Assembly: GCF_024345395.1 (NCBI RefSeq)
Contig: NZ_JAGQBA010000003.1
Coordinates: 310,001 to 374,000 of the forward strand
Length of the DNA: 64,000 bases
Source: Cyanobium sp. Tous-M-B4
GTDB lineage: Bacteria > Cyanobacteriota > Cyanobacteriia > PCC-6307 > Cyanobiaceae
Direction: 5' to 3'
Shown here: one piece after another, positions 1-64,000 of the stretch
Layout: every line of letters begins with the position of its first letter
How positions within the stretch are numbered: the stretch's first letter is position 1
Notes under the pieces: model-generated
Told to the model about the DNA's origin: nothing
The model's database searches: none
The model's input: only the letters and a program-made list of their open reading frames with translations
Made by a program: the position numbers and the translations under genes

Positions 1-101
1 GAAGGATCGGCGACATGTGAAGGCTCATGAAAACGCCCATGCCCTAAAAGCCGCTTGATAAATAATTAGGCGCTCTATGTGTAGGGCGAGCTTTCAGAGA
101 G

Positions 102-575
102 TTATATGTCTAAAATCTCACCCTTGCTGTTCAAAAAGCCTTCGACATCATCGTCGACGAATGCCGTTATTCCATAGGCTCGACTAAAAAACTTTGTTTG
201 GCCACCTTGAGCTGAAATTGACCATTTGCGACTATTTTCAAGCTCAGGAAGAAATAAATAATCAGCCCCCTTGCCGCCCTTGGCGAAAACCTCAACCTGC
301 AAACCCGTACCGTTTACGACACTAATAATGTCGTCGTCATTGCCACCATGTACCGATATCGAACCAACTTTCCCCGCATAATCAACTTCCCTACGGGTGG
401 GCGCAATTCCAATTATATCATCTCCATCTTTACCCTTAACATTTTTTCGATCACCAGCCACCGCATAGCGTTCAATTTTTTCCCAATCGAATTTATCTTT
501 TGCGCTGGTACCCAGTACAAAAACCTTATTGGACTCATTCTTGATAGTTATCGATCCGATCGAATAGGTTGACAT
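102..575 (-). CDS. RTX-like hypothetical protein
   Basis: A 157-residue protein of unknown function. It carries three spaced, degenerate RTX-type calcium-binding half repeats: GKDGDDIIG (about residues 48-56), HGGNDDDII (76-84) and KGGKGADYLF (99-108). These match the GGxGxDxLx pattern only loosely. No signal peptide or membrane segment is visible. An in-frame ATG lies 57 bases further upstream; I chose the inner ATG because the RTX-like fold seems to begin there. The stretch is clearly less GC-rich than the genes from 0.9 kb on, which suggests recent transfer. Secretion and calcium binding are guesses from the repeats. Confidence 0.55.
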   Translation of the reverse strand: MSTYSIGSITIKNESNKVFVLGTSAKDKFDWEKIERYAVAGDRKNVKGKDGDDIIGIAPTRREVDYAGKVGSISVHGGNDDDIISVVNGTGLQVEVFAKGGKGADYLFLPELENSRKWSISAQGGQTKFFSRAYGITAFVDDDVEGFLNSKGEILDI

Positions 576-632
576 TTTGGCAGCCAATTTATACTTATTC
601 AACATCATCGCACACCAGCCGTCGACAGTCAA

Positions 633-944
633 CGGTCACAATTCCTTATTAGCTGCGCGACTTGGCAAGCAATTGTGCAGCGAGATTAGTCCGCAACCTC
701 GGCATTGATCTAGCCGCCCCTATCAAGCCAGAAGCAGACAAGAGTCATACCCAGAGGACACGAGCTCCTTAAATATTCTTAAATGCAAGGGCTTGTCCCT
801 GAATGATCGGACTGATTGGATATTTGCTTGTAAGCGCCTCGCGGCGGGGTTTTGTGATCCGCCGGCAGCATCAGCCCTGCGCCTCTCCCCCCCCCCGTGG
901 CGACGAAGGCAGACTGAACCCATCTCCCCAGGCCGCGAGCTGCC
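633..944. other. Intergenic region upstream of arsM
   Basis: About 310 bases with no convincing gene. It contains an AT-rich block around 770-790 with a repeated TTAAAT, a short inverted pair AGGG...CCCT near 787-799, and a run of ten C at 887-896. The arsM promoter should lie here, but I could not pick a clear -35/-10 pair. Confidence 0.4.
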
Positions 945-1997
945 ATGCCCACCCAAGCCGCCGTTCAGGCCTATTACGGCCAGGAGCTCACCGGCACGGC
1001 CGACCTCAAAACCAGCGCTTGCTGCGATGCCGACGCGGTGCCGGCCTGGCTGCGGCCGCTGCTGGCCCGGATCCACCCCGATGTGCTGGCGCGCTACTAC
1101 GGCTGCGGCCTGGTGTGCCCGCCCCTGCTGGAGGGCTGCCGCATCCTCGATCTGGGCTGCGGCACGGGCCGCGACGTCTACGCCCTAGCCCAGCTGGTGG
1201 GAGCGAGCGGCTCAGTGGTGGGCGTCGACATGACGCCGGAGCAGCTAGCGGTGGCCCGCGAGCACCTGGACTTTCATGCCGAGCAGTTCGGCTACGCCAA
1301 CGTGTCGTTTCTGGAGGGCACGATCGAAGCTCTCGAGGCCCTGCCCCTGGAGCCCGGCAGTTTCGATGTGGTGGTGAGCAATTGCGTGCTCAACCTCTCC
1401 ACCGATAAAGCGGCTGTGCTGCAAGGGGTGAAAGGGCTGCTCAAACCCGGCGGGGAGCTGTACTTCTCCGATGTGTATGTGGATCGGCGACTGCCGGAAG
1501 CGGTGCGGCGCGATCCAGTGCTCTACGGCGAATGCCTGGGCGGAGCCCTCTACTGGAACGACTTCCTGCGCCTCGCCAAGGGTGCTGGCTTCCCCGACCC
1601 ACGGCTGGTGAGCGACCGCGAGCTCCGGATCACCGAGCCGGCCCTGGCGCCCCTGGTGGGCGAGGCCCGCTTCTATGCCGCCACCTACCGCCTGTTCAAC
1701 ATCGCCGAACTGGAGGATGCCTGCGAAGACCATGGCCAGGCCGTGATCTACCGCGGCACGATCCCCCTCCACCCCAACCGCTTTGACCTCGATGGCCACC
1801 ACGCCATCGAAACCGGCCGGGTGTTTCCGGTTTGCGGCAACAGCTTCCGCATGCTGCAGGCGACGCGATTTGCGCCCCATTTCACGTTCATCGGCGACTT
1901 CAGCCGCCATTACGGCCTGTTCCCCGGCTGCGGCAGCAGCCTGCCCTTCACGGGCAGCGGCTCCGGTGAAGCGACTAACAACGGCAGCTGTTGCTGA
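945..1997 (+). CDS. arsM: Arsenite methyltransferase, AS3MT type
   Basis: SAM-dependent methyltransferase predicted to convert As(III) to mono-, di- and trimethyl arsenicals in the cytoplasm. The SAM-binding motif LDLGCGTGRD is at residues 68-77 and VGVDMT at 92-97. The four cysteines of animal AS3MT all have counterparts: Cys26 (or 27), Cys65, Cys147 in SNCVLNL and Cys197 in YGECLGG. The protein ends in Cys-Cys, as many ArsM proteins end in a Cys-rich tail. Length (350 aa) is normal. Its stop codon overlaps by one base the ATG of the AraC-type gene, so the two are probably co-transcribed. The ATG start lacks a strong ribosome site. Confidence 0.9.
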   Translation: MPTQAAVQAYYGQELTGTADLKTSACCDADAVPAWLRPLLARIHPDVLARYYGCGLVCPPLLEGCRILDLGCGTGRDVYALAQLVGASGSVVGVDMTPEQLAVAREHLDFHAEQFGYANVSFLEGTIEALEALPLEPGSFDVVVSNCVLNLSTDKAAVLQGVKGLLKPGGELYFSDVYVDRRLPEAVRRDPVLYGECLGGALYWNDFLRLAKGAGFPDPRLVSDRELRITEPALAPLVGEARFYAATYRLFNIAELEDACEDHGQAVIYRGTIPLHPNRFDLDGHHAIETGRVFPVCGNSFRMLQATRFAPHFTFIGDFSRHYGLFPGCGSSLPFTGSGSGEATNNGSCC

Positions 1998-2950
1998 TGA
2001 AAGACGCCCTGCTGGCACCGCTGTTTTCGGGACCGGCTATCACGCCGGTGCTCGACAGCCACGACTTCGACCAATGGCGGCAGGTGATCGAAGGCACCCT
2101 CGGGGACCATCGCAGCACCCTGCGCTCACCGTCCTGCAGCTTCCGCACCCGCGTCGCCATCGGCCAGGCGGGCCCCCTGCAAGTGCTGCACCTTCAGGGC
2201 CAGGGACAGGTGGAGCTGCAACGCATCCAGGACGCCAACAAGGCGGTGATGTGGTTGCCGCTCCAGGGTTGGAGCCAGGAACAGATCAACGGCCGCTGGG
2301 AGACTGCTGAGCCCGGCGAAGCCCTGCTGATGCGGCCGGGCGATCGGCTGGAAGGCATCACGAGCCTGCGGCTGGAAGGGCTCTCGATCGTGCTGCCCCC
2401 CGACCACCTCCACTCCAACTCACCCGCCCGTATCGGGGCCGGACGTCACAACCGGGCCCTGGTGAAGGCCGCCCTGGGCTTTGCCGAGGCCGTGGCCATG
2501 GGCCGCGCCGGAGCGGAGCACGCCGCCCTGGCGCTGCTGGATGCGCTCCAGAGCTGGGAGCTCCAAACCGCCCTCCTGCAGGGCCAACCCCGGGAGCGCA
2601 TCACCACGGTGCGGCGACGGGCCTATGTGGAGCAGGCCAGCCAATGGATGGGCCTCCACCTGCACGAGGCCATCGACATCCGCCGAATCAGCACGGCGAT
2701 GGGCGTGTCGACCCGAACGCTGCAATACGCCTTCCTGGATGATCGGGGCCATTCGCCCATGGCGGAACTAAAGCGGCTGCGCCTGCGGCGACTGCGCCAG
2801 CTGTTGCTCGATCCCGAGCAGCGCCAGCACTCCACCGCCGAGCTGATGGTGGGCACCGGCTTGCTGGCCTGCGGAGCCACGGCCGCCGATTACCGCCGTT
2901 ACTGCGGGGAATCGCCGCGCGAAACCCGCCAGCAGTCCCAGAACAGGTGA
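1997..2950 (+). CDS. AraC-family transcriptional regulator
   Basis: A 317-residue protein with a C-terminal AraC/XylS double HTH over about residues 215-300 (IRRISTAMGVSTRTLQYAF is the first helix pair) and an N-terminal sensor-like domain of about 180 residues with no clear family. The first in-frame codon is TTG at 1991, but ATG at 1997 overlaps the arsM stop as TGATG and is the better start by translational coupling. Being joined to arsM suggests it controls arsenic methylation or responds to a linked signal, although arsenic genes are more usually under ArsR. The ligand is unknown. Confidence 0.8.
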   Translation: MKDALLAPLFSGPAITPVLDSHDFDQWRQVIEGTLGDHRSTLRSPSCSFRTRVAIGQAGPLQVLHLQGQGQVELQRIQDANKAVMWLPLQGWSQEQINGRWETAEPGEALLMRPGDRLEGITSLRLEGLSIVLPPDHLHSNSPARIGAGRHNRALVKAALGFAEAVAMGRAGAEHAALALLDALQSWELQTALLQGQPRERITTVRRRAYVEQASQWMGLHLHEAIDIRRISTAMGVSTRTLQYAFLDDRGHSPMAELKRLRLRRLRQLLLDPEQRQHSTAELMVGTGLLACGATAADYRRYCGESPRETRQQSQNR

Positions 2951-3030
2951 TCCACGGGGCTGGGCTGGAGCGGCCGGCCCACGTTGAACTGCTGCCGCAC
3001 CTCCGATAACGGCAAGGGGGCCAGGGCAAG

Positions 3031-3678
3031 GTGAAAGCGCTGGCACTCCAACCCGACGCCAGCGTGAGGGTGGAACTTCAGGTAGCGGAGCGCTACGCCG
3101 ATCTGATCGGGCCCCGAAGTGTGACCAGCCAAGGCCAAGAAGGCTTCGTGGGCGATCAATTCGTGGTGATCAGCCCCGATCCCCAAGGCCCATCCAAGCG
3201 GGCCAAAGCCGGCAAGCGCAGCCTGCCCTACGAAGAGCCCATCGCGATCAGCAGCGTGATCAATCAGCTAGCGCAGACCCAACTGCTGCTGCAGGCCACC
3301 TTGCGCAACACCACCGCCCTCACCGCCGAAGACATCCCTCGCGTGATGGGAGACATGCGCCGCACGCTGCAGGATGCCGGCCGACTGGCCTCCACCTTGG
3401 ATCGCGCAGCGGCCTCCACCGCACCACAGCTACGCCACACACTCCAGCAGGTGGAACGCACGGGCTCCAGCGCGGCCCAAACAGCCACTGAGGCGCAACG
3501 CCTCTTCGCTGGCAGCAGGCCGGCCCTGATCAGCACCCTCGAGGAGCTGCAGCGGGTGAGCACGCTGAGCTGGCGTCTGCTGGAAGGGTTGGTCGGACTA
3601 ACAGGGATCGGAGCCGCCAGCGGCAGCAACTCCCCTCAACCATCCGCGACGTCACCGCCAGCAAGACCCGCCCCATAA
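3031..3678 (+). pseudogene. Truncated MlaD/Mce-family protein
   Basis: The reading frame (GTG start, 215 codons) begins in the middle of an MCE/MlaD domain: V-x-V-x-L-x-V followed by SQGQEGFVGDQFVVISPD is the second half of that domain. After it come about 130 residues of amphipathic helices and a Pro/Ser-rich tail, as in cyanobacterial MlaD-like subunits of lipid ABC transporters. The N-terminal membrane anchor and first half of the domain are absent, and an in-frame TAA lies at 3007-3009. No transporter ATPase or permease partner is nearby. It is best read as a 5'-truncated remnant; a short expressed protein from the GTG is possible. Confidence 0.6.
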
Positions 3679-3780
3679 GCCAGAGGTTCGGCCAAGGACA
3701 TCAACCAGTACTGGCTACGCCAGCGAGAAGCTTGTAGTTGACCTGAAAGCTGCCCTCAGTGAGGTGGGCGGTACTGTCCC

Positions 3781-3900
3781 CTAATAGATCAGGATGCTGC
3801 GCAGGAGAGTCGTTTCGACGAGTTCGAAACGGTCGTGCCCCATTAAGCCCACGGGCAAATGACGCGATCTGTAGCGCAGCTGCGGCAAACCGCCTACCAA
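3781..3900 (-). pseudogene. Fragment of a PliI-like lysozyme inhibitor gene
   Basis: On the minus strand this stretch encodes GLMGHDRFELVETTLL followed by RSILIY and a stop. It matches residues of the intact gene at 4995-5558 (GYMGHDQFNVVETTLV) at about 15 of 22 positions. The weaker match LPQL...HLPVG extends upstream of it. The signal peptide, the N-terminal domain and the C-terminal beta strands are missing, so this is a leftover 3' fragment. It lies in opposite orientation to the intact copy, with the cyclase-like and HTH genes between them. Confidence 0.6.
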
Positions 3901-3924
3901 TGGTGCTGACACCACCAGCACGCC

Positions 3925-4575
3925 GTGCCGCTGCTTCACGACGCCGACATCATCCTGCTGCTCTCCGTGGACGTCGTGGGCAGCACCGCCTTCAAATCCC
4001 GCCATCCCTCGGTCGGGATGGAACCGGGGTGGGTGCCGGCCATGCAGCACTTTTACAGCCACACCATCCGCACCGTGATGCGGAAGCTCAATGCCGTGCG
4101 CTCAGCGCGATCTGGCTTTCGTGGCCGTGGCCCGATGCCACGTCTCAGCGTCCACAAAGTGATTGGAGACGAAGTTCTCTTTGCCTGCTCACCGCAGACC
4201 CCCCTGGATTTCGCCGACAGCCTTGAGCTGTTCACCAACTTGGTCGCAGAGCTGAACGAGGAGTACACCAGGGGTTACGGCTTCGGTATTCACTCCGCTG
4301 CCTGGGCAGCGACTCTGTTGTCCCGGAATCGCGCGCTCCGCATCGAGGAATTGGACACCCCGGAAGATCCTTACTACGAGTTCGTGGGTCCCGACATCGA
4401 CCTTGGTTTCCGGCTGATCAAACATTGCCCAGTGGGTCGGGTCATCGTTCCCGGCGACCTACCGGTGATGCTGAATGGCTACGGCCTCATGTTTGAGCAG
4501 ATCGGCACCGCCAGCCTGCAGGGGGTGACCTTAGATCCTTACCCGGTGTTGCTGACCCGTAGCGGGAAAATCTGA
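3925..4575 (+). CDS. Class III nucleotide cyclase-like protein
   Basis: A 216-residue stand-alone protein resembling the catalytic domain of class III adenylate/guanylate cyclases. Metal-binding Asp16 lies in SVDVVGST, followed by KVIGDEVLF with Lys78 and Asp82, and IDLGFR with Asp159 and Arg163 in place of the usual NxxxR motif. There is no membrane segment or sensor domain. The start is GTG; an in-frame stop at 3907-3909 leaves no room upstream and no ATG precedes the domain. The IDLGFR variant recalls cyclase-like proteins I associate with phage-defence loci, but no effector gene is next to it. Activity and product nucleotide are unknown. Confidence 0.6.
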   Translation: MPLLHDADIILLLSVDVVGSTAFKSRHPSVGMEPGWVPAMQHFYSHTIRTVMRKLNAVRSARSGFRGRGPMPRLSVHKVIGDEVLFACSPQTPLDFADSLELFTNLVAELNEEYTRGYGFGIHSAAWAATLLSRNRALRIEELDTPEDPYYEFVGPDIDLGFRLIKHCPVGRVIVPGDLPVMLNGYGLMFEQIGTASLQGVTLDPYPVLLTRSGKI

Positions 4576-4622
4576 AGAGCTGGAGCTGGTGGAGACGGTG
4601 CAAGAGTGAAGGCCAACTCAGA

Positions 4623-4901
4623 GTGTTCTACGCCGATCCGCTCGGCGTTGAGGCCTTACGCGCCACCAGTCGGGGGGAAGGCCCACCGCCACAAGAGGCT
4701 CTCTCGCAGCGGGAGGAAGAGGTGCTGCAACTGGTCACCCGTGGCTACACGAACAAGGAAATGGCCGAGGCCCTGTTTGTCTCTGCCGAGACGATCAAAA
4801 CGCACGTCACCAACATTCTCGGCAAACTGCAGGCCCGCGATCGCACCCATGCCGCCGTGATCGGTATTCGGCTAGGGCTGGTGAGTTGGGAGCCGGCATA
4901 G
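4623..4901 (+). CDS. LuxR/NarL-type HTH protein without receiver domain
   Basis: A 92-residue protein that is nearly all GerE/LuxR-type DNA-binding domain: LSQREEEVLQLVTRGYTNKE at about 27-46 and AETIKTHVTNILGKL at about 55-69. The first 20 residues (PLGVEAL) resemble the linker that normally follows a response-regulator receiver domain, but the preceding bases hold no receiver. It may be the surviving 3' end of a NarL-type regulator or a true single-domain regulator. The start is GTG at 4623. It follows the cyclase-like gene after 47 bases on the same strand, so it may be co-transcribed. Confidence 0.6.
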   Translation: MFYADPLGVEALRATSRGEGPPPQEALSQREEEVLQLVTRGYTNKEMAEALFVSAETIKTHVTNILGKLQARDRTHAAVIGIRLGLVSWEPA

Positions 4902-4994
4902 CCCACCCAGCTGCAGGGTTGTGGCAAATCGCCCGAATGGGGGATGCACCACCGGCTCCTGCCCGCGATGCTGAAGGGGTCTGCTCAACCGGCC

Positions 4995-5558
4995 ATGGCC
5001 CCAGCATTTCGTGTTTTGCCCCTGGTGCTGCTTGGGGGCCTGAGCAGCGCCGCGCTCGCGGCCACGCCCGCCACCACCCTCAGCCTGCAGGGCGTGAGCT
5101 TTCAGGTAAAGACGACTGGGCAGGGGTCAGTGCGGCAGCTGGTGGTGAAGGCACAAGAAAACGGCCATGCCTACCCAGCGGTGAAGCAGGAGTTACTCGG
5201 CTCCCTCAGCGGCAGTGAGGTGGAAGACCTCAACAGCGATGGCCGGCCCGAGCTGGTGCTGTTTGTCACGAGCGCCGGCAGCGGCAGCTATGGCTCGGTG
5301 CTGGCCTGGAGTGCCAGCAAGGGCCACACCCTGCTGCCAATCACCATGCCGGACCTAAGCGGCAAGTTGGCCCAGGGCTACATGGGCCACGATCAATTCA
5401 ATGTGGTGGAAACCACGCTGGTGCGGCGCTTCCCGATCTATCGCGCGGGCGACAGGAATGCCAAGCCCACAGGCGGCACCCGCCAGATCAACTACAAAAT
5501 GGTGCCCGCTGAGGCGGGCTTCCAGTTCAAGCCAGTGAGCAACACCACCTTCCAGTGA
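4995..5558 (+). CDS. PliI-like periplasmic lysozyme inhibitor
   Basis: A 187-residue exported protein. From the ATG at 4995 it has a clear signal peptide (FRVLPLVLLGGLSSAALA); an earlier in-frame ATG would put 17 extra residues before it. The mature part shows the beta-rich pattern I recognise from the PliI family (inhibitors of invertebrate-type lysozyme): DLNSDGRPELVLFVTSAGSG, then GYMGHDQFNVVETTLVRRFP and a Gly-rich C-terminal strand with PTGGTR. Family members act in the periplasm and protect peptidoglycan. The assignment rests on remembered motifs and was not searched. A broken copy lies at 3781-3900. Confidence 0.6.
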   Translation: MAPAFRVLPLVLLGGLSSAALAATPATTLSLQGVSFQVKTTGQGSVRQLVVKAQENGHAYPAVKQELLGSLSGSEVEDLNSDGRPELVLFVTSAGSGSYGSVLAWSASKGHTLLPITMPDLSGKLAQGYMGHDQFNVVETTLVRRFPIYRAGDRNAKPTGGTRQINYKMVPAEAGFQFKPVSNTTFQ

Positions 5559-5616
5559 GGTGTTGATCCCCAAGGGCTAGCTGAACAGCTCCAGCAAAGA
5601 CTCCATTGCGATAGCC

Positions 5617-6009
5617 ATGACGCTGCTGAACCACCTTGCCGCCGCTGGCCTGATCTGCGGCGGCCTGATGCTGCCGGCCCAGGCCTACGACCTGCAATAC
5701 CGCCAGAACGGCACCACCTTCACGGCGCCGCAGCTAATGGAGATCTTCAATGGCAGCTTGCCGGCGCAATACGACCAGCGCTGGACCACCTACCTCCTGC
5801 TCGACGCGCACGCCAACAAAAACCTGGTGGCGATCACCCTGGGTCTGAGCCCACGCGTGGGCCAAAGCCAGGCACTGCTGCCAGTGGCAACGTTCAGCGT
5901 GATCGAGCCCCTGCCGCGCACCGCGGCGCAATGGCAACAGCTGTTGGGAGGTGTGGCGAGCCAATACGCCCGGCTCATGCTCGACAACCACAGCCAGATC
6001 AAACCATGA
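5617..6009 (+). CDS. Secreted hypothetical protein
   Basis: A 130-residue protein with an N-terminal signal peptide (LAAAGLICGGLMLPAQA, cleavage likely after residue 23). No family is recognised. The mature part contains RWTTYLLLDAHANKNLVAIT and a C-terminal helix, with no Cys. It lies 58 bases after the PliI-like gene on the same strand, so both exported proteins could belong to one transcript. Confidence 0.6.
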   Translation: MTLLNHLAAAGLICGGLMLPAQAYDLQYRQNGTTFTAPQLMEIFNGSLPAQYDQRWTTYLLLDAHANKNLVAITLGLSPRVGQSQALLPVATFSVIEPLPRTAAQWQQLLGGVASQYARLMLDNHSQIKP

Positions 6010-6370
6010 TCTGAACTACAGCCGGTATAGCCAGAAGCAGGTAAAGGGCATGCCATTACTGGGGCATAGAGAGTATGGGGAACTGCTGCGCCGATTGCCG
6101 ATCAGGGCGACAAACCCTCCAGACCCAGCGTGTCAGCATGAAAGTATTGCTTTATGACGGAAGCCGAGCTGCAGCGATAGCGCGGTGAAGGCCCAAGAAG
6201 AACGCTGAGAGACCTTCTTTATCAGAAACCCTTGACAAAAGCAGGCAAACAGAATTGGTCCAACAAGACTTGCGCATAAATGACATTGACGCGGGGCAGC
6301 ACATCTACTTGACAAAGGCTCGCATTTTCTGTAAAATACATCAAATATTCTCATCAAAGGCGGCGCCAAA
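6010..6370. other. Intergenic region before the autotransporter gene
   Basis: About 360 bases without a convincing gene. Base composition falls toward the right. It holds the promoter at 6309-6337 and a second TTGACA at 6232-6237 with no matching -10 at the right distance. A short open frame near 6050-6157 shows no codon pattern or domain. Confidence 0.5.
6309..6337 (+). promoter_or_regulatory. Sigma-70-type promoter for the autotransporter gene
   Basis: A perfect -35 hexamer TTGACA (6309-6314) is followed after 17 bases by TAAAAT (6332-6337). Transcription should start near 6344, giving a short leader before the ATG at 6371. A weak AAGG lies about 12 bases before that ATG. This is the cleanest promoter seen in the window. 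Confidence 0.65.
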
Positions 6371-9300
6371 ATGCTCTCCCGCGGCAAATGCTTATCTATA
6401 ATTATTACTGCAGCAGTCGGAAGCCCGCTAAGGGCGGCGGCCCAGGCGTTTCCAGTCACTCAGCCCACGACTGTCTACTCCGGCGGATATACCTACACCC
6501 TATCTTCTGATCTCGGCCCAATTAACAAGATCTGGGAAGGACGTGTCCAAAATTCGTCGTGGTTTAAAGATTTCAACCTGGCAAGAGAGATCAGTCTTGC
6601 GGCAGGCCTGTCAGTAGGTCGAGATGATCGCCCGAATATAGACGAGGGACCTTGGTTTATTTGGAACTATGGCCCCGGGGTTCTCTCGTCAGAAATCGTT
6701 GCGGAGCACTGCTCCTTCTTGCAAACTAAAATTATTAATGACACTCGCGTAAAATGCGTTACCGCAACATCTTACCAAGGCCAGCTGTATGCCTACGAGT
6801 CCCAGCCTAGAACTCGCACAACAATTGCGTCGAGTGGCAACGCCATAGGAGGTACGGGTGTAAACCTGACAAGCAATCTAGGAAGCAAACTACTGCCTGA
6901 GTTTACGGGCGGCACGCTTACGGTTTCAGGCAGCGGTCCGATCAGCGTTACCAATAATTTTACCCTTGATGCTTCAGTAAAAAATGCTATAGATGCTGCT
7001 GGCAGTAGCGCAATATTTAGCGGAGTATTTAGCGACAAAGCGGGCACCATTGGCCGCATCACATTCACAAACAGCACTCCATCCAGCAGTCCTGTTATCA
7101 CGCTCACCGGGAAAAGCACCTATAGCGGTGTAACCCAAATTACTGGCGGAACAATTCTTCGGCTAGGGACAGAAAATGCTCTGCCAGTAACATCAAGACT
7201 AATCAACTCAACACGCAACAGCAGCGCGAGCGCCTTGGAGCTCAACAACTTCAATCAGACCTTGACGGCAATCTCGGGTTTTGGCCGCATCAGCCTGGGA
7301 ACAGCAACGTTAACGATTAATGGACCAGCAGGGGTGGAAACAGCTTGGCTTGGTTCCATTGATGGCACAGGTAGCTTGATTAAAGATGGGGCCTCCAGGC
7401 AGTCGTTAAGCGGAAACCTTACTTATACCGGTCCCACGGAAGTAAAGGCGGGAAATCTAGGAATTAATCGCTCAAGCAATTCTCCGGTGACTGTTGGAAG
7501 CTTGGGAACACTTTCCGGTATTGGAACTATTAATGCTTCTGTGTTCAATAACGGCACCGTGGAGCCTGGGGGATTCACCGGAGGGCGTTCCAGTCTTGGC
7601 ACCCTTACCATTAACAATGGGTTATTCACCCAGGCGAATACTGGGACCTTGGCTCTAGAAATTAACGGCACCACCTCGGATCTATTGCGGTTTACGGGAT
7701 CGGGGAAGGTGTCTGATTTGGCTGGCACTGTCAAGATTTCGGGCAATCCAACCCCTGGGCTTGTTTATACAGGGATCTCGGGGCCGACGGCTTATTCAGG
7801 GGCAAGCGTAGCTAATTCTGATACATCAAGCGTGGTGATCGCATCTGGCTATAAGTTTTGCCGGGAAGATGATGCTTGCTTCAAGAGTCTGAACGGATCG
7901 CCGAGTGTTGATGCCACGAAGCTCCAGTTTGGTTGGGCATCACTCGACACCACAGCCGCAATAGTTCCTGTCAAAGATGTGACTCCTCAGCAAGCAATCA
8001 CCTTCGCAAAGAATAAAGGTGGTCCCATCACCAAGCTGATCACTGATCCGGTGCCTGCTCCCGCGCCTGATCCCAAACCCGGTCCCAATCCTGATCCCAA
8101 GCCAGGTGCCAGGACCCTGATGGGAACTTGTCTTGCCAATACCAACGATCCATCTGGTTGCAATACCGCCTTGCAACCAGGTCAGCCCACGCAGCCAGTT
8201 TCTCCGAACCTGGTGACTGTGGCTAAAGGGTTTGATGGTGGAAACGCCGCCATTGCTTCTGTTGTGAACTCCGGCGTGAGCGGTGGCTCCTCGATTGCAG
8301 CGGCCACAGGTACTCCCACGGGCTACACAACCAAGCAGGCAAAAGCGGCTGGTCTTCCCTCGGACTTCGTGACGGTGCTCAGCGCTGTCAACAGCCTCCC
8401 CACCCGCTCAGCAGTGATCAGCTCGCACCACCAAGTGACGGCTGAACCCTATGCCTCGATGCAGTCGGTGGCTCTCGAGGCGATGGAGCAGTTCCGCTTC
8501 AATGCAATTGCTCTTTCAAGGGGCGATAAGGCGATACGATTGTTCACAGAGGCAGACGCGTGCAAGCTGGATGACGGGAGCTTGATCCCCGCCAGTAGTG
8601 AACAGCGGCCTACTGATTGCAAACCCCAAAAGGTCTCACAGGCATCGCGCTGGTCGCTGCTGATCGATGCCACTAACACTCAAGCCAACCTCGACGGCAC
8701 CAACGATTTGGCCTCGCTGGACTACAACATCTTTCAGAGCACCTATGGCCTGCAGTACGACGCCTCACGCCAGTGGAGCATCGGTGGCGCGTTCGGATAC
8801 GGCCAGGCCAACCTTTACAACTACGAATACGCCAACAGCACAATCGACTCCAGCACCTACAGCGGTGGCGTCTGGGCGATCTACCGACCAAGGGATGCTT
8901 GGAAGATCACTGGCCTGCTGGGCTACATGAACCTTCAGTACGACTCCAGCCGGCAGATTGATTTCGGCGGCCTGAACCGCAACGCCCGGGCTACCTGGAG
9001 CGGTAATGGCTTCACCTCAGCCCTGGAGGTGCAGTACGACTGGATCCTCAGCGCCAACAAGGCTGATCGCAACGCTGTTCGGCTCAAACCCAACACCTAC
9101 CTCTCCTACAGCCTGCACAATCAAGGTGACATCACCGAATCCGGTGCTGACTCGCTCAACCTGGCGATTGATGGCCATACGGCTGACTCCTTGGTCTATG
9201 GCATCGGCTTCACCCTGGAAACTCCGTTGCAGCTAGCACGCAGCACCCGTCTGATACCCCGGCTGTCAGTGGGATACGAGCACGACTTCAACGGTGACAG

Positions 9301-9637
9301 CAGCGAGGAGCATCAGCTCAGCGCCTCTTTTGCCGATGTGCCCGCCCTTGGTTCGCTGGATGTGCTGGGTCAAAACCGCGGGGCCAATGATCTGAACGTG
9401 GGCCTGAGCGTTGAACTGGAAACCTCCGACCAGTTCTCCCTTTATGCGGGAGTTGGTGGCTCTTTCTGGAGCAATGGCAACGAGATCAACTACGGCGGCG
9501 GCCTGCGCTGGCGTTTTGGTGGGGCACCCAAGGCAACCATCGCCAAGGCTCAGCCAGCTCCTGCGTCTACATCGGAACCCAATGCTGCCCCCGCCGTGGA
9601 ACAGCCTGAGGCCCCATCCATTCGTGGGCTGTGGTGA
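6371..9637 (+). CDS. Autotransporter (type V secretion) with PATR-type passenger
   Basis: A 1088-residue outer-membrane autotransporter. A signal peptide ends near residue 26 (AAAQA). The passenger (to about 560) is rich in Gly/Ser/Thr/Asn. It contains passenger-associated transport repeats, for example STYSGVTQITGGT near 248 and LTYTGPTEVKAGNL near 350. A Pro-rich linker (PVPAPAPDPKPGPNPDPKPG) sits near 560-579, and a C-terminal beta-barrel spans about 760-1052, ending in GGGLRWRF. About 36 residues rich in Ala/Pro/Glu follow the barrel and end in Trp, which is unusual because barrels normally end the protein. The passenger half is much less GC-rich than the barrel half. The passenger function (adhesion or surface layer) is unknown. 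Confidence 0.85.
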   Translation: MLSRGKCLSIIITAAVGSPLRAAAQAFPVTQPTTVYSGGYTYTLSSDLGPINKIWEGRVQNSSWFKDFNLAREISLAAGLSVGRDDRPNIDEGPWFIWNYGPGVLSSEIVAEHCSFLQTKIINDTRVKCVTATSYQGQLYAYESQPRTRTTIASSGNAIGGTGVNLTSNLGSKLLPEFTGGTLTVSGSGPISVTNNFTLDASVKNAIDAAGSSAIFSGVFSDKAGTIGRITFTNSTPSSSPVITLTGKSTYSGVTQITGGTILRLGTENALPVTSRLINSTRNSSASALELNNFNQTLTAISGFGRISLGTATLTINGPAGVETAWLGSIDGTGSLIKDGASRQSLSGNLTYTGPTEVKAGNLGINRSSNSPVTVGSLGTLSGIGTINASVFNNGTVEPGGFTGGRSSLGTLTINNGLFTQANTGTLALEINGTTSDLLRFTGSGKVSDLAGTVKISGNPTPGLVYTGISGPTAYSGASVANSDTSSVVIASGYKFCREDDACFKSLNGSPSVDATKLQFGWASLDTTAAIVPVKDVTPQQAITFAKNKGGPITKLITDPVPAPAPDPKPGPNPDPKPGARTLMGTCLANTNDPSGCNTALQPGQPTQPVSPNLVTVAKGFDGGNAAIASVVNSGVSGGSSIAAATGTPTGYTTKQAKAAGLPSDFVTVLSAVNSLPTRSAVISSHHQVTAEPYASMQSVALEAMEQFRFNAIALSRGDKAIRLFTEADACKLDDGSLIPASSEQRPTDCKPQKVSQASRWSLLIDATNTQANLDGTNDLASLDYNIFQSTYGLQYDASRQWSIGGAFGYGQANLYNYEYANSTIDSSTYSGGVWAIYRPRDAWKITGLLGYMNLQYDSSRQIDFGGLNRNARATWSGNGFTSALEVQYDWILSANKADRNAVRLKPNTYLSYSLHNQGDITESGADSLNLAIDGHTADSLVYGIGFTLETPLQLARSTRLIPRLSVGYEHDFNGDSSEEHQLSASFADVPALGSLDVLGQNRGANDLNVGLSVELETSDQFSLYAGVGGSFWSNGNEINYGGGLRWRFGGAPKATIAKAQPAPASTSEPNAAPAVEQPEAPSIRGLW

Positions 9638-9702
9638 TTGCCCAGGTGGGGGGATCTCCGATGAAGTTCCCCAGCCGGCCGTGTTAACCCCTTAGCGGCG
9701 AC

Positions 9703-9978
9703 TCACTTGCCTTCCCAGCCTGCCTCGTATCCAGCCTGGAAGTAGGAAGCATTGCGGCTGTCGTATTTGCCGTTGTGGCGCTCGTAGGCGTTGCTGAGAT
9801 TCGCCTTGCGATCCGTGCGGCCGGCCTTGTAGCCATCTTTGTAGTAATCGCACTTGATGGTCCCGCCCCAGGTATCGGGGCACTGGATGGCTGCAGCGCT
9901 GGGAGTGGGCACGCTCACCACGGCAACGCCGGAGAGCAGCAGAGCAGAGCAAGCAACAAGATTGTAAAAGAAACGCAT
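9703..9978 (-). CDS. Small secreted protein
   Basis: A 91-residue protein with a signal peptide (LVACSALLLSGVAVVSV, cleavage near residue 29-30). The mature part holds two Cys and two similar Gly/Tyr motifs, YKDGYKAGRTD and YFQAGYEAGWEG, suggesting a short internal duplication. No function is recognised. It runs opposite to the autotransporter gene and ends 65 bases from it. Confidence 0.65.
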   Translation of the reverse strand: MRFFYNLVACSALLLSGVAVVSVPTPSAAAIQCPDTWGGTIKCDYYKDGYKAGRTDRKANLSNAYERHNGKYDSRNASYFQAGYEAGWEGK

Positions 9979-10078
9979 GTTTGTCTTTGTGGAGCTGGGA
10001 GGGGATCAGTTGTGCAAGTGAGCCCCGAAAGGAATGGCTGACTTACGCCTCAATAATCTCTCTATCTATGCCTGATAC

Positions 10079-10471
10079 TCACCATTTGTCTGCGATCTGG
10101 CAGAACTGAAATAGGGCCCTCAGCCCGCGAGCCAACAGCTCGCTGAGCACGCCACGCGGCAGCAGGGCCAGAGGCAGAAACCACACCACCTGGAAAAAGA
10201 ACAGGGGCAGGTAGGCGGTGCAGGCCATCAAAACCAACACGCCAGCGCCGAGTAGGTCGCTGGCGATCAGGGCGCGCCAACTGCGGTGCCGCATCTGCCA
10301 CACCGCCAGCGCCACGCTGGGAAGCCAGCCCGCCAGCAGGAGCATCTGCCCCACCTGAGCCGGCGTCAGCCCGACCTGGCCCGAAGCACGACTGGCCAGC
10401 AGCACGATCCAGGCCAGGCCAAGACCCAGCTGCAACAACAGCCAGCGAAGGGATCGACGTCGACAATCCAT
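10079..10471 (-). CDS. Small membrane protein, unknown function
   Basis: From the ATG at 10471 this is a 130-residue protein with about four membrane segments (WLLLQLGLGLAWIVLL, QMLLLAGWLPSVALAVW, LLGAGVLVLMACTAY, FFQVVWFLPLALL). The Arg-rich start MDCRRRSLR fits a cytoplasmic N-terminus. A longer frame starting at 10543 would overlap the divergent ATPase remnant. No family is recognised. Confidence 0.55.
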   Translation of the reverse strand: MDCRRRSLRWLLLQLGLGLAWIVLLASRASGQVGLTPAQVGQMLLLAGWLPSVALAVWQMRHRSWRALIASDLLGAGVLVLMACTAYLPLFFFQVVWFLPLALLPRGVLSELLARGLRALFQFCQIADKW

Positions 10472-10477
10472 CTCTCC

Positions 10478-11524
10478 ATGCTGATGCCACCCTCGATGCC
10501 CTGCCGCGTGGCCCCATCCGTCCACGGAGAAGCCCTGAGTCATTTGGGCGTCTCGGGTTACCGCTCCTTGCAGCAGCTGATGCTGCCCCTCGGCCCGCTC
10601 ACAGTTGTGAGCGGCGCCAACGGCTGTGGCAAGAGCAACCTATTCCGAGCCCTGGGGTTGGTGGCCGCCGCCGCCCGCGGCGATCTGGTAGCCACCCTGG
10701 CCGCAGAAGGGGGATTGCTGGCGGTGCTTTGGGCTGGCCCGGAGCAGGGCAGCCAGGGAGCCAGGCTGCGGCTCGGTTTCGCGGGGAAGACGTTGTCGTA
10801 CGCGATCGAACTGGGCTACCGCGCGGACGATTAGACCAGCGCCTTCCTGCTCGATCCAGAGATCAAACGGGAATGGATCTGGGCTGGCGGGGCCTTTCAC
10901 CCGCGCAGCCTGTTGGTGCAGCGCAGCGGCGCCGTGGTGGAACGCTGCGGTGACCGCCGCAGCCCCCTAGCCCTGGAGGTGGCACCGCACGAGAGCCTGT
11001 TCACGGCCGTCTCCGATCCACTCGAGGCGCCGGAGGTGTTTCAGCTCCGGCGCACACTTCTGAGCTGGCGCTTCTACGACAGCTTTCGCACCGATCGCCT
11101 GGCGCCGGCCAGGCTCGCGCACCTCTCCACACGCACGCCGTCGCTGGCCGCCATCGGCGATGCCTTCCCGGGGTGTCGCCTGGCGGTGGACACCAGCCAG
11201 CCAAGCTTTCGCCTGCAGCTGCACCAACAAGGCCTGCTGCGCCCGCTTGATGCAGCGGAACTCTCTGATGGCACCCTGCACTACCTGGTGCTGAACGAGC
11301 CGGAAAACAGCCTGCATCCCGATCTCCTGCCGCCCCTGGCGCGGTTGATCGATGCGGTGGCGCAGCGAACCCAGGTCTGGGTGATCGCCCACGCCGAGGC
11401 GCTGATCACCACCCTGCAGAAAACATCGGGCTGCCGCCTACTGCAGCTGGAGCGCGAACAGGGTGCCACGCTGCTGCCGGGTCAATCGGCGCTAGATCGC
11501 GCAGCCTGGCGCTGGCCTTCCTAG
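10478..11524 (+). pseudogene. Disrupted AAA ATPase (RecF/SMC-like)
   Basis: Two open frames in the same reading frame are separated by a single TAG at 10832-10834. Read through, they give one COG4637-like ATPase: Walker A GANGCGKSN, then LRLGFAGK, SAFLLDPEIKRE directly after the stop, LSWRFYDSFRTD, the signature AELSDGTLHYL, and VLNEPENSLHPDLLPPLA. From memory of the family, two segments are also missing in frame: about 20 residues before IGDAFPG, and the stretch between HYL and VLNEPE that carries the start of Walker B. The gene is therefore probably dead. The ATG at 10478 is only six bases from the start of the divergent membrane protein gene. Confidence 0.75.
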
Positions 11525-11584
11525 CCAATCCGCTCTGGTCCCAGGGGGGAACACGCAAGCAGACCCAGAGGCACGAAGCCCGCT

Positions 11585-11809
11585 TCAGGGCTTTCGTCCC
11601 CGTGCTGCCCGGGCGCCTGTGAGCGTGATGCCGCTCCCCAGGAGGAGTAGGGCGCTGATGGGCAGCAGGCCAAACGGTTCGCGCAGCACGCCCTTGGCAT
11701 CCACCCGGGAGCCGATCATTTGGAAGGCGAGCAGACAGGCCACCGAGCCGGCCGCTAAGCCAGCAGACAAGGCCATTAGACGTTGGGAGATGGATGGATC
11801 TCTTTTCAT
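11585..11809 (-). CDS. Small membrane protein, DUF3955-like
   Basis: A 74-residue protein with two membrane segments (LSAGLAAGSVACLLAFQMIG and FGLLPISALLLLGSGITL) joined by SRVDAKGVLREP. The pattern GSxVDxxGxLxEPF followed by a second helix is one I associate with DUF3955. The ATG at 11809 was chosen over one 42 bases upstream because the basic N-terminus MKRDPS leads straight into the first helix. Function unknown. The 125 bases upstream hold an AT-rich block (11875-11925) that stands out from the GC-rich surroundings. Confidence 0.5.
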   Translation of the reverse strand: MKRDPSISQRLMALSAGLAAGSVACLLAFQMIGSRVDAKGVLREPFGLLPISALLLLGSGITLTGARAARGRKP

Positions 11810-11934
11810 GGCCGCAGCCCGATTTCGGAAGAAGCCATGGTGGCGTTGCAATTCCCAAAGTTAATACCTTGAAAGTTACAGTATTAAAATATATTGACCG
11901 AGTAGCTTTATATTTTATATCCAGAAATAGCGGG

Positions 11935-12918
11935 CTAAGGGCGGTGCCCATCCAACCGGGCCGTGAGCGCCGCCAGCAGATCGGCAATGGTCACCACCAG
12001 CCGGTAGCTGATGGCGATCGCCAGCAGCGGCGCCTCGGGAATGGCGAAGCCGAGGCGCAGCAGCAGCACCGACTCGAACACCCCCAGGCCGCCGGGGGCG
12101 CCGGGCACTACCAGGCCAGCGGTCCAGGCCAGGGCGAAGCCCGCCAGCCAGCCGCCCCAGCTGAGGCTGTAGGAGAGATCGAAGGCCAGCACGCAGCAGG
12201 CAAAGCCGCCAAAGCGCAGCAGCACAAATCCAAACTGCACCAGCAGCGGCGGCCAGGGATAGGAGCGAATCGGCGCAGTGGCGGCCGCCTCGATGTCCAT
12301 GGCCAGCGCCGAGGCCTTGCGGCGCTCCAGGCGACTGAGCAGGGGGTTGAGCAAACGCGGCCAGAGCAAGACCAAGGGCAACAACCCCAACAAGGCCAGG
12401 CCCTGTTGCCAGCCGCCCGCAGACACCAGCGCCAGGGCCGCCACCGCCGCCACCAAGGGGTCCAGCAGCACCGCCACCAGGGCCAGAGCGCCCGGGGCCG
12501 GGGCCGCCAAGGGCGCCTCAGCGCTGCGCAACAGCTGCACGCGACTGCTGAGGTGCCAGATGCCGCCGGGCAGGAATTTGCGCAGGTTGGTATCGAGGTA
12601 GGCCCGCACCAGTTCGCCCCAGCGCGGGCGCAGCCCGAACCAGCGCAACACCACGCCGAAGGCCAGGCCGTTGGCCACCAGGCTCAGCAAGCTCACCCCC
12701 ACCCCCAGCAGCAACCACAGCCAGCCCTGACGATCGAGGCTGAGCTGCAGCAGCTGGCGCCCGTGGCCCACTAGGGCCGCCAGCAGAAAACCGAAACTCA
12801 GCAGGCTGATCCACAGCTTCAGGCCGCCGGGCAGGGGCGGCAAGCCCTCCCACCAGGCGACCAAACGAGTCAGCCCGCGGCGGCAGCGCTGAAGCAGGGC
12901 GTGGGCAAAGGGCGGCAT
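11935..12918 (-). CDS. Lysylphosphatidylglycerol synthase TM-region family protein
   Basis: A 327-residue integral membrane protein with about eight helices. It has two motifs of the UPF0104/LPG-synthase flippase-like family: KFLPGGIWHLSSR (about 114-126) and VPGAPGGLGVFESVLLLRLG (near 272-291). Family members move lipids or lipid-linked sugars across the membrane, but the substrate cannot be read from the sequence. It lies 17 bases after larC on the same strand, so it is probably the last gene of a run that starts near 15.5 kb. Confidence 0.75.
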   Translation of the reverse strand: MPPFAHALLQRCRRGLTRLVAWWEGLPPLPGGLKLWISLLSFGFLLAALVGHGRQLLQLSLDRQGWLWLLLGVGVSLLSLVANGLAFGVVLRWFGLRPRWGELVRAYLDTNLRKFLPGGIWHLSSRVQLLRSAEAPLAAPAPGALALVAVLLDPLVAAVAALALVSAGGWQQGLALLGLLPLVLLWPRLLNPLLSRLERRKASALAMDIEAAATAPIRSYPWPPLLVQFGFVLLRFGGFACCVLAFDLSYSLSWGGWLAGFALAWTAGLVVPGAPGGLGVFESVLLLRLGFAIPEAPLLAIAISYRLVVTIADLLAALTARLDGHRP

Positions 12919-12935
12919 GCTTGGGGGTGGCTGGG

Positions 12936-14147
12936 CTAGGGCTCGCTGGGCAGATTGGCGTCGGGCAGGGCCTCGAGGGCCTGCTGCACAACCAAGCGCA
13001 CCTGATCGATCCCCAGTGTGTGCTGGCGAGCAAGAGCTGCCAGGTCGTCGTGTTCTGGCTTAGTGCGCCAACGACCATCGGGCAGCTGGGCCTGCTTGAG
13101 CCGCACCGGCCCCAGGGGCGTGGCCAGCTGCCGGCTGCGGCGCGGCAGCACCCAGCGGGTCTGGGGGTGTTCGCGCAACCCCAGGGTGCTGCTGTGCTGC
13201 CACCACACCCGGCGCAAGCTCTCGGCCAGCTCGGGGGCGACAAGGGCCGTAAGCAGCTGGGCGGTGCGCCCTTTCTTCATGGCGATCGCCTGGCTGAACA
13301 CCTCCAAGGCCCCGGCCTGGCGCAGTTCCTCAGCCAGGAAAGCCAGATCCTCCGCCGTGGCGTCATCGATCTGGGCCTGCTGCACCAGCACGCTTTCGAG
13401 CTGGGCAGGATCGGAGCTGCCGCAATCCGCCAAGGTGAGCCGCAGCAGGTTGGGGCGATCCAGGCTGCGCGAGCCCAGGCCCACGCCCACCCGCTTAGGC
13501 ACGTGGGTGGGGGGATGGCCAAAGCGCGTTGCCCAGCAGGCCGCTAAGGCCAGACCCGTGGGGGTGGTGAGTTCGCCCGGGGGGAAGCCTTCGGCTGAAG
13601 CCAGGGGAATCGCCCGCAAGCGGGCCAGCTCCAATACGGCAGGCGCCGGCAAGGGCAGGGTGCCGTGGGCCGTAGCCACCAGGCCATGACCCGCCGGCGG
13701 CGGGCTGCACACCAACTGCTCCACCCCGAAGTGCAGCAGCCCGGCGCACACCCCCACCACATCAACCAGGGCATCGAGGGCGCCCACCTCGTGGAAGTGC
13801 ACCTGCTCGGGGCTGTGGCCGTGCACCGCCGCCTCCGCCGCCGCCAATAGGCCAAACACCTCCAGCACCCGCTGCCGCAAGGGCTGGGGCCAAGGGGCCG
13901 CCTGTAACTGGCTCCGCAACGCGCCCCAGGGCCGATGGGCCGGCTGGCGCTCCAGGCTCACCACCTCCAAATGCATACCCCGGAGGCCGCCGCTGCGGCG
14001 CTCTTCCAGCTCCAAGCGGTAGGTCCCGGCTAGGCCGAGGGCAGCCAGGGGGCCATCGATCTCCGCCTGCGGTAGCCCCAGATCCAACAGGGCTGCCAAA
14101 AGCATGTTGCCGGCTAAGCCCGTTGGCGCATCCAGCAGCGCCAGCAC
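12936..14147 (-). CDS. larC: Nickel pincer cofactor biosynthesis protein LarC
   Basis: A 403-residue protein of the LarC/DUF111 family, which inserts nickel into the pyridinium-dithiocarboxylate cofactor of lactate racemase-type enzymes. Visible family motifs are LLDAPTGLAGNMLLAAL at the N-terminus, VHFHEVGALDALVDVVG, and TPTGLALAA in the middle. The frame extends 150 bases upstream into the protease gene. I chose the GTG at 14147 because it lies just after that gene's stop (14152) and puts the DxPTGLAGNM motif at the usual distance from the start. LarB, LarE and LarA are not in this window. Confidence 0.8.
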   Translation of the reverse strand: MLALLDAPTGLAGNMLLAALLDLGLPQAEIDGPLAALGLAGTYRLELEERRSGGLRGMHLEVVSLERQPAHRPWGALRSQLQAAPWPQPLRQRVLEVFGLLAAAEAAVHGHSPEQVHFHEVGALDALVDVVGVCAGLLHFGVEQLVCSPPPAGHGLVATAHGTLPLPAPAVLELARLRAIPLASAEGFPPGELTTPTGLALAACWATRFGHPPTHVPKRVGVGLGSRSLDRPNLLRLTLADCGSSDPAQLESVLVQQAQIDDATAEDLAFLAEELRQAGALEVFSQAIAMKKGRTAQLLTALVAPELAESLRRVWWQHSSTLGLREHPQTRWVLPRRSRQLATPLGPVRLKQAQLPDGRWRTKPEHDDLAALARQHTLGIDQVRLVVQQALEALPDANLPSEP

Positions 14148-14151
14148 CGCC

Positions 14152-14796
14152 TCAAGCCTCCCCAGCCAGGGGGCGTCCCAGCCTTGGCGCCAGGGCCAGC
14201 AGGGCATCGGCCTCGCTCTGCAATTGCTGCTCGCTGGCGCGCAACTGGGCCTCAACCTCGCGGCGGGCCCGGCGCTGTTCCCGTTGGGCGGTATCAACGT
14301 CTTGGCCGGACAGGCCCCAGAGCCGCCCCAGCAGGGCCCTGTCGTCGTTGCCGCCGACGCTCTGGCCGTAGATCAGCTGCTCGGCCACCATGCCCGCCTG
14401 CAGCACCCGGCTCCAGCGCCGCAGCTCCTCGGCCGGCAACTTGGCATGGGCCGGCGGCTCGAGTTCGGTGCTGCCGCTGGTGTTGAGGCCGGCCCGCAGG
14501 CAGGCCAGGGAACCCACCAGCACCTGGCGCACAGCCATCTCCTCTTTACGGGCCACCAACAGGTGACCCGCCTCATGAATAGCAATCCGCCGCAGACGGG
14601 CGCGGCCCCCTGGCAGGGCTTCGGCCAGCACATGGCCGCCGCGGCCACCGAAGCGGGCCGCATCCAAGGTGAGGCCACCCAAGCCCAGGCCAGCTATCAG
14701 GGTCACAATCCAGGGCGATAGGCCCAGGGCGGGGCCAAGAATCGCCGCCAGGCTGATCAAGCCCACTGCCAGGCCAGCCGCCAGGGGTTGGGTCAT
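14152..14796 (-). CDS. Membrane M41-like zinc protease without AAA domain
   Basis: A 214-residue protein with two N-terminal membrane helices (about 5-45) and then an FtsH-like peptidase part: HEAGH at 74-78 gives the zinc-binding HExxH, and AGMVAEQLIYGQSVGGNDD matches the FtsH segment after it. The AAA ATPase domain of FtsH is absent. Cyanobacteria and plastids have such FtsH-like proteins of unclear role. Its ATG overlaps the stop of the upstream gene as ATGA, and larC starts five bases after its stop. Confidence 0.75.
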   Translation of the reverse strand: MTQPLAAGLAVGLISLAAILGPALGLSPWIVTLIAGLGLGGLTLDAARFGGRGGHVLAEALPGGRARLRRIAIHEAGHLLVARKEEMAVRQVLVGSLACLRAGLNTSGSTELEPPAHAKLPAEELRRWSRVLQAGMVAEQLIYGQSVGGNDDRALLGRLWGLSGQDVDTAQREQRRARREVEAQLRASEQQLQSEADALLALAPRLGRPLAGEA

Positions 14797-15518
14797 GGCC
14801 GGCGCGGGCCGCCCTGAGCAGCCGCCGCCGGCCGTGCCTTGCCGCCCTTCCCGCCCTTGCTTGCGGCACCATCGCGGCGCCCCTTGCCGCCACGGTTACC
14901 CCGCTGGGCCACCGGACCGATCACTTCAAAGCTCTCCAGCTGCAGCTGCTGGGCCTGGCGGCGCAGGTTGAGCGCCACGAAGTGGCGCAAATGCTCGAGG
15001 GGCACATCACCCTTGAGCTGCAGCTTGAAGGGCACGGGCCGGCTGCCATCCGGGCGGGGCATCACCCGCACCTTCACCACCAGATCGCCGGTTTCAGGGC
15101 GGGTGTAAATCAATTCACCGCGCACCGAGAAGTAGTCGTCGCCCTCGGGCAGGGCGTCTTGAGGGTTATCGGCGGCAGGGGTTTCGGAAGCAGGGCTATC
15201 GGCAGCAGGGGATTCAGCTTCCTCGCCCGCGGCCAGGGTGCTGGGCTCCCACACGCCCACCATCTGCAGGTGCAACCCCTCCTCCTCCCGCGAGCGGGGG
15301 TAAACCACCCAGAGATGGGGCTCTTCGAGGTTGAGGTGGCGGCGCATCAAAGTGAGCAACCGGCCCAGCACCACGGCCTCAAGCTCGGTGCCATCAGCCG
15401 TGCGGATCACCCCCCGGGTGAGCTGCTCGGCATCGGTAGGTACATAAACGCCTCGCACCACGCCAATGGCCCGGTATTGCGTGGGTTCGGTTACCGGAGA
15501 AATCGGGTGTTGGCGCAT
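14793..15518 (-). CDS. Conserved cyanobacterial hypothetical protein with basic tail
   Basis: A 241-residue protein, taking the ATG at 15518 (MRQHPISPVTEP) rather than a further 69 codons of poor-looking sequence. An N-terminal globular part (YRAIGVVRGVYVPTDAEQL) is followed by an Ala/Ser/Pro/Glu linker near 105-130, a second beta-rich part, and a Gly/Lys/Arg-rich tail (GNRGGKGRRDGAASKGGKGG) that could bind nucleic acid. No function is assigned. It is the first gene of a four-gene minus-strand run ending at 11935. Confidence 0.65.
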   Translation of the reverse strand: MRQHPISPVTEPTQYRAIGVVRGVYVPTDAEQLTRGVIRTADGTELEAVVLGRLLTLMRRHLNLEEPHLWVVYPRSREEEGLHLQMVGVWEPSTLAAGEEAESPAADSPASETPAADNPQDALPEGDDYFSVRGELIYTRPETGDLVVKVRVMPRPDGSRPVPFKLQLKGDVPLEHLRHFVALNLRRQAQQLQLESFEVIGPVAQRGNRGGKGRRDGAASKGGKGGKARPAAAAQGGPRRP

Positions 15519-15591
15519 GGGCTGGACTTTAAGTGCCCCCAGGGCAAAGGGACAAAGGGCAGACTGGCAGCCCACCGCAGGCCGCTTGCCA

Positions 15592-16431
15592 ATGCCCGCC
15601 GCTCCCAACCGTTCCGGGATCTGGACTGGGCTCGCCATTGCGGGGGCTGGAGCGCTGTGCATCGCCGCTGGCTGGTGGCTGGGACAGCTGCAGGGCGGTT
15701 CGGCTGGATCCGATCCCTCCCGCACGGCCCTGGAGCGTCAGGCCTCCTCCCTGCAGCAGCGGCTCAACCAGGGCGAGGCCAGCGAGGCCGAACAGCAGCG
15801 GCTGCTGGAGCTACTAGTAGCTCTGGACCGCAAAGCAGAGGCCACAGCACTGCTGGAGCGCCTAGCGGACCAGCAACCGCAGCAGTGGTCGCTGCGGCTG
15901 CTCCTAGCCGAGCTGCGCCGCGACCAGCAGGACCGCAGCGGCGCTGAGCGGGAGGTGCGCCAACTGCTCAACCTGCGGCCCGACCAGATCGAAGGCCTGC
16001 AACTGATGGCCCTACTGCAACTTGAAATGGGGCGTGGAGCCCAGGCCCAGAGCCAGCTGGAAGCGGCGCTGCAAAGGGCTAGCAAACCCCAGCTGAAGCC
16101 GGAGGCCCTGCCGATCGGCCTGCTGCTTGCCAACCTGCTGCAGAAGCGAAATCAGCCGGGCCAGGCCGAGTCCCTGCTGCTCAAATTGGCCGCAGAATTC
16201 CCCACCGACCAACGCCCCCTGCTGGCACGGGCGATGCTGCAGCAGGAGCGCGGCGACATCAAAGGAGCCCAGGAGTCGCTGGCTCTAGCCCGCGCCCGTA
16301 AACCTGGCCCAAGCGACCCGCGCCTGGATCAGGTGGCCGCCGCCTGGGGTTTGGCGCCGCTCAGGGACCCTTCACCGTTGCCGCCGGGGAAGCCGACGCC
16401 GGCGCTGCAGGCGGAGAGTGGAAATCCCTGA
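15592..16431 (+). CDS. Membrane-anchored TPR protein
   Basis: A 279-residue protein. From the ATG at 15592 it has one N-terminal membrane helix (WTGLAIAGAGALCIAAGWWL) and then repeated helix pairs of TPR type over about residues 50-245 (for example LLNLRPDQIEGLQLMALLQL). This is the layout of a protein anchored to a membrane that holds partners together. An upstream in-frame ATG at 15466 would overlap the divergent gene. The 3' end overlaps the convergent gene at 16361 by 71 bases. Confidence 0.7.
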   Translation: MPAAPNRSGIWTGLAIAGAGALCIAAGWWLGQLQGGSAGSDPSRTALERQASSLQQRLNQGEASEAEQQRLLELLVALDRKAEATALLERLADQQPQQWSLRLLLAELRRDQQDRSGAEREVRQLLNLRPDQIEGLQLMALLQLEMGRGAQAQSQLEAALQRASKPQLKPEALPIGLLLANLLQKRNQPGQAESLLLKLAAEFPTDQRPLLARAMLQQERGDIKGAQESLALARARKPGPSDPRLDQVAAAWGLAPLRDPSPLPPGKPTPALQAESGNP

Positions 16432-16789
16432 GGGCCGCGTCCACCGCATCGCCAGGGGGAGTGGCGTCGTCCATGGAAGTGGCTTTGCGCAGCTTGTTCA
16501 TCAAGTCGATCGGATTGGCGGAATCGAGCACCGTTCCACCTCGATTGGTTCCGGTGCCGTAATCGAGCTCCCGCTCCTGCTGGGGGCTGCTGATCGTTTG
16601 GCCGTAGCCCTTCTCCTGGGCCCGGGCCACTCCAACTCCAGCTACCGGAGCAACTCCAACTACAGAAGCAACCCCAGCGGCCAAAGCAAGCGTTGCGCCG
16701 AGGCATCTCAGGGAATTGCATCCAAGGGGATTCGATCCCAGTGCCTTGGCAGAGCATGGGCGCGGAAGTGGCGAACTATCAGCGGCCAT
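16361..16789 (-). CDS. Secreted cyanobacterial hypothetical protein
   Basis: A 142-residue protein with a long hydrophobic N-terminus (LGATLALAAGVASVVGVAPV) ending in VARAQ, a likely signal-peptide cleavage site near residue 57. The conserved-looking core TNRGGTVLDSANPIDLMNKL recurs, as I remember, in picocyanobacterial hypothetical proteins. The C-terminus is Ala/Pro-rich. Function unknown. An inner start at residue 33 or later would give a more usual signal-peptide length. Confidence 0.55.
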   Translation of the reverse strand: MAADSSPLPRPCSAKALGSNPLGCNSLRCLGATLALAAGVASVVGVAPVAGVGVARAQEKGYGQTISSPQQERELDYGTGTNRGGTVLDSANPIDLMNKLRKATSMDDATPPGDAVDAALRDFHSPPAAPASASPAATVKGP

Positions 16790-16877
16790 TGGTTATGAAC
16801 TCGGATGCTCTCCAAGTCCCATCCTAGGTGCGTTCCCCAGGGTGGGTTTCGGCCGCCTCCCTGCTGACCCCCTACCT

Positions 16878-17696
16878 ATGAAAGTCGCCACCTGGAACGT
16901 CAACTCGGTGCGCACCCGCCTCGAGCAGGTGCTCGCCTGGCTGCAACAGGAACGCCCAGAGGTGCTGTGCCTGCAGGAAACCAAGGTGACCGATGAACTG
17001 TTTCCGCGTGAAGCCTTTGAGGCCTTGGGCTATGAGGTGGCCATCAGCGGCCAGAAGGCCTACAACGGCGTCGCCATCCTCAGCCTGCTGCCCCTCGAGG
17101 ACGTGCAGATCGGCTTTGAGGCCCTACTACCCTCCGAGCAAGAAGCCGCCGATCTCAGCGAGCAGAAACGGGTGATCAGCGCCCTGATCGACGGCATCCG
17201 GGTGCTGAATCTCTACGTACCCAACGGCAGCTCGCTCAAGAGCGAAAAGTACGCCTACAAACTTGCGTGGTTGGCCTGCCTGCGGCGCTACCTGGAGGAG
17301 CAAGAGCGCCAGGGAGATCCCCTCTGCATGGTGGGCGACTTCAACATCGGCCCCGAGGCCCGCGACATCCACGATCCGGAACGACTCAGCGGCGGCATCA
17401 TGGCCAGCGCAGCGGAGCGCTCAGGCCTGCAGCAGCTCCTGGGCGAGCGGCTCACAGACGTGTTTCGGGTGTTCGAGCCAGAGGCCGGGCACTGGAGCTG
17501 GTGGGACTACCGCACCGACGCCTGGGACCGGGACCGGGGCTGGCGTATCGACCACATCTACCTCTGCGAACAACTGCTCGCCTGCGCCACCAGCTGCGTG
17601 ATCCACAAGGCCACCCGCGGCAATGAGCAGCCCAGCGACCACGCCCCGGTGGTGGTGAATCTGGTGTGGCCGCCTGAAGCCGACGACTGGAACTAA
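16878..17696 (+). CDS. xthA: Exodeoxyribonuclease III
   Basis: A 272-residue AP endonuclease/3'-5' exonuclease for base-excision repair. All EEP-family motifs are present: ATWNVNSVRTR at the start, VLCLQETKV with the metal-binding Glu, CMVGDFNIGPE, WRIDHIYL and SDHAPVVV at the end. The ATG at 16878 begins with MKVATWNVNS, the family's usual start; the frame is open upstream but without homology. It converges on glcD, with six bases between the stops. Confidence 0.95.
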   Translation: MKVATWNVNSVRTRLEQVLAWLQQERPEVLCLQETKVTDELFPREAFEALGYEVAISGQKAYNGVAILSLLPLEDVQIGFEALLPSEQEAADLSEQKRVISALIDGIRVLNLYVPNGSSLKSEKYAYKLAWLACLRRYLEEQERQGDPLCMVGDFNIGPEARDIHDPERLSGGIMASAAERSGLQQLLGERLTDVFRVFEPEAGHWSWWDYRTDAWDRDRGWRIDHIYLCEQLLACATSCVIHKATRGNEQPSDHAPVVVNLVWPPEADDWN

Positions 17697-17702
17697 GCCC
17701 GG

Positions 17703-19184
17703 TTAAAACACCACCGCGTCATCGGGCAGCGCCTGGCCCTGGGACTGCAGCACCGCCACCCTGCGGGCAGATTCGCCGCAACTACTTGGGGTGGGGAAGA
17801 TCTTGCCGGGATTAGCAAGATTCAGCGGATCGAAGGCCCGGCGCACCAGCTGCATCGTGGCCAGGTCCTCGGGGCTGTACATCCAGTCGAGGTAGCAGCG
17901 CTTATCGCTACCCACGCCGTGCTCGCCACTGATGCTGCCCCCCTCATCCACACACAGCCGCAAAATATCTGCGCCCAGGGCCTTCACCCGCTCCTCGATG
18001 CCGGGCTCCTGGGCCGAATAAAGGATCAGGGGGTGCAGATTGCCGTCGCCGGCATGAAAAACATTGGCCACCGGCAAGCCGTAGCTGGCGCTGAGCTGCT
18101 CAATCGCCGCAAGCACCCGCGGCAGGGCACTGCGGGGCACTACGCCGTCCTGGAGGTAGTAGCTGGGAAAGCGGCGACCCAAGGCTGATACGGCCGATTT
18201 GCGCCCTTTCCAGAGCAGGGCGCGCTCCTGAGCGTCGGTGGCCTGGCGCACGGTGCGGGCACCCGCCTGGGAGCAGAGCTGGGTGGCGAGCTGCACCGCC
18301 GCGGCGACCTCCCCCTCCTGACCATCCAGCTCGATCAACAGCAGCGCCGCCGCATCGCGGGGGTATTCATCAACGCCGAAGTAGTCGTTCACCGCCTCGA
18401 TCGTGAGGCGATCCATCATTTCCATGCCAGCAGGCAGCAAGCCGGCCGCAGTCACCTGACGCACCGCCTCGCCGGCCGCTTCCATGCTGGTGAAGTCAGC
18501 CAGCAGCACGGCCACGCTCTGGGGCGCCCGTAGCAGCCTCAGGGTGATCGCCGTAGCGATACCCAAAGTGCCCTCACTGCCTATAAATGCGCCCCGCAGA
18601 TCGAGTTCGGGAGTTTCGTCGAGCTCGCTGCCAAGGCGGGTAACGCTGCCATCTGGCAGCACCACCTCCAGGCCCAGCACGTGGTTGCTGGTCACGCCGT
18701 ACTTGAGGCAGTGCACGCCACCGGAATTTTCGGCCACGTTGCCGCCGATGCTGCAGGCCACCTGGCTGGAAGGGTCTGGGGCGTAATAAAAGCCGTCGCC
18801 GGCCACCGCCCGCGTCACCCAGCTGTTGATCACACCGGGCTGCACCGTGATGCGCTGGTTTTCCAGATCTATGGCCAGCACCTGGCGCATGCGGCTGGTG
18901 GCGATCACCAGGGACTCGATCTCGGCTAAGGCGCCGCCGGAGAGGCCCGTGCCACTACCCCGGGCCACAAACGGCACCCCCTGCTGGTGGCAGAGCTTTA
19001 CCGCGGCAGCCACCTGGGCCGTCGTCTCAGGCAGCACCACCAGGGGCGGCTGGTGCCGGCTCAGGGTGAGGCCATCGCAGTCGTAGGCCAGCAGCTCCTG
19101 GCGCGCCGACACCACGGCGCGGGGTGGCAGGAACTGACGTAACTGCCGCTCTATCTCTGGCCAATTGATGCCCAGATGACCCAT
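17703..19184 (-). CDS. glcD: Glycolate dehydrogenase subunit GlcD (FAD)
   Basis: A 493-residue FAD-binding type 4 oxidoreductase. FAD-binding motifs GSGTGLSGGALAEIE and SIGGNVAENSGGVHCLKYGV are in the N-terminal half. The C-terminal substrate domain has HAGDGNLHPLILY and GSISGEHGVGSDK. In cyanobacteria such enzymes oxidise photorespiratory glycolate to glyoxylate and pass electrons to the quinone pool. GlcE and GlcF are not adjacent, which is usual for cyanobacterial GlcD. D-lactate is an alternative substrate. It diverges from hemL across 87 bases. Confidence 0.85.
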   Translation of the reverse strand: MGHLGINWPEIERQLRQFLPPRAVVSARQELLAYDCDGLTLSRHQPPLVVLPETTAQVAAAVKLCHQQGVPFVARGSGTGLSGGALAEIESLVIATSRMRQVLAIDLENQRITVQPGVINSWVTRAVAGDGFYYAPDPSSQVACSIGGNVAENSGGVHCLKYGVTSNHVLGLEVVLPDGSVTRLGSELDETPELDLRGAFIGSEGTLGIATAITLRLLRAPQSVAVLLADFTSMEAAGEAVRQVTAAGLLPAGMEMMDRLTIEAVNDYFGVDEYPRDAAALLLIELDGQEGEVAAAVQLATQLCSQAGARTVRQATDAQERALLWKGRKSAVSALGRRFPSYYLQDGVVPRSALPRVLAAIEQLSASYGLPVANVFHAGDGNLHPLILYSAQEPGIEERVKALGADILRLCVDEGGSISGEHGVGSDKRCYLDWMYSPEDLATMQLVRRAFDPLNLANPGKIFPTPSSCGESARRVAVLQSQGQALPDDAVVF

Positions 19185-19271
19185 CGCAAGAGACCCAATT
19201 TACCGAGCAAGCACTACGGGCAGGTTTTGGGTCAGGATGGTTAACGGTTTTGTCCCTCTGCGGGTTCCGCT

Positions 19272-20600
19272 TTGACCTCGGCTGCCACCTCCGCTCCGGC
19301 CTCGGGTTCTGCCCTCAACACCAGCCGCTCCCAGGAGCTCTTCAATGCTGCCCAGAGCTTGATGCCAGGGGGCGTCAGCTCACCGGTGCGGGCGTTTAAG
19401 TCGGTCGGTGGCCAGCCGATCGTCTTCGATCGGGTCAAGGGCTCCTACGCCTGGGACGTAGATGGCAACCGTTACATCGACTACATCGGCAGCTGGGGGC
19501 CGGCCATCTGCGGCCATGCCCACCCCGAGGTGATCGCAGCCCTGCACGAGGCCCTCGACAAGGGCACCAGCTTCGGCGCCCCCTGCGCCCTGGAGAACAC
19601 CCTCGCCGAGATGGTGATCGCCGCGGTGCCATCCGTGGAGATGGTGCGCTTCGTCAACAGCGGAACCGAGGCCTGCATGTCGGTGCTGCGCCTGATGCGC
19701 GCCTTCACCGGCCGCGAAAAGATCATCAAGTTCGAGGGCTGCTATCACGGCCACGCCGACATGTTTTTGGTGAAGGCCGGCTCCGGGGTGGCCACCCTGG
19801 GGCTGCCCGATTCTCCGGGCGTGCCCCGCAGCACCGCCGCCAGCACCCTCACCGCCCCCTACAACGACCTGGAAGCCGTCAAGCAGCTCTTCGCCGAGAA
19901 CCCAGGTGAAATTGCCGGCGTGATTCTTGAGCCTGTGGTTGGCAATGCGGGCTTCATCACCCCCGAGCCAGGCTTCCTCGAGGGCATCCGCGAGCTCACC
20001 AAGGAGAACGGCGCCCTGCTCGTATTCGACGAGGTGATGACCGGCTTCCGCATCAGCTACGGCGGCGCCCAGGCCAAATTCGGCGTCACCCCCGACCTCA
20101 CCACCATGGGCAAGGTGATTGGTGGCGGCCTGCCCGTGGGGGCCTACGGCGGCCGAACCGACATCATGGCGATGGTGGCTCCAGCCGGTCCCATGTATCA
20201 AGCCGGTACCCTCAGCGGCAATCCCCTGGCGATGACTGCCGGCATCAAGACCCTGCAGCTGCTCCAGCAGCCCGGCACCTACGAGCGGCTAGAGGTGATC
20301 ACCAAGCGGTTGGTCGCCGGCATCCTTGATGCTGCCGGCAGCGCCGGTCTACCAATCTGCGGCGGCTCGATCAGCGCCATGTTTGGCTTCTTCCTCTGCG
20401 ATGGCCCGGTGCGCAACTTCGAGGATGCCAAGGCGGCTGACACGGTTCGCTTCGGCAAACTGCATCGCGCCATGCTTGAGCGCGGCGTTTATCTGGCCCC
20501 AAGCGCCTTCGAGGCGGGCTTCACCTCCCTGGCCCACTCAGACGCGGACATCGACGCCACTATCGCCGCCTTCCGCGAGTGCTTCGCAGCGGTGGCCTGA
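19272..20600 (+). CDS. hemL: Glutamate-1-semialdehyde 2,1-aminomutase
   Basis: PLP enzyme that makes 5-aminolevulinate from glutamate-1-semialdehyde, feeding heme, chlorophyll and bilin synthesis. At 442 residues it is full length. The PLP lysine is Lys281 in [19 protein letters not shown] and Asp253 is in [12 protein letters not shown]. The Ser/Thr/Ala-rich N-terminus (residues 1-18) lies before NTSRSQELF. The start appears to be TTG at 19272, since no in-frame ATG precedes [12 protein letters not shown] (residue 31), which is already inside the conserved fold. Eleven bases separate it from the transporter operon downstream. Confidence 0.96.
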
Positions 20601-20611
20601 GCCCAGCCCCC

Positions 20612-21823
20612 ATGAAGCGTCGTCTTGCCTCCAGCCTGGCCGCCCTGATCTCTGCTGCAGCGGCACTCAGCGCCTGCCAGGGCTCAGACGATCAAGGTCC
20701 GGTGAATCTCAGCAAGGGCGTTCCCGTTGGGGCCGTTTTGGCCCTCACCGGCAATGCCAACGTTTACGGCCAGGACCAAAAAATCGGCATCGAGCTCGCC
20801 CTGGCAGCCCTCAATGGCGCCGGCGGAGTTAATGGCAAACCGCTCGCCCTGAGCATCGAAGACGGGGGCAGCGCCGAGCCCAGTGCCAACGCTGCCTTCA
20901 CCTTGCAGATCAACCGGGGCATGCTTGCCCTGATCGGCCCCACCCTCTCCCAGCAAGCCTTTTCGGCAGATCCAATCGCCCAGCGTCGGGGCGTGCCCGT
21001 GGTGGCTCCATCTAATACCGCCACCGGCATTCCGGAGATCGGTCATTTCATTAGCCGGGTATCAGCCCAGAGCTCGGTGATCGCGCCGCTCTCGATTGCC
21101 AAGGCCCTGCAACTCAACCCCAGCATCCGCCGGGCAGCGGTGTTTTACGCCCAAGACGACGCGTACAGCACCGCCGAGACGGTGATCTTCCAGCAGGCCC
21201 TCACAGCCAAAGGTCTCAAGCCAGTCACGGTGCAACGCACCCAGCTCAACGACCAGGACTTCCAGAGCCAGATCACCGCCGCTCTCAATCAGAAGCCAGA
21301 TCTGGTGGTGCTGTCACTGCAGGCCATGGATGGCGGCAACCTGATCCGCCAGTTGCGAGAGCTCGGCTACCGCGGCGCGATCGTGGTGGGCAATGGCATG
21401 AACACGCCAAACATCTACCCGATCTGCCAGAAGTATTGCGACGGCATCTTGATCGCCCAGGCCTACAGCCCGGAGCTGGCCACGCCCGCCAACCAGCGTT
21501 TTACTGCCGCCTTCGCTGCAGCCCAGGCCCGCAATCCCAAGGTCAGCCCGATCCCACCCCAGCTCACCGCCCAGGCCTACACCGCCATGCAGGTGATCGG
21601 CGAAGCGCTCGCTCGCCTCGATCGCAGCCAACCGCTCAAGAGCCTCAGCGTCAGCCAGGCGCGCCGGGCCTTGATGGATGAAATCCTCGGCGGCACCTAC
21701 CAAACACCCCTTGGTGAAATCCGCTTCACCCCCGAGGGCGAGGTGATCCAGAAAAACTTCTTCGTCGCCCAGGTGCGCATGAATGCTGGGGGCAAAAGCG
21801 GTCGCTTTAGCCTGCTGCCCTAG
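20612..21823 (+). CDS. livK: Branched-chain/neutral amino acid ABC transporter, binding lipoprotein
   Basis: A 403-residue periplasmic-binding protein of the HAAT family (LivK/NatB type). The ATG at 20612 gives a lipoprotein signal peptide with lipobox LSAC near residue 23. Family motifs include GAVLALTGNANVYGQDQKIG and ALIGPTLSQQAFSADPIA. It is the first of five genes encoding a complete importer: binding protein, two permeases, two ATPases. In cyanobacteria the same family includes the N-I neutral amino acid system (NatBDCAE) and the urea system (Urt); no urease genes are nearby, so amino acids are more likely. Confidence 0.85.
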   Translation: MKRRLASSLAALISAAAALSACQGSDDQGPVNLSKGVPVGAVLALTGNANVYGQDQKIGIELALAALNGAGGVNGKPLALSIEDGGSAEPSANAAFTLQINRGMLALIGPTLSQQAFSADPIAQRRGVPVVAPSNTATGIPEIGHFISRVSAQSSVIAPLSIAKALQLNPSIRRAAVFYAQDDAYSTAETVIFQQALTAKGLKPVTVQRTQLNDQDFQSQITAALNQKPDLVVLSLQAMDGGNLIRQLRELGYRGAIVVGNGMNTPNIYPICQKYCDGILIAQAYSPELATPANQRFTAAFAAAQARNPKVSPIPPQLTAQAYTAMQVIGEALARLDRSQPLKSLSVSQARRALMDEILGGTYQTPLGEIRFTPEGEVIQKNFFVAQVRMNAGGKSGRFSLLP

Positions 21824-21832
21824 GGGAGCGGC

Positions 21833-22765
21833 ATGGAAGGCCTGCTGCAACTGCTGTTCAACGGGCTCTCGGTAGGAGCTGTTTACGCCCTGTTTGCCCT
21901 TGGCTACACCTTGGTGTTTTCAGTGCTGGGGGTGATCAACTTCGCCCACGGGGCGATCTTCACCCTGGGTGCTTACTTCACCTATCTGCTGATTGGTGGC
22001 GCGGTGGGTGCCAATGGTTTGTTGGCCGGCCTGCAGCTCCCCTTTGCCCTGCCCTTCTGGCTGGCCCTACCAGTGGCGGGCATGGCCGCCGCCGCCGTGG
22101 CCTTGGTGGTGGAGCGCATCGCCTTTAGCCCCCTGCGCGATCGAGGCTCCGATCCCCTGCTGGCCCTGATCACCAGCCTGGGGGCCGGGGTGATTTTGGT
22201 GAACCTGATCCAGCTGCTGGTGGGAGCCGAGAGCTATTCGATTCCGGTGGGCACCCTTGGCTCCCTGCCGGCGGCGCTGAGCATCGCCGGTGCCAAGGTG
22301 CGCACCGTGCAGGTGATCCTGCTGGCCATCGCCGGCCTGCTGCTGGCAGCCCTTTCGATCTGGATAGACGGCAGCCGCAGCGGCAAGGCGCTGCAGGCCG
22401 TTTCCGAAGACCCGGTGACCGCCCAGCTGCTTGGCATCAACAGCGGCCGCATGATCCAGATCGCCTTCGGCATCAGCGGCTTCCTGGCCGGTGTGGCCGG
22501 CGGCCTGGTGGGGTTGAGCGTCAGCATCGCCGGGCCTTACTTCGGCATTGGCTACGGGCTCAAGGGGCTGGGGGTGCTGGTGCTAGGCGGGCTCGGCAGC
22601 GTGCCTGGCGCCGTGCTGGGCGGCTTGATCATCGGCCTGGCCGAGGCCTGCGTGCCGGCCGAGCTATCGGGCTACAAAGATGCGGTCTCCTTTGGCTTCC
22701 TGTTCCTGGTGCTGTTGATCAGGCCCCAGGGTCTGCTGGGCCGCCCCCAGCCCAACAAGGTGTGA
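21833..22765 (+). CDS. livH: Branched-chain amino acid ABC transporter permease LivH
   Basis: A 310-residue inner-membrane permease with about eight helices. The family start is clear (LLFNGLSVGAVYALFALGYT, then VINFAHGAIFTLGAY), and the cytoplasmic coupling stretch KALQAVSEDPVTAQLLGIN fits LivH. It corresponds to NatD in the cyanobacterial N-I system. It begins nine bases after the binding-protein gene, and its stop overlaps the first possible codon of livM. Confidence 0.92.
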   Translation: MEGLLQLLFNGLSVGAVYALFALGYTLVFSVLGVINFAHGAIFTLGAYFTYLLIGGAVGANGLLAGLQLPFALPFWLALPVAGMAAAAVALVVERIAFSPLRDRGSDPLLALITSLGAGVILVNLIQLLVGAESYSIPVGTLGSLPAALSIAGAKVRTVQVILLAIAGLLLAALSIWIDGSRSGKALQAVSEDPVTAQLLGINSGRMIQIAFGISGFLAGVAGGLVGLSVSIAGPYFGIGYGLKGLGVLVLGGLGSVPGAVLGGLIIGLAEACVPAELSGYKDAVSFGFLFLVLLIRPQGLLGRPQPNKV

Positions 22766-22770
22766 TCAGC

Positions 22771-23679
22771 ATGGATGCCGGCCTGCTCGAGCAAATGCTG
22801 CTGGGGGCCCTGCTGGGCCTATCGGTGTACCTGCCCCTGCGCTGCGGCCAGCTCTCCCTGGCCACCCCGGGCTTCTTCGCCATTGGCGGCACTGTGGCAG
22901 CCCTGCTCTCTACCCGGGTGCCCGCCCTAGCCGGCAGCGGCAGCACCTACCCGATCACTTCAGTTTTGCTGGAGATGGCGCTAGCAGCCCTGCTCACCGG
23001 CGTGCTGGCCCTGGGCCTGGGCCGGGTGGTGCTGCAGCTGCGGGGCATCTACTTAGCCATCGCCACGATCGCCCTGGTCGAGATCCTGCGGGTTGTCACC
23101 CTCAACCTGGAGTTCACCGGCGGAGCCCTGGGCATCTTCGGCATCCCCCAGCCCTTTGATAGCGCCGCTGGCTACGCCGCCTTCACCCTGGCGCTGCTGG
23201 CGCTGATCTGCTGGCTATGCGACCGGCTCGAAAAGACCAGGCCTGGCCGGGCCATGGCCGCCATCCGCGACGACGAACTGGCCGCCGCCAGCCAGGGCAT
23301 CAACACCGCCGACAGCAAGCTGCTTGCCTTTGTGCTGAGCGCCCTGGTTGCGGGGATCACCGGCGTTGTGGCAGCCCACTTCCTCAACTCCTGGAACGCC
23401 AAACTGGGCAACTTCGACGCCAGCATCACCACCCTGGCGTTCGTGGTGTTCGGCGGCTCGCGCACCTGGCTGGGGCCGGTGTTTGGTGGCCTGCTGCTCA
23501 CCGCCCTACCAGAACTGCTGCGTCCGGTCGGCGACCTGCGCTTGATTGTCTTTGGCGCTGTGATTCTGGTCGGTCCCCTGTTCTTTCCCCAAGGAGTGAT
23601 CACCCCTGAGCTGTTTAAGACACTCAAGCGAATAATGCGGCGCCCACCCACCCCAGCAGCGCAGGGGGAAAGGCCATGA
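22771..23679 (+). CDS. livM: Branched-chain amino acid ABC transporter permease LivM
   Basis: The second permease, 302 residues from the ATG at 22771. A GTG at 22762 would add three codons but overlaps the livH stop and lacks room for a ribosome site, whereas AAGG sits about nine bases before the ATG. About nine membrane helices are visible, with GRAMAAIRDDELAAASQGIN as the coupling loop. It corresponds to NatC. The C-terminal tail is short and basic. Confidence 0.9.
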   Translation: MDAGLLEQMLLGALLGLSVYLPLRCGQLSLATPGFFAIGGTVAALLSTRVPALAGSGSTYPITSVLLEMALAALLTGVLALGLGRVVLQLRGIYLAIATIALVEILRVVTLNLEFTGGALGIFGIPQPFDSAAGYAAFTLALLALICWLCDRLEKTRPGRAMAAIRDDELAAASQGINTADSKLLAFVLSALVAGITGVVAAHFLNSWNAKLGNFDASITTLAFVVFGGSRTWLGPVFGGLLLTALPELLRPVGDLRLIVFGAVILVGPLFFPQGVITPELFKTLKRIMRRPPTPAAQGERP

Positions 23680-24440
23680 GCCTGCTTCAGGTTGAGAATG
23701 TGGGGGTGCGCTTCGGTGGCCTGCAGGCCTTGCAGGGTGTCGATTTAGAGGTGCAGCAGGGCGAGATTTTTGGCCTACTGGGCCCCAATGGTGCCGGCAA
23801 GACCACCCTGTTCAACGTGATCTCTGGCCTCACCCCCGCCAGCAGCGGCAGCGTGAGCTGGCGGGGGGCAAGCCTTGCTGGCCTCAGCAACCACCGCATT
23901 GCCCGTCTCGGCATCGCGCGCACCTTCCAAAATCTGCGCTTGTTCAGCAGCATGAGCTGCCTGGAAAATGTGCTCGTGGGCCTGCATCAGCACGGCCGTC
24001 AGCCGCCCCTAGCGGCCCTGCTGCAAACCCAGTCCTTTCGCCGCCGCGAAGCCCAGCTGCATCAACAGGCTCTAAAGCTGCTTGCCTTATTCCAGCTCGA
24101 AGCTGCTGCCCACCAAAACGCGGCCAGCCTTTCCTACGGAGACCGGCGCCGCCTGGAGATGGCCCGGGCCCTGGCCAGCCGTCCCCAGCTGCTACTGCTC
24201 GATGAGCCGGCCGCTGGCATGAACCCCGCAGAAAAAGATGAGCTGCGGGAGCTGATCCGGCGCATCCGGGACCAGTTCAAGCTGACGGTGCTGATCATTG
24301 AGCACCATGTGCCCTTGATGTTGGGCCTGTGCGACCGGCTGGCAGTGCTCAACTTCGGCCAACGCATCGCCCTGGGCAGCCCCGAGCAGGTGCGGCGCGA
24401 TCCGGCCGTGATCGAGGCCTATCTGGGCGGTGGCGCATGA
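23676..24440 (+). CDS. livG: Branched-chain amino acid ABC transporter ATPase LivG
   Basis: A 254-residue ATPase with Walker A GPNGAGKTT, signature LSYGDRRRLEMARAL (the LSYG form is usual for LivG) and Walker B LLLLDEPAAGMNP. It corresponds to NatA in the N-I system. The ATG overlaps the livM stop as ATGA and has a strong purine-rich ribosome site (GGGGGAAAGG) just before it. Confidence 0.94.
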   Translation: MSLLQVENVGVRFGGLQALQGVDLEVQQGEIFGLLGPNGAGKTTLFNVISGLTPASSGSVSWRGASLAGLSNHRIARLGIARTFQNLRLFSSMSCLENVLVGLHQHGRQPPLAALLQTQSFRRREAQLHQQALKLLALFQLEAAAHQNAASLSYGDRRRLEMARALASRPQLLLLDEPAAGMNPAEKDELRELIRRIRDQFKLTVLIIEHHVPLMLGLCDRLAVLNFGQRIALGSPEQVRRDPAVIEAYLGGGA

Positions 24441-25165
24441 ACGGCCCCCAAGCGCCCCTGCTGGAGCTTCGCAACCTGGTGGTGCGCTACGGCAGCATCA
24501 CGGCCCTGCATGGCATCAATTTGACGGTGCAAGCCGGCGAGCTGGTGACCCTGCTGGGAGCCAATGGCGCCGGTAAAAGCACCACCCTGCGGGCTATCTC
24601 CGGCCTGATTCACCCCGCCGGCGGCGAGATCCTCTGGCATGGCGGCTTGATCAATCGCCTGCGCACCGAGCGCACCGTGAAGCTGGAGATCAGCCACTGC
24701 CCGGAAGGTCGCCGGGTGCTCAGCCGCCAGTCGGTAGCCGACAACCTGGCCCTAGGCGCCTGGTTGCGCCGGGACAAAGCCGCAATCGCCAGAGATCTGG
24801 AGCGCTGCTACGCCCTATTTCCCCGCCTGGCCGAGCGCCGCAATCAGCTGGCCGGCTCCCTTTCCGGCGGCGAGCAGCAGATGCTGGCCATCAGCCGCTC
24901 CCTGATGGCCAGGCCCACCCTGTTGATGCTGGATGAGCCGAGTCTGGGATTAGCGCCCCGGCTCGTAGCCGAGGTGATGGCCGCCCTGGCCCAGCTGCAC
25001 CGAGATGGGCTCACCATTTTGCTCGTAGAGCAAAACGCCCAGGCAGCCCTGACCATTGCCGATCGGGGCCTGGTTTTGGAGGCGGGCAGCATCAGCGCCG
25101 GCGGCAGCGCCGAACAACTCCTGGCCGACGACAGCCTCCAGGCTTCCTATCTAGGGGCGAACTGA
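24437..25165 (+). CDS. livF: Branched-chain amino acid ABC transporter ATPase LivF
   Basis: A 242-residue ATPase with Walker A GANGAGKST, signature SGGEQQMLAISRSLM and Walker B LLMLDEPSLGLAP; it corresponds to NatE. The ATG at 24437 overlaps the livG stop as ATGA. The frame is open 36 codons further upstream, but that part has no family match. It is the last gene of the operon that begins after hemL. Confidence 0.94.
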   Translation: MNGPQAPLLELRNLVVRYGSITALHGINLTVQAGELVTLLGANGAGKSTTLRAISGLIHPAGGEILWHGGLINRLRTERTVKLEISHCPEGRRVLSRQSVADNLALGAWLRRDKAAIARDLERCYALFPRLAERRNQLAGSLSGGEQQMLAISRSLMARPTLLMLDEPSLGLAPRLVAEVMAALAQLHRDGLTILLVEQNAQAALTIADRGLVLEAGSISAGGSAEQLLADDSLQASYLGAN

Positions 25166-25191
25166 GCAGGGGCGAACTCAGCAGCTGCAGC

Positions 25192-25446
25192 TCAGTCGTT
25201 CTCGGTAGCTCCAAAGCAATGCATTAGGGCATCGCCCCAGCTGTTGATTGCCGCTAGCTCGTGGTCCTTGGCGCTGCCCAAGGCCTTGGCGTGCTCACGC
25301 AGCAGCACTGTCTTATCGATGGCATGTCCATGCTCCGCCGCCATGGCCACGATGTCGTCTACCCCGGCAGCGGCATGCAGCTTGTCGCGGAGGGCGGCAT
25401 CACCAGCAACGCGGGCCACAAAGGCCTGGATAGACGCAACAGACAT
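25192..25446 (-). CDS. Nif11-like leader domain protein
   Basis: An 84-residue protein whose first 65 residues match the Nif11-like leader domain (MSVASIQAFVARVAGDAALR, then DDIVAMAAEHGHAI). In some cyanobacteria such domains are leaders of modified peptides, but here the typical Gly-Gly cleavage site and a Cys/Ser/Thr-rich core are absent, and no modification enzyme is nearby. Many cyanobacterial Nif11 proteins are stand-alone and uncharacterised. The ATG at 25446 fits the domain start. It converges on livF. Confidence 0.75.
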   Translation of the reverse strand: MSVASIQAFVARVAGDAALRDKLHAAAGVDDIVAMAAEHGHAIDKTVLLREHAKALGSAKDHELAAINSWGDALMHCFGATEND

Positions 25447-25527
25447 GACCGACTCAGCAACCAGAGCCACTACTAGCAGGCCAAACCATGGCGGGCTCGA
25501 TACGTTGAGGCGAGTGTTAAGGCAGCA

Positions 25528-26898
25528 ATGGCCCGCGAACGCTTCTTCCTTGAGCTAGATCCACCAGATAGCAGTCTCAAAAGCCTGCCCCACGTGGTGG
25601 TGGTTGGCGGGGGCTTCGCCGGACTCAAGGCCTGCCATGCCCTGATTGGCAAGCCGGTGCGCGTCACCCTGATCGATAAACGCAACTTCAGCCTGTTCCA
25701 ACCCCTGCTTTATCAGGTAGCGACAGGGCTGGTTGCGGAGGGCGATGTGGCCTCACCGCTGCGTCAGCTGGTGGGGCAGGCCCCCAATGTGCAGGTGCTG
25801 CTGGGTGAAGTGGGGGAAATTGACACCGCGGCTCGGCAGATCGTGTTTAACGAGCGCCGCTACGGCTATGACCACCTAATCCTGGCGGCGGGCTCCGGCA
25901 GCAGTTACTTCGGCCACGACGAATGGCGCGAAGCGGCGCCACCGATGAAGATTCTCGAGCACGCCGATGAGATCCGCCGGCGCGTGCTGCTGGCCCTGGA
26001 AGAAGCAGAACAGACCCCCGATCCGGCGCGGCGGGCCTTTCTGCAGTCAGCGGTGGTGGTGGGGGGCGGCCCCTCGGGCTGCGAACTCTCCGGCTCCCTG
26101 ATGGAGCTGATGGCCCATGCCCTCGGCCGCGACTTCAAACAACTCGATCCAAAGCAATGCAAGGTGACCCTGGTCGATCCTGGCGATCGAGTGCTGCGAG
26201 CCATGGACCCCAGCCTCTCGGCCGCCGCCGGCAGCTATCTGCAGTCCGCAGGGGTAGAGCTACTGCTAGGTGGACGGGTTCAGACAATTGAAGCGGAGAA
26301 AGTGGTTGTTAACACCAGCGAAGGTACCCGCACCCTGGAAGCCGCCACCATCTGCTGGACCGCCGGCGTGAAGGCCTCCCATCTGGGCCAGGTGCTGGCC
26401 GATGCCAGCGGTTGCAGCGTCGACCGGGGCGGACGGGTGGTGGTGGAGCCCGACTTCTCGATTCCAGGCCATCCAGAGATCCGCGTCATCGGCGACCTCT
26501 GCTCCTACAGCCACACCAGCGATGGCAAACCCCTGGCGGGCATGGCCGGGCCCGCAGTGCAAATGGGCGGCTGGGTGGCGGCCGACATAGTGGCCAAAAT
26601 TGAAGGCCGCGCCCACAAAGCCTTCCAGTTCACCGATTTCGGCACCATGGCGGTGCTTGGTCCGCTGCACGCCGTCGCCGACCTGCGCGGCCTCAAGGTA
26701 AGCGGCCTGCCGGGCTGGATCCTCTGGGGCCTTGCCCACTTGATGTTCATGCCCGCCATTGAAAATCGGCTGACTCTGCTCATCAAGTGGTTGTGGGCGA
26801 TTGCCACTCGCCAGCGGGCCTCGATGCTGATCACCGGTCGCCCAAATCAGCACCTGAATGTGGAGGTGGGCCTGGAGAAGCCGCTGAGCGCTCCTTGA
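25528..26898 (+). CDS. Type II NADH dehydrogenase (NDH-2)
   Basis: A 456-residue flavoprotein that passes electrons from NAD(P)H to quinone without pumping protons. The N-terminal FAD fold shows HVVVVGGGFAGLKA and VTLIDKRNFSLFQPLLYQVA, the NAD fold has VVVGGGPSGCELSGSLMELM, and a third dinucleotide-type motif VRVIGDLCSY binds FAD. The C-terminal stretch near 390-440 (LPGWILWGLAHLMFMPAI) is the amphipathic membrane anchor typical of Ndb proteins. It converges on the potassium channel gene with a 68-base overlap. Confidence 0.9.
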   Translation: MARERFFLELDPPDSSLKSLPHVVVVGGGFAGLKACHALIGKPVRVTLIDKRNFSLFQPLLYQVATGLVAEGDVASPLRQLVGQAPNVQVLLGEVGEIDTAARQIVFNERRYGYDHLILAAGSGSSYFGHDEWREAAPPMKILEHADEIRRRVLLALEEAEQTPDPARRAFLQSAVVVGGGPSGCELSGSLMELMAHALGRDFKQLDPKQCKVTLVDPGDRVLRAMDPSLSAAAGSYLQSAGVELLLGGRVQTIEAEKVVVNTSEGTRTLEAATICWTAGVKASHLGQVLADASGCSVDRGGRVVVEPDFSIPGHPEIRVIGDLCSYSHTSDGKPLAGMAGPAVQMGGWVAADIVAKIEGRAHKAFQFTDFGTMAVLGPLHAVADLRGLKVSGLPGWILWGLAHLMFMPAIENRLTLLIKWLWAIATRQRASMLITGRPNQHLNVEVGLEKPLSAP

Positions 26899-27637
26899 CC
26901 TGCTGCTCTGCCTGCAGGGTGTAACGACTGATCAGCAAGCCCATCACGATGGCTAGATACAGCGGCCCAGAGATGCTCAAGGCCACACTGGCCATCTGGG
27001 AAGGTGGCAGGGCGGGGATTATGTCGCCGTAGCCCACGGTGGTGAGACTGACGAAGGCGAAGTAGTGGATACGGGTGAAATCAAGGTCCCAGATCCGCAG
27101 TGCCACTGAATCAGTTCCCATGCCAGCCAGCAGCAGTTCCCGTCCTCCATCGGCCTGGTTGATGAAGCTGCCGGGAGCCAGGGTCTCCAGGGCTCCGAAC
27201 AGCAAACCACCGCTGATTCCCAGTAGTAGATACCCAGCCACCGCTCCGCCGAGCACGGCCATGCGGATCTGGGTTTCCTGAGCCAGGCAGATCAGGAGTC
27301 GCTTCAGGCTCCAAAAAATAAAGGCCGTTGTGGCCAGGAGAACGGCAAACCCCATAAAGGCGAAATCGCGGGGACTGCTCATCCAGAGCAGCTGGAACAG
27401 CAGGGTCAGCACGCCAAGCCTGCGGTAGACGCTGTCAAACCAGCGGCTTCGGCTCTGATGGGCACCAATTGGCCCGCCAAGCTCAACCGACAGCAGAACC
27501 ATCAAAGCGACCGTACCGAGGGCCCCGATCCGATGAATCGGGAACGGCACCGCCATGGAGGCGACCACACCAGTAGCAACCAAAAAGAGGTGCCGGTAGA
27601 AGCGGTGTCGATAAAAAAGCAGATGTCGATTGATCAT
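26831..27637 (-). CDS. Potassium channel family protein
   Basis: A 268-residue membrane protein with about seven helices. The last two enclose a pore loop with an intact potassium selectivity filter TTVGYGDIIPA (residues 199-209). The N-terminal helices are not a canonical voltage sensor. Its ATG overlaps the stop of the upstream channel-like gene as ATGA, so both are made from one mRNA and may assemble together. The 3' end overlaps the NDH-2 gene on the other strand. Confidence 0.85.
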   Translation of the reverse strand: MINRHLLFYRHRFYRHLFLVATGVVASMAVPFPIHRIGALGTVALMVLLSVELGGPIGAHQSRSRWFDSVYRRLGVLTLLFQLLWMSSPRDFAFMGFAVLLATTAFIFWSLKRLLICLAQETQIRMAVLGGAVAGYLLLGISGGLLFGALETLAPGSFINQADGGRELLLAGMGTDSVALRIWDLDFTRIHYFAFVSLTTVGYGDIIPALPPSQMASVALSISGPLYLAIVMGLLISRYTLQAEQQVKERSAASPGPPPHSGADLGDR

Positions 27638-28347
27638 GTGCGCCAGCGAAAACGGCCAAGAATCAAGGCGATCAGAATGGCCACATAGAGCTGGCCCACC
27701 ACGGTGATCACCGTGGTCACCACCTGGCCGCCCACATGGCTGGTTTGGAGCACCGTGGTGCCGATGGTGGTGAGCATGGTGAAGGAGGCGGCCATCAGCG
27801 CAGGCGCCACCGACACATTGGGCAGCGCCGCCGTGGATCCCACTGCCGGCAGGGCCGTCAGGTCGAAGGCGGAGGGATCAAGCACCCAGAGGGCGGTGAG
27901 CAGCAACCCACCTGCCATACCAACCAGCAGGTAGCCAGAAGCGGCACCCATCACCACCGAGACGGTGACAAAGGGCTCCCGGGTGAGGGTCTTCACCTTG
28001 CGGAGCACAGCAAGCGACAGAAAGACCAGCCAGACGATCACATGGGGAATGGTGAGCGCCCGCCCCACCGCTGGCCAGAGGCTGAGTGCCAGGTGCCAGA
28101 TCAATTCAAGAGCGATCGCCAACCCGCCCAGGCCATAAATCAGCGGGCGAGTTTTGCGGAGGGGCGAATAGCGGCTGACGAACAACATCAACACCAACGC
28201 CAGCAGGATCAGCAGAACCGCCAACAGCCAGATCTGGGTCTGGGCCACCGGCAGCAGCAACAGCAGGGCCACTTCAGTGGCCAATGTCAGCCAATAACCG
28301 CGGTGGCGCCCGCGCAGACGAATGATCTCCTCCGAGGTGATGCGCAT
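27634..28347 (-). CDS. Channel-like membrane protein lacking a selectivity filter
   Basis: A 237-residue paralogue of the adjacent potassium channel, taking the ATG at 28347 (MRITSEEIIRLRGRHRGYW); the frame is open upstream but overlaps the SDR gene. Helix pattern and C-terminus align with the neighbour (GQLYVAILIALILGRF beside GPLYLAIVMGLLISRY). At the filter, however, TTVGYGD is replaced by TTIGTTV (193-199), so it should not select potassium. It overlaps the real channel by four bases, suggesting a regulatory or hetero-oligomeric partner. Confidence 0.7.
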   Translation of the reverse strand: MRITSEEIIRLRGRHRGYWLTLATEVALLLLLPVAQTQIWLLAVLLILLALVLMLFVSRYSPLRKTRPLIYGLGGLAIALELIWHLALSLWPAVGRALTIPHVIVWLVFLSLAVLRKVKTLTREPFVTVSVVMGAASGYLLVGMAGGLLLTALWVLDPSAFDLTALPAVGSTAALPNVSVAPALMAASFTMLTTIGTTVLQTSHVGGQVVTTVITVVGQLYVAILIALILGRFRWRT

Positions 28348-28372
28348 GGCAGCACTCGCAGCCCCGAAGTGC

Positions 28373-29206
28373 CTAGAGCCCGGGGCTGCTCTGCATGATG
28401 CCGCCGTCAGCAAAAATAGTTGTGGCCGTGATGTAGCTAGCGGCATCGCTGGCCAGGAAGCCCACCACCCTGGCAATCTCCTCGGGTTGGGCCATGCGGC
28501 CCAGGGGAATGGCGGCGTTGAGCTTGGCCAGCAACTCCGGGTTGTTCATGGTGGAGTCGTTGATCGGTGTAGCCACGGCGCCTGGGCCCACATTCACCAT
28601 CGTGATGCCATGGGAGGCCAGCTCCAGTCCAGCGGTGCGGGTGAGCATGCGCACCCCTCCCTTGGCGCAGCAGTAGGGAGTGTTCTCAGGCATCGGCCAG
28701 TCCTCATGCACCGAGGAGATGTTGATGATCCGGCCACCGCCACCCTGGGCGATCATCTGTTTAGCGGCATACTGACAGGCAAAGAATACACCCCGCAAAT
28801 TTACATCTAACACCTTGTCAAAATCATCGGGGGTGGTGTTGAGGATTGAGGTGCGAGTCTCAACACCTGCATTGTTCACCATCACATCGAGGCGACCATA
28901 TTTGTCCACAGCAGCCTGCACCAGACGCTGCAGATCATCGAGATTCGACACATCGGCATGAACACCGTAGCTGCTGCCGCCATAGCTACCAATCTCCCGC
29001 TCCAGCTCTTCGGTAGCCTCAGGGTGAGAGCGATAGTCGATCACCACCTTGGCTCCAAGTTCAGCCAAGTTTTCAACAATCGCCTTACCGATACCACTGT
29101 TACCACCAGTAACAATTGCCACCTTGCCCTGCAGAAAGCTGGACAGGGCTTTTCCGGCGAGGGGATTGGTGCTGGGCGCTGAAACGGATGGGGAACTTGT
29201 GGTCAT
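28373..29206 (-). CDS. SDR oxidoreductase, glucose 1-dehydrogenase-like
   Basis: A 277-residue classical short-chain dehydrogenase. Cofactor motif TGGNSGIGKA, NNAG motif MVNNAGVETR, catalytic Ser in NISSVHE, YCCAK giving the YxxxK pair, and a C-terminal ADGG are all present. The overall pattern is that of bacterial glucose 1-dehydrogenase-like SDRs, which oxidise aldoses to lactones with NAD(P); the substrate is not certain. The ATG at 29206 was chosen over an upstream frame without homology. It diverges from ridA across about 150 bases that should hold both promoters. Confidence 0.85.
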   Translation of the reverse strand: MTTSSPSVSAPSTNPLAGKALSSFLQGKVAIVTGGNSGIGKAIVENLAELGAKVVIDYRSHPEATEELEREIGSYGGSSYGVHADVSNLDDLQRLVQAAVDKYGRLDVMVNNAGVETRTSILNTTPDDFDKVLDVNLRGVFFACQYAAKQMIAQGGGGRIINISSVHEDWPMPENTPYCCAKGGVRMLTRTAGLELASHGITMVNVGPGAVATPINDSTMNNPELLAKLNAAIPLGRMAQPEEIARVVGFLASDAASYITATTIFADGGIMQSSPGL

Positions 29207-29359
29207 GGGGACGGGAAGAAAGCCAACTGGGAGCAGGGTAAGCAGATGGGGCCAATCTCGCTGCGATCTGCAACACCCCGTGCCCACTGGTATTGGCTGG
29301 GCTGGGGGATGACAAGGGCGCCAACATCATTAGGTTGAGGAAAATTTCAACCATTGGCC

Positions 29360-29761
29360 ATGCCCCAGCTGGTGAGACGGGCGATTCACAGCGATCGATT
29401 CCCCACCCCCGTGGCCTCCTACAGCCAGGGCTTCCAGGCTGGGAACATGTTGTTCATCACCGGTCAGCTGCCGGTGGATCCGACCACTAGCGAGAAGGTC
29501 GGAGATGGCGACATCACCCTGGAGGCCAGGCAGGTGATGGAAAACATGATGGCAGTGTTGGAGGAGGCGGGGTTCAGCGCCAAAGATGTGGTGAGCGCCG
29601 TGGTCTATCTCACCGACATCAACAGCCTCGATACCGTCGATGCCGTGTGGCAGGAATACTTCACTGATCCCCAGTCCTACCCGTCGCGCGCGGTGGTGGA
29701 AGTCTCCGCCTTGGTGCTTGGCATCCAGCTGGAGATCTCCGCTATCGCGATTAAAGATTGA
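29360..29761 (+). CDS. RidA-family protein (reactive imine deaminase)
   Basis: A 133-residue YjgF/YER057c/UK114 protein. Family members hydrolyse reactive enamine/imine intermediates. The motifs GNMLFITGQLPVDP and SRAVVEVSALVLG are present, the latter holding the Arg used for catalysis. The ATG at 29360 is taken as start; TTG at 29354 is also possible. It is the first gene of a plus-strand run reaching to 33394. Confidence 0.85.
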   Translation: MPQLVRRAIHSDRFPTPVASYSQGFQAGNMLFITGQLPVDPTTSEKVGDGDITLEARQVMENMMAVLEEAGFSAKDVVSAVVYLTDINSLDTVDAVWQEYFTDPQSYPSRAVVEVSALVLGIQLEISAIAIKD

Positions 29762-29785
29762 GCCACCACCGTGGGAGCAAAAGCC

Positions 29786-30241
29786 ATGACTGACACCAAT
29801 AGCCCCGCCGTCCTCCCTTATTGGCACCTCTGGACCGACGACGGGGGAGTTAGCCGCCAGACGCTCTGCAGCATGGCCCCCTGGACCCTGGGAGTGTTGG
29901 GTCCAAACGACTCCCCCCAGTGGAATCTGGACCTATTCAAGGATGGAAATTCCTTCCTTACCCAACTGCCGGTGGGTTGGACAGCGGACTGGCACGAAAA
30001 CCACATTCCCAAATGGATCTACGTGCTGCGCGGCAGCTGGTCGGTGGAGAGCATGGATGGCCAGAAACAGATCTTCGGCCCTGGTGAGTTTTCCTTTGGC
30101 GGCGATCAGCAGTGCCTAGCAACTGCTTCAGGAGCCAAGGGCCATCTCTCTGCCCAGGTAGGAGCAGAGCCCTGCCTGCAGCTGATCATCCAGCGCAACG
30201 ACGAACTCTGGCGCGGCGTGCGGCCGGGGTTCTTCTCGTGA
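29786..30241 (+). CDS. Cupin-domain protein
   Basis: A 151-residue single-domain cupin. The barrel motifs WTADWHENHIPKWIYVLRG and GPGEFSFGGDQQCLA are visible, with His residues that could bind a metal. No specific function is known. It starts 24 bases after ridA, and its stop overlaps the GTG of the lactonase gene. That coupling suggests it acts in the same pathway. Confidence 0.7.
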   Translation: MTDTNSPAVLPYWHLWTDDGGVSRQTLCSMAPWTLGVLGPNDSPQWNLDLFKDGNSFLTQLPVGWTADWHENHIPKWIYVLRGSWSVESMDGQKQIFGPGEFSFGGDQQCLATASGAKGHLSAQVGAEPCLQLIIQRNDELWRGVRPGFFS

Positions 30242-31155
30242 ACCAGCCCTCCGAGTGCACGGTCAGCTTCGACCGTCGCTTTGACGAGCTGGTGTTGTTC
30301 AATGCCGAGCTGGAATTACTGGCCGAGGGATTCCGCTGGGTGGAAGGTCCGGTGTGGTTTGGCGACCACAACTGCCTGCTGTTCAACGACATCCCCAACA
30401 ACCGCACGATGCGCTGGAGTCCCGAGCACGGGGTGAGCGTGTTCCGTGAACCCTCCGATTACGGCAACGGCCAAACCCGTGATCGCCAGGGCCGCCTGAT
30501 CACCTGCCACCACGCCAGTCGCTGCCTCACCCGCCTCGAGCCCGATGGCACGGTCACCACCCTGGCCACCGAGGCCCATGGCAAGCGTCTCAACGCCCCC
30601 AACGACGTTGTGGTGAAGAGCGACGGTTCGATCTGGTTCAGCGATCCCCTCTACGGGCTACTAAACGACTACGAGGGCGGCCGGCAGCAGTCTGAGCAAC
30701 CCGTGGCGCTCTACCGCCTCGACCCAAAAACCGGGGCGGTGGAGACAATGGCCAGCGACTTCGACGGTCCCAACGGCCTGGCCTTCTCGCCGGATGAGCG
30801 CAAGCTTTACGTGGCTGAATCGGGCGCCCCTGGTGTAGCGGACCCCCGCCAATACATCCGGGTGTTCGACGTGGCTGCCGACGGCCACAGCCTCTCAGGT
30901 GGGGAGATCTTCCACAAGGTCACTCCAGGCTGGGCCGACGGCTTCCGGGTCGACGAGCAGGGCAACCTCTGGTGCGGTGCCGCCGATGGCGTGCACTGCG
31001 TCGCCGCCGATGGCACCCTACTGGGCAAGGTGTTGGTGCCCCAGCGAGTTTCCAACCTCTGCTTCGGCGATCGGCACCACAGCCGCCTATTTCTCTGTGC
31101 CTCCAAGGCGATCTACGCCCTGTTCACCAACACCCGCGGCGCCCAGGCGCCCTGA
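30238..31155 (+). CDS. SMP-30/gluconolactonase-family hydrolase
   Basis: A 305-residue six-bladed propeller of the SMP-30/gluconolaconase/LRE family, which opens sugar lactones such as gluconolactone to the acid. The metal-site residues are present: Glu36 in VEGPVWF, Asn122 in APNDVVV, Asn179 in DGPNGLAFSPDE and Asp234 in WADGFRVDE. The start is GTG at 30238, overlapping the cupin stop by four bases. A frame open further upstream has no homology. It is well placed to act after a sugar dehydrogenase such as the nearby SDR or GMC proteins. Confidence 0.85.
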   Translation: MNQPSECTVSFDRRFDELVLFNAELELLAEGFRWVEGPVWFGDHNCLLFNDIPNNRTMRWSPEHGVSVFREPSDYGNGQTRDRQGRLITCHHASRCLTRLEPDGTVTTLATEAHGKRLNAPNDVVVKSDGSIWFSDPLYGLLNDYEGGRQQSEQPVALYRLDPKTGAVETMASDFDGPNGLAFSPDERKLYVAESGAPGVADPRQYIRVFDVAADGHSLSGGEIFHKVTPGWADGFRVDEQGNLWCGAADGVHCVAADGTLLGKVLVPQRVSNLCFGDRHHSRLFLCASKAIYALFTNTRGAQAP

Positions 31156-31169
31156 TTGCCGTCTCCACC

Positions 31170-31427
31170 ATGGCCCGCGACCAACTCGAAGCCTTTCTGA
31201 AAACCGTCAAGGGGGATCCAGGCCTGCTCGATCGCTTCAGCTCTTGCCCCAACCTCAACGCCATCGCTGAGCTGGGGGCGACCATGGGCTACGGCTTCAG
31301 CGGCGTGGAGCTGGTCCAGCACCAGGCCGAAGCCACCCTGAAACTCTCGGACGCCGACCTGGAGGCCGCCGCTGCCGGCGTTGAACTCCAAGGACACCTT
31401 TGGCTAGCGAAAATCATCTGGAGCTGA
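31170..31427 (+). CDS. Nif11-like leader domain protein
   Basis: An 85-residue protein of the Nif11 family (MARDQLEAFLKTVKGDPGLL, then MGYGFSGVELV). There is no Gly-Gly leader cleavage site and no lanthipeptide-type core, and no modifying enzyme is near. It sits inside an operon between the lactonase gene (14 bases before) and the GlcG-like gene, whose ATG overlaps its stop. That is an unexpected place for a natural-product leader and favours another role. Confidence 0.75.
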   Translation: MARDQLEAFLKTVKGDPGLLDRFSSCPNLNAIAELGATMGYGFSGVELVQHQAEATLKLSDADLEAAAAGVELQGHLWLAKIIWS

Positions 31428-31846
31428 TGCGCCACCAACCCCACCTAGAGCTTGCCGACTGCCGCTCGATTGCGGCGGCCAGCCACCTAGCGGCCGACCA
31501 GCACCAGGCGCGCGTGTCGATCGCCGTCGTCGACGCTGGCGGCCACCTGCTGTTGCTCGAGCGCCGCGATGGATCCAGCCCAGCCAGCGCCGAGGCTGCC
31601 ATCGCCAAGGCCCGCATGGCGGCCCTCAACGGCAAGCCCACCGCGGCCCTGGAGGCCAGCATCAACGGAGAGCGGCCGGCGCTGCTGCAACTGGCAGGGC
31701 TATTCGGACAACCAGCGGCCGCCATGGCCGGTGGCCTGCCGCTGCTGCAGGAGGACAGCTGCCTGGGGGCGATCGGCGTGTCTGGCATGACACCCGAGAT
31801 CGACAGCAGCATCGCCGCAGCTGGTGTCAAGGGCCTGGGCTCCTAA
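31427..31846 (+). CDS. GlcG/HbpS-family protein (DUF336)
   Basis: A 139-residue protein of the GlcG/HbpS family, with VSIAVVDAGGHLLLLERRDG and the C-terminal GGLPLL...GAIGVSG pattern. Members bind heme or small ligands, and their role in sugar or glycolate operons is unclear. The ATG at 31427 overlaps the Nif11 stop as TGATG; a TTG at 31400 would start inside the Nif11 gene. Confidence 0.8.
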   Translation: MRHQPHLELADCRSIAAASHLAADQHQARVSIAVVDAGGHLLLLERRDGSSPASAEAAIAKARMAALNGKPTAALEASINGERPALLQLAGLFGQPAAAMAGGLPLLQEDSCLGAIGVSGMTPEIDSSIAAAGVKGLGS

Positions 31847-31868
31847 CGATCGACAGCTCCTGCGCCCC

Positions 31869-32852
31869 ATGGCTCACCAAGCTCCCCAAATCAGCAGCAT
31901 CGGCTTCACCACAGCCAACGCTGAAACGACTGCCGATTTCTTCGTAACCACTCTGGGCTTCAGGCGGGGCGAAAGCCTGCTGGTGGAAGCCGGCCCCTAC
32001 GCCCAATTGGTGGGCCTGCCCGGCTCCCGGCTGAAGCTGGTGCGACTGCACCTAGGCGACGAAACCCTGGAGCTCACCGAGGTGCTGAGCCTGGGCGAGG
32101 GCCTGCGGCCTGGGCGTCCGATCCCGGCCGATTCCCGCAGCTGCGACCTCTGGTTTCAACACATCTGCATCGTGGTGAACGATCTGAACGCCGCCAGCGC
32201 TCCGGCGCGCCAGGCGATTGCTAACGGCTCCCTTGTGGGGGTGTCCACCGCCCCCCAGACCCTGCCGGCATGGAACAGCGCCGCCGCCGGCATCCAGGCC
32301 TTTAAGTTCCGCGATCCGGAGGGCCACAACCTGGAGCTGCTGCAGTTTCCCCCCGATAAGGGAGAGGCCCGCTGGCATGCAGCCGCGCCGGCCAGTGCCC
32401 CCTTCCTGGGGATCGACCACAGCGCCATCTCCGTGGCCGATACCACGCCCAGCTGCCGCTTTTACGACGGGCTGCTGGGGTTGAAGCTGGGGGGCGATGG
32501 GGTCAACAGCGGTCCTACCCAGGATGGGCTCGATGGCCTCCAAGACACCCGGGTGCGCATCACCGGCCACCGCTGCCCTACAGGCGCCGGCGTGGAATGC
32601 CTCAACTACCAGCCCCCCAACAGCGGCAGAGCAAGGCCCGCGGATCAGGGGGCCCAGGATCTGGCCCACTGGCAAATCCGGCTGCGGGTTGCCGATCTGG
32701 ATCGCATCGCCACAGCCGCGCAGACCTACGGCGGCCAACCGCTCCATGGCGGCGTGATCGAGCTGGGTGTCCAGGCGCCTCTAGTGGGCAGTGAGCGGGC
32801 GCTGCAACTGGCCGACCCCGATGGCTACCAACTGCAACTGGTGCAGGATTAA
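31869..32852 (+). CDS. Double VOC (glyoxalase/dioxygenase-fold) protein
   Basis: A 327-residue protein with two vicinal-oxygen-chelate domains: the first over about 5-165 (ISSIGFTTANAETTADFFV ... DPEGHNLELLQF) and the second over about 180-325 (LGIDHSAISVADT ... DPDGYQLQLVQD). Such pairs form one metal site, as in glyoxalases and ring-cleaving dioxygenases. The substrate is unknown. It follows the GlcG-like gene after 22 bases. Confidence 0.75.
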   Translation: MAHQAPQISSIGFTTANAETTADFFVTTLGFRRGESLLVEAGPYAQLVGLPGSRLKLVRLHLGDETLELTEVLSLGEGLRPGRPIPADSRSCDLWFQHICIVVNDLNAASAPARQAIANGSLVGVSTAPQTLPAWNSAAAGIQAFKFRDPEGHNLELLQFPPDKGEARWHAAAPASAPFLGIDHSAISVADTTPSCRFYDGLLGLKLGGDGVNSGPTQDGLDGLQDTRVRITGHRCPTGAGVECLNYQPPNSGRARPADQGAQDLAHWQIRLRVADLDRIATAAQTYGGQPLHGGVIELGVQAPLVGSERALQLADPDGYQLQLVQD

Positions 32853-32896
32853 ACAGATCCGGGTACCTTGAGCGCACCAAATACAGCCCAGACCAG

Positions 32897-33394
32897 ATGG
32901 ACATCACCGTGGTGGAGCTGCTCGTGCCGGCGGCACCCTCCACCCTGGCCCAGGCATCCCTCCTGGTGATGCGGGTGTTCCTGGGGATCTGCTTCATCCG
33001 CCACGGCTGGCCCAAGCTGCGCAATCTCAAAACCTGGGCCACGGCGATGCAAACGCCCGAATGGCTCTGCTTTCTGTCGGCCTTCTCGATGTGGGGCGCC
33101 GGTATCGCTCTGATCCCGGGGCTGCTCACCCCCCTGGCGGCCCTGGCGATCCTGGTGTCGATGGCCTACGCGGTGGTTGTGGAGCTGAAGGCGGGCTTTC
33201 CCTTCATCGGCCCCGATCCCTACCAGATTCCGCCCGGTGATTACGCCGGCCCGATGGGCGTGGGGGACCCCCCCAGCTGGGAGAAGGCCGCCATGTATGT
33301 GGTGATGTGTGCGGTGCTGGCCAGCTGCGGAGGCGGCCTGTTCTCCCTCGACAACCTGCTGATCGCCGATCTACTCAAAACGCTGCTCAGTTGA
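32897..33394 (+). CDS. DoxX-family membrane protein
   Basis: A 165-residue protein with four membrane helices and the DoxX pattern (LVMRVFLGICFIRHGWPKLR, then ALIPGLLTPLAALAILVSM). DoxX proteins have been linked to quinone-coupled oxidation steps; DoxD/DoxA of Acidianus form a thiosulfate:quinone oxidoreductase. It is the last gene of the plus-strand run and converges with the GMC gene across eight bases. Confidence 0.8.
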   Translation: MDITVVELLVPAAPSTLAQASLLVMRVFLGICFIRHGWPKLRNLKTWATAMQTPEWLCFLSAFSMWGAGIALIPGLLTPLAALAILVSMAYAVVVELKAGFPFIGPDPYQIPPGDYAGPMGVGDPPSWEKAAMYVVMCAVLASCGGGLFSLDNLLIADLLKTLLS

Positions 33395-33402
33395 GCCTGG
33401 GT

Positions 33403-35043
33403 TCACTTACCCAGACGCTCGCGCAGATGATCGCCAACCCGCAGGGCATTGGCGATTGCCGTAAGGGAAGGATTCACCGCGCCGATAGTCGGCATGAAGC
33501 TGGTATCGACTACGTAAAGGTTGTCGAGGTCGTGGGCCTTGCAGTTGAGGTCGAGCACCGAGGTGGCCGGATCGTCGCCGAAGCGACAGGTGCCGGCCTG
33601 GTGCGCCACGGCGGCAATACCCATCGCGTTCTTGACATAAATCTGGCGCTCCACCAAATGCTTCTTGAGATAGAGCTGGTCCAGCATCCCGGTGAGCCGG
33701 CCGTAGAGCCGCTGGGCGGCGGTTGGGTTGTTGGGCGTGTAGTCCAGATGAATCTGGCCCTCGCCATCGATGGTCACCCGGTTGTTGGGGTCGGGCAGAT
33801 CTTCTGAAGAGATCCAGAAATCAATCGCGTGCTCAGCGATTTTGTCCATAGACCAACCGGGCATCAAGAAGGTTTCGAGCGGCGCATAGCCCTTCATGAT
33901 CGTGCCGTTGGTCTTACCCGTCATCTGGATGTTGCCCATCGGATAATCAAAATCGGCATCCCCCAGATACCAATCGTTGATCGAAAGCGTCTTCTGGAAC
34001 ACGGTGGTGTTGGGCTCGTGGGCCAGGGCCACCATCGCCTTGCTGTTGTGGAACATGTAGTTGCGGCCCACCTGATCGGAGCTGTTGGCCAGCCCACGCG
34101 GGTGCTTGTCATTGGCAGACATCAACAGCAACCTGGCGCTGTTTGCAGCCCCACAGCTCACCACCACCACATCACCGCGCACGGTCATGGGCTCACCATC
34201 GCGCTCCAACTTCACCGCTTGCACAGTCCGCCCGGAAGCATCCGTAAGCAACTGCAGAACGTGGGCTCTAGTCAGCAGTGACACATTCGGAGCAGCCAGG
34301 GCCGGCCGCATGCCGAGCACGTCCGCATCGGATTTGGCATGCACCAGACAAGGAAAGCCATCGCAGCAATTGCACCTGCGGCAACGGCTAAAGGCCATGT
34401 TGGCCTCATCCAGCATCACCCCGGTAGGGGCATGGAAGGGATGCAATCCGGCCAATCGCAAATCATCTACTAGCTTCTGAATTCGCGGCTCATGGGCCAC
34501 CGGTGGATGGGGATAGGGGCCACTGCAAGGCGGCTCGGTAGGGTCTTCCCCTCGCTGACCGTGCACATGAAATAGCTCTTCTGCCCTCTGGTAGTAGGGC
34601 TCGAAATCGCTGTAGCGCAGGGGCCAGGCTGGCGAGATGCCATCAAAGTGCTGCAGCTGCTCAAAATCCTGCTGGCGCAGGCGAAAGTGAGCTGCTCCAT
34701 ACATCTTCGTTGCCCCACCAACGAAGTAGTGGCTACCAGGCTGAAAAGGTTTGCCGTGCTTGTCGTGCCAGATGTCTTTGGAGATGTAACGCCCCTTCTG
34801 GAACACTTCCGCGGCATCCCAGTTCTGGGGTTCCTGAGGCAGCCAGTCGCCTCTCTCCAGCACCAGAATGTTCAAGCCACTGGAACCCAGGTGACGCGCC
34901 AGGGTGCCACCACCGGCGCCACTACCGATAATCACCACATCGAAGTGAGCCCCATCTGCCACATTTAGCTGGGCAGCAGCGGGCATGGGCGAAATTGCCA
35001 GGGAAGGACCAGGAAGCTCGGTGCGATTAGAAGGATGGGCCAT
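33403..35043 (-). CDS. GMC oxidoreductase (catalytic residues present)
   Basis: A 546-residue FAD-dependent glucose-methanol-choline family enzyme. The FAD motif VVIIGSGAGGGTLARHLGSS is at about 36-55. The active-site pair is present: His481 in AHQAGTCRFG and Asn524 in GAVNPSLTAIANAL. A Cys cluster CRRCNCCDGFPC is at 221-232. There is no signal peptide, so it is probably cytosolic or at the inner membrane face. Such enzymes oxidise alcohols or sugars and pass electrons to a quinone or O2. It is the last gene of the eight-gene oxidase operon, 48 bases after the glycosidase gene. Confidence 0.88.
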   Translation of the reverse strand: MAHPSNRTELPGPSLAISPMPAAAQLNVADGAHFDVVIIGSGAGGGTLARHLGSSGLNILVLERGDWLPQEPQNWDAAEVFQKGRYISKDIWHDKHGKPFQPGSHYFVGGATKMYGAAHFRLRQQDFEQLQHFDGISPAWPLRYSDFEPYYQRAEELFHVHGQRGEDPTEPPCSGPYPHPPVAHEPRIQKLVDDLRLAGLHPFHAPTGVMLDEANMAFSRCRRCNCCDGFPCLVHAKSDADVLGMRPALAAPNVSLLTRAHVLQLLTDASGRTVQAVKLERDGEPMTVRGDVVVVSCGAANSARLLLMSANDKHPRGLANSSDQVGRNYMFHNSKAMVALAHEPNTTVFQKTLSINDWYLGDADFDYPMGNIQMTGKTNGTIMKGYAPLETFLMPGWSMDKIAEHAIDFWISSEDLPDPNNRVTIDGEGQIHLDYTPNNPTAAQRLYGRLTGMLDQLYLKKHLVERQIYVKNAMGIAAVAHQAGTCRFGDDPATSVLDLNCKAHDLDNLYVVDTSFMPTIGAVNPSLTAIANALRVGDHLRERLGK

Positions 35044-35091
35044 GGCTGAATAGAGTGAGCAGTCGAGAAAAGAAGCAGGCAGTCCCTTGCG

Positions 35092-37779
35092 TTAACCAGA
35101 GGGATAACGATTCAGTTGGTTGATCATTTTGGCAACCATGGCACTCCAGCCGGTCTGGTGCGATGCGCCAACACCTCGGCCATTATCGCCATGAAAATAT
35201 TCGTTGAACAGGAGCAAATCGCGCCAGTGGGGGTCGCTCTGGAAAAGCTCTACATCACCATTGAAGGCACGGCGTCCAGATCCATCCCGCCTAAAGATCC
35301 CAACTAGCCGCTTCTCAAGCTGCAGGGACACCTCCCAGAGATTTAACCAGTTGCCCGAGCGGGAGGGAAACTCGACCTTGAAGCTATCGCCGTAGTAATG
35401 GGCAAACTTCTGCAGCGACTCAATTAGCAAGAAATTAATCGGCATCCACACCGGGCCCCGCCAGTTGGAGTTACCCCCGAACATCGCCACCGGGCTATCG
35501 GCGGGGCTGTAGGCCAGGGTCTGACTGTCAGCACCCTCAGTGAAGGTATAAGGATGATCGCCATAGACCTTAGAGAGAGAACGAATGCCATAAGGCGAGA
35601 GAAACTCCTCTTCGTCGAACAGCCGCTCACAGATCCGACGCAACCGATCTTCAGGCACCAGAGTATACAGAATACGATCATTATGCCACTGGCCAAGGTG
35701 ATGCTCTAGCCAGGTAGATGTGGTGCGCTCGTGCACAAACCAAGCCATACTATTGAGCACATCAAGCACTGGGAGGCGCTCGACTGTTTCACGATCAAAA
35801 CTGGCCACCGCTAGCAGGGGAACTAGGCCAGAAAGGGATCGAGTGCGCAGGAAATCGGTAGTGCCATCAGGCCGCTTGATCACGTCGTAATAGAAGCCGT
35901 CGTCATCGTCCCAATTAAGGAATCCCCGATCTGATGGTGCATTCAAGGTGAGGGCAAGCTGGGTAAAATCATAAACAAAGCGCTCACAGGTATCGGCATA
36001 CTCTGGCTCCTCACAGCTCAGTTCCACTGAAATGTTCAGCAGGTTGAGGCTCAGCGATGCCATCCAGGCCGTGCCATCACACTGCTCGATGCGGCTGCCA
36101 TCTTCGAGAGGAAAGCGGCGATCAAATACCGCAATATTGTCTAGACCAAGGAAACCACCCTCAAACACATTGTCGCCGGAGCGATCGTTGCGGTTAGCCC
36201 ACCAGCCGTATTCGAGTAGAAGTTTGCGCAGGGCAGACCTTAGGAAAGGCTGATCTGCCTTGCCGCTGTATTTGTGATCGATCTGATAGATGCGCATGGC
36301 AGCCCAGGCACCGATCGGCGGATTGGGATCAGATAGAGCCCATTCGTAGGCAGGGGTCTGGGCACTAGGGGCAGTGAAGTGGGGGCTGCGCAGCAACATG
36401 GCCTGCTGCTTGGCCATCTCCGGATCCACGATGGCAAACGCAACCGCATGGAACATCAAGTCCCACTGGCAAAAATAGGGGTACTCCCAGGCATCCGGCA
36501 TCGAGATGATGTTGTGGGCGTGCAGCCGCTGCCACTGGGCCGTCTCGGTATGCCAGCGGTTTGCTGGTGGTGCTGGCTGGGTAGGGTCCCCCTCAAGCCA
36601 GCGCAACACACTCCAGCCGTAATACTTCTTGCACCAAAGCAAACCGGCCAAAGCCGAGGTGTGGATCAGGCGATCCTCCCCATTGATCCCGGGCAGGACA
36701 GCCTCAAAGAAGCGATGGCACTCCTGTTCTCGAGCGCTAAAGAGCGCATCAAATGAGTCGCCAAATTCAGGCTCCTGCGAGAGCAAAGTATCAGCCTGCG
36801 GCCTCTGCCGCAGGCGAAGCTCAACGCACCACTCCTCATCCGGGGCGAGGGTGCGCTGCACCAGCCGTGCTGCCTTAGTGCCGGTATGGGCAGGATTGAT
36901 AGCGCCTATCTCCCCGTCTATCAGATAACGGTGAAATCCATCCTTCTGAAATTGAGTGGAATTAGGCTGGCCGTAAAGATGCTGGTGGTTGGTTTCATTA
37001 TCGGTAAACAACCACTCGCCCTGCTCGCGGCAGAGCAGCTCATAGACACCGAGGTTGGCCAAGTCGGAGGTGACAACACGATCATCCTCAAGAGTCATCG
37101 GTTGCCGATACTCATCGGGATAGCCCCAACCCCAGGTATTGCGCATCCACAGAGTGGGTAATAGGGCAAGCGGTGCTGGATCCGGCCCACGGTTGGTGAC
37201 CCGAATGCGGATCAGCAGATCAGTAGCTGCAGCCTTGGCGTATTCAACAACAACATCGAAGTAGCGGCTGTCATTAAAGATGCCCGTATCGACCAGCTCG
37301 TATTCGGGCTCGCTGCGGCTGCGCCGCCCGTTCTCATCCACCAGGTGCTGATATGGAAATTCAGCCTGCGGATACTTGTAGAGCCCCCGCATGAAGCTAT
37401 GGGTGGGGGTGTTGGCGAGGTGGAAGTAGTAATCCTTGAGATCTTCACCGTGGTTGCCTTCAGGATTACCCAGGCCGAATGGCCGCTCCTTGAGGACCGG
37501 ATCCACACCATTCCACATCGCCAGGGAGAAGCAGAGCCGGCACTCTTCGTCGCAGATCCCCAATAAACCGTCTTCGCCCCAGCGATAGACGCGGGACCTG
37601 GCCTGATCGTGAGGAAAGGAGCGCCAGGCATCGCCATCGCCGGAATAATCCTCGCGGACGGTGCCCCATTGACGATCGGGGAGGTAGCTGCCCCAGAGGC
37701 TCCAGGGCTGCATACCCTTATCGCGCTCGCTGATCCGCTCGACTTCTGGGTCGCTGGTCAAAGCGGGAGTTGTGGTCAT
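35092..37779 (-). CDS. GH63/MGH1-type glycoside hydrolase
   Basis: An 895-residue (alpha/alpha)6-barrel hydrolase of the type annotated mannosyl-oligosaccharide glucosidase or MGH1. Bacterial and plant relatives cleave glucosylglycerate, mannosylglycerate or other short alpha-glucosides. Visible motifs are YFCQWDLMFHAVAFAIVD, the long LGLDNIAVFD region and GGNSNWRGPVWMPINFLL. No signal peptide is seen. It overlaps the upstream GMC gene by four bases, so the oxidoreductase and the hydrolase are co-translated. It is less GC-rich than genes outside the operon. The substrate is not determined; compatible-solute glucosides are a reasonable guess for a cyanobacterium. Confidence 0.82.
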   Translation of the reverse strand: MTTTPALTSDPEVERISERDKGMQPWSLWGSYLPDRQWGTVREDYSGDGDAWRSFPHDQARSRVYRWGEDGLLGICDEECRLCFSLAMWNGVDPVLKERPFGLGNPEGNHGEDLKDYYFHLANTPTHSFMRGLYKYPQAEFPYQHLVDENGRRSRSEPEYELVDTGIFNDSRYFDVVVEYAKAAATDLLIRIRVTNRGPDPAPLALLPTLWMRNTWGWGYPDEYRQPMTLEDDRVVTSDLANLGVYELLCREQGEWLFTDNETNHQHLYGQPNSTQFQKDGFHRYLIDGEIGAINPAHTGTKAARLVQRTLAPDEEWCVELRLRQRPQADTLLSQEPEFGDSFDALFSAREQECHRFFEAVLPGINGEDRLIHTSALAGLLWCKKYYGWSVLRWLEGDPTQPAPPANRWHTETAQWQRLHAHNIISMPDAWEYPYFCQWDLMFHAVAFAIVDPEMAKQQAMLLRSPHFTAPSAQTPAYEWALSDPNPPIGAWAAMRIYQIDHKYSGKADQPFLRSALRKLLLEYGWWANRNDRSGDNVFEGGFLGLDNIAVFDRRFPLEDGSRIEQCDGTAWMASLSLNLLNISVELSCEEPEYADTCERFVYDFTQLALTLNAPSDRGFLNWDDDDGFYYDVIKRPDGTTDFLRTRSLSGLVPLLAVASFDRETVERLPVLDVLNSMAWFVHERTTSTWLEHHLGQWHNDRILYTLVPEDRLRRICERLFDEEEFLSPYGIRSLSKVYGDHPYTFTEGADSQTLAYSPADSPVAMFGGNSNWRGPVWMPINFLLIESLQKFAHYYGDSFKVEFPSRSGNWLNLWEVSLQLEKRLVGIFRRDGSGRRAFNGDVELFQSDPHWRDLLLFNEYFHGDNGRGVGASHQTGWSAMVAKMINQLNRYPSG

Positions 37780-39293
37780 CGCAGTGCTGCCCCCAAACCA
37801 TCGGCAATGCGCAGGGCATTGGCGATCACGGTGAGACCAAAGCCCATGGCCGGGCAGGCAGGGAAAGTACTGGCATCAACGATGGTGAGATTGGCCACCT
37901 CATGGCTACGGCCATCGAGATCCACCACCGACGTGGCCGGATTGACTCCCATGCGGCAGGTGCCGCAGCTGTAGCCCATGGCCGATAGGGGCGCCTCACC
38001 GCGGGGATGGGTGGGGGCTTCCCTCACCACATGGCAATCCGGATCAGCCTCCACCGCCTTAAGGGTGTCGATCCAGCGATACACGAGGCGATCATGGGCC
38101 TCGCGGTTGTTGGCCTGATAGGTGACCTGAATGCGATCACCCAGCAGGCTGATGCGGTTGTGGGGGTCGGGCAGCACAGGACTCATCGCCCACCAGCTGA
38201 TCGAACGGGAGGCCAGCTGCTCAAGGCCGAAGTTGGGCAGCAGCTTGGTCACCAGGGACAGCACCGGCGGCGACTCGGCAAACAGGGCATCCTGCAAAAC
38301 ACCGCCACCGTTCTGGATCGAACCCAGGGGGAAGGAGACATTCTTGTCGCCCCAGAGGTAGTCGTTAATGCCGTAGCTACGCCCATATCGGCCACTGTTG
38401 GCCTCAGTGGCCAACTGCAGAATCGAAGTGAGCTGGAGCTTCATCAGGTTGCGGCCCACCTGGTCGGAGCCGTTTGCTAAGCCACGCGGATGGCGGTCGG
38501 TCGCTGAACGCAGCAGGATCGCGGCGCTGTTGATGGCGCCTGCCGCTAGCACCACCTGATGACCAAAAAACAGCCAGCTCTGGCCATCCAGCCGCGCTTC
38601 CACACCCCGAACCTCCGTTCCGCTGGGGTTGACGTGCAGACGTTGCACCTCAGCTCCGGTGCGCACCACCACCGTGGCGGATGCCCGGGCCGGGTCCACC
38701 CCAAACAACTCCGCATCACCACTGGGATCGGCGCTGGACTGGGACCAGCTCAGCGGCAGGGAATAGGGATTCAGCCCCTGGCGAACCAAGGCCAGCCGCA
38801 ACTCCTCAAAGAACGGCTCCACGGGCTTGGGGGCCATGGCGTAGTCGGCGCCCGCTCGCGGTTCGGTGGGATCCACGCCCCGCTGACCATGCACCCGATA
38901 TAGGGCCTCAGCTTGGTCGTACCAGGGTTCGAAATCTCCGTAGCTAAGGCCCCAGGCTGGAGCCTGCCCCCCCTGTAAGTGCAGGCCAGCGAACTCCTGC
39001 TCCCTCAGCCGCTCGAGCACCCCACCCCAGATCTTGGTGTTGCCGCCTAGGGCGTAGATCATCTGAGGAGAAAAGGGATCCCCGTCGGTGCCAAACCATT
39101 GCTCCTTGGGGTGGTAGCGATCCTTGCGGAACAAATCCACATCGGCGACGTTCTGATCAGCAAGGGGCATCTGTTCCCCCCGCTCCAGCACCAGCACTGC
39201 CAATCCTGATGAGGCAAGCGAATTGGCGAGGGTGCCGCCGGCAGCCCCACTGCCAATGACAATTACGTCGTAATGGTTGTCGTCGATGATCAT
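37776..39293 (-). CDS. GMC-type oxidoreductase lacking the catalytic pair
   Basis: A 505-residue FAD protein of the GMC family with an intact dinucleotide motif (VIVIGSGAAGGTLANSLASS). Where its paralogue at 33403-35043 has His481 and Asn524, it has Tyr441 (MGYSCGTCRMG) and Gly484 (PAMGFGLTVIANAL), with identical spacing of 43 residues. It also lacks the Cys cluster. It may use another chemistry, be an electron-transfer subunit, or be inactive. It starts ten bases after ctaE and overlaps the glycosidase gene by four. Confidence 0.85.
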   Translation of the reverse strand: MIIDDNHYDVIVIGSGAAGGTLANSLASSGLAVLVLERGEQMPLADQNVADVDLFRKDRYHPKEQWFGTDGDPFSPQMIYALGGNTKIWGGVLERLREQEFAGLHLQGGQAPAWGLSYGDFEPWYDQAEALYRVHGQRGVDPTEPRAGADYAMAPKPVEPFFEELRLALVRQGLNPYSLPLSWSQSSADPSGDAELFGVDPARASATVVVRTGAEVQRLHVNPSGTEVRGVEARLDGQSWLFFGHQVVLAAGAINSAAILLRSATDRHPRGLANGSDQVGRNLMKLQLTSILQLATEANSGRYGRSYGINDYLWGDKNVSFPLGSIQNGGGVLQDALFAESPPVLSLVTKLLPNFGLEQLASRSISWWAMSPVLPDPHNRISLLGDRIQVTYQANNREAHDRLVYRWIDTLKAVEADPDCHVVREAPTHPRGEAPLSAMGYSCGTCRMGVNPATSVVDLDGRSHEVANLTIVDASTFPACPAMGFGLTVIANALRIADGLGAALR

Positions 39294-39303
39294 GGATGGT
39301 TCC

Positions 39304-39882
39304 TCAGCTGCGCTGCCAGACGTAAAGGAGAACGAAGAGGATGATCCAAATCACATCCACAAAATGCCAGAACAGGGAGGTGGCCTGAACGCCCTGCTCT
39401 CCACCCGCATAGTTCTGGGGGATGAAAGATTTCACCAGCATCAATCCCATCAAAAACACCCCCGTGGCCACATGCAAGCCGTGGAAGCCGGTAAGTAGAT
39501 AAAAGGTGCCGCCGAATACGCCACTGGTGAAGCCAAACTGCAGACCACCCCACTCAACGGCTTGGCCGTAGAGGAAATAGGCGCCAAGGGCCATGGTGAG
39601 TAACCAGAAGGCCCGAAAGCCCACCAGATTCCCCTTGCTCATGCAGCGCTCTGCCAGCCAGATCGTGCCCGAACTAGAAATCAATACCACCGTGTTGAGC
39701 AGGGGCGTGCGCCACTCGAGGCCTTCTACACCGGGGGGCAGCCAATTGAGCGCAGCGGTTTTCAGTAGTGCAAAACCACTAAAGAATGCCAAAAAGATGA
39801 CACTCTCAGAACAGAGAAAGATGATGAAGCCAGTGAGGTTGTGCTTCGGGTGCTCAGTGTTCAAATGAGGTGTAGCAGTCAT
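39304..39882 (-). CDS. ctaE: Cytochrome c oxidase-type subunit III
   Basis: A 192-residue, five-helix subunit III of a heme-copper oxidase. Family motifs FLCSESVIFLAFFSGF, LLTGFHGLHVATGVFLM and FWHFVDVIWIILFVLLY are present. Its ATG overlaps the ctaD stop as ATGA. Subunit III stabilises the catalytic subunit and is not itself redox-active. Confidence 0.94.
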   Translation of the reverse strand: MTATPHLNTEHPKHNLTGFIIFLCSESVIFLAFFSGFALLKTAALNWLPPGVEGLEWRTPLLNTVVLISSSGTIWLAERCMSKGNLVGFRAFWLLTMALGAYFLYGQAVEWGGLQFGFTSGVFGGTFYLLTGFHGLHVATGVFLMGLMLVKSFIPQNYAGGEQGVQATSLFWHFVDVIWIILFVLLYVWQRS

Positions 39883-41555
39883 GCCCTGGCCTCCTCAAGG
39901 GTGAGCTGATTTTCAATCTCTGCCTGGTGCTCAACCAGTGGCTCTCCAGTGCCGTAACCATAGGGGCGTGAAATCACGGTCGGCACGTGCTCACCAAAGT
40001 TGTCTTCAGGTGGCGGGGATGGCAACAACCACTCAAGACCAATGGCATTCCAGGGGTTATGGGGGGCTTTCGGGCCCCGCACCCAGGCACTCACCATGTT
40101 GAGGAGGAAGGGAATAATCGACACTCCCAGCAGGAAGGCACCCAGGCTGGCCAGCACATTCCAGAAGGCAAATTCCGGGTCGTAGCTAGAAACCCGCCGG
40201 GGCATACCCATCAAACCGAGGGGGTGCATGGGCAGAAAATTGAGGTTGGCACCGATGAAGGTGAGCAGGAAATGGAGCTTGCCAAGGCCCTCGTAGGGCA
40301 TGCGGCCAATAAATTTGGGAAACCAGTGATAGATAGCTGCAAAGATTCCCATCACCGCTGCTCCATAGATCACGTAGTGGAAGTGGCCTACCACGAAATA
40401 GGTGTTCGACACGTGAATATCGACCGGCACCGTGGCAAGCATGATCCCGGTGATGCCGGCAAATACAAAGTTGAACAGACCACCCAGGCAAAAAAGCATC
40501 GGGGTGGTGAGTCGCAGTTTGCCGCGCCAAATGGTGCCCAGCCAGGCAAACACCTTCACCCCCGTGGGCACAGCAATCAGCATGGTGGAAAACATAAAGA
40601 AGTTGCGCATCCACTGCGCCACCCCACTGGGAAACATGTGGTGCACCCACACAACTAAACCCAGTGCCACGATGATGAAGGAGGCCAGGCAGACGTAGAC
40701 ATAGCCAAACAGTGGCTTGCGTGAATAGACAGGAAACAGCTCGGAGAAGATGCCAAACACCGGCAGAATGATCACATACACGGCCGGGTGAGAATAAAAC
40801 CAGAAAAAGTGCTGATAAAGCACTGGGTCGCCACCTCCCTCTGGCTGATAAAAGCTGGTGCCAAAGCTGAGGTCCATCAGCAACATCACCGCCCCACCAG
40901 TAAGGGCCGGCAGGCCGATCAACTGCAGACTTTGGGCTGCAAGAGCCGTCCAGCAATACACGGGCATCCTGAAAAAGCCCATGCCAGGAGCGCGCATCCG
41001 CAGAATCGTGGTCACGAAATTGATCGCTCCCATGATCGAGGACACCCCCGAAAGGGCCACGGCTGTGATCCACAGGCCTTGGCCATTAATAAAGTGGCCC
41101 AGCGGGTTCTGGGTGCTAACCGGTGGATAGGACCACCAGCCGGAATAGGCCGGCCCACCAGGAACGAAAAAGCTGCCGATCAACAGGGCGCCGAAAATAG
41201 GCACCAGCCAGAAGGCCACCGCATTTAGCCGCGGAAAGGCCATATCTGGAGCGCCGATCATCGTGGGGATCAGCAGGTTGTTGAGGCCATTCAGCACCGG
41301 AAAGATGAACAGGAACAGCATGATTGTTCCGTGCATCGTGTAGATGCCGTTGTACACCGTGCGATCCACCAGATCAGCCGGGGGTGTAATCAGCTCTCCT
41401 CGAATTATCATGGCCAGCAGGCCACCGATCAGAAAGAAGAAAAAGGCCGTAACGATGTACTGAATGCCAATCACCTTGGCATCTGTATTGAAGCCGAAGT
41501 AACGGCTCCAGGAGGTGTTTTCGGGAGGACTGGGCGGGAAGGTAGCGGAGGTCAT
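39879..41555 (-). CDS. ctaD: Heme-copper oxidase subunit I (ARTO-type operon)
   Basis: A 558-residue catalytic subunit with about 12 helices. All redox ligands are present: low-spin heme His75 and His393, heme-copper site His391, CuB ligands His256, His305 and His306, and the cross-linking Tyr260 in SHPAVYVIILP. The subunit should therefore reduce O2. A conserved NAPD-like D-channel entrance is around Asp104. It starts five bases after ctaC. The partner subunit II shows that the enzyme belongs with alternative respiratory terminal oxidases (ctaCII/DII/EII) rather than the standard cytochrome c oxidase. Confidence 0.95.
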   Translation of the reverse strand: MTSATFPPSPPENTSWSRYFGFNTDAKVIGIQYIVTAFFFFLIGGLLAMIIRGELITPPADLVDRTVYNGIYTMHGTIMLFLFIFPVLNGLNNLLIPTMIGAPDMAFPRLNAVAFWLVPIFGALLIGSFFVPGGPAYSGWWSYPPVSTQNPLGHFINGQGLWITAVALSGVSSIMGAINFVTTILRMRAPGMGFFRMPVYCWTALAAQSLQLIGLPALTGGAVMLLMDLSFGTSFYQPEGGGDPVLYQHFFWFYSHPAVYVIILPVFGIFSELFPVYSRKPLFGYVYVCLASFIIVALGLVVWVHHMFPSGVAQWMRNFFMFSTMLIAVPTGVKVFAWLGTIWRGKLRLTTPMLFCLGGLFNFVFAGITGIMLATVPVDIHVSNTYFVVGHFHYVIYGAAVMGIFAAIYHWFPKFIGRMPYEGLGKLHFLLTFIGANLNFLPMHPLGLMGMPRRVSSYDPEFAFWNVLASLGAFLLGVSIIPFLLNMVSAWVRGPKAPHNPWNAIGLEWLLPSPPPEDNFGEHVPTVISRPYGYGTGEPLVEHQAEIENQLTLEEARA

Positions 41556-41560
41556 CGGGC

Positions 41561-42508
41561 TCAGGCGTCGTGCGGCAGGGAGTTGGATCCGGGAACGTTC
41601 ACCTGGGGCGGTGGGGCTGGTGGCACGGTGGCCCAGCCTGGGTTTTTGAGCTGTTTGCGCTCGCCGTATTCGATTACTGCATCACTTAAACCAGGCTGCA
41701 ACGGCTGGCTAGCGGCGTTCTTCAGCCAAGCCTGGTAAGCCTCGGGGCTCTCGACCACCACATCGGCCTGGTTGGCGGCAAACCAGGTGCCACTGAACTG
41801 GGAATCGCGCAGGCGGTAGCGCCCCTGCCGCGTTGGCGTGAGATTGAAGTTGATCGCCCGGCCAGGGATTACGTCCTGCTTGAGGCGGAAAGCTGGAATG
41901 TAAAAGCCATGAATTACGTCGTCTGACACCAAACGGAAGCTGACGGGCTGATCAACCGGCAGATGCAGCTCGGTGGTGGAAACATTGACGCTTGGATAGC
42001 TAAATTCCCAAGACCACTGGCGGGCAATCACCTCCACCTGCTCGGCCGGCAAGCGATCGGCGGCGTAGCCCCCCTGGTCTTCCACCGGATTAGCCAAATG
42101 GATGTGCTCCATCGGCCCAAGAACTCCGAGTTTGGTGTTGACGCGCATGGCGTAAACCGCGATAGCCATCACCAGCAGTAAGGGAATGACCGTCCAGATC
42201 ACCTCGAGCCGGGTATTTCCCTCAATCGGCTCCGCATCGCTCTCGTCGTATTTCTCGGCGCGGTGCTTAATCAGCACCCAAGCCATCACCGACACCACCC
42301 CCCCAAACACAAACGTACCGATGCCCGTTTCAAAGCTGAACAGCCCATCCACCAGTGGTGCTGCGGTCGAGGCCTGCACAGGCAACCAGCGATATGCCTG
42401 CTGGGCCATCCACCAGCTCAAGGCCACCAACAGCCCAATCCAAGCCAGCAAGCCGGCCAAGCCGGCGCTGCTGATTGGTGGGCGGGAGCGGTCAGAGGAG
42501 TTACTCAC
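41561..42508 (-). CDS. ctaC: Heme-copper oxidase subunit II without CuA ligands
   Basis: A 315-residue subunit II with three N-terminal hydrophobic segments (about 15-34, 62-81, 102-121) and a C-terminal cupredoxin domain. His200 (VIHGFYIPAFRLKQDVIPGR) is kept, but the loop that normally reads CxExCxxxHxxM is RDSQFSGTWFAAN. Asp235, Ser239, Phe243 and Asn246 replace Cys, Cys, His and Met, so no CuA centre can form. This is the known hallmark of cyanobacterial ARTO, whose donor may be quinol. It overlaps the DUF2231 gene before it by four bases. Confidence 0.92.
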   Translation of the reverse strand: MSNSSDRSRPPISSAGLAGLLAWIGLLVALSWWMAQQAYRWLPVQASTAAPLVDGLFSFETGIGTFVFGGVVSVMAWVLIKHRAEKYDESDAEPIEGNTRLEVIWTVIPLLLVMAIAVYAMRVNTKLGVLGPMEHIHLANPVEDQGGYAADRLPAEQVEVIARQWSWEFSYPSVNVSTTELHLPVDQPVSFRLVSDDVIHGFYIPAFRLKQDVIPGRAINFNLTPTRQGRYRLRDSQFSGTWFAANQADVVVESPEAYQAWLKNAASQPLQPGLSDAVIEYGERKQLKNPGWATVPPAPPPQVNVPGSNSLPHDA

Positions 42509-43128
42509 GGCAGGGCCTCGGTGAGATCAGCGCCAGCGGCAAGAAGTTGGTCGGCGGTGATGTGAACACCGAATTCAGCTGCAAGCTCGGCGCCGAGGGT
42601 GCCGTGCAGCCCGATCACAAGAAATAACCCCAGGCCCACCAGCAGGTAGAGCCACTGCACCTGACGCCCCATGTCACGGCGCCAGACAAAGCGCTGATAG
42701 CCGCGCCACACCGTCATGGCGACGATCACCAGCAGGATCACAACCCCACCGACGCCATGCACAAGCATCGTCTCCATGCTCTGCAGTCCGATGCTGCTGG
42801 TGACTCCGGGCAGGGGCACTGCCAGCAGCATTTCGTAGAAGCCGGCAGCCACCGTGAAGAAGGTAACGATGGAGCAGGCCAGCAGGTTGTACCAACCCAC
42901 ATCGTGGAAGCCCCCGCGGGTTACGGGCAGGGCTAGAAAGCGAAACACCCGCTTCTCCACCGGATATAGGGCGCCGGCAATATCGAAGGCGATGGCAATA
43001 ACGAACAGACCGATCGTGAAATGCACCAGGTTTGGATGAATTGGCAGGGCATAGGGAAGCCCGTTGGGCCCAAGATCAGCTGCCAACTGCTCAATCGGTG
43101 AGCCCGCCGGAATGAAGGCAGCCATCAC
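42505..43128 (-). CDS. DUF2231 membrane protein (second copy)
   Basis: A 207-residue four-to-five-helix membrane protein of the DUF2231 family. Histidines lie in or at the ends of helices: His31 and His36 (IHPNLVHFTIG), His124 (LVHGVGG), His175 (GLHGTLGAEL) and His189. His31, 36, 124 and 189 have counterparts in the neighbouring paralogue. Such paired His could bind b-type heme or face a quinol. The gene overlaps ctaC and the first DUF2231 gene by four bases each, so it is surely made with the oxidase. Function unknown. Confidence 0.8.
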   Translation of the reverse strand: MMAAFIPAGSPIEQLAADLGPNGLPYALPIHPNLVHFTIGLFVIAIAFDIAGALYPVEKRVFRFLALPVTRGGFHDVGWYNLLACSIVTFFTVAAGFYEMLLAVPLPGVTSSIGLQSMETMLVHGVGGVVILLVIVAMTVWRGYQRFVWRRDMGRQVQWLYLLVGLGLFLVIGLHGTLGAELAAEFGVHITADQLLAAGADLTEALP

Positions 43129-43640
43129 ACCAGCCCTGAGCGCATGGCTTGCACCACCGGCACTGTGTGCAGGCCGTACACCCAGATCAACTGATTACCA
43201 AGGGTGACCTGCAAAACGATCAGGGCACTGAGCAGCCCACCAGCGCCAAGAAATGCCAATGGCAACTGCTGGGGGTCCTTACTGCGTATTACATAACGCC
43301 AGCCCGACATCAGCGACAACACCCCAGCCAACGACCAACCGATCGTGCTGTGCAGATTGAGAATGTCGCGGGAGGCGCCATAGGGATTGGCCAACCCCGC
43401 TTCAATCTGGCCAAACATAATTGCCACAAAGATAGCGGCTGTGGCAAAAAGAAGATTCCAAAAGCTGACCTCAAACAGAGCTGGCCGGCGAGTTACAACT
43501 CCGATGAGATCAAATACAAAGGTAATCAGCCCCATGGCGATCACAAAGTGCACAACGATCGGATGGATGGTGTCCATCCAAGGGAGGTTGTGGTCGTTGA
43601 GCGGCGGTAGCAGCTCAAGCATGGTGCCCATACCAATCAC
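43125..43640 (-). CDS. DUF2231 membrane protein (first gene of oxidase operon)
   Basis: A 171-residue membrane protein, paralogue of the next gene. His26 and His31 (TIHPIVVHFVIA), His97 (NLHSTIGW) and His158 (VYGLHTVP) align with His31, 36, 124 and 189 of the second copy. Start: GTG at 43640, with GGAG seven bases upstream; ATGs at 43631 and 43622 are in frame but lack a ribosome site. This is the first gene of an eight-gene minus-strand operon ending at 33403. A direct role with the oxidase is inferred only from position and overlaps. Confidence 0.78.
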   Translation of the reverse strand: MIGMGTMLELLPPLNDHNLPWMDTIHPIVVHFVIAMGLITFVFDLIGVVTRRPALFEVSFWNLLFATAAIFVAIMFGQIEAGLANPYGASRDILNLHSTIGWSLAGVLSLMSGWRYVIRSKDPQQLPLAFLGAGGLLSALIVLQVTLGNQLIWVYGLHTVPVVQAMRSGLV

Positions 43641-43651
43641 GATTGATCTCC
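43638..43651 (-). promoter_or_regulatory. Ribosome-binding site deciding a GTG start
   Basis: On the minus strand GGAG (43651-43648) lies seven bases before GTG (43640-43638), which favours GTG over the two downstream ATGs as the start of the first oxidase-operon gene. Confidence 0.55.
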
Positions 43652-43777
43652 ACGCTGGAGAGAGCCATCCAGCAACGCCTAAAGCTGTGATGCTTTGCTA
43701 CATAGCAATGAGCATTTCCTGACAGCCAGCCCTTGTTGCGCGGCGATTAAAGTTGCTGACTAACTGCTTTTATATCG

Positions 43778-44296
43778 GTGACAGTTCCCGCTTCTCCCGC
43801 CCTGCGCTGGGTCACCGCAGCCCTGCTGTTTGCTGCTGCCGGGCTGTCAGTGGTGCTGCCATTTGTCTCGGCCACCTTGCTCACCATCGCCGTTGGGGCC
43901 GTATCGGTGATTGCCGGAGTGTCCCAAATACTGCGTCTCACTGGCGAAGCCGATATCAAAGGAAAAATCTTCCGCCTGTTCTCAGGCCTGCTTTATCTGG
44001 GCGGCGGCATATGGGTGCTGGCATTCCCAGTTGCCAGTGAGGTGAGCTTGACGCTGTTTGTCGGCTTTCTGCTTGCTTTTGAGGGCGTAATGGAGCTAGC
44101 CGCCGCGGCCACCGGCCAGGGAGCGGCCCGCGGCTTAGTGCTGATTGACGGCATAGTCACCGCCGTACTCGGCGGCATGCTGATTGCCGAGTGGCCCTCC
44201 GACAGCATCTGGGCCATCGGCATGTTGTTTGGCATTGGCATGGCGTTTTCCGCCATCAACCTGCTCACGGCCCCACCAAGCCAGCCGGCCAGTTGA
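43778..44296 (+). CDS. HdeD-family membrane protein (DUF308)
   Basis: A 172-residue protein with six short membrane helices in three pairs, fitting the HdeD/DUF308 pattern (ISQ-type loop GVSQILRLTGEADIKGKIFR and LLYLGGGIWVLAFPVAS). HdeD is an acid-resistance membrane protein in E. coli; the role in cyanobacteria is unknown. The start is GTG at 43778. It diverges from the oxidase operon, sharing a 137-base intergenic region with it, and its 3' end overlaps the convergent ggt gene by 32 bases. Confidence 0.75.
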   Translation: MTVPASPALRWVTAALLFAAAGLSVVLPFVSATLLTIAVGAVSVIAGVSQILRLTGEADIKGKIFRLFSGLLYLGGGIWVLAFPVASEVSLTLFVGFLLAFEGVMELAAAATGQGAARGLVLIDGIVTAVLGGMLIAEWPSDSIWAIGMLFGIGMAFSAINLLTAPPSQPAS

Positions 44297-46085
44297 GCGG
44301 CAGCTCGCCAATGGCCGCCGCATCGAGGCGGCGGGGATCAGCCACCCCCAAGCTGCCGCCCTCCGGCAACACCTCAACGCTGTTTGCCGATCCCATAGCG
44401 GCCGTAACAACTACTCGGTGGCCTTTCGCCTCCAGTAACCCCACGGTGTCAGGGCTGAGTCCCTGCTCCACGCTGATCTGATCGGGCCAGAGCTGGGAGT
44501 GGATGCGGGGGCTGGCCACGGCTGAGGCCAAGTTCAAGCCGTGCACCAGGCGGTTGAGCAGCACTTGCAACACCGTTGTGATGATGCGGCTGCCGCCAGG
44601 GCTGCCGGTAGCCAGCCAGGGCCTGCCATCGGGGCGAAACACCAAGGTGGGCGTCATCGAGCTCAGGGGTCGCTTGCCCGGGGCGATGGCGTTAGCGCTG
44701 CCCTGCACTAGGCCGTAGGCATTGGCCACGCCGGGCTTGGCGGTGAAGTCGTCCATCTCGTTGTTGAGCAGGAAACCGGCACCAGGAACGCTGATGCCAC
44801 TGCCGTAGGCGAAGTTGAGGGTGGTGGTGAGGGCCACCAGCCCGCCCTGAGGGTCGGCCACTGAAAGGTGGGTGGTGTTGGTGCCGCCACCCTGGAAGCC
44901 CTGGTCCGCTAGCTCGCTAGCGGGGCGATGGCGCTGAAGCTGAATCTGGGCCCTCAACCGCTGCGCATGGGCCGCACTAAGCAAGCGCTCCAACGGCATC
45001 GCCACCTGGTCGGGATCGCCTAGCCAGTGGTTGCGATCGCGATAGGCGAGGTTCATCGCCTCCACCATCCGGTGCAGGCTGGCGGCACTGTTGAGACCCA
45101 GCTCGGCCAGGGGCATGGGCTCGAGCACCTGGAGCAACTGCACCAGGGTGACCCCACCACCACTGGGGGGCGGCATGGTGAGCACGGGATGGTTGCGGAA
45201 TCTCACCTGCAGGGGGCGCACCAGCTGGGCCCGGTAGCCCTTGAGGTCGGCATGGCGAATCAGACCGCCCCGTTGGCGCATCAAGGTCACCAATGCGTCA
45301 GCGATCGGACCCTCGTAGAAGCCCGGCTCGCCCTGGGCGGCGATGCGCCGCAGGCTGGCGGCAAGCAGGGGCTGGCGCCACAGCTGGGCAGGTCGCAGGG
45401 GGCGCTTGAGAAACAGCTGGCTGGAGGTGGGGTCTGACTGCAGCAGGGATGTGGCCTGGCGCAGGGAATCGGCCAGTTCCTTGCCCACAGGAAAACCGCG
45501 GCTGGCAAGGCGGATCGCCGGCGCCATCACCGCGGCCCGAGAGAGCCGGCCATAGCAGCGCTGGCTCAGCAACAGACCGGCTGGGCTGCCAGGCACGGCC
45601 ACACTCAACAGGCTGCGGGTGGCCCGCTCACGATCCACCTCGCCTTCGGGGCCGAGGAACATCTCAGCGGTGGCTGCTAGGGGCGCCGTCTCGCGAAAGT
45701 TCACGGCCACCGCCGTGCCGCGGCCAAGGCGCAGCTCCGGGGGGGTGGGGCAGCCCCGGCCCGCAGCCGGTGATGGCCCGGGTAGCCACAGCAACAAAAA
45801 ACCACCGCCGCCCAGGTTGCCCGCCTGGGGCAGGGTGACCGCCAGGGCAAAGGCCGTGGCCACCGCCGCATCCACCGCATTGCCGCCGCTGGCCAGGATC
45901 TCAGCGCCTGCTTGGGATGCCCAGCGCTCCTGGCTGGCCACCATGCCGGCGGCAGACCACTGGGGGTGGAAGCGCTGGCTGCGCTCCTGCAGCACCTCTG
46001 CCTGGGCTGGCGAAGCCAGCACCGCCACCAGCGCTAGCCTCGACCATTTCAACCGATTCGGCCACTTAACGACAACAGCGCTCAT
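44265..46085 (-). CDS. ggt: Gamma-glutamyltransferase
   Basis: A 606-residue periplasmic N-terminal nucleophile hydrolase that splits or transfers the gamma-glutamyl group of glutathione. A signal peptide ends near residue 29 (LASPAQA). Thr404 in NTTHLSVADPQGG is the nucleophile at which the precursor is cut into two subunits, and the PLSSMTPTLV and GSPGGSRI stretches of the small subunit are present. Its ATG overlaps the 5-oxoprolinase stop as ATGA, linking two steps of gamma-glutamyl turnover. Confidence 0.93.
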   Translation of the reverse strand: MSAVVVKWPNRLKWSRLALVAVLASPAQAEVLQERSQRFHPQWSAAGMVASQERWASQAGAEILASGGNAVDAAVATAFALAVTLPQAGNLGGGGFLLLWLPGPSPAAGRGCPTPPELRLGRGTAVAVNFRETAPLAATAEMFLGPEGEVDRERATRSLLSVAVPGSPAGLLLSQRCYGRLSRAAVMAPAIRLASRGFPVGKELADSLRQATSLLQSDPTSSQLFLKRPLRPAQLWRQPLLAASLRRIAAQGEPGFYEGPIADALVTLMRQRGGLIRHADLKGYRAQLVRPLQVRFRNHPVLTMPPPSGGGVTLVQLLQVLEPMPLAELGLNSAASLHRMVEAMNLAYRDRNHWLGDPDQVAMPLERLLSAAHAQRLRAQIQLQRHRPASELADQGFQGGGTNTTHLSVADPQGGLVALTTTLNFAYGSGISVPGAGFLLNNEMDDFTAKPGVANAYGLVQGSANAIAPGKRPLSSMTPTLVFRPDGRPWLATGSPGGSRIITTVLQVLLNRLVHGLNLASAVASPRIHSQLWPDQISVEQGLSPDTVGLLEAKGHRVVVTAAMGSANSVEVLPEGGSLGVADPRRLDAAAIGELPLNWPAGLVGP

Positions 46086-49000
46086 GGCCTGCTGGGGGCG
46101 CCGTAGCCGCCACCGCCGGGGGTCTCAATGCGCAGGGCTTCACCGGGCTGGAGCTCCAGCTCGCAGCAGCCGTCGAGCTGCCGGCTCGAGCCATCAACAC
46201 CGATCCAGGTGTTGCGGCCGCAGGCGCCCGGCAGCCCGCCGGCCAACCCCGCGGGAGCCACCCGCCGCGCACCAGAGATCAAGGCAACGGTCATCGGGGC
46301 CAAAAAACGTAACTGCCGCACCGCCCCATCGCCGCCACGAAACCGCCCATCCCCGCCCGATCCGGCCCGGATCCCAAAGCGCTCCAGCCGCACCGGAAAG
46401 CGCGTTTCCAAAATTTCCGGGTCGGTGATACGGGAGTTGGTCATGTGGCTCTGCACAGCGGCCGCCCCGTCAAAGCCGGCACCACCGGGGCGGATGCCAG
46501 CACCGCTGCCTCCACCGATCGTTTCGTAGTACTGGCATTGGCCATTGCCAAAGCTGAGGTTGTTCATCGTGCCCTGGGCGGCGGCTTGCACCCCCAGCGC
46601 CGCAAACAGAGCGTTGGCTACCGCTTGGGAGATTTCCACATTGCCGGCAACCACCGCCGCCGGTGGATTGGGATGCAGCAGGGAGCCCGGAGGCACGATC
46701 AGCTCGATCGGCTCAAAGCAACCGGCATTGAGGGGGATCTGTTCACCCACCAAGCAGCGAAACACGTAGAGCACCACCGCCTTGGTTACGGCTAAAGGGG
46801 CGTTGAGATTGCCGCTGTGCTGGGGCGAGGTGCCGCTGAAATCAACCTGAACCCGGCGAGCCTCAGCGTCGATGCGAACAGCTACCTGGATGAAGGCGCC
46901 GTGGTCGAGCTCCACCCGGGCGGACCCGTCGCTTAGGTGCGCAAGCGCCCGACCAACCGCCTCTGCAGCGTGGGCCTGCCCGTGGGCCATGTAGGCCCGC
47001 ACCTCTTCGAGGCCATGGCGCTCAATCAAGCGCCCCAGCTCCTGAACACCCAGCCGATTAGCCGCCGCCTGGGCCTGCAGATCGGCAAGCAACTGGTCGG
47101 GGTTGCGCACTGGATGGCTACCTGCGGCTAGTCGCTGCCGCCACAGCGACTCATCAAAGTTGCCATTTCTCAAAAAGGGCACGTTGTCGAGTAGCAGGCC
47201 CTCATCGTCGATGCTGCGACTGAAGGCCGGCATCGAGCCAGGGGTGATGCCGCCCACATCGGCGTGGTGGCCGCGGCAGGCCACAAAAAACAAAGGGGCC
47301 CCAGCCTGGGAGTCGCCCAAGCCAGGGACAAAAACCGGCGTAATGGCGGTGATGTCTGGAAGGTGGGTGCCACCGTTGTAGGGATTGTTTGACAGCACCA
47401 CATCGCCAGAAGCCAATGGGGCGCGCTCGCCCCGGGCGATGGCCGCAAGCAGGCTGACCACGCTGTCGCCCATCGAACCAAGGTGCACCGGGATATGGGG
47501 GGCATTGGCTACCAGCTGACCCGCAGCATCGAAGAGGGCGCAGGAGAAATCGAGCCGCTCGCGGATGTTCACCGAGCGGGCGCTCTGCTGCAGCCGCCCA
47601 CCCATCTGTTCGGCGATGGCCGCAAAGCGGTGGTTGTAGAGCTCAAGCAGGGTGGGATCGGGCCCCTGCTCCACATGTTGAACAGCCTGGTCACCAGCCT
47701 GGCCAACCCCGCTGCTGGCCGCCGCCGCGCCTTCCCGCTCCAACAGCAGGGCTCCATCGGCTAGCACCAGGGCTTGCCAGCCGGGCTCCAGCACGGTGGT
47801 GGTGGTCGCATCGACAACCAGGGCTGGACCCGCGAGCCGTTGCTGGGGCTGCAGCTGGGAGCGCTGCCACAGCGGCACCGGCTGCCAGCCAGCCGCCTCG
47901 CCCAGCCACAGGGGAGTGGTTGGGGCAAGCGGGGCTGCAGCAACAGCTCCAGTCTCCGCCTGCCCTCCAGCCACCGCCTGGCCTCCAGCAACAGCCTGCC
48001 CTCCAACCACCGCCGGGGGAGCCAGCTCCACCAGCAGGCGCTCCACGATCCAATCTTCGCCCACCGGGCGATAGCCGAAGCGCTGCAGATGGGCGGCGCT
48101 AAAAGCACGCTGCAGGTCTTCCACCCCTTGCTCGTCTGGCAACCACGCCACCTCCAGACCCCGCTCACTGCCGGCGGCCCGCAGCTCCAGCTGCACCCCA
48201 ATCCGGCCTGTTGCCCCCTCGGCCAAATCCCCCAGCCGGCGCAGGTCGGCGAGCCCCTGCTGCTCCAGCTCGGCGCAGCGCTGACGCAGCTGGGGCAGGT
48301 TGTCGGAGCGCAGCGGCAACCGCGGCGAGCACTCCAGCAGCAGCCTCTGCTCGGCCATGCCGAGGCCATAGGCGGAAAGCACCCCCGCCAAGGGGTGGAG
48401 CAACACCCGCGTCACAGCCAGCACCTCGGCCAGGCGGCAGGCATGCTGACCGCCAGCCCCGCCGTAGCTCACCAACAGGGCCTGGCGCAGGTCGTGGCCG
48501 CGTTGGATCGAGATGCGGCGCAGGGCTTCTGCCATCGTTTCAATGGCGATCTGCAGGGCCCCTGCCGCCAGCCGCTCCGGACTAATCCCAGGTGCCACCG
48601 AGGCCATCTCAAGCGCCAGCTCCGCAAACCCTCGCCGCACCGCTTCCCCATCAGCGGCTTGGTCGCCCTTGGGGCCAAACACCGCTGGCAGGGCGGCAAG
48701 CGGCAGACGGCCGAGCAGCACGTTGGCATCGGTGATGGTGAGCGGCCCGCCGCGGCGGTAAGCCGCCGGACCGGGATCAGCTCCTGCAGAAACGGGCCCA
48801 ACCTGCAGCCGCCTGCCGTCAAAGCGCAACACCGACCCGCCGCCAGCAGCCACGGTGTGAATCGGCAACATCGGAGCTTGCAATTCCAACCCAGCGATCT
48901 CGGTGGCAGGGCTGCGCTCCCAGGCCAGATCACCGCCAGCGTTTGAGAGGCAGCGGTCATCGAAATGGAACACATCGGTGGAGGTGCCACCCATGTCGAA

Positions 49001-49903
49001 ACCAACAATCGGCTGAGGCGGCAGCCCAGCGGCAGCAAGGGCCCTCCTGCCCACGGCCACGGCGCCCACCATGCCTCCGGCCGGCCCCGAGAGGATCGTG
49101 TCTTTGGCCAGCAGCAGCTCAGGCGCTGCCAGAGCCCCACTGGATCGCATCACCCGCAGCCGGGTTGCTGGTCCCAAGGCCAGCTGCACCTGGCGCAGGT
49201 AGCGGCCCAGCACCGGCGCCACCGCCGCCTCCACCAGGGCGGTCTGGCCGCGGGGCACCAGCCGGGGCTGGCTACTGAGCCGGTGGGAGAGCACCACGGC
49301 CTCGAAGCCCAGGGGTGCGAGCCACTGCTCCAGCTGCAGCTCCTGGCTGGAATTGCGGGTGCTGTGCAGCAGGGCCACCGCGCAACTGCTGTAGCCGTCG
49401 GCCTGCGCTTGCAGCAGCTGCTGCTGCAAATCCTCTCGCCACTGGAGCGGTGCAAGCTCGAACCCCTGCGCATCCAGCCGCCCCTCCACCTCCAGGACCC
49501 GCACCCGCAGGGGATTGGGACGCTGAATGGCCAGGGCAAAGAGGTCGGGGCGGTGCAGGTCGCCGATGCTGAGCAGGTCGGCAAAGCCGCGGTTGATGAG
49601 CAGCACCACCCCGGCGCCGCGCTGCTCGAGCAAGGCATTGGTGGCAACGGTGGTGCCGAGCCTCACCTCCCGTACCAATCCCAGCGGCAGTTGGTGGCCA
49701 GGGTCCAGGCCCAGCACGGCACCGATCGCCCGCACGGCCGGGTCGCCCGGGCACTCCGGCTGCACAGACAGCACCTTGCGCACCACCAGCTCGCCGACGG
49801 GGTTGCAGCCCACCACGTCTGTGAAGGTGCCACCCCGATCAATCCAGAACCGCCAGCCAGGGGCGGAGCAGACCGGCTGCACCGGCTCAGCGGTAGTTTT
49901 CAA
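46082..49903 (-). CDS. 5-oxoprolinase (ATP-hydrolysing), HyuA-HyuB fusion
   Basis: A 1273-residue fusion of both hydantoinase/oxoprolinase subunits. The HyuA-like N-terminal half has DRGGTFTDVVG at the start and GFDMGGTSTDVFHFDD near 290-310. The HyuB-like half begins around residue 680 and contains NNPYNGGTHLPDITAITPVF. The enzyme hydrolyses 5-oxoproline to glutamate using ATP. The linker carries three hexapeptide repeats. It overlaps yajQ by 17 bases upstream and ggt by four downstream. Hydantoinase activity cannot be fully excluded, but the fused form and the ggt neighbour favour 5-oxoprolinase. Confidence 0.9.
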   Translation of the reverse strand: MKTTAEPVQPVCSAPGWRFWIDRGGTFTDVVGCNPVGELVVRKVLSVQPECPGDPAVRAIGAVLGLDPGHQLPLGLVREVRLGTTVATNALLEQRGAGVVLLINRGFADLLSIGDLHRPDLFALAIQRPNPLRVRVLEVEGRLDAQGFELAPLQWREDLQQQLLQAQADGYSSCAVALLHSTRNSSQELQLEQWLAPLGFEAVVLSHRLSSQPRLVPRGQTALVEAAVAPVLGRYLRQVQLALGPATRLRVMRSSGALAAPELLLAKDTILSGPAGGMVGAVAVGRRALAAAGLPPQPIVGFDMGGTSTDVFHFDDRCLSNAGGDLAWERSPATEIAGLELQAPMLPIHTVAAGGGSVLRFDGRRLQVGPVSAGADPGPAAYRRGGPLTITDANVLLGRLPLAALPAVFGPKGDQAADGEAVRRGFAELALEMASVAPGISPERLAAGALQIAIETMAEALRRISIQRGHDLRQALLVSYGGAGGQHACRLAEVLAVTRVLLHPLAGVLSAYGLGMAEQRLLLECSPRLPLRSDNLPQLRQRCAELEQQGLADLRRLGDLAEGATGRIGVQLELRAAGSERGLEVAWLPDEQGVEDLQRAFSAAHLQRFGYRPVGEDWIVERLLVELAPPAVVGGQAVAGGQAVAGGQAETGAVAAAPLAPTTPLWLGEAAGWQPVPLWQRSQLQPQQRLAGPALVVDATTTTVLEPGWQALVLADGALLLEREGAAAASSGVGQAGDQAVQHVEQGPDPTLLELYNHRFAAIAEQMGGRLQQSARSVNIRERLDFSCALFDAAGQLVANAPHIPVHLGSMGDSVVSLLAAIARGERAPLASGDVVLSNNPYNGGTHLPDITAITPVFVPGLGDSQAGAPLFFVACRGHHADVGGITPGSMPAFSRSIDDEGLLLDNVPFLRNGNFDESLWRQRLAAGSHPVRNPDQLLADLQAQAAANRLGVQELGRLIERHGLEEVRAYMAHGQAHAAEAVGRALAHLSDGSARVELDHGAFIQVAVRIDAEARRVQVDFSGTSPQHSGNLNAPLAVTKAVVLYVFRCLVGEQIPLNAGCFEPIELIVPPGSLLHPNPPAAVVAGNVEISQAVANALFAALGVQAAAQGTMNNLSFGNGQCQYYETIGGGSGAGIRPGGAGFDGAAAVQSHMTNSRITDPEILETRFPVRLERFGIRAGSGGDGRFRGGDGAVRQLRFLAPMTVALISGARRVAPAGLAGGLPGACGRNTWIGVDGSSRQLDGCCELELQPGEALRIETPGGGGYGAPSRP
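47958..48011. repeat. Three 18-bp tandem repeats in the 5-oxoprolinase gene
   Basis: Three copies of an 18-base unit lie head to tail: GCCTGCCCTCCAGCCACC, then one copy with four changes, then one with a single change. They encode VAGGQA-type hexapeptides in the linker between the HyuA-like and HyuB-like halves, near residues 631-648. Being in frame, copy number could vary without breaking the gene. Confidence 0.8.
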
Positions 49904-50378
49904 ACTGCAAAGGCACTTCCACGTCCTGGGCCTTGAGCAGGTTGATCGCCTGCTGCAGGTCGTCTTTGTTTTTGCCGGTGATCCGCAGGCTCTCGCCCTG
50001 GATCGAAACGGTCACCTTCTTGAGCTCGTCGCGCACGGTTTTGCTGAGCTGCTTGGCCAGCTCAGAGCTCAACCCTTTGCGCAGTTTCACCACCTGCTTG
50101 ACCCGGTTGCCCCCCACGGGCTCTGGGCTCTGAAAGTCAAAAATCTTCAGCGAGAGGTTGCGCTTGGTTGCCTTCTGGCGCAACACGTCCTCCACGGCCT
50201 GGAGGGTCATGTCGCTGGCGGTGGTGATGGTGAGGCTCGTCTCCTCCATCTCGATTTCGGTGTTGGAATCCTTGAGGTCGTAGCGGGTGCCCACGTCGCG
50301 GCGCACCTGATCGATGGTGTTGACGAGCTCCTGGCGATCGAAATCGCTCACCACATCGAAGGAATAGGTGTCGGCCAT
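49887..50378 (-). CDS. yajQ: YajQ-family nucleotide-binding protein
   Basis: A 163-residue two-domain protein of the YajQ/DUF520 family, some members of which bind cyclic di-GMP. It begins with the characteristic SFDVVSDFDRQELVNTIDQV and contains KDSNTEIEMEE and FLSK-like Lys/Arg-rich strands. Its stop lies 17 bases inside the 5-oxoprolinase gene, so the two are translated from one mRNA. The 85 bases to the divergent MAPEG gene should contain its promoter. Confidence 0.9.
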   Translation of the reverse strand: MADTYSFDVVSDFDRQELVNTIDQVRRDVGTRYDLKDSNTEIEMEETSLTITTASDMTLQAVEDVLRQKATKRNLSLKIFDFQSPEPVGGNRVKQVVKLRKGLSSELAKQLSKTVRDELKKVTVSIQGESLRITGKNKDDLQQAINLLKAQDVEVPLQFENYR

Positions 50379-50463
50379 GGGGCGCAGTTTGGAGGTCGGA
50401 AGCGTTCACGGATCGTAGGGGCGGCCTGTCAGCCTGACCAAGCACCGATTGCGCCTGCAGTTC

Positions 50464-50883
50464 ATGACCTCCACCCTCGCCCCTTTCGTCTGGTCATTGC
50501 TGCTGGCAGCTGGCGTGGTGGTGTTCAGCACCGTGCCCCTGGGCGCCGCCCGATCCCAAGCCAATTTCCAGATGGCCGACCTGGCCGCCCCCAGGGCAAT
50601 GTTTGATCGCCTGCCGGCCTGGGGGAAACGGGCAGCTTGGGCGCATCAAAACTGCTTTGAAGCCTTCACCCTGCACGCGCCAGCTGCCCTGCTGTGCCTG
50701 GTGGCTGGTGTCAGCAGCCCGGTAGCGATCGCCGCGGCCTGGATCCATCCCCTGTTGCGCCTGGCCTACATCGGCATGTATGTGGGCAACGTGCCAGCGC
50801 TGCGCGGCCTGTGCTGGGCTGGCGCCCTCACCTGCAGCGGCTTGCTCTACGTCGAAGGCCTAAAAGCGCTGCTGGGCAGCTAA
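50464..50883 (+). CDS. MAPEG-family membrane protein
   Basis: A 139-residue protein with four membrane helices and the MAPEG motif WAHQNCFEAFTLHAPAAL. The family includes glutathione-dependent transferases in eukaryotes; most bacterial members are uncharacterised. The ATG at 50464 is taken as start; a TTG at 50449 is in frame. It converges on the DprA-like gene, with ten bases between. Confidence 0.8.
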   Translation: MTSTLAPFVWSLLLAAGVVVFSTVPLGAARSQANFQMADLAAPRAMFDRLPAWGKRAAWAHQNCFEAFTLHAPAALLCLVAGVSSPVAIAAAWIHPLLRLAYIGMYVGNVPALRGLCWAGALTCSGLLYVEGLKALLGS

Positions 50884-50893
50884 GCGAACAGAT

Positions 50894-51406
50894 TTAATCG
50901 AAGAACATCACGCTCACAACCTTGCCCATGTCCTCCGCGACCCGGCAGCTGGCTAGCAAGGTTTCGCTGTCGTGGAAGGCGTAACAAATCAGCTGATCGC
51001 AACGACTGATGATGTCTTGGTTGCAGAGGCTGCTTGCCATCGGCAGGGGCAGCTCATCGTGTTCTGGCTTCTCCACCAGATGCAGCACTCGCTCCAATTG
51101 ATCGCGAGACTCTCCGGGCTGGCGATCAAGGCTCTGGGGCAAAAGCACGGTGAGCCTGGCCGGATCAATCTCCAGCACGCTGCGAATAACCGCCGCGTTA
51201 ACGCCCTGAGAACCGGAAGTGATCAGATTGTGTCCCTCCTGGGCCAGGGAGCGCGCCACTAATTCGACCAGATGGATCGAAACCACGGGAACGTGGCGGC
51301 TGCCCAAAATTGCAATCCGACGCTTGCTGCGGTCCTGGAGCATCGCCAGTTCCTGGGCCAGGGTGTCGATACGATCAATCGACGGAAGATCAAGGGACCG
51401 GGACAC
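50894..51406 (-). CDS. DprA-like Rossmann-fold protein
   Basis: A 170-residue protein with a DprA/SLOG-type nucleotide-binding pattern: RIAILGSRHVPVVSIHLVE, then NLITSGSQGVNAAVIRSVL and the strand ARLTVLLPQSL. Cyanobacterial homologues are often labelled DNA recombination-mediator protein A, but this protein is far shorter than DprA (about 300-370 residues) and lacks its C-terminal domain. A role in natural competence is therefore unproven. Confidence 0.6.
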   Translation of the reverse strand: MSRSLDLPSIDRIDTLAQELAMLQDRSKRRIAILGSRHVPVVSIHLVELVARSLAQEGHNLITSGSQGVNAAVIRSVLEIDPARLTVLLPQSLDRQPGESRDQLERVLHLVEKPEHDELPLPMASSLCNQDIISRCDQLICYAFHDSETLLASCRVAEDMGKVVSVMFFD

Positions 51407-51442
51407 CAGTAGCCACCTGCCAGTCCTTTGAAACTAGCAGCG

Positions 51443-52540
51443 TTATTTCATTAACGCGGGCAACTGCAACCGAGCAAACAGGCGCTCGAAATTGCAATGC
51501 TCTTCCACCAGCCGGAAGGCAAAGCTTGCCTTCACCACCTCGTGCAGACGCACATGACCAAAGGCCTGCTCAATCACTTCCACTGTAGTGAGGGTGTCGT
51601 GCTCCACCTTGAGCAGGGGCACTTCAAGCTCCTCGGCCCGGTTGAGCAGCTGGGGCAGGGGGTCTCCAGCGCCCGTGAGAATCAGGCACTGGGTTGAGGC
51701 CTCCAGGGCTGCCAGCTGAATATCGGTGCGATCAGCGCCAGTCACCACAGCCATGTTGCGGCGGCGCCGGAAAAACTCCATTGCCGAGTTGACGTTCATG
51801 GCGCCAATCGAGAGGGTTTCCACCAGGAGATCGAGCCGTTCCGGGCAGCACAGCACCTGGGCACCGAGCCGGAGGGCCAGCTCCTCCACCGTGACACTGC
51901 GCAGCAGCGGGCTTTGGGGCATGACGCCATGCACCGGCAAACCAAGGCGCTCTAAGGCAGGGACAACCTCAGCGCAAAGCTGGGCCACAAGCCCCGGCTT
52001 AACGGCATTGAGCACCACCCCCGCCAGATGCTCACCCAACTCGGCCTGAGCCGCCAGGAGCGGGTCGATGCTGCAGCTATCGATCCAGGGATGCACCAGC
52101 AACACCGATGCCTCCAAGCCCCGGGCTAGCTGGGCCAGGCTGAGACCGTAAAGCAGTCCCTCATGCAAGCTGCCGGCGGCTTCCAGCAGGGTTAGCCCGT
52201 CGCTGGCGGCGGCCAGCTGCTGACGCAGCTGCTCAAAGCCCGAGCCGGGATCCAAGTCACCCTGCAGCAGCCGCCGCTCTGCCGTGAGCGGATCGAGCAC
52301 GTGCAGCGAGGGAATCAGATTGGCTTCCGGAAGCCCCAGGGTGGCGCCGATGAAACGCACATCGGCATCCAGCAGAGGCGCCTGGCTAGCAGCATCCGCC
52401 GGGCTATCGAGGCTGGTGGCTAGGGGCTTGCCAAAACGCACCGGCACCCCTTGGCGAGCCAGTTGGCGGGCCAGACCAAGCACCACCGCCGATTTACCAC
52501 TGAAGGATTCGCAGGAGCCGATCAGCAAGGTGGGGGCCAT
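51443..52540 (-). CDS. DRTGG-domain phosphotransacetylase-family protein
   Basis: A 365-residue protein with an N-terminal P-loop domain of the BioD type (GSCESFSGKSAVVLGLAR, residues 8-25) and a C-terminal DRTGG domain whose hallmark reads VVTGADRTDIQLAALEA. This matches the cyanobacterial proteins annotated as phosphotransacetylase family, although the catalytic domain of phosphotransacetylase itself is missing. Its true function is unknown. It lies 36 bases after the next gene on the same strand. Confidence 0.8.
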   Translation of the reverse strand: MAPTLLIGSCESFSGKSAVVLGLARQLARQGVPVRFGKPLATSLDSPADAASQAPLLDADVRFIGATLGLPEANLIPSLHVLDPLTAERRLLQGDLDPGSGFEQLRQQLAAASDGLTLLEAAGSLHEGLLYGLSLAQLARGLEASVLLVHPWIDSCSIDPLLAAQAELGEHLAGVVLNAVKPGLVAQLCAEVVPALERLGLPVHGVMPQSPLLRSVTVEELALRLGAQVLCCPERLDLLVETLSIGAMNVNSAMEFFRRRRNMAVVTGADRTDIQLAALEASTQCLILTGAGDPLPQLLNRAEELEVPLLKVEHDTLTTVEVIEQAFGHVRLHEVVKASFAFRLVEEHCNFERLFARLQLPALMK

Positions 52541-52576
52541 AGGTCAACCTCGCTGGGGGATGTCTTGAAGCGAAAT

Positions 52577-52999
52577 TTAGGCGGCGCTGCCCACTGCTTC
52601 GGTAGCAAGGGGCGGCTGACCCAGCAGCAGCCATTGCCAAAAACTCGCCGGCAACTGCTCCCCTTCCCGATCCATGAACCACTGCACCAGCTGGTAACAG
52701 GGCAACTCAAAGCTGTATTGCACCTCTGGTAAATCAGGAAAAATCAAATCGCAGTGGAGAACTTCCTGGGGTGCTGTTTCACCACTCCAGCTCAGCCGCA
52801 ACATGTGGCTACGCCCCCCCTGCAGCAGGCGCTTACCGGTCCAATCGCCCGCCAGCAGTATCGCCAAGGCACCCTCCAAAGACATGAGCCGCCCTAGCCC
52901 ACCGCAGTAGGGAGCAAATAGGGGCACTAAGGGGGCAACAGACTCAGGGATCATGCCAGTGGGCATTAAGGCGGCGTTGCCGTCAACAATTCCAACCAT
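52577..52999 (-). CDS. Cyanobacterial conserved protein, possibly EbsA-like
   Basis: A 140-residue protein with no signal peptide or membrane helix. The arrangement PLFAPYCGG, then AILLAGDWTGKRLLQGGRSH, then YSFELPCYQLVQWFMD and LPASFWQWLL recalls EbsA, a cyanobacterial protein needed for type IV pilus assembly and biofilm suppression. I base this on remembered sequence patterns only, so it is a weak assignment. The start is ATG at 52999, 33 bases from the divergent SDR gene. Confidence 0.5.
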   Translation of the reverse strand: MVGIVDGNAALMPTGMIPESVAPLVPLFAPYCGGLGRLMSLEGALAILLAGDWTGKRLLQGGRSHMLRLSWSGETAPQEVLHCDLIFPDLPEVQYSFELPCYQLVQWFMDREGEQLPASFWQWLLLGQPPLATEAVGSAA

Positions 53000-53032
53000 G
53001 CTGACGCGTCAGGATCAGTTTATGCCAGCCAG

Positions 53033-53773
53033 ATGACCAATTTTGATGGATGCCGGATCGCGGTTACCGGTGCGAGCGGCAGCCTGGGCCGGGCCCTGCT
53101 CCAGGAGCTAGCCCAGCAGGGCGCCTCGCTGGTAGCCCTCACCAGCAGTAGCGAACCCCTGCTGCTGGTGGATCCTGCTGGCACAGCGATTCCCCTAGAG
53201 CAGGTCTGCTGGCAATGCGGCCAGGAGCAGGAGCTGCGTGGGCTACTGGAGCGGGTAGACATCCTGGTGCTGAACCACGGCATCAACCAGCTACAGCTCC
53301 GCAGCCGCTCAGCCACGGCGCTTGCCCTGGAGGTGAATGCCCTGAGCAGCTGGCGACTGATGGAGCTGTTTGCCGAGGTGGTGCAACAAAGCCCCCGCCC
53401 AGAGCGGCCCAAGCCTGAGGTGTGGATCAACACCTCGGAGGCGGAGATCCAGCCCGCCCTCAGCCCTCTCTACGAATTGAGCAAACGGCTATTAGGCAGT
53501 TTGGTAAGCCTGCGTGCCCTGGATCTCGCTGGTGCCAACGGCCCCCTGCGCATCCGCCGGCTGGTGCTGGGGCCCTTCCGCTCCAGCCTCAACCCAATCG
53601 GGGTGATGGGGCCGGGATTTGTGGCCAATCAGGTAGTTGCCCAGGCCCGGTTAGGGCTCAGCCTGATCATCGTGACCCCAAACCCCCTCACCTACGTGTT
53701 GATGCCGCTAAGCACCCTGGCGCGTTGGGGCTACTTCAAGCTGCTGACGCGGCCGAGCCCAGGCCAGTCCTAA
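53033..53773 (+). CDS. SDR-family protein (sterol desaturase-associated type)
   Basis: A 246-residue Rossmann protein with cofactor motif [14 protein letters not shown] and [10 protein letters not shown]. The stretch [20 protein letters not shown] contains the Ser and a YxxxK pair. A hydrophobic C-terminus follows. The pattern matches the SDR half of cyanobacterial proteins annotated as bifunctional sterol desaturase/short-chain dehydrogenase, here without the desaturase half. Substrate unknown. Its stop overlaps that of map by four bases. Confidence 0.75.
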
Positions 53774-54627
53774 AAATCGCGGTCGGTGAGGATTTCGCAA
53801 CCGTCACTTGTTACGGCGATGGTGTGCTCCCACTGGGCCGACCAGCTGCCATCAACGGTCACCACGGTCCAGCGATCCTTGAGGGTGCGGCAGGCCTTGC
53901 TGCCGGCATTGAGGATCGGCTCCACCGCCAGGGTCATGCCCGGGCGCAGTTTCATGTTGGGCAGATCTCGGGTGCGGAAGTTGAACACCGAGGGCTCCTC
54001 GTGCAGATTGCGGCCGACGCCATGGCCCGTGTAATCCTCCACCACCGCAAAACCATGGGCCTCGACGTGGTCTTGGACGGCGCCGGCGATGTCGAGCAGG
54101 GTGTTGCCCGCCTTGATCTGGCGCAGCCCTTGCATCAGCGATTCCTGGGCCACCCGGCAGAGGGTTTGGGCCTCCTCGGTGGCGCCTCCGCCTACACAAA
54201 GGCTGACGCAGCTGTCGCCGTGATAACCGTCGAAGTAGGCACCTGTGTCGATCTTCACCAGATCGCCGGCCTGAATAACCCTTTTGCTGTTCGGAATGCC
54301 GTGGACCACTTCGTTGTTGATTGAGGCACAGATGCTGGCCGGGAAACCGTGATACCCCTTGAAGCTGGGGGTAGCACCCATCTCGCGGATGCGCTTCTCG
54401 GCATGGCGATCGAGGTCGCCGGTGGTCATGCCGGGAGCCGCCAGCTCCAGAATTTCGCGCAGCACCGTGGCCACAATCCGGCTGGCCTTGCGCATGGTGT
54501 CGATCTCGCGGGCCGACTTGATTTCAACGCCGCGCCGTCCCTTCTGAATGCGTGGACCGGTTTCAACGGTGGGGGAGGCAACCGCCGCGCCCTTGGTGCT
54601 GGCCAGTAGGTCGGCAAACAGATTCAT
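53770..54627 (-). CDS. map: Methionine aminopeptidase
   Basis: A 285-residue type I methionine aminopeptidase that removes the initiator Met from new proteins. The metal ligands appear in order: Asp in [17 protein letters not shown] (two Asp), His in [14 protein letters not shown], Glu in LAVEPILN and Glu in WEHTIAV. An N-terminal extension of about 35 residues precedes [13 protein letters not shown]. The ATG at 54627 is taken as start; another lies four codons upstream. Confidence 0.95.
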
Positions 54628-54776
54628 GCAGTGACCCACCGGCAGCTATCCGGCAGCGATGTAGGGCAGAACTGAAAGCTACCAATGGGACTGCACCGCT
54701 GTGGCAAAGGCGGAATAGCAATCGGGGCACCTCGAGCCGGTACACTGCATCTTTGGCTAGGCGTAGCGGAGCTGAG

Positions 54777-55259
54777 ATGGCAACGGAGTCGACAGAAAAT
54801 CAAGCGGTTGATCAGGTGGCTGACGCCACCGTGAGCACTGCAGCTCCTGCGGCCACCGCGGTGCAAGAAAAACCGGCCGCCACGAAGGCCAAAACCGGCA
54901 AACTCAGCGCCCAAGAGCTGATCCGGGCCTTTGAGGCAGAGCAATTGAAAGACGAGCTGCCCGACATTTACGTCGGCGATACCGTCAAGGTGGGTGTGCG
55001 CATCCGCGAAGGCAACAAGGAGCGTGTGCAGCCCTATGAGGGCGTGGTGATCGCTAAGCGCCATGGCGGCCTCAACGAGACCATCACGGTGCGCCGGATC
55101 TTCCAGGGCATTGGCGTGGAGCGGGTCTTCATGCTTCACAGTCCTCAAGTTGCCTCCGTGCATGTGGAGCGCCGCGGTAAGGTGCGTCGGGCGAAGCTCT
55201 TTTACTTGCGCGACCGGGTGGGTAAAGCCACGCGCGTCAAGCAACGCTTCGACCGCTGA
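54777..55259 (+). CDS. rplS: 50S ribosomal protein L19
   Basis: A 160-residue L19 with the family core from about residue 43 ([20 protein letters not shown]) through [20 protein letters not shown] to the basic C-terminus [12 protein letters not shown]. The first 42 residues are an Ala/Thr/Val-rich extension not found in the E. coli protein (115 residues) but common in cyanobacteria. The ATG at 54777 was chosen because the upstream open frame overlaps the map start. A possible -10 (TACACT, 54741-54746) lies upstream. Confidence 0.95.
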
Positions 55260-55351
55260 GGTTGCCAACGCAACTTCAGCCTGCCGTCTTGGGATTCCTC
55301 TAGACAGCTGGCTGATTAGCCGCGGCCTCCTATTTACGGGGCATCGGCCAT

Positions 55352-55424
55352 GCGCCGTTAGTTCAGTTGGTAGAACGCAGGTCTCCAAAACCTGATGTCG
55401 GGGGTTCAAGTCCTCCACGGCGCG
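55352..55424 (+). tRNA. trnW: tRNA-Trp (CCA)
   Basis: A 73-base tRNA. The acceptor stem GCGCCGT pairs with ACGGCGC, with discriminator G. The anticodon loop contains CTCCAAA with anticodon CCA. The T arm is GGGGG-TTCAAGT-CCTCC. The 3' CCA is not encoded. Confidence 0.95.
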
Positions 55425-55459
55425 TTCGATGCCCCAATTTGCAGTTTGCTGGTTTGAGC

Positions 55460-55648
55460 ATGGAGTTGGATTTACAACCCGGGGATGTGGTCAAGGTGCT
55501 CGAATCAGCCGCTTTGGGCTGGGTTCGAGCTCGGGTGATCCGGGTGAAATCCGGTGGCAGGGTGGTTGTGCAGAGCGACCAAGGTCGTGAATTCACAGCC
55601 CGAGGCAATCAGGTTCGTTTGATTGAGCCAGCAGGGTTTAGGCCCTGA
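55460..55648 (+). CDS. Small SH3-like conserved protein
   Basis: A 62-residue protein (MELDLQPGDVVKVLESAALG at the start) with alternating beta strands, VRARVIRVKSGGRVVVQSDQ, and a final strand ending in IEPAGFRP. The pattern suggests a small SH3/KOW-type barrel. No function is recognised. It lies between the two tRNA genes. Confidence 0.6.
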   Translation: MELDLQPGDVVKVLESAALGWVRARVIRVKSGGRVVVQSDQGREFTARGNQVRLIEPAGFRP

Positions 55649-55666
55649 GATTCATGCGGCTTTAAT

Positions 55667-55720
55667 GCCGGTCCGCAATGCCGGTCTGCCCTAAACCAAT
55701 TGGTTGACGAGCGGACCGGC
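55667..55720. repeat. Nested inverted repeats before tRNA-Asp
   Basis: GCCGGTCCGC (55667-55676) and GCGGACCGGC (55711-55720) form a perfect 10-bp inverted repeat around a 34-base loop. Inside the loop is the palindrome AACCAATTGGTT (55694-55705). The left arm is followed by a near copy (GCCGGTCTGCC, 55680-55690). No T-run follows, so a simple intrinsic terminator is unlikely. Confidence 0.7.
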
Positions 55721-55776
55721 CATCACGGATACTTCCAGAGTCGCCACGGCGACACAGTTAGCTCAAAAAGCTGCTT

Positions 55777-55850
55777 GGGACTGTAGTTCAACCGGTTAGA
55801 GCACCGCCCTGTCACGGCGGAAGTTGCGGGTTCGAATCCCGTCAGTCCCG
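55777..55850 (+). tRNA. trnD: tRNA-Asp (GTC)
   Basis: A 74-base tRNA. The acceptor stem GGGACTG pairs with CAGTCCC, with discriminator G. The anticodon loop CTGTCAC holds anticodon GTC, and the T loop is TTCGAAT. The 3' CCA is not encoded. It lies 26 bases before gltX. Confidence 0.95.
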
Positions 55851-55863
55851 TTCCATTTCAATT

Positions 55864-55879
55864 AGGAGTTGTCCCTGTG
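55864..55879 (+). promoter_or_regulatory. Ribosome-binding site for a GTG start of gltX
   Basis: AGGAG (55864-55868) lies eight bases before GTG at 55877, whereas the in-frame ATG at 55934 has no comparable site. This supports the longer N-terminus. Confidence 0.55.
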
Positions 55880-57388
55880 GATGCTGCGCAGTCCGTAGCA
55901 GGGCAACCCTCTTCAGAAACGACCCAGTCGGGTATGTCCCTGTCAGATCGGCCGGTGCGGGTTCGTCTTGCTCCGAGCCCAACGGGCACGCTGCACATAG
56001 GCACCGCTCGCACTGCAGTTTTTAACTGGCTTTACGCCCGCCGCCTGGGCGGGCAGTTTTTGCTGCGGATTGAGGACACCGACAAAGAGCGCAGCAAGCC
56101 CGAATACACCACCAACATCCTCGAAGGGCTGCAGTGGCTGGGGCTGCAATGGGACGGCGAACCCGTGATTCAGAGCGCTCGCATCAGCGAGCACCGGGCC
56201 GCCATCGAGCAACTGCTTGCATCCGGCCACGCCTACCGCTGCTACGCCAGCGAGGCGGAACTTACCGCCATGCGGGAGCAGCAGGCTGCCAGCAAGCAGG
56301 CCCCCCGCTACGACAACCGCCACCGCGACCTAAACGCCGAGCAGCAACAGGCCTTCATCGCCGAGGGGCGCCAAGCCACCATCCGCTTCCGCATCGACGA
56401 CGAGGCCACGATCAAGTGGAGCGACCTGGTGCGGGGGGAAATGCGCTGGACCGGCGCCGATCTAGGTGGCGACATGGTGATCGCCCGCCGCGCCGCCGCC
56501 GACCAGATCGGCGACCCCCTCTACAACCTGGTGGTGGTGGTGGACGATGCCGCCATGGCGATCAGCCATGTGATCCGCGGTGAAGACCACATCGCCAACA
56601 CGGCCAAACAGCTGCTGCTTTATCAGGCCCTTGGCGCCGAGCCACCGGTGTTTGCCCACACCCCCCTGATCCTCAACCAGGAGGGCAAGAAGCTCTCCAA
56701 ACGCGACGGCGTCACCTCGGTGAGCGACTTTCGGCAGATGGGCTACACCGCTGAAGCCCTGGCCAACTACATGACCCTGCTGGGCTGGTCGCCGCCGGAG
56801 GGGATGGGCGAGCGCTTCAGCCTGGCTGAGGCCGCGGCAGCGTTTTCCTTCGAGCGGGTCAACCGCGCCGGCGCTCGCTTCGACTGGGACAAGCTCAACT
56901 GGCTAAACGGCCAGGTGCTGCACGAGCTGGGCCCCGAGGCCCTGCGGCAGGAGCTGCTGCCCCTCTGGACCGCCGCGGGCTGGCCGGCTGATTCCAGCGG
57001 CATCAGCGCAGATCCCGCCTGGCAGCTACAGCTATGCGAGCTGCTCGGCCCCTCCCTGACCTTGTTGGCCGACGGTGTCGACCAGGCCCGGCCGTTCTTC
57101 ACAACCCCAGCCCTCAACGAAGCTGCCAGCGCCCAGCTCGAACTCGAGGGTGCGCGCCCAGCCCTGGCAGCCCTACTGGAGCAGTTGCCGCCAGGCGCCC
57201 TGGAGCCAGATCAGGCCCAGGCGCTGCTTGGCGAGGCCGCAACTGCCGCCGGCGTCAAGAAGGGCGTGATCATGAAGAGCCTGCGTGCAGCGCTGCTCGG
57301 CAGCCTCCAGGGCCCAGACCTACTGGCCACCTGGCTGCTGCTGCACCGATGCGGCGACGACCGCTCCCGCATCGCCCGCTGCCTCTGA
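55877..57388 (+). CDS. gltX: Glutamyl-tRNA synthetase
   Basis: A 503-residue class I synthetase that charges tRNA-Glu, which in cyanobacteria also feeds tetrapyrrole synthesis through HemA and HemL. The HIGH-type motif [20 protein letters not shown] and the KMSKS-type motif KKLSKRDG are present, with a full anticodon-binding C-terminus. From GTG at 55877 there is a 26-residue extension before [11 protein letters not shown]; an ATG start at 55934 would give the more common length. The 3' end overlaps the convergent antiporter gene by 69 bases. Confidence 0.95.
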
Positions 57389-58570
57389 GAGGCCAAGCCA
57401 GCGGGCCAGGGGTCCGGCGCTTAGGCCCTGCAACCCCACGGTGAGCAGGATCGTCAGAAACACCAACCCCTGCAGACGGCCGGCCCCCACCACTCCAGCC
57501 TGCTCAAGGCGAATCGCAAAGAGACTGGCCACTGCCGCGGTAACGATGCCGCGGGGCGCCAGCCAACTCATCAGGGCCCGCTGGGGCAGGCTGAAGGCGA
57601 GGCCCCAGGTGGCCAGGCCGATGGCCACTGGGCGCACCAGCAGCATCAAACTCAGCACGCAGGCCACCCCACCCCAGCCCAAGGGGCTGAGTTCGGCCCA
57701 GCTCACATCTGCGGCCAGCAGGGGAAAAAGCATCGTGATCGCCAGCTGGGCCAACTGACGAATCAACTCATCGAGCTCGGCGGCATCGGTATCGGGCCGG
57801 CGACCCACCACCACCCCGGCAGCCACGGCGGCGGGCAGCCCCGATTCGGGCAGCAGCAACTCACAGCCGCTGAACATTAAAAACAAGGTGCCCAAGGTGA
57901 GCTGGAGCCGCAGGGCCCCGGCCGGCTGGGCGGGGATACGGCACAGGGCTTCGGCCAGCAGCCAGCCGCAGAGCGCACCGATCGCCACACCGCCACCGAG
58001 CCGTTGCAGTAGCCCCAGGGCCAGCTCCCGCCAGCCATGGAGGTCGCCCAGGGCCAGCTCCAAAAGCAGTAGCGCCAGCACGGCACCAATCGGCTCCAAG
58101 ATCAGGCCCTCCCCCTCCAACACCTCACCCAGAGGCGGAGCCAGGCGGATCTGCCGCACCAGCGGGGTTACCACGGTGGGGCCAGTGGCCAGCACGATGG
58201 CGCTGAACACCGCCGCCAGCGACCAATTCAGTCCCGCCAACCAGTGGGCGGCCAGCAGGCCAGCGGCGAGGCCGAGCACCAGGCGCACCAACACGATGCG
58301 CAGCACCGCCTGCTTGGTGGCATCACCTGGCAGGCGCAGATTGATGCCACCGTCGAACAGCACCAGGCTCACCAGCAGCCCCACCACAGTGCCCAGGCCG
58401 GCGCCCAGGTCGAGGGGTTCTACAAGGCCAAAGCCGGAGCGGCCGATCACCAGGCCGGCGCTGAGCAACAGCACCACCCCAGGCAAGCCGGTGAGCCAGG
58501 CCAGGGCCTGAGCAGTGGCCCCGGCAAAAACCGTGACCCCCCAAAGCAGGCCCAGCCGCTCAGGCGTCAT
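57320..58570 (-). CDS. Cation:proton antiporter (CPA1/NhaP-like)
   Basis: A 416-residue membrane protein with about 12 helices. The family stretch [11 protein letters not shown] is near 70-80 and [15 protein letters not shown] near 128-142. At the ion-binding helix the sequence reads [17 protein letters not shown], with Glu159 where many CPA1 antiporters have Asp (ND/ID motif). Toward the C-terminus [16 protein letters not shown] is typical. The exchanged cation (Na or K) cannot be read. Its start overlaps the small gene at 58567 by four bases. Confidence 0.85.
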
Positions 58571-58809
58571 TCATCGAGGGCGTTGAACTTGGGCTCCACG
58601 TGGATGCCAATCACGCCGTTGGGTCGCACCACCAGATACTCGCCCTCCATGTCGCCGATCGGCACATTCACGAAGGCGTCTGGGGCGGAGGCGGTGAGAA
58701 CCCCGCCATACCACTGCTGAAACGCCTCCAGGGTGGGGAAATGGACGGTTTCGGTCTGGCCGCCGCTCATATGCAGGTGAACGGCGTAGCGGCGGGGGAT
58801 GCGGGACAT
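58567..58809 (-). CDS. Small conserved hypothetical protein
   Basis: An 80-residue soluble protein with alternating strands and a helix (YAVHLHMSGGQTETVHFPTL, then FQQWYGGVL). No domain is recognised. It overlaps the antiporter gene by four bases and starts 43 bases inside the DUF1643 gene, so all three are probably one transcript. A later ATG at 58770 would remove the overlap but cut the first strand. Confidence 0.55.
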   Translation of the reverse strand: MSRIPRRYAVHLHMSGGQTETVHFPTLEAFQQWYGGVLTASAPDAFVNVPIGDMEGEYLVVRPNGVIGIHVEPKFNALDE

Positions 58810-59366
58810 GGGGGCGCGCCAGGCAGCGAAACGGACGTGCCCACAGGATGCCCCAGGGTCTGTTGGTTGTGCCAGGTGAGTGGCTGCAGCGCAACATCAC
58901 TGGCCACATAGAGGGGATGGCGGGGCTGGCCGGCGGCGGTGAGGCCCAGGGCCCAGAGACCAGGCCCCTGCAACAAGGCCAGCACCTCCTGATCGCGCCC
59001 CCGGCAGGCCCCCTGGTTGCCCCAGCCCAGCCAGAGGGTGGCCTCAGGCTGGGCCGCCAGCCGGTGCTGCAGCCAGAAATCAGCCTCCAAGCCCACCGGA
59101 TCGGCGGCGCGGCGCAGCACCGCCGGCGACGGGCTGACGCGGGCAAACAGGTTGAGCACCTCGAGGCTGCCGAAGCCCCAGCGCTGGGCAAAGCCCACCA
59201 ACCGCCGCAGGGTGGGATCGTCGCGCTGGCCATCGGCCCGAGAGGGATTGAGGCCGATGAAGATCAGCCTTGGCGCCGCCGGCTGCCACAGCCGCTCCAG
59301 CCACCAGCGGTAACGGCCGCAGGAGCTGAAGGCGGCGCTGCCGCTGACGATGGCCTCCTGCAACAT
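58767..59366 (-). CDS. DUF1643-domain protein
   Basis: A 199-residue protein. The DUF1643 pattern is clear: FSSCGRYRWWLERLW, then LIFIGLNPSRADGQRDDPTL, RWGFGSLEVLNLFA and ALGLTAAGQPRHPLYV. The family's activity is unknown to me. The ATG at 59366 is preferred over one eight codons upstream because the latter would overlap the divergent MNT start at 59384. Confidence 0.75.
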   Translation of the reverse strand: MLQEAIVSGSAAFSSCGRYRWWLERLWQPAAPRLIFIGLNPSRADGQRDDPTLRRLVGFAQRWGFGSLEVLNLFARVSPSPAVLRRAADPVGLEADFWLQHRLAAQPEATLWLGWGNQGACRGRDQEVLALLQGPGLWALGLTAAGQPRHPLYVASDVALQPLTWHNQQTLGHPVGTSVSLPGAPPCPASPAATPFTCI

Positions 59367-59383
59367 CCCCGTAGCATGAAACG

Positions 59384-59722
59384 ATGCCAAGCCTGGCCGC
59401 TATTCGCGAACAGCGCCTAAGTGCCCGCCTAACGGTGTTGCGCGCAGGCGCCGCAGTTGTTGCTGCCAACCATCCCGGCGGCGAAGTGTGGCTGTTCGGC
59501 TCGCTGGCTCGCGGTGACTGGGACGCCTATTCCGACGTAGACCTGCTGGCCATCGCCCCCACCCAGGTGGCCGCAGATGCCTTGGCCGATGCGCTGCTGG
59601 ACGCCCGCCTAGGTGACGACGTGCTGGCCCTAAGCCAGGAGCGCTGGCAGCAGCTGAAAGGGGGCGACGATCCCTACTGGCGGGCCATCGGCCGCGACGC
59701 CCTGCGCCTGGATCAGCCGTGA
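59384..59722 (+). CDS. MNT-type nucleotidyltransferase (antitoxin candidate)
   Basis: A 112-residue minimal nucleotidyltransferase of the polymerase-beta fold. The active-site motif is complete: Gly39-Ser40 in LFGSLARGDWDAYSDVDLLA with Asp51 and Asp53. In MntA/HepT pairs the MNT protein transfers AMP to the HEPN toxin and neutralises it. Its stop overlaps the start of the HEPN gene by four bases. Confidence 0.85.
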   Translation: MPSLAAIREQRLSARLTVLRAGAAVVAANHPGGEVWLFGSLARGDWDAYSDVDLLAIAPTQVAADALADALLDARLGDDVLALSQERWQQLKGGDDPYWRAIGRDALRLDQP

Positions 59723-60111
59723 CTCCCAGGGTTGAGGCCTGGATCCGCCAGGCCCAAAACGATCTGGAGGCAGCGCGCTTCACGGCCGGCCAGGGGTTCC
59801 ATGCCCAGGCCTGCTACCTGGCGGGTCAGGCCGCCGAAAAGGCGCTCAAGGCCCTGGTTCTGGCAACCGGGATCACTCCGCCATACAGCCACTCCCTCGA
59901 AAAACTGGTGGAACTGTTGCAACAGCAGGGCCTGGATCTCCCAGACCTGGCTGAGCTGCATCTCAAGGCGCTCACGCGCATGAACAGTGCCAGCCGCTAC
60001 CCCCAAGGCGATGAGGCCCCGGCTGATCTCTTCGATGCCAATGACAGCAGCACTGCCCTGGGCACTGCGGAGGCCGTGGTGCGAATCGCGATGACCCGAC
60101 TGCAAGCCTGA
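59719..60111 (+). CDS. HEPN-domain protein (toxin candidate)
   Basis: A 130-residue all-helical HEPN protein (WIRQAQNDLEAARFTAG, then AGQAAEKALKALVLATG). The start is GTG at 59719, overlapping the MNT gene. The Rx4-6H ribonuclease motif of HepT-type toxins is not visible; instead there is a C-terminal RMNSASRYP stretch. It therefore belongs to the QAAEKALKA-type HEPN group, for which toxin activity is less certain. Confidence 0.8.
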   Translation: MTPRVEAWIRQAQNDLEAARFTAGQGFHAQACYLAGQAAEKALKALVLATGITPPYSHSLEKLVELLQQQGLDLPDLAELHLKALTRMNSASRYPQGDEAPADLFDANDSSTALGTAEAVVRIAMTRLQA

Positions 60112-60161
60112 GCTCTGGCAGGCTGGCCCCCACGCCCGCGCCGCTCCGGCCCCCCGCACCT

Positions 60162-63100
60162 GTGGCCCCCAGCACCAAGCCCCTGCTGCTGCTGATCGAC
60201 GGCCACTCCCTGGCCTTCCGCAGCTTTTATGCCTTCTCCAAGGGGGGCGACGGCGGCCTGAGCACCAAGGCCGGGGTGCCCACCAGCGTCACCTACGGCT
60301 TCCTCAAGGCCCTGCTCGACAACTGCAAGGGGCTCAAGCCCAATGGCCTGGTGGTGGCCTTCGACACGGCCGAACCCACCTTCCGCCACGAGGCGGACGA
60401 GGCCTACAAGGCCCACCGGGATGAGGCGCCGGAGCACTTTTTCGCCGACCTGGCCAACCTGCAGCAGATCCTGGCCGAGAGCCTCGACATCCCCCTGGCG
60501 ATGGCGCCTGGCTTCGAGGCCGACGACGTGCTCGGCACCCTGGCCAACCGGGCCGCCAACGCCGGCTGGCGGGTGCGGATCCTCTCGGGCGACCGCGACC
60601 TGTTCCAGTTGGTCGACGACGAGCGCGACATCGCCGTGCTCTACATGGGCGGCGGCCCCTACGCCAAAAACAGCGGCCCCAGCGAGATCCGCCGCGAGGG
60701 CGTGATCGCCAAGCTCGGCGTCACCCCGGAGGAGGTGGTGGATCTCAAGGCCCTCACCGGCGACAGCTCCGACAACATCCCCGGCGTCAAGGGCGTGGGC
60801 CCCAAAACCGCCATCAACCTGCTGGCCGCCTACGACCATGTGGACGGCATCTACGCGGCCCTCGAAGCGCTCGAGCAGGCGGGGCCCAAGGCCAAGGATC
60901 CCAAGGGCGTGCTCAAGGGCGCCCTGGTGGACAAGCTGCGCGCCGACCGTGAAAACGCCTACCGGTCGCGCATGCTGGCCGAGATCCTGATCGACATCCC
61001 CCTGCCCAGCGAGCCTCGGCTGGAGCTGGGGGCAGTCAAGGCCGACGCCCTGGCCGGCAGCTTGGAGGAGCTGGAGCTGTACAGCCTGGTGAAACAGGTG
61101 CCCCAGTTCGCCCAGCTGTTCTCGGCCGTGCCGCCGCAGCCCAGGGAGGCAGCCAGCCCCGCGGGCGGCAAGGCCGTCACAGCCACCGAAAAGGCGCCAA
61201 CGGCTGGTGAAACAGCGCATGCAACAAACGGTCCAACAGCTGCCGATCAGCCGGACAGCCAGAAGCTGCCCCAGCTCAAGCCCCAGCTGATCACCAGCCC
61301 CGAGGCCCTCGCCGCCCTGCTGACCCACCTCAACAGCTGCAGCGATCCCGGCCGCCCCGTGGCCCTAGACACCGAAACCACCAGCCTCAATCCCTTCCAG
61401 GCCGAGTTGGTGGGGGTGGGGGTGGCCTGGGGCGATGGCCTGGCGGAGCTGGCCTACATCCCGATCGGCCACCACCCGCCCGCGGCGGCCGACCTGCTCA
61501 GCGCCCCCCCAGACGCGCCGAGCCAACTGCCCCTCGCTGCGGTGCTCACCGCCCTGGCCCCCTGGCTGGCCAGCGCCTCCCACCCCAAGGCCCTGCAGAA
61601 CGCCAAGTACGACCGGCTGATCCTGCTGCGCCATGGCCTGCCCCTGGATGGGGTGGTGATGGACACGATGCTGGCCGATTACCTGCGCGATGCCGGCGAC
61701 AAACACGGCCTCGACGCCATGGCCGAGCGCCACTTCGGCTTCAGCCCCACCAGCTACAGCGAGCTGGTGCCCAAGGGAGCCAATTTCGCGTCCGTGGGGA
61801 TCGCCGAGGCGGCGCTGTATTGCGGCATGGATGTGCACCTCACCTGGCGCCTGGCCCAGCTGCTGCGCCGCGAGCTAACGGCCATGGGCGATGCCCTGCC
61901 CGAGCTGCTCGACCAGCTGGAGCTACCCCTGGAGCCGGTGCTAGCCCTGATGGAGGCCACCGGCATCCGCATCGACACCGCCTACCTCGGTGAGCTCAGC
62001 GCCGAGCTCAAAATCACCCTGGATCGCCTCGAGGGCGAGGCCAAGGCCTCCGCCGGGGTGGACTTCAACCTCGCCTCCCCCAAACAACTGGGCGAGCTGC
62101 TGTTCGACACCCTCGGGCTGGATCGCAAGAAATCGCGCAAGACCAAAACCGGCTGGAGCACCGACGCGGCCGTGCTGGAGAAGCTGGAGGCCGATCACCC
62201 AGTGGTGCCCCTGGTGCTGGAGCACCGCACCCTCAGCAAGCTCAAGAGCACCTACGTGGATGCCCTGCCGGCCCTAATGGAGCCGGAAACCGGCCGGGTG
62301 CACACCGATTTCAACCAGGCCGTCACCGCCACCGGGCGCCTGAGCAGCAGCAACCCCAACCTGCAGAACATCCCAATCCGCACCGAGTTTTCGCGGCGGA
62401 TCCGCAAGGCCTTCCTGCCCCAAGAGGGCTGGAGCCTGATCAGCGCCGACTACTCCCAAATTGAGCTGCGCATCCTGGCCCACCTCAGCGGCGAGGAGGT
62501 GCTGGTGGAGGCCTACCGGACCGGCGACGACGTGCACGCCCTCACCGCCCGGCTGCTGCTGGAGAAGGACACCGTGACGCCGGATGAACGTCGCTTGGGC
62601 AAGACGATCAACTTCGGCGTGATTTACGGCATGGGCGCCCAGCGCTTCGCCCGGGAAACGGGCGTGAGCCAGGCCGACGCCAAAGAGTTTCTGAGCAAAT
62701 ACAAGCAGCGCTACCCGAAGGTGTTCGCCTTCCTGGAGCTGCAGGAGCGGCTGGCCCTGAGCCGGGGCTACGTGGAGACGATCCTGGGCCGGCGCCGCCC
62801 CTTCCACTTCGACCCCAATGGCCTGGGCCGGCTGCGGGGCAAGGATCCCCTGGAGATCGACTTAGAGGTAGCCCGCCGCGGCGGCATGGAGGCCCAGCAG
62901 CTCAGGGCTGCCGCCAATGCGCCGATCCAGGGCTCCAGCGCCGACATCATCAAGCTGGCCATGGTGCAGCTGCACCGGGAGCTACAGGCCTCCGCCCTGC
63001 CGGCCCGGTTACTATTGCAGGTGCACGACGAACTGGTGCTCGAGGCGTCCCCCGAGGCGCTTGATCAGGTGCTCACCCTCACCCGCGACACCATGGAGCG

Positions 63101-63170
63101 AGCCGTGGCCCTCTCGGTGCCCCTGGTGGTGGAAACGGGCGTGGGGCCTAACTGGATGGACGCGAAGTAG
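60162..63170 (+). CDS. polA: DNA polymerase I
   Basis: A 1002-residue family A polymerase with all three domains. The 5' nuclease is at about 1-325 (LLIDGHSLAFRSFYAF, LTGDSSDNIPGVKGVG). The 3'-5' exonuclease has the proofreading pair Asp403/Glu405 kept in ALDTETTSLNP. The polymerase has SADYSQIELRILAHLSG, RLGKTINFGVIYG and LLQVHDELVLEA. An Ala/Pro/Thr-rich linker lies near 325-370. The start appears to be GTG at 60162. It functions in Okazaki-fragment processing and repair. Confidence 0.96.
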   Translation: MAPSTKPLLLLIDGHSLAFRSFYAFSKGGDGGLSTKAGVPTSVTYGFLKALLDNCKGLKPNGLVVAFDTAEPTFRHEADEAYKAHRDEAPEHFFADLANLQQILAESLDIPLAMAPGFEADDVLGTLANRAANAGWRVRILSGDRDLFQLVDDERDIAVLYMGGGPYAKNSGPSEIRREGVIAKLGVTPEEVVDLKALTGDSSDNIPGVKGVGPKTAINLLAAYDHVDGIYAALEALEQAGPKAKDPKGVLKGALVDKLRADRENAYRSRMLAEILIDIPLPSEPRLELGAVKADALAGSLEELELYSLVKQVPQFAQLFSAVPPQPREAASPAGGKAVTATEKAPTAGETAHATNGPTAADQPDSQKLPQLKPQLITSPEALAALLTHLNSCSDPGRPVALDTETTSLNPFQAELVGVGVAWGDGLAELAYIPIGHHPPAAADLLSAPPDAPSQLPLAAVLTALAPWLASASHPKALQNAKYDRLILLRHGLPLDGVVMDTMLADYLRDAGDKHGLDAMAERHFGFSPTSYSELVPKGANFASVGIAEAALYCGMDVHLTWRLAQLLRRELTAMGDALPELLDQLELPLEPVLALMEATGIRIDTAYLGELSAELKITLDRLEGEAKASAGVDFNLASPKQLGELLFDTLGLDRKKSRKTKTGWSTDAAVLEKLEADHPVVPLVLEHRTLSKLKSTYVDALPALMEPETGRVHTDFNQAVTATGRLSSSNPNLQNIPIRTEFSRRIRKAFLPQEGWSLISADYSQIELRILAHLSGEEVLVEAYRTGDDVHALTARLLLEKDTVTPDERRLGKTINFGVIYGMGAQRFARETGVSQADAKEFLSKYKQRYPKVFAFLELQERLALSRGYVETILGRRRPFHFDPNGLGRLRGKDPLEIDLEVARRGGMEAQQLRAAANAPIQGSSADIIKLAMVQLHRELQASALPARLLLQVHDELVLEASPEALDQVLTLTRDTMERAVALSVPLVVETGVGPNWMDAK

Positions 63171-63190
63171 GCATTCCGAACAGCCCAGGC

Positions 63191-64000
63191 TCAGCCAGCC
63201 GCGACTGGAGGCTGGATCGGGTAACAGATTCGTTCTTCGCCCATCTGCAGGAGCTCAACGTAGCCGGTGAAATCGGCCTGAAGCACGATGGCTCGCATCT
63301 GCTCCGGCGACAGGCGCCGAGCTGCCCTTTCCGGATTGACACTGGGCAGACTGCCGTGAGCTCTGGTATAAACACCCTGAAGGGATTCCATGTCAATGCA
63401 GTCATCGGCGCTAGCAAGCCCAATCGACTCATAGACGCCCTTACACACAGTCACGAAAGCATTGAATTCGGAAAATCCGGAGGAGGCAGCGTCATAATCA
63501 AACACCAAAACCCTATGATCCTTAGCAATCTGGCGTACGCGACTTATATAGGTATTCCAGTCACGAACCCCATCCTGAATAGAATATGACCAAGGATCGT
63601 TGGTGCTCTGCAACCTGGCCAGATAGGACAAGCAGACATCAAACACATTACGCAGAGTGGCGACAAAAGTCACATCAATACCCTTGACCTGATCAAAAAA
63701 CGCCTGATGCTCGTAGAGCTTAGGCAACTTATCCCCATAACGGAGAATCGACTGAGCCTGCAGCCGATTGAGCAGATCCGAATTGACCAGCTGATGCTCA
63801 CATTTAAGGGCCTCAAAATCGCCAACACAGGCAGGTTGATAGCTGGCAAGATTGAGTTGCTTGGTCGAGTTGAGAATGCCATGGCGTTCAATCAATACCA
63901 ACGCCTGGCGATGAGCATTAATCAGCTCGGCTAGCAGCGTGGTGCCAGAGCGAGGGCAACCAAAGATGAACAGGTTTGCGTTGGGGATAGGGAAGGAAGA
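63191..64000 (-). CDS. Sulfotransferase-family protein (partial)
   Basis: The open frame continues to the right edge of the window, so the N-terminus is missing. The visible 269 residues begin just before the PAPS-binding loop FIFGCPRSGTTLLAEL, and VTFVATLRNVFDVCLSYLAR matches the second PAPS-contacting region (the usual R-x-P-x-D-x-x-x-S, here RNVFDVCLS). It would transfer sulfate from PAPS to a sugar, lipid or protein. The gene is less GC-rich than polA, consistent with an accessory locus such as surface polysaccharide synthesis continuing to the right. Confidence 0.8.
   Translation of the reverse strand, partial: SSFPIPNANLFIFGCPRSGTTLLAELINAHRQALVLIERHGILNSTKQLNLASYQPACVGDFEALKCEHQLVNSDLLNRLQAQSILRYGDKLPKLYEHQAFFDQVKGIDVTFVATLRNVFDVCLSYLARLQSTNDPWSYSIQDGVRDWNTYISRVRQIAKDHRVLVFDYDAASSGFSEFNAFVTVCKGVYESIGLASADDCIDMESLQGVYTRAHGSLPSVNPERAARRLSPEQMRAIVLQADFTGYVELLQMGEERICYPIQPPVAAG

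Follow-up and report, generated by a model that had tools for sequence, protein, structure and literature searches.

The window, the whole 64,000-nucleotide stretch of Cyanobium sp. Tous-M-B4 DNA analysed here, carries a lactonase gene run that converges on an oxidase operon. Gene families were assigned with Pfam/NCBIfam profiles, giving the following layout.

28373..29206, minus strand: SDR, glucose 1-dehydrogenase-like (PF13561, 216 bits)
29360..29761, plus strand: RidA-family protein (PF01042, 112.8 bits; TIGR00004 above cut-off)
29786..30241, plus strand: cupin, core member (Cupin_2, 21.2 bits, cut-off 27.2; AlphaFold model)
30238..31155, plus strand: SMP-30/gluconolactonase-type lactonase (SGL), core member (PF08450, 154.8 bits, cut-off 26.3)
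31170..31427, plus strand: Nif11-like protein (TIGR03798, 54.9 bits, cut-off 32.3)
31427..31846, plus strand: HbpS/GlcG-type protein (PF03928, 101.2 bits)
31869..32852, plus strand: double-VOC protein, core member (AlphaFold model; alignment of 21)
32897..33394, plus strand: DoxX-superfamily membrane protein (PF07681, 48.7 bits; hydropathy)
33403..35043, minus strand: GMC oxidoreductase "GMC2", core member (PF05199/PF00732)
35092..37779, minus strand: GH63-type (MGH1-like) glycoside hydrolase, 895 aa (PF22422, PF03200)
37776..39293, minus strand: GMC1, the other GMC oxidoreductase, which goes with the oxidase and not with the lactonase unit
39304..42508, minus strand: COX3, COX1 and COX2, an ARTO-type oxidase (PF00510, PF00115, PF02790/PF00116)
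42505..43640, minus strand: two DUF2231 membrane proteins, head of the oxidase operon (PF09990)

This arrangement bears out the original prediction on three points. The RidA, cupin, SMP-30 lactonase, Nif11, HbpS/GlcG, double-VOC and DoxX genes are co-directional, with successive gaps of 24, -4, 14, -1, 22 and 44 bases; by its coordinates the run stops 8 bases short of the GMC2 gene; and the SDR diverges from the first gene, its start separated from the RidA gene by 153 bases. The nearest PDB sequences of the SDR, and the only ones at E ≤ 1e-60, were 1gco, 1rwb, 1gee and 1g6k, all four of them glucose (1-)dehydrogenases. The protein scored below the cut-off of the NCBIfam glucose-1-dehydrogenase model PRK08936 (252.4 bits versus 420) and passed that of the broader PRK07231 "glucose 1-dehydrogenase" subfamily (230.4 versus 215).

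SMP-30/gluconolactonase proteins bind their metal through Glu, Asn, Asn and Asp. SGL, which has the PDB gluconolactonases 3e5z and 3dr2 as relatives, retains the metal-ligand motifs of these lactonases (EGPVW at 36, NxPND at 119, GPNGL at 177 and WADGF at 232) and is predicted to open aldonolactones. Of 169 extracted sequences, duplicates counted, 158 had looser forms of all four motifs. The best PDB matches of GMC2 were FAD glucose dehydrogenase 6a2u (E = 9.3e-39) and then FDH, all other GMC entries having E ≥ 1.5e-14; some of its PDB relatives oxidise other positions. A link with sugar oxidation, as had been proposed, thus finds support in that GMC2 and the SDR, both nearest to sugar dehydrogenases, flank the motif-bearing lactonase.

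FAD-GDH and FDH oxidise sugars and deliver the electrons to the respiratory chain. The bacterial FAD-dependent glucose/fructose dehydrogenases (6a2u, 7w2j) belong to the same GMC family as GMC2 and are its closest solved sequences. Unlike them, the window GMC2 has no export signal by hydropathy, which detected no secretion-type N-terminus in SGL or GH63 either, and is set within a cupin-lactonase-VOC unit. A CCx4C motif was present in the window GMC2 and in 63 of 118 extractions from the cyanobacterial set (duplicates and some GMC1 included), and in 0 of 49 others; C221, C224 and C232 were retained in most of 23 aligned sequences, two of which (L175 and L197) have neither C221 nor C232. No FAD-GDH gamma or cytochrome c subunit family was found by Pfam among the 20 neighbouring proteins scanned. 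Membership of an FAD-GDH/FDH-type complex was rejected on these grounds, the CCx4C iron-sulphur motif not being conserved and the gamma and cytochrome subunits missing, and for the same reasons a path from GMC2 to quinone is an assumption.

The GH63 protein gave no PDB match at 0.001 with phmmer. A profile of 14 sequences matched a PDB GH63 glucosidase weakly (best E = 1.9e-08) and GgH-type chains at E = 0.33. Mycobacterial glucosylglycerate hydrolase GgH is described in excerpts of PMC6608630 as a GH63 enzyme that frees glucose from an internal solute; its solved chains have 448 aa against the 895 aa of the window protein, so that the two have the family in common and the profile matches are weak only.

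Neither NCBIfam nor Pfam names VOC, cupin or GH63 specifically. The cupin model has a cupin fold (pLDDT 93.0), and Foldseek/VIA found nothing more specific than cupins in general (best Z 8.9, to SznF residues 359-464), so no function was drawn from the fold. The confident VOC model (pLDDT 94.8) shows repeated VOC-type modules, with GLOD4 and maize glyoxalase I as best Foldseek matches; H98, E156, H184 and E243 are invariant in the alignment of 21, and these two His and two Glu suggest a glyoxalase-I-like site. DoxX has four TM-like segments by hydropathy and shares just 14-21% identity with its counterparts in proteobacterial units, so that orthology between the phyla is not clear from the sequences. 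A PADLOC search of five proteins matched RidA alone (PD-T4-2_B, through a shared Rid-type domain) and was read as showing no defence system.

Across 161 Cyanobiaceae genomes, the 95 with any GMC match were exactly the 95 with an ARTO-type COX1 (counted at E ≤ 1e-250; the rest are a second, about 55% identical COX1). GMC2 was counted in 58 of these 95 (E ≤ 1e-200 plus a contig-edge fragment in G034). GH63, counted at ≥58% identity (60 of 64 genomes tallied), occurred in 58/58 GMC2 genomes and 2/103 others, and VOC in 56/58 and 0/103. The lactonase was present in 38 of the 58 (34 clear orthologues), with no match in the other 20, and unlinked in 4/103 others; the resulting 42 lactonase genomes include G079, G121, G012 and G023, whose genes are 35-41% identical and near GMC2, and the four with about 50% identical, unlinked genes. 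DoxX was counted in 55 of 56 genomes tallied, a weak match in G153 being left out. Among genomes with both genes, SGL lay within 18 kb of GMC2 on one contig in 36/38, VOC in 53/56 and DoxX in 54/55, the exceptions (G102, G034 and G051) having the genes split over contigs of fragmented assemblies. This linkage exceeds chance. In most of the Cyanobiaceae loci read, the SDR (68-95% identity) lay close to GMC2; in the g4 genomes read, the SDR, VOC and DoxX lie across the oxidase operon, still within 20 kb of GMC2.

The original prediction had tentatively joined the lactonase run and the oxidase operon in one catabolic unit. Seen from the lactonase side, the expected co-occurrence was there, since none of the 42 lactonase genomes was without an ARTO-type oxidase and 38 had GMC2. 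The reverse pattern, named beforehand as evidence against such a unit, was found for the oxidase operon (53 of the 95 ARTO-type oxidase genomes without lactonase, 37 without GMC2) and not for GMC2 itself (20 of 58 without lactonase). The proposed unit is therefore supported for the lactonase run with GMC2 and not, as drawn, for the oxidase, which is not specific to it. The unit is redrawn as the lactonase run together with GMC2 and GH63, attached to a more widely distributed operon of oxidase and GMC1, GMC1 belonging with the oxidase. If "catabolic" is taken to mean that carbon is assimilated, the word is also unproven, because a profile search for TIGR01313 gluconokinase (which does not cover FGGY-type kinases) found none in the genome.

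The linkage of lactonase and GMC2 was found again in Proteobacteria. At 49 lactonase-anchored non-cyanobacterial loci, where the lactonase is 59-70% identical, GMC2 was present in 45, VOC and DoxX in 46 each and cupin in 45, with all four in 42. GMC2 was 51-56% identical in the 18 proteobacterial loci aligned and cupin 39-46% in 16. RidA, Nif11 and HbpS/GlcG gave no tblastn match in the 49 loci (E ≤ 1e-5 for RidA); among the loci examined, they are members of cyanobacterial units only. A GMC2-anchored sample, for which the lactonase was not a selection criterion, comprised 23 loci from 22 of 149 genomes: at least one of cupin, VOC, DoxX and SGL accompanied GMC2 in 21 loci and three or more in 12 (VOC 17, cupin 15, DoxX 14, SGL 13), with GH63 in 6 and an SDR-type match in 12. 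GH63 proteins were 45-47% identical at five GMC2 loci in a Methylobacterium-family sample. Gene orders and strands of GMC2, cupin, SGL and VOC vary in Proteobacteria, yet the genes stay together. Four genes, GMC2, cupin, lactonase and VOC, thus make up the conserved core, and a DoxX-type membrane protein goes with them.

Further partners of the unit in both phyla are glycoside hydrolases, SDRs and terminal oxidases. Lactonase matches occurred in 505 plasmid records, 25 of which were listed and five inspected: on some annotated plasmids a divergent DoxX-cupin-SGL-VOC run accompanies GMC and its adjacent cox genes, and others carry GH39, glucoamylase-like or trehalase-like GH15, plus an SDR. The Rhizobium/Sinorhizobium majority of the plasmid matches, mostly <60% identical and outside the inspected set, may well be unlinked to GMC2. 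A scan of viral contigs with the lactonase gave no matches, and none of the matches listed in the open-licence PMC literature described the gene set.

ARTO is widespread in cyanobacteria; to our knowledge, its physiological electron source is unsettled. Judged by the CuA ligand pattern for COX2, the window COX2 and the Roseomonas COX2, the two linked ones inspected, both lack CuA ligands, and the window COX1-2-3 set is in this respect of ARTO type, with quinol as its predicted donor. The ARTO operon (ctaC2-D2-E2) was reported in 85% of Synechococcus reference genomes in PMC10119275, and the terms "GMC" and "lactonase" are absent from the main text of that paper. The window has the same COX1-3 operon with a CuA-less COX2, followed, unlike ARTO as reported in that text, by GMC1, GH63 and GMC2. 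The DUF2231 pair had the same neighbours in five loci from other cyanobacterial families. In the GMC2-anchored sample, COX1 lay ≤12 kb from GMC2 in 3 of 16 genomes versus 1.3% expected; this control covered 16 of the 22 GMC2 genomes (six, mostly short contigs, were left out) and two hand-picked ones. Five COX1 were ≥70% identical to the Roseomonas one, four of them near GMC2, two of these in hand-picked genomes. COX1 adjoins only 4 of the 49 lactonase-anchored loci. The Caballeronia unit has a cytochrome c gene and cox3 in its vicinity, and the linked COX1 of G272 is just 36% identical to that of Roseomonas; a cytochrome c route is therefore possible there.

Taken together, the data favour, with a probability of about 0.55, the lactonase run and GMC2 (with GH63 and the SDR) as a single functional unit that oxidises sugar inside the cell and feeds a quinol-type oxidase. 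We infer the following route. A glycoside hydrolase would act on an internal glucoside or glucan and free an aldose, probably glucose; GMC2, which groups with the glucose/fructose dehydrogenases and is a putatively soluble FAD enzyme, would oxidise this aldose at C1 to the lactone, with the NAD(P)-dependent SDR possibly performing the same oxidation in parallel; and the SMP-30 lactonase would open the lactone to the aldonate. Electrons from GMC2 would enter the quinone pool, a step in which DoxX may assist, and pass to O2 through a CuA-less quinol-type oxidase, ARTO in cyanobacteria and a similar oxidase in some Proteobacteria. Candidate substrates for VOC and cupin are the sugar itself, its lactone and a by-product with a reactive carbonyl. 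That the gene set travels together in distant bacteria suggests one pathway leading sugar straight into respiration. Counting against this reading, the lactonase is found in only 13 of the 23 GMC2-anchored loci, and in 4 of the 38 GMC2 genomes that have it the identity is only 35-41%. Aldose oxidation by glucose dehydrogenase followed by gluconolactonase is a known route, and the window likewise pairs genes of dehydrogenase type with a neighbouring SMP-30 lactonase whose ligand motifs are conserved; the unit adds to it the conserved cupin, double-VOC and DoxX, as well as glycoside hydrolases and the adjacent oxidase.

The same chemistry could instead serve protection, as an electron sink in times of stress or as O2-lowering respiration that burns a stored glucoside, a purpose that overlaps with the preferred reading and for which we hold a real if minor chance. 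An EcfG-type promoter with the consensus GGAAC-N15-18-CGTT, as given in excerpts of PMC7083833 and PMC3892343, precedes GMC2 by 26-58 bases in 14 of 70 non-cyanobacterial loci, which comprise 68 distinct genes and two duplicates; among random 130-base stretches the rate is 0.2%. Some of the linked hydrolases would suit glucosides kept for storage or as osmolytes, and the missing TIGR01313 gluconokinase points the same way. The exact motif is, however, missing in the other 56 loci, several of the 14 are close relatives, "gluconolactonase" and "GMC" are absent from the main texts of three EcfG papers by term search, and the motif bears on non-cyanobacterial loci only. Oxidation by GMC2 at C2 or C3 of a sugar or glycoside, with VOC, cupin and RidA rearranging or detoxifying the resulting keto-sugars or dicarbonyls and the lactonase acting on a later lactone, would account for the resemblance of the VOC model to two-domain glyoxalase I and GLOD4, for its two invariant His and two Glu, for pyranose oxidases among the weaker PDB relatives of GMC2, and for VOC following GMC2 more strictly than the lactonase does (56/58 versus 38/58). 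We consider it unlikely given that GMC2 has glucose and fructose dehydrogenases as its nearest relatives of solved structure, that the flanking SDR is nearest to glucose 1-dehydrogenases and that a gluconolactonase-type lactonase is within the core.

Bacillus CatDE and MhqOP (MhqNOP) are DoxX and VOC pairs, and extradiol dioxygenases follow a 2 His + 1 Glu ligand rule. The window unit has such a pair, 44 bases apart in the window and with both genes in 55 genomes, and Foldseek matched VOC to, among others, the hydroquinone dioxygenase 4huz, as would be expected if the unit handled quinones or aromatics with VOC as a ring-cleaving dioxygenase. This is improbable: the invariant VOC residues differ from the 2 His + 1 Glu expected there, the neighbours are sugar enzymes, the linked hydrolases being sugar hydrolases, and DoxX differs between phyla. 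Lastly, the two gene sets might be mere neighbours that a genomic island has passed on together without any common pathway, in keeping with a stretch that is usually inherited together in Cyanobiaceae and an oxidase operon often without GMC2 (37/95). The persistence of GMC2, cupin, SGL and VOC together in Proteobacteria despite different orders and strands, and the g4 layout with SDR, VOC and DoxX beyond the oxidase operon yet <20 kb from GMC2, already disfavour this reading, to which we give very little credence.

Under the preferred reading of sugar oxidation feeding a quinol-type oxidase, a gene set that is never found without an ARTO-type oxidase in 161 genomes, and lies near other oxidases in Proteobacteria, makes a sugar dehydrogenase a candidate donor for ARTO. 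More speculatively, and with the odds against it, it may be a mobile cross-phylum respiratory module of hydrolase, aldose dehydrogenase, lactonase and dedicated quinol oxidase, stress-induced, which would carry electrons from a stored intracellular glucoside to O2, by-passing NAD(P)H, and act as ARTO donor in freshwater and marine picocyanobacteria alike. The unit, metabolic in kind and common to Cyanobacteria and Pseudomonadota, offers a role hypothesis for the cupin, double-VOC, DoxX and long GH63 proteins; in the window cyanobacterium it sets a lactonase, helper genes and what is probably an enzyme of sugar oxidation beside a spare respiratory oxidase.

All of the genes named in the original prediction were found in the window, in the order and direction given there. 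From RidA through the cupin, SMP-30 lactonase (SGL), Nif11, HbpS/GlcG and double-VOC genes to DoxX, the intergenic distances are 24, -4, 14, -1, 22, and 44 bases, followed by 8 bases to the opposing GMC oxidoreductase gene (GMC2); the predicted tight, unidirectional run, with gaps of -4 to 44 bases, therefore stands. The opposing operon comprises, in order, two DUF2231 genes, COX2, COX1, COX3, a second GMC gene (GMC1), the glycoside hydrolase gene GH63, and GMC2; neighboring genes are separated by -4 to 48 bases.

33403-35043, minus strand: GMC2, abutting the lactonase run
37776-43640: interval containing GMC1 and the ARTO-type COX1
25528-28380: an NDH-2-like gene (25528-26898) and an overlapping gene pair that includes an Ion_trans_2 channel, beyond the diverging SDR gene

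The window COX2 lacks the CuA ligands, as judged by the usual ligand pattern, and resembles in this respect ARTO-type oxidases. The nearest named relative of the lactonase is that of Synechococcus sp. 8F6 (92% identity). The Ion_trans_2 pair and the NDH-2-like gene also lie near the unit in many other Cyanobiaceae loci.

Six window proteins were searched against the same 161 Cyanobiaceae genomes and the matches tallied: GMC2 was detected in 58, GH63 in 60, VOC in 56, DoxX in 55, the lactonase in 42, and ARTO-type COX1 in 95. All 58 GMC2 genomes also carried GH63 and the oxidase, 56 had VOC and 55 DoxX, the last two being absent from all 103 remaining genomes. The lactonase was present in 38 of the 58, in 34 at ≥55% identity to that of the window and in four (G079, G121, G012, and G023) at 35 to 41%; four genomes without GMC2 carried an unlinked, ~50% identical lactonase. 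The reverse link is weaker, 20 GMC2 genomes lacking the lactonase. Where present, the genes mostly shared a contig with GMC2 and lay no more than 18 kb from it (SGL 36/38, VOC 53/56, DoxX 54/55, GH63 57/58, COX1 52/58). The proposal that the two operons form one catabolic unit, found together in other genomes, is thus borne out for GMC2 with the lactonase run, VOC, DoxX and GH63 all tracking GMC2, but is too wide for the whole oxidase operon: among the 95 oxidase genomes, 37 lacked GMC2 and 53 the lactonase. GMC1 (or any GMC match) and ARTO-type COX1, in contrast, occurred in exactly the same 95 genomes, and four loci from outside the Cyanobiaceae (L276 to L278 and L280), among the 20 described below, are GMC1-plus-oxidase operons. 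GMC1 may be the ARTO's own partner enzyme.

The distribution is patchy within genera. GMC2 was found in 7 of the 11 genomes of the window's own genus, and the other four also lacked GH63, VOC, DoxX, and ARTO-type COX1. Nine genomes of genus g4 yielded no lactonase, cupin, or Rid but keep SDR, VOC, and DoxX beyond the oxidase operon; the g4 locus studied more closely (L221) has an EamA-like gene (identified by eye) and an isoamylase/GlgX-type gene among these three. The isoamylase-like family recurred in 10 further loci out of 20 chosen for extra room between the known genes, two of the 10 being checked by Pfam. In G079 (contig 23, L072) and G121 (contig 2, L135), GMC2 occurs without a VOC or DoxX match and with a 41% identical lactonase nearby, possibly a gene replacement. 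Three cyanobacterial loci (L138, 1287; L141, 1061; L162, 6758) have a second, ~35 to 38% identical lactonase stretch between SDR and cupin. L141, whose lactonase is 84% identical, carries the cyanobacterial gene set on a contig assigned to a Bifidobacterium breve MAG and is probably misbinned. The lactonase reading of L021, L022, and L023 (G151, G131, and G157) contains a single in-frame stop, which may be a sequencing error, a sign of decay, or the result of a frame problem.

A scan using one genome per species retained 80 of 97 lactonase relatives, 31 of them cyanobacterial by gene content. The 49 noncyanobacterial loci contained GMC2 in 45 cases, VOC in 46, a DoxX-type gene in 46, and cupin in 45, with all four in 42 and COX1 in only four. 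Aligned proteobacterial sequences were 51 to 56% (GMC2), 39 to 46% (cupin), and 33 to 43% (VOC) identical to the window proteins; at 14 to 21% identity, DoxX is a like-for-like membrane protein rather than a clear orthologue. No description of this conserved cupin-VOC-GMC2-lactonase core was found among the listings shown in the open-licence PMC literature searched.

Five annotated plasmid regions were compared. The lactonase run and the GMC2/oxidase operon converge in the window, whereas the arrangement in three of the plasmid loci is divergent: DoxX-cupin-SGL-VOC opposes cox4-cox3-cox1-cox2-GMC in Roseomonas and a group of glucoamylase-like, GH39, GMC, and SDR genes in Mesorhizobium, while in Paraburkholderia GMC-DoxX-cupin-SGL-VOC diverges from COX1-COX2-SDR-GH15-SDR, the GH15 having a trehalase-like N terminus. 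The Caballeronia plasmid carries GMC-DoxX-cupin-SGL-VOC and, further along, a second SMP-30 gene, cytochrome c, and cox3. In Shinella the lactonase lies within an unrelated sugar-acid operon; there (L220, 8001-9316), the lactonase relative is followed by a "heme-binding protein" gene near gluconate/idonate genes, a pair that recalls, by annotation only, the SGL-HbpS neighborhood of the window.

As a sample independent of the lactonase, we used 149 genomes from the family that includes Methylobacterium oryzihabitans, 22 of which had a GMC2 orthologue at E≤1e-150 (23 genes). Around these 23 genes, several on contigs of <10 kb, we found cupin in 15 cases, VOC in 17, DoxX in 14, and SGL in 13, at least one of them in 21 and three or more in 12, together with a GH63 relative in six and an SDR-type match in 12; the two loci with none of the four had both GH63 and SDR. 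In 3 of the 16 GMC2 genomes covered by this control, COX1 and GMC2 were no more than 12 kb apart, against 1.3% expected from copies per genome (p ~0.001); in one of the three (G272), COX1 is just 36% identical to Roseomonas COX1. Among COX1 copies ≥70% identical to the latter, four of five were near GMC2, two of the four in hand-picked genomes. Of 339 cyanobacterial genomes searched, 35 from families other than Cyanobiaceae had a GMC2-like gene (E≤1e-130); the 20 such loci examined included GH63 in nine and an SDR-type match in 14, and L266 and L273 had COX, SGL, and DoxX near GMC2. L263 and L275, from two other families, each have two closely spaced GMC2-like genes, with a VOC match between them in L263.

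In quick trees with SH-aLRT support only, 32 Cyanobiaceae lactonases encoded beside GMC2 formed one group (87) that joined alphaproteobacterial lactonases (96), nested inside proteobacterial diversity; the four distant GMC2-linked and the four unlinked lactonases fell outside. In the GMC2 tree, Cyanobiaceae (100) were sister to Proteobacteria (99) with support of 80, inside wider cyanobacterial diversity. Gene transfer between cyanobacteria and Proteobacteria, in one direction or the other, is likely.

The proposed chemistry consists of known steps in a new arrangement. The solved structures nearest GMC2 are FAD glucose and fructose dehydrogenases, those nearest the SDR are glucose 1-dehydrogenases, and the lactonase keeps its ligand motifs. 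The attached hydrolases vary (GH63, GH15, GH39, glucoamylase-like, isoamylase) and most, not all, fit glucose release, so that the simplest common substrate would be glucose or a closely related aldose. Hydropathy indicates four transmembrane-like segments in DoxX and no secretion-type N terminus in GMC2, SGL, or GH63, which suggests that the reactions would probably be cytoplasmic. GMC2 electrons would probably pass to quinone, since CuA is missing from both linked COX2 proteins inspected, those of the window and Roseomonas; neither a gamma subunit gene nor one for cytochrome c was found adjoining the window GMC2, and the FAD-GDH cluster motif is not conserved among GMC2 proteins. Where a cytochrome c gene lies close to the unit, which is the case in Caballeronia, electrons may instead take a cytochrome c route. 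TIGR01313 gluconokinase was not found in the window's genome, so the role may possibly be purely respiratory or protective. The VOC structure is confidently predicted (pLDDT 94.8) and most resembles GLOD4 and maize glyoxalase I; H98, E156, H184, and E243 are invariant across 21 sequences, a putative site that would fit a metal isomerase or lyase better than a ring-cleaving dioxygenase. The cupin has a confidently predicted fold with no telling structural match.

Finally, of 70 noncyanobacterial loci (68 distinct genes), 14 carry GGAAC-N15-18-CGTT upstream of GMC2, at a distance of 26 to 58 bases; random 130-base stretches taken from these loci contain it in 0.2% of cases. According to PMC7083833 and PMC3892343, GGAAC-N16-CGTT is the promoter of EcfG, the general stress sigma factor of alphaproteobacteria. 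The 14 include several closely related loci (Methylorubrum), and the motif is absent from most loci of Methylobacterium.

Follow-up and report, generated by a model that had tools for sequence, protein, structure and literature searches.

Two small membrane proteins of the DUF2231 family, encoded side by side and hereafter called A and B, were found to accompany a cyanobacterial heme-copper oxidase whose subunit II has lost its CuA copper site. This partnership between the gene pair and the oxidase is well supported. As the enzyme has lost both known electron entries, we regard the pair as the leading candidate for its electron supply, by way of a putative bound cofactor. The genes lie in the stretch of DNA that we analyzed (the window; 64,000 nucleotides from Cyanobium sp. 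Tous-M-B4), where they head an operon of the known cyanobacterial type 1 ARTO (alternative respiratory terminal oxidase). ARTO is a widespread cyanobacterial oxidase that is linked to heterocyst function and to oceanic iron limitation, and the CuA-less subunit II alone does not settle how electrons enter it. Our results name two uncharacterized proteins as its near-obligate partners and pinpoint the residues for mutagenesis. Should the pair carry heme, it would represent a new way to feed a heme-copper oxidase and would provide a function for a DUF family for which we found no solved relative.

The ARTO operon and its DUF2231 gene pair

On the minus strand, the window carries, in this order, the genes for A and B, ctaC, ctaD, ctaE, and a GMC-family oxidoreductase. 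A (DUF2231-A; 43125-43640, minus strand; 171 amino acids, four transmembrane (TM) helices) matched the Pfam model PF09990 (DUF2231) with an E value of 3.9e-35 and B (DUF2231-B; 42505-43128, minus strand; 207 amino acids) with 4.2e-37, i.e., with 127.7 and 121.4 bits against a curated cut-off of 26.4. For both proteins, no Pfam family besides DUF2231 scored above its cut-off, and no cytochrome b family was matched. A and B are 27% identical (BLASTP E 3e-10), which bears out the initial annotation of the two open reading frames as tandem paralogues overlapping each other and ctaC; the A/B and B/ctaC overlaps each measure 4 bp. Because the relatives of A align from a methionine at codon 7, its true start is likely ATG 43622 (165 amino acids) instead of GTG 43640.

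Behind the pair, ctaC-II (41561-42508, minus strand; COX2 domains) encodes the oxidase subunit II without CuA ligands, ctaD-II (39879-41555, minus strand; PF00115, E 2.2e-151) encodes subunit I, and ctaE-II (39304-39882, minus strand; PF00510, E 3.6e-32), which overlaps ctaD by 4 bp, encodes subunit III. The GMC gene (37776-39293, minus strand; PF05199/PF00732) ends the set of operon genes that is constant among picocyanobacteria: The full set from A to the GMC gene was present at 71 of 80 related picocyanobacterial loci, and a CuA-less ctaC followed the pair at all 75 of these 80 loci that had ctaC on the fetched sequence. Two small genomes of 1.7-2.0 Mb kept all six operon genes.

We assign this operon to type 1 ARTO, as ctaC, ctaD, and ctaE are adjacent, the CuA-less subunit II is encoded together with subunits I and III, and two membrane-protein genes lie upstream of subunit II, like alr2729-alr2730 in the Anabaena five-gene operon alr2729-alr2730-coxB3-coxA3-coxC3 (PMC6616624). 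The Anabaena ARTO (type-1 ARTO/Qox/Cox3) thus has the same composition of two membrane proteins, a CuA-less subunit II, and subunits I and III, and a Trichormus variabilis locus shows the same ARTO gene order as the window. In Anabaena, alr2729-alr2730 respond together with the cox3 genes, and their products have been listed either as hypothetical proteins or as putative membrane proteins (PMC4390870, PMC7065334). In these three ARTO papers (PMC6616624, PMC4390870, PMC7065334), we found neither the link to CuA loss, nor the missing bo3-type quinol site, nor an association with cbb3-type oxidases. Relative to the ARTO literature that we examined, the near-obligate link of the pair to a CuA-less oxidase with both entries lost is therefore new, as is a second association of the pair, with a cbb3-type operon (see below).

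Several further genes were observed around the operon. Sugar-related genes accompany the oxidase in the window: next to the GMC gene (together spanning 33403-39293, minus strand), there are an MGH1-like glycoside hydrolase gene (35092-37779, minus strand), which overlaps the GMC gene by 4 bp and occurs at 53 of the 80 related loci, and a second GMC gene (33403-35043, minus strand), with a gluconolactonase-like gene (30112-31155, plus strand) farther on. Homologues of the glycoside hydrolase lie divergently beside the pair at two other loci (L078, 9507-12134; L228, 14507-16000), and a gluconolactonase homologue (L079, 11530-12522) lies near a CuA-less ctaC that has no pair beside it. Directly upstream of the operon lies a divergent gene for a DUF308 membrane protein (43778-44296, plus strand). 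No defense families were found. The Trichormus variabilis operon is located on a conjugative plasmid (plasmid A), where the GMC gene is followed by one that bears the annotation cytochrome ubiquinol oxidase subunit I.

Co-occurrence of the pair with oxidases

The comparison that the initial annotation had proposed, of DUF2231 genes beside CuA-less and intact-CuA oxidases, clearly separated the two types. Within a context of ~16 kb, the pair was adjacent to 14 of 18 CuA-less ctaC loci and to none of 22 CuA-type loci (Fisher p 1.3e-7, a value that ignores shared ancestry and refers to hand-picked loci). A phylum search over 146 genomes, combined with direct inspection of loci, revealed two adjacent DUF2231 genes in all 33 genomes that had a CuA-less CtaC. 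Among the best 30 CtaC loci, the pair stood directly upstream of the CuA-less ctaC in 28, and in the two exceptions it was found elsewhere in the genome. Likewise, where the oxidase genes were scattered (L067, L069, and L071), the pair was still in the genome. At L079, a CuA-less ctaC was observed without an adjacent pair, in a genome that has two others.

A less biased test than the table of hand-picked loci came from the family of the window, where 246 of 251 genomes were concordant (115 with both pair and oxidase and 131 with neither). None of the five discordant genomes, four with DUF2231 only and one with CtaC only, is a firm case: In two (G308 and G367), a contig edge lies beside the gene; in G390, ctaC was actually in place; G165 is a 62% complete genome; and G246 gave one weak match only. 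Presence and absence varied within at least six genera (g1, g2, g4, g5, g6, and g93), and therefore pair and oxidase have repeatedly been lost or gained jointly.

In a phylogenetic tree, A and B formed two separate groups (80% and 83% ultrafast bootstrap), which points to A and B being separate old orthologue groups. Both cbb3-associated pairs described below placed inside the correct A or B group. A third, "solo" DUF2231 subfamily is set apart (100/99) and located away from oxidases. These cyanobacterial solo proteins (L083-L090, L064) carry a GHPLHP motif, have lost the second TM1 histidine, and sometimes occur in tandem (L064). An apparent natural A-B fusion, a 401-amino acid frame in G083, was rejected, as the locus consists of two open reading frames in the same frame with a stop codon between them.

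The pair was also observed beside a different oxidase. At two loci, L063 (5581-10666, minus strand) and L065 (1002-6132, plus strand), it shares an operon with a CcoN-like COX1 protein, a FixO-FixS fusion with one CxxCH motif, and a type of NDH-2, in genomes that gave no match to a CuA-less ctaC. The NDH-2 of this type occurred in 16 genomes of the phylum, 11 of which have it next to the pair or its oxidase, and hence a quinone pool is indicated as the electron source. A pair on a Gloeothece plasmid had no oxidase within 6 kb and lay near a gene for a four-helix copper-binding protein. Outside the phylum, the search for DUF2231 contexts gave one distant plasmid match and a follow-up search gave none; a distant DUF2231 gene (L215, 4767-5417) sits on a Phenylobacterium plasmid among cueR, a P-type ATPase gene, a multicopper oxidase gene, and copB.

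Lost electron entries and invariant residues

Upon alignment with 22 CuA-type CtaC proteins, the CuA motif CxxxCxxxHxxM was found to be absent from the window's ctaC-II. Its residues 235-246 (41771-41806, minus strand) read DSQFSGTWFAAN, where the genome's other CtaC (L080) has CAELCGPYHGGM, in agreement with the earlier description of a subunit II without CuA. The neighboring ctaD-II, aligned to E. coli CyoB, keeps the heme and CuB ligands as well as the D- and K-channel residues. The four CyoB quinol-site residues R71, D75, H98, and Q101, however, were absent in 13 of 13 ARTO CtaD proteins, including that of the window, and were replaced by I/V/L, F/L/M, V/L/F, and G/A/S, respectively. The NCBIfam equivalog cut-offs for CyoA and CyoB were missed as well (70.6 versus 266.2 and 434.7 versus 1020.35 bits). 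Judged by these alignments, ARTO has neither CuA nor a bo3-type quinol site, and it is left with no known electron entry because the CuA ligands and the bo3 quinol-site residues are both lost. CtaD might carry another, unrecognized quinol site, as the site compared is that of bo3-type enzymes only. Plastoquinol has been described to feed electrons to ARTO directly at heme b (PMC6616624); our residue comparison lends no support to a bo3-type site in such direct feeding.

The pair, on the other hand, displays a strict set of polar residues. H26, H31, E80, H97, and H158 of A and H31, H36, E99, H124, and H189 of B were invariant in 19 of 19 diverse cyanobacterial pairs, and the histidines were likewise invariant in 59 of 59 picocyanobacterial pairs. 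The four shared histidines thus stand exactly at the positions that had been noted initially, whereas the glutamate where TM2 ends (E80 of A and E99 of B), which is likewise invariant, had not been mentioned. Two distant DUF2231 relatives away from oxidases (L104 and L105) keep much the same histidine pattern, and because of this the four-histidine pattern is largely a signature of the DUF2231 family rather than oxidase specific.

AlphaFold2, run on A-only and B-only alignments because a mixed MAFFT alignment of A and B misplaced the TM3 histidine, predicted four TM helices for A (pLDDT 83.7) and gave a less certain model for B (pLDDT 68.6). In the model of A, H26 and H31 lie in TM1 (20-50), H97 in TM3 (88-121), and H158 just past TM4 (128-155), consistent with the initial placement of the histidines in or at the ends of helices. 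The four invariant histidines of each protein are predicted to lie at one membrane face. Positively charged residues are concentrated in the TM1-2 and TM3-4 loops (on average 1.8 and 4.2 in A, 3.3 and 5.1 in B) compared to 0.2-1.7 elsewhere. By the positive-inside rule, these counts put the N- and C-termini and the TM2-3 loop of A and B outside and all invariant histidines and glutamates on the lumen or periplasm side, which is the side where electrons enter heme-copper oxidases. In Synechococcus 7002, a lumen peroxidase labeled A0728 (PMC7880944), which was matched to sll1486 of Synechocystis and whose number adjoins that of A0727 (ctaCII); from its gene position, A0728 would be the B gene.

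As a rough estimate, with each residue of the A model counted as 1.5 Angstrom starting at the helix ends, H31 and H97 lie similarly deep (28.5 and 31.5), and H26 (36), E80 (39), and H158 (~40.5) lie nearer the surface. A helical-wheel test for conserved faces was mostly not significant, including for TM1, and placed H31 of A and H36 of B opposite the conserved TM1 face. Because of this placement, a simple heme between H31 and H97 within one bundle is not favored, and a site between the subunits, e.g., with H31 of A and H36 of B, is as possible as one within a bundle. Structural searches returned generic folds: The best Foldseek match in the PDB was cytochrome bd (9r2g_A) at an E value of 0.21 among generic four-helix bundles only, VIA Z values of up to 14.0 were inside the generic helical-bundle range, and sequence searches gave no convincing solved relative.

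Candidate roles of the pair

We give an even chance to the reading that A and B are obligate accessory subunits of ARTO, forming a module that would pass quinol electrons to the low-spin heme. Two antiparallel four-helix proteins would assemble with the oxidase, with their invariant histidines and glutamates gathered at the helix ends facing the lumen or periplasm. Plastoquinol would be oxidized by A-B near this p-side surface, protons would be released on the p-side, and the electrons would cross a cofactor, most likely a b-type heme with the invariant histidines as its ligands, on their way to the low-spin heme of CtaD and then the heme-CuB center. The module would thereby take over the job of CuA or the bo3 quinol site, which are both missing in ARTO. 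The initial annotation had suggested such an electron entry, as a b-type heme protein or a quinol-binding module. Our data strengthen this view without proving it: The co-occurrence, the lost bo3 site, the predicted p-side position of the residues, and the NDH-2 neighbors all speak for it, and the heme or quinol binding that it includes stays putative.

Known oxidases offer partial parallels. E. coli bo3 (CyoABCD) is likewise a heme-copper oxidase whose subunit II lacks CuA, and quinol is the presumed substrate of ARTO as well, but the R71, D75, H98, and Q101 of the E. coli enzyme are missing from ARTO CtaD, and the cyo operon has no DUF2231 gene. The archaeal SoxABCD is a CuA-less heme-copper quinol oxidase to which an additional b-type cytochrome, the cytochrome b homologue SoxC, supplies electrons; unlike SoxC, A and B show DUF2231 alone in Pfam.

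Other roles for the pair were weighed against the same data. Instead of carrying electrons, A and B could be factors devoted to assembling or maturing the CuA-less oxidase, acting in heme or CuB insertion or as subunit chaperones. Small membrane proteins with conserved histidines encoded upstream of oxidase genes would suit such a task, as would the copper-resistance genes around the distant plasmid DUF2231 gene and the copper-binding protein near the Gloeothece pair. Yet, the CuA-type oxidases of the same genomes need heme and CuB insertion too and never have the pair, and it is harder to see why one factor should serve both ARTO and a cbb3-type oxidase while the CuA type lacks it. This role is unlikely in our view. 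We consider it quite unlikely that the proteins, having no redox cofactor themselves, act by binding or channeling plastoquinol or by shaping a site for quinol on CtaD. The invariant histidines and glutamate near the p-side, the quinone pool implied by NDH-2, and a CtaD without the bo3 site would fit this role, but to our knowledge eight invariant histidines across two proteins exceed the need of known quinol sites.

The presence of exactly four invariant histidines and one invariant glutamate per protein could also be read as a non-heme metal site, of copper or of iron, that relays electrons. Bacterial reaction centers indeed hold a four-histidine, one-glutamate iron between their quinones. 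The conserved-face result sets one of the four histidines apart, however, and such a site seems improbable to us. Least probable of all, and hardly to be expected, is a side exit for electrons, e.g., a ferric reductase module of the plasma membrane coupled to the oxidase. The histidine cluster would face the periplasm or lumen, and Synechocystis ARTO mutants reportedly show poor reduction and uptake of Fe(III) (cited in PMC10119275), but this effect on iron could be indirect, and the near one-to-one link with CuA loss would be left unexplained.

Returning to A and B as an electron-feeding module, we tentatively entertain a broader version, with a probability well short of even: A-B heterodimers may be an exchangeable quinol-oxidizing b-type cytochrome that replaces the entry subunit both in the CuA-less, aa3-like ARTO and in a cbb3-type oxidase without ccoP. 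The pair does lie in the ccoN-ccoO operon at L063 and L065, and at these two loci no ccoP was found beside it. A third locus (L216), however, has ccoN-ccoO but neither the pair nor a ccoP in the vicinity. A cbb3-type oxidase can thus apparently do without both, and the notion that the pair stands in for CcoP is for this reason only suggestive. In the L063 and L065 operons, B was further observed to carry a C-terminal extension of ~100 amino acids.
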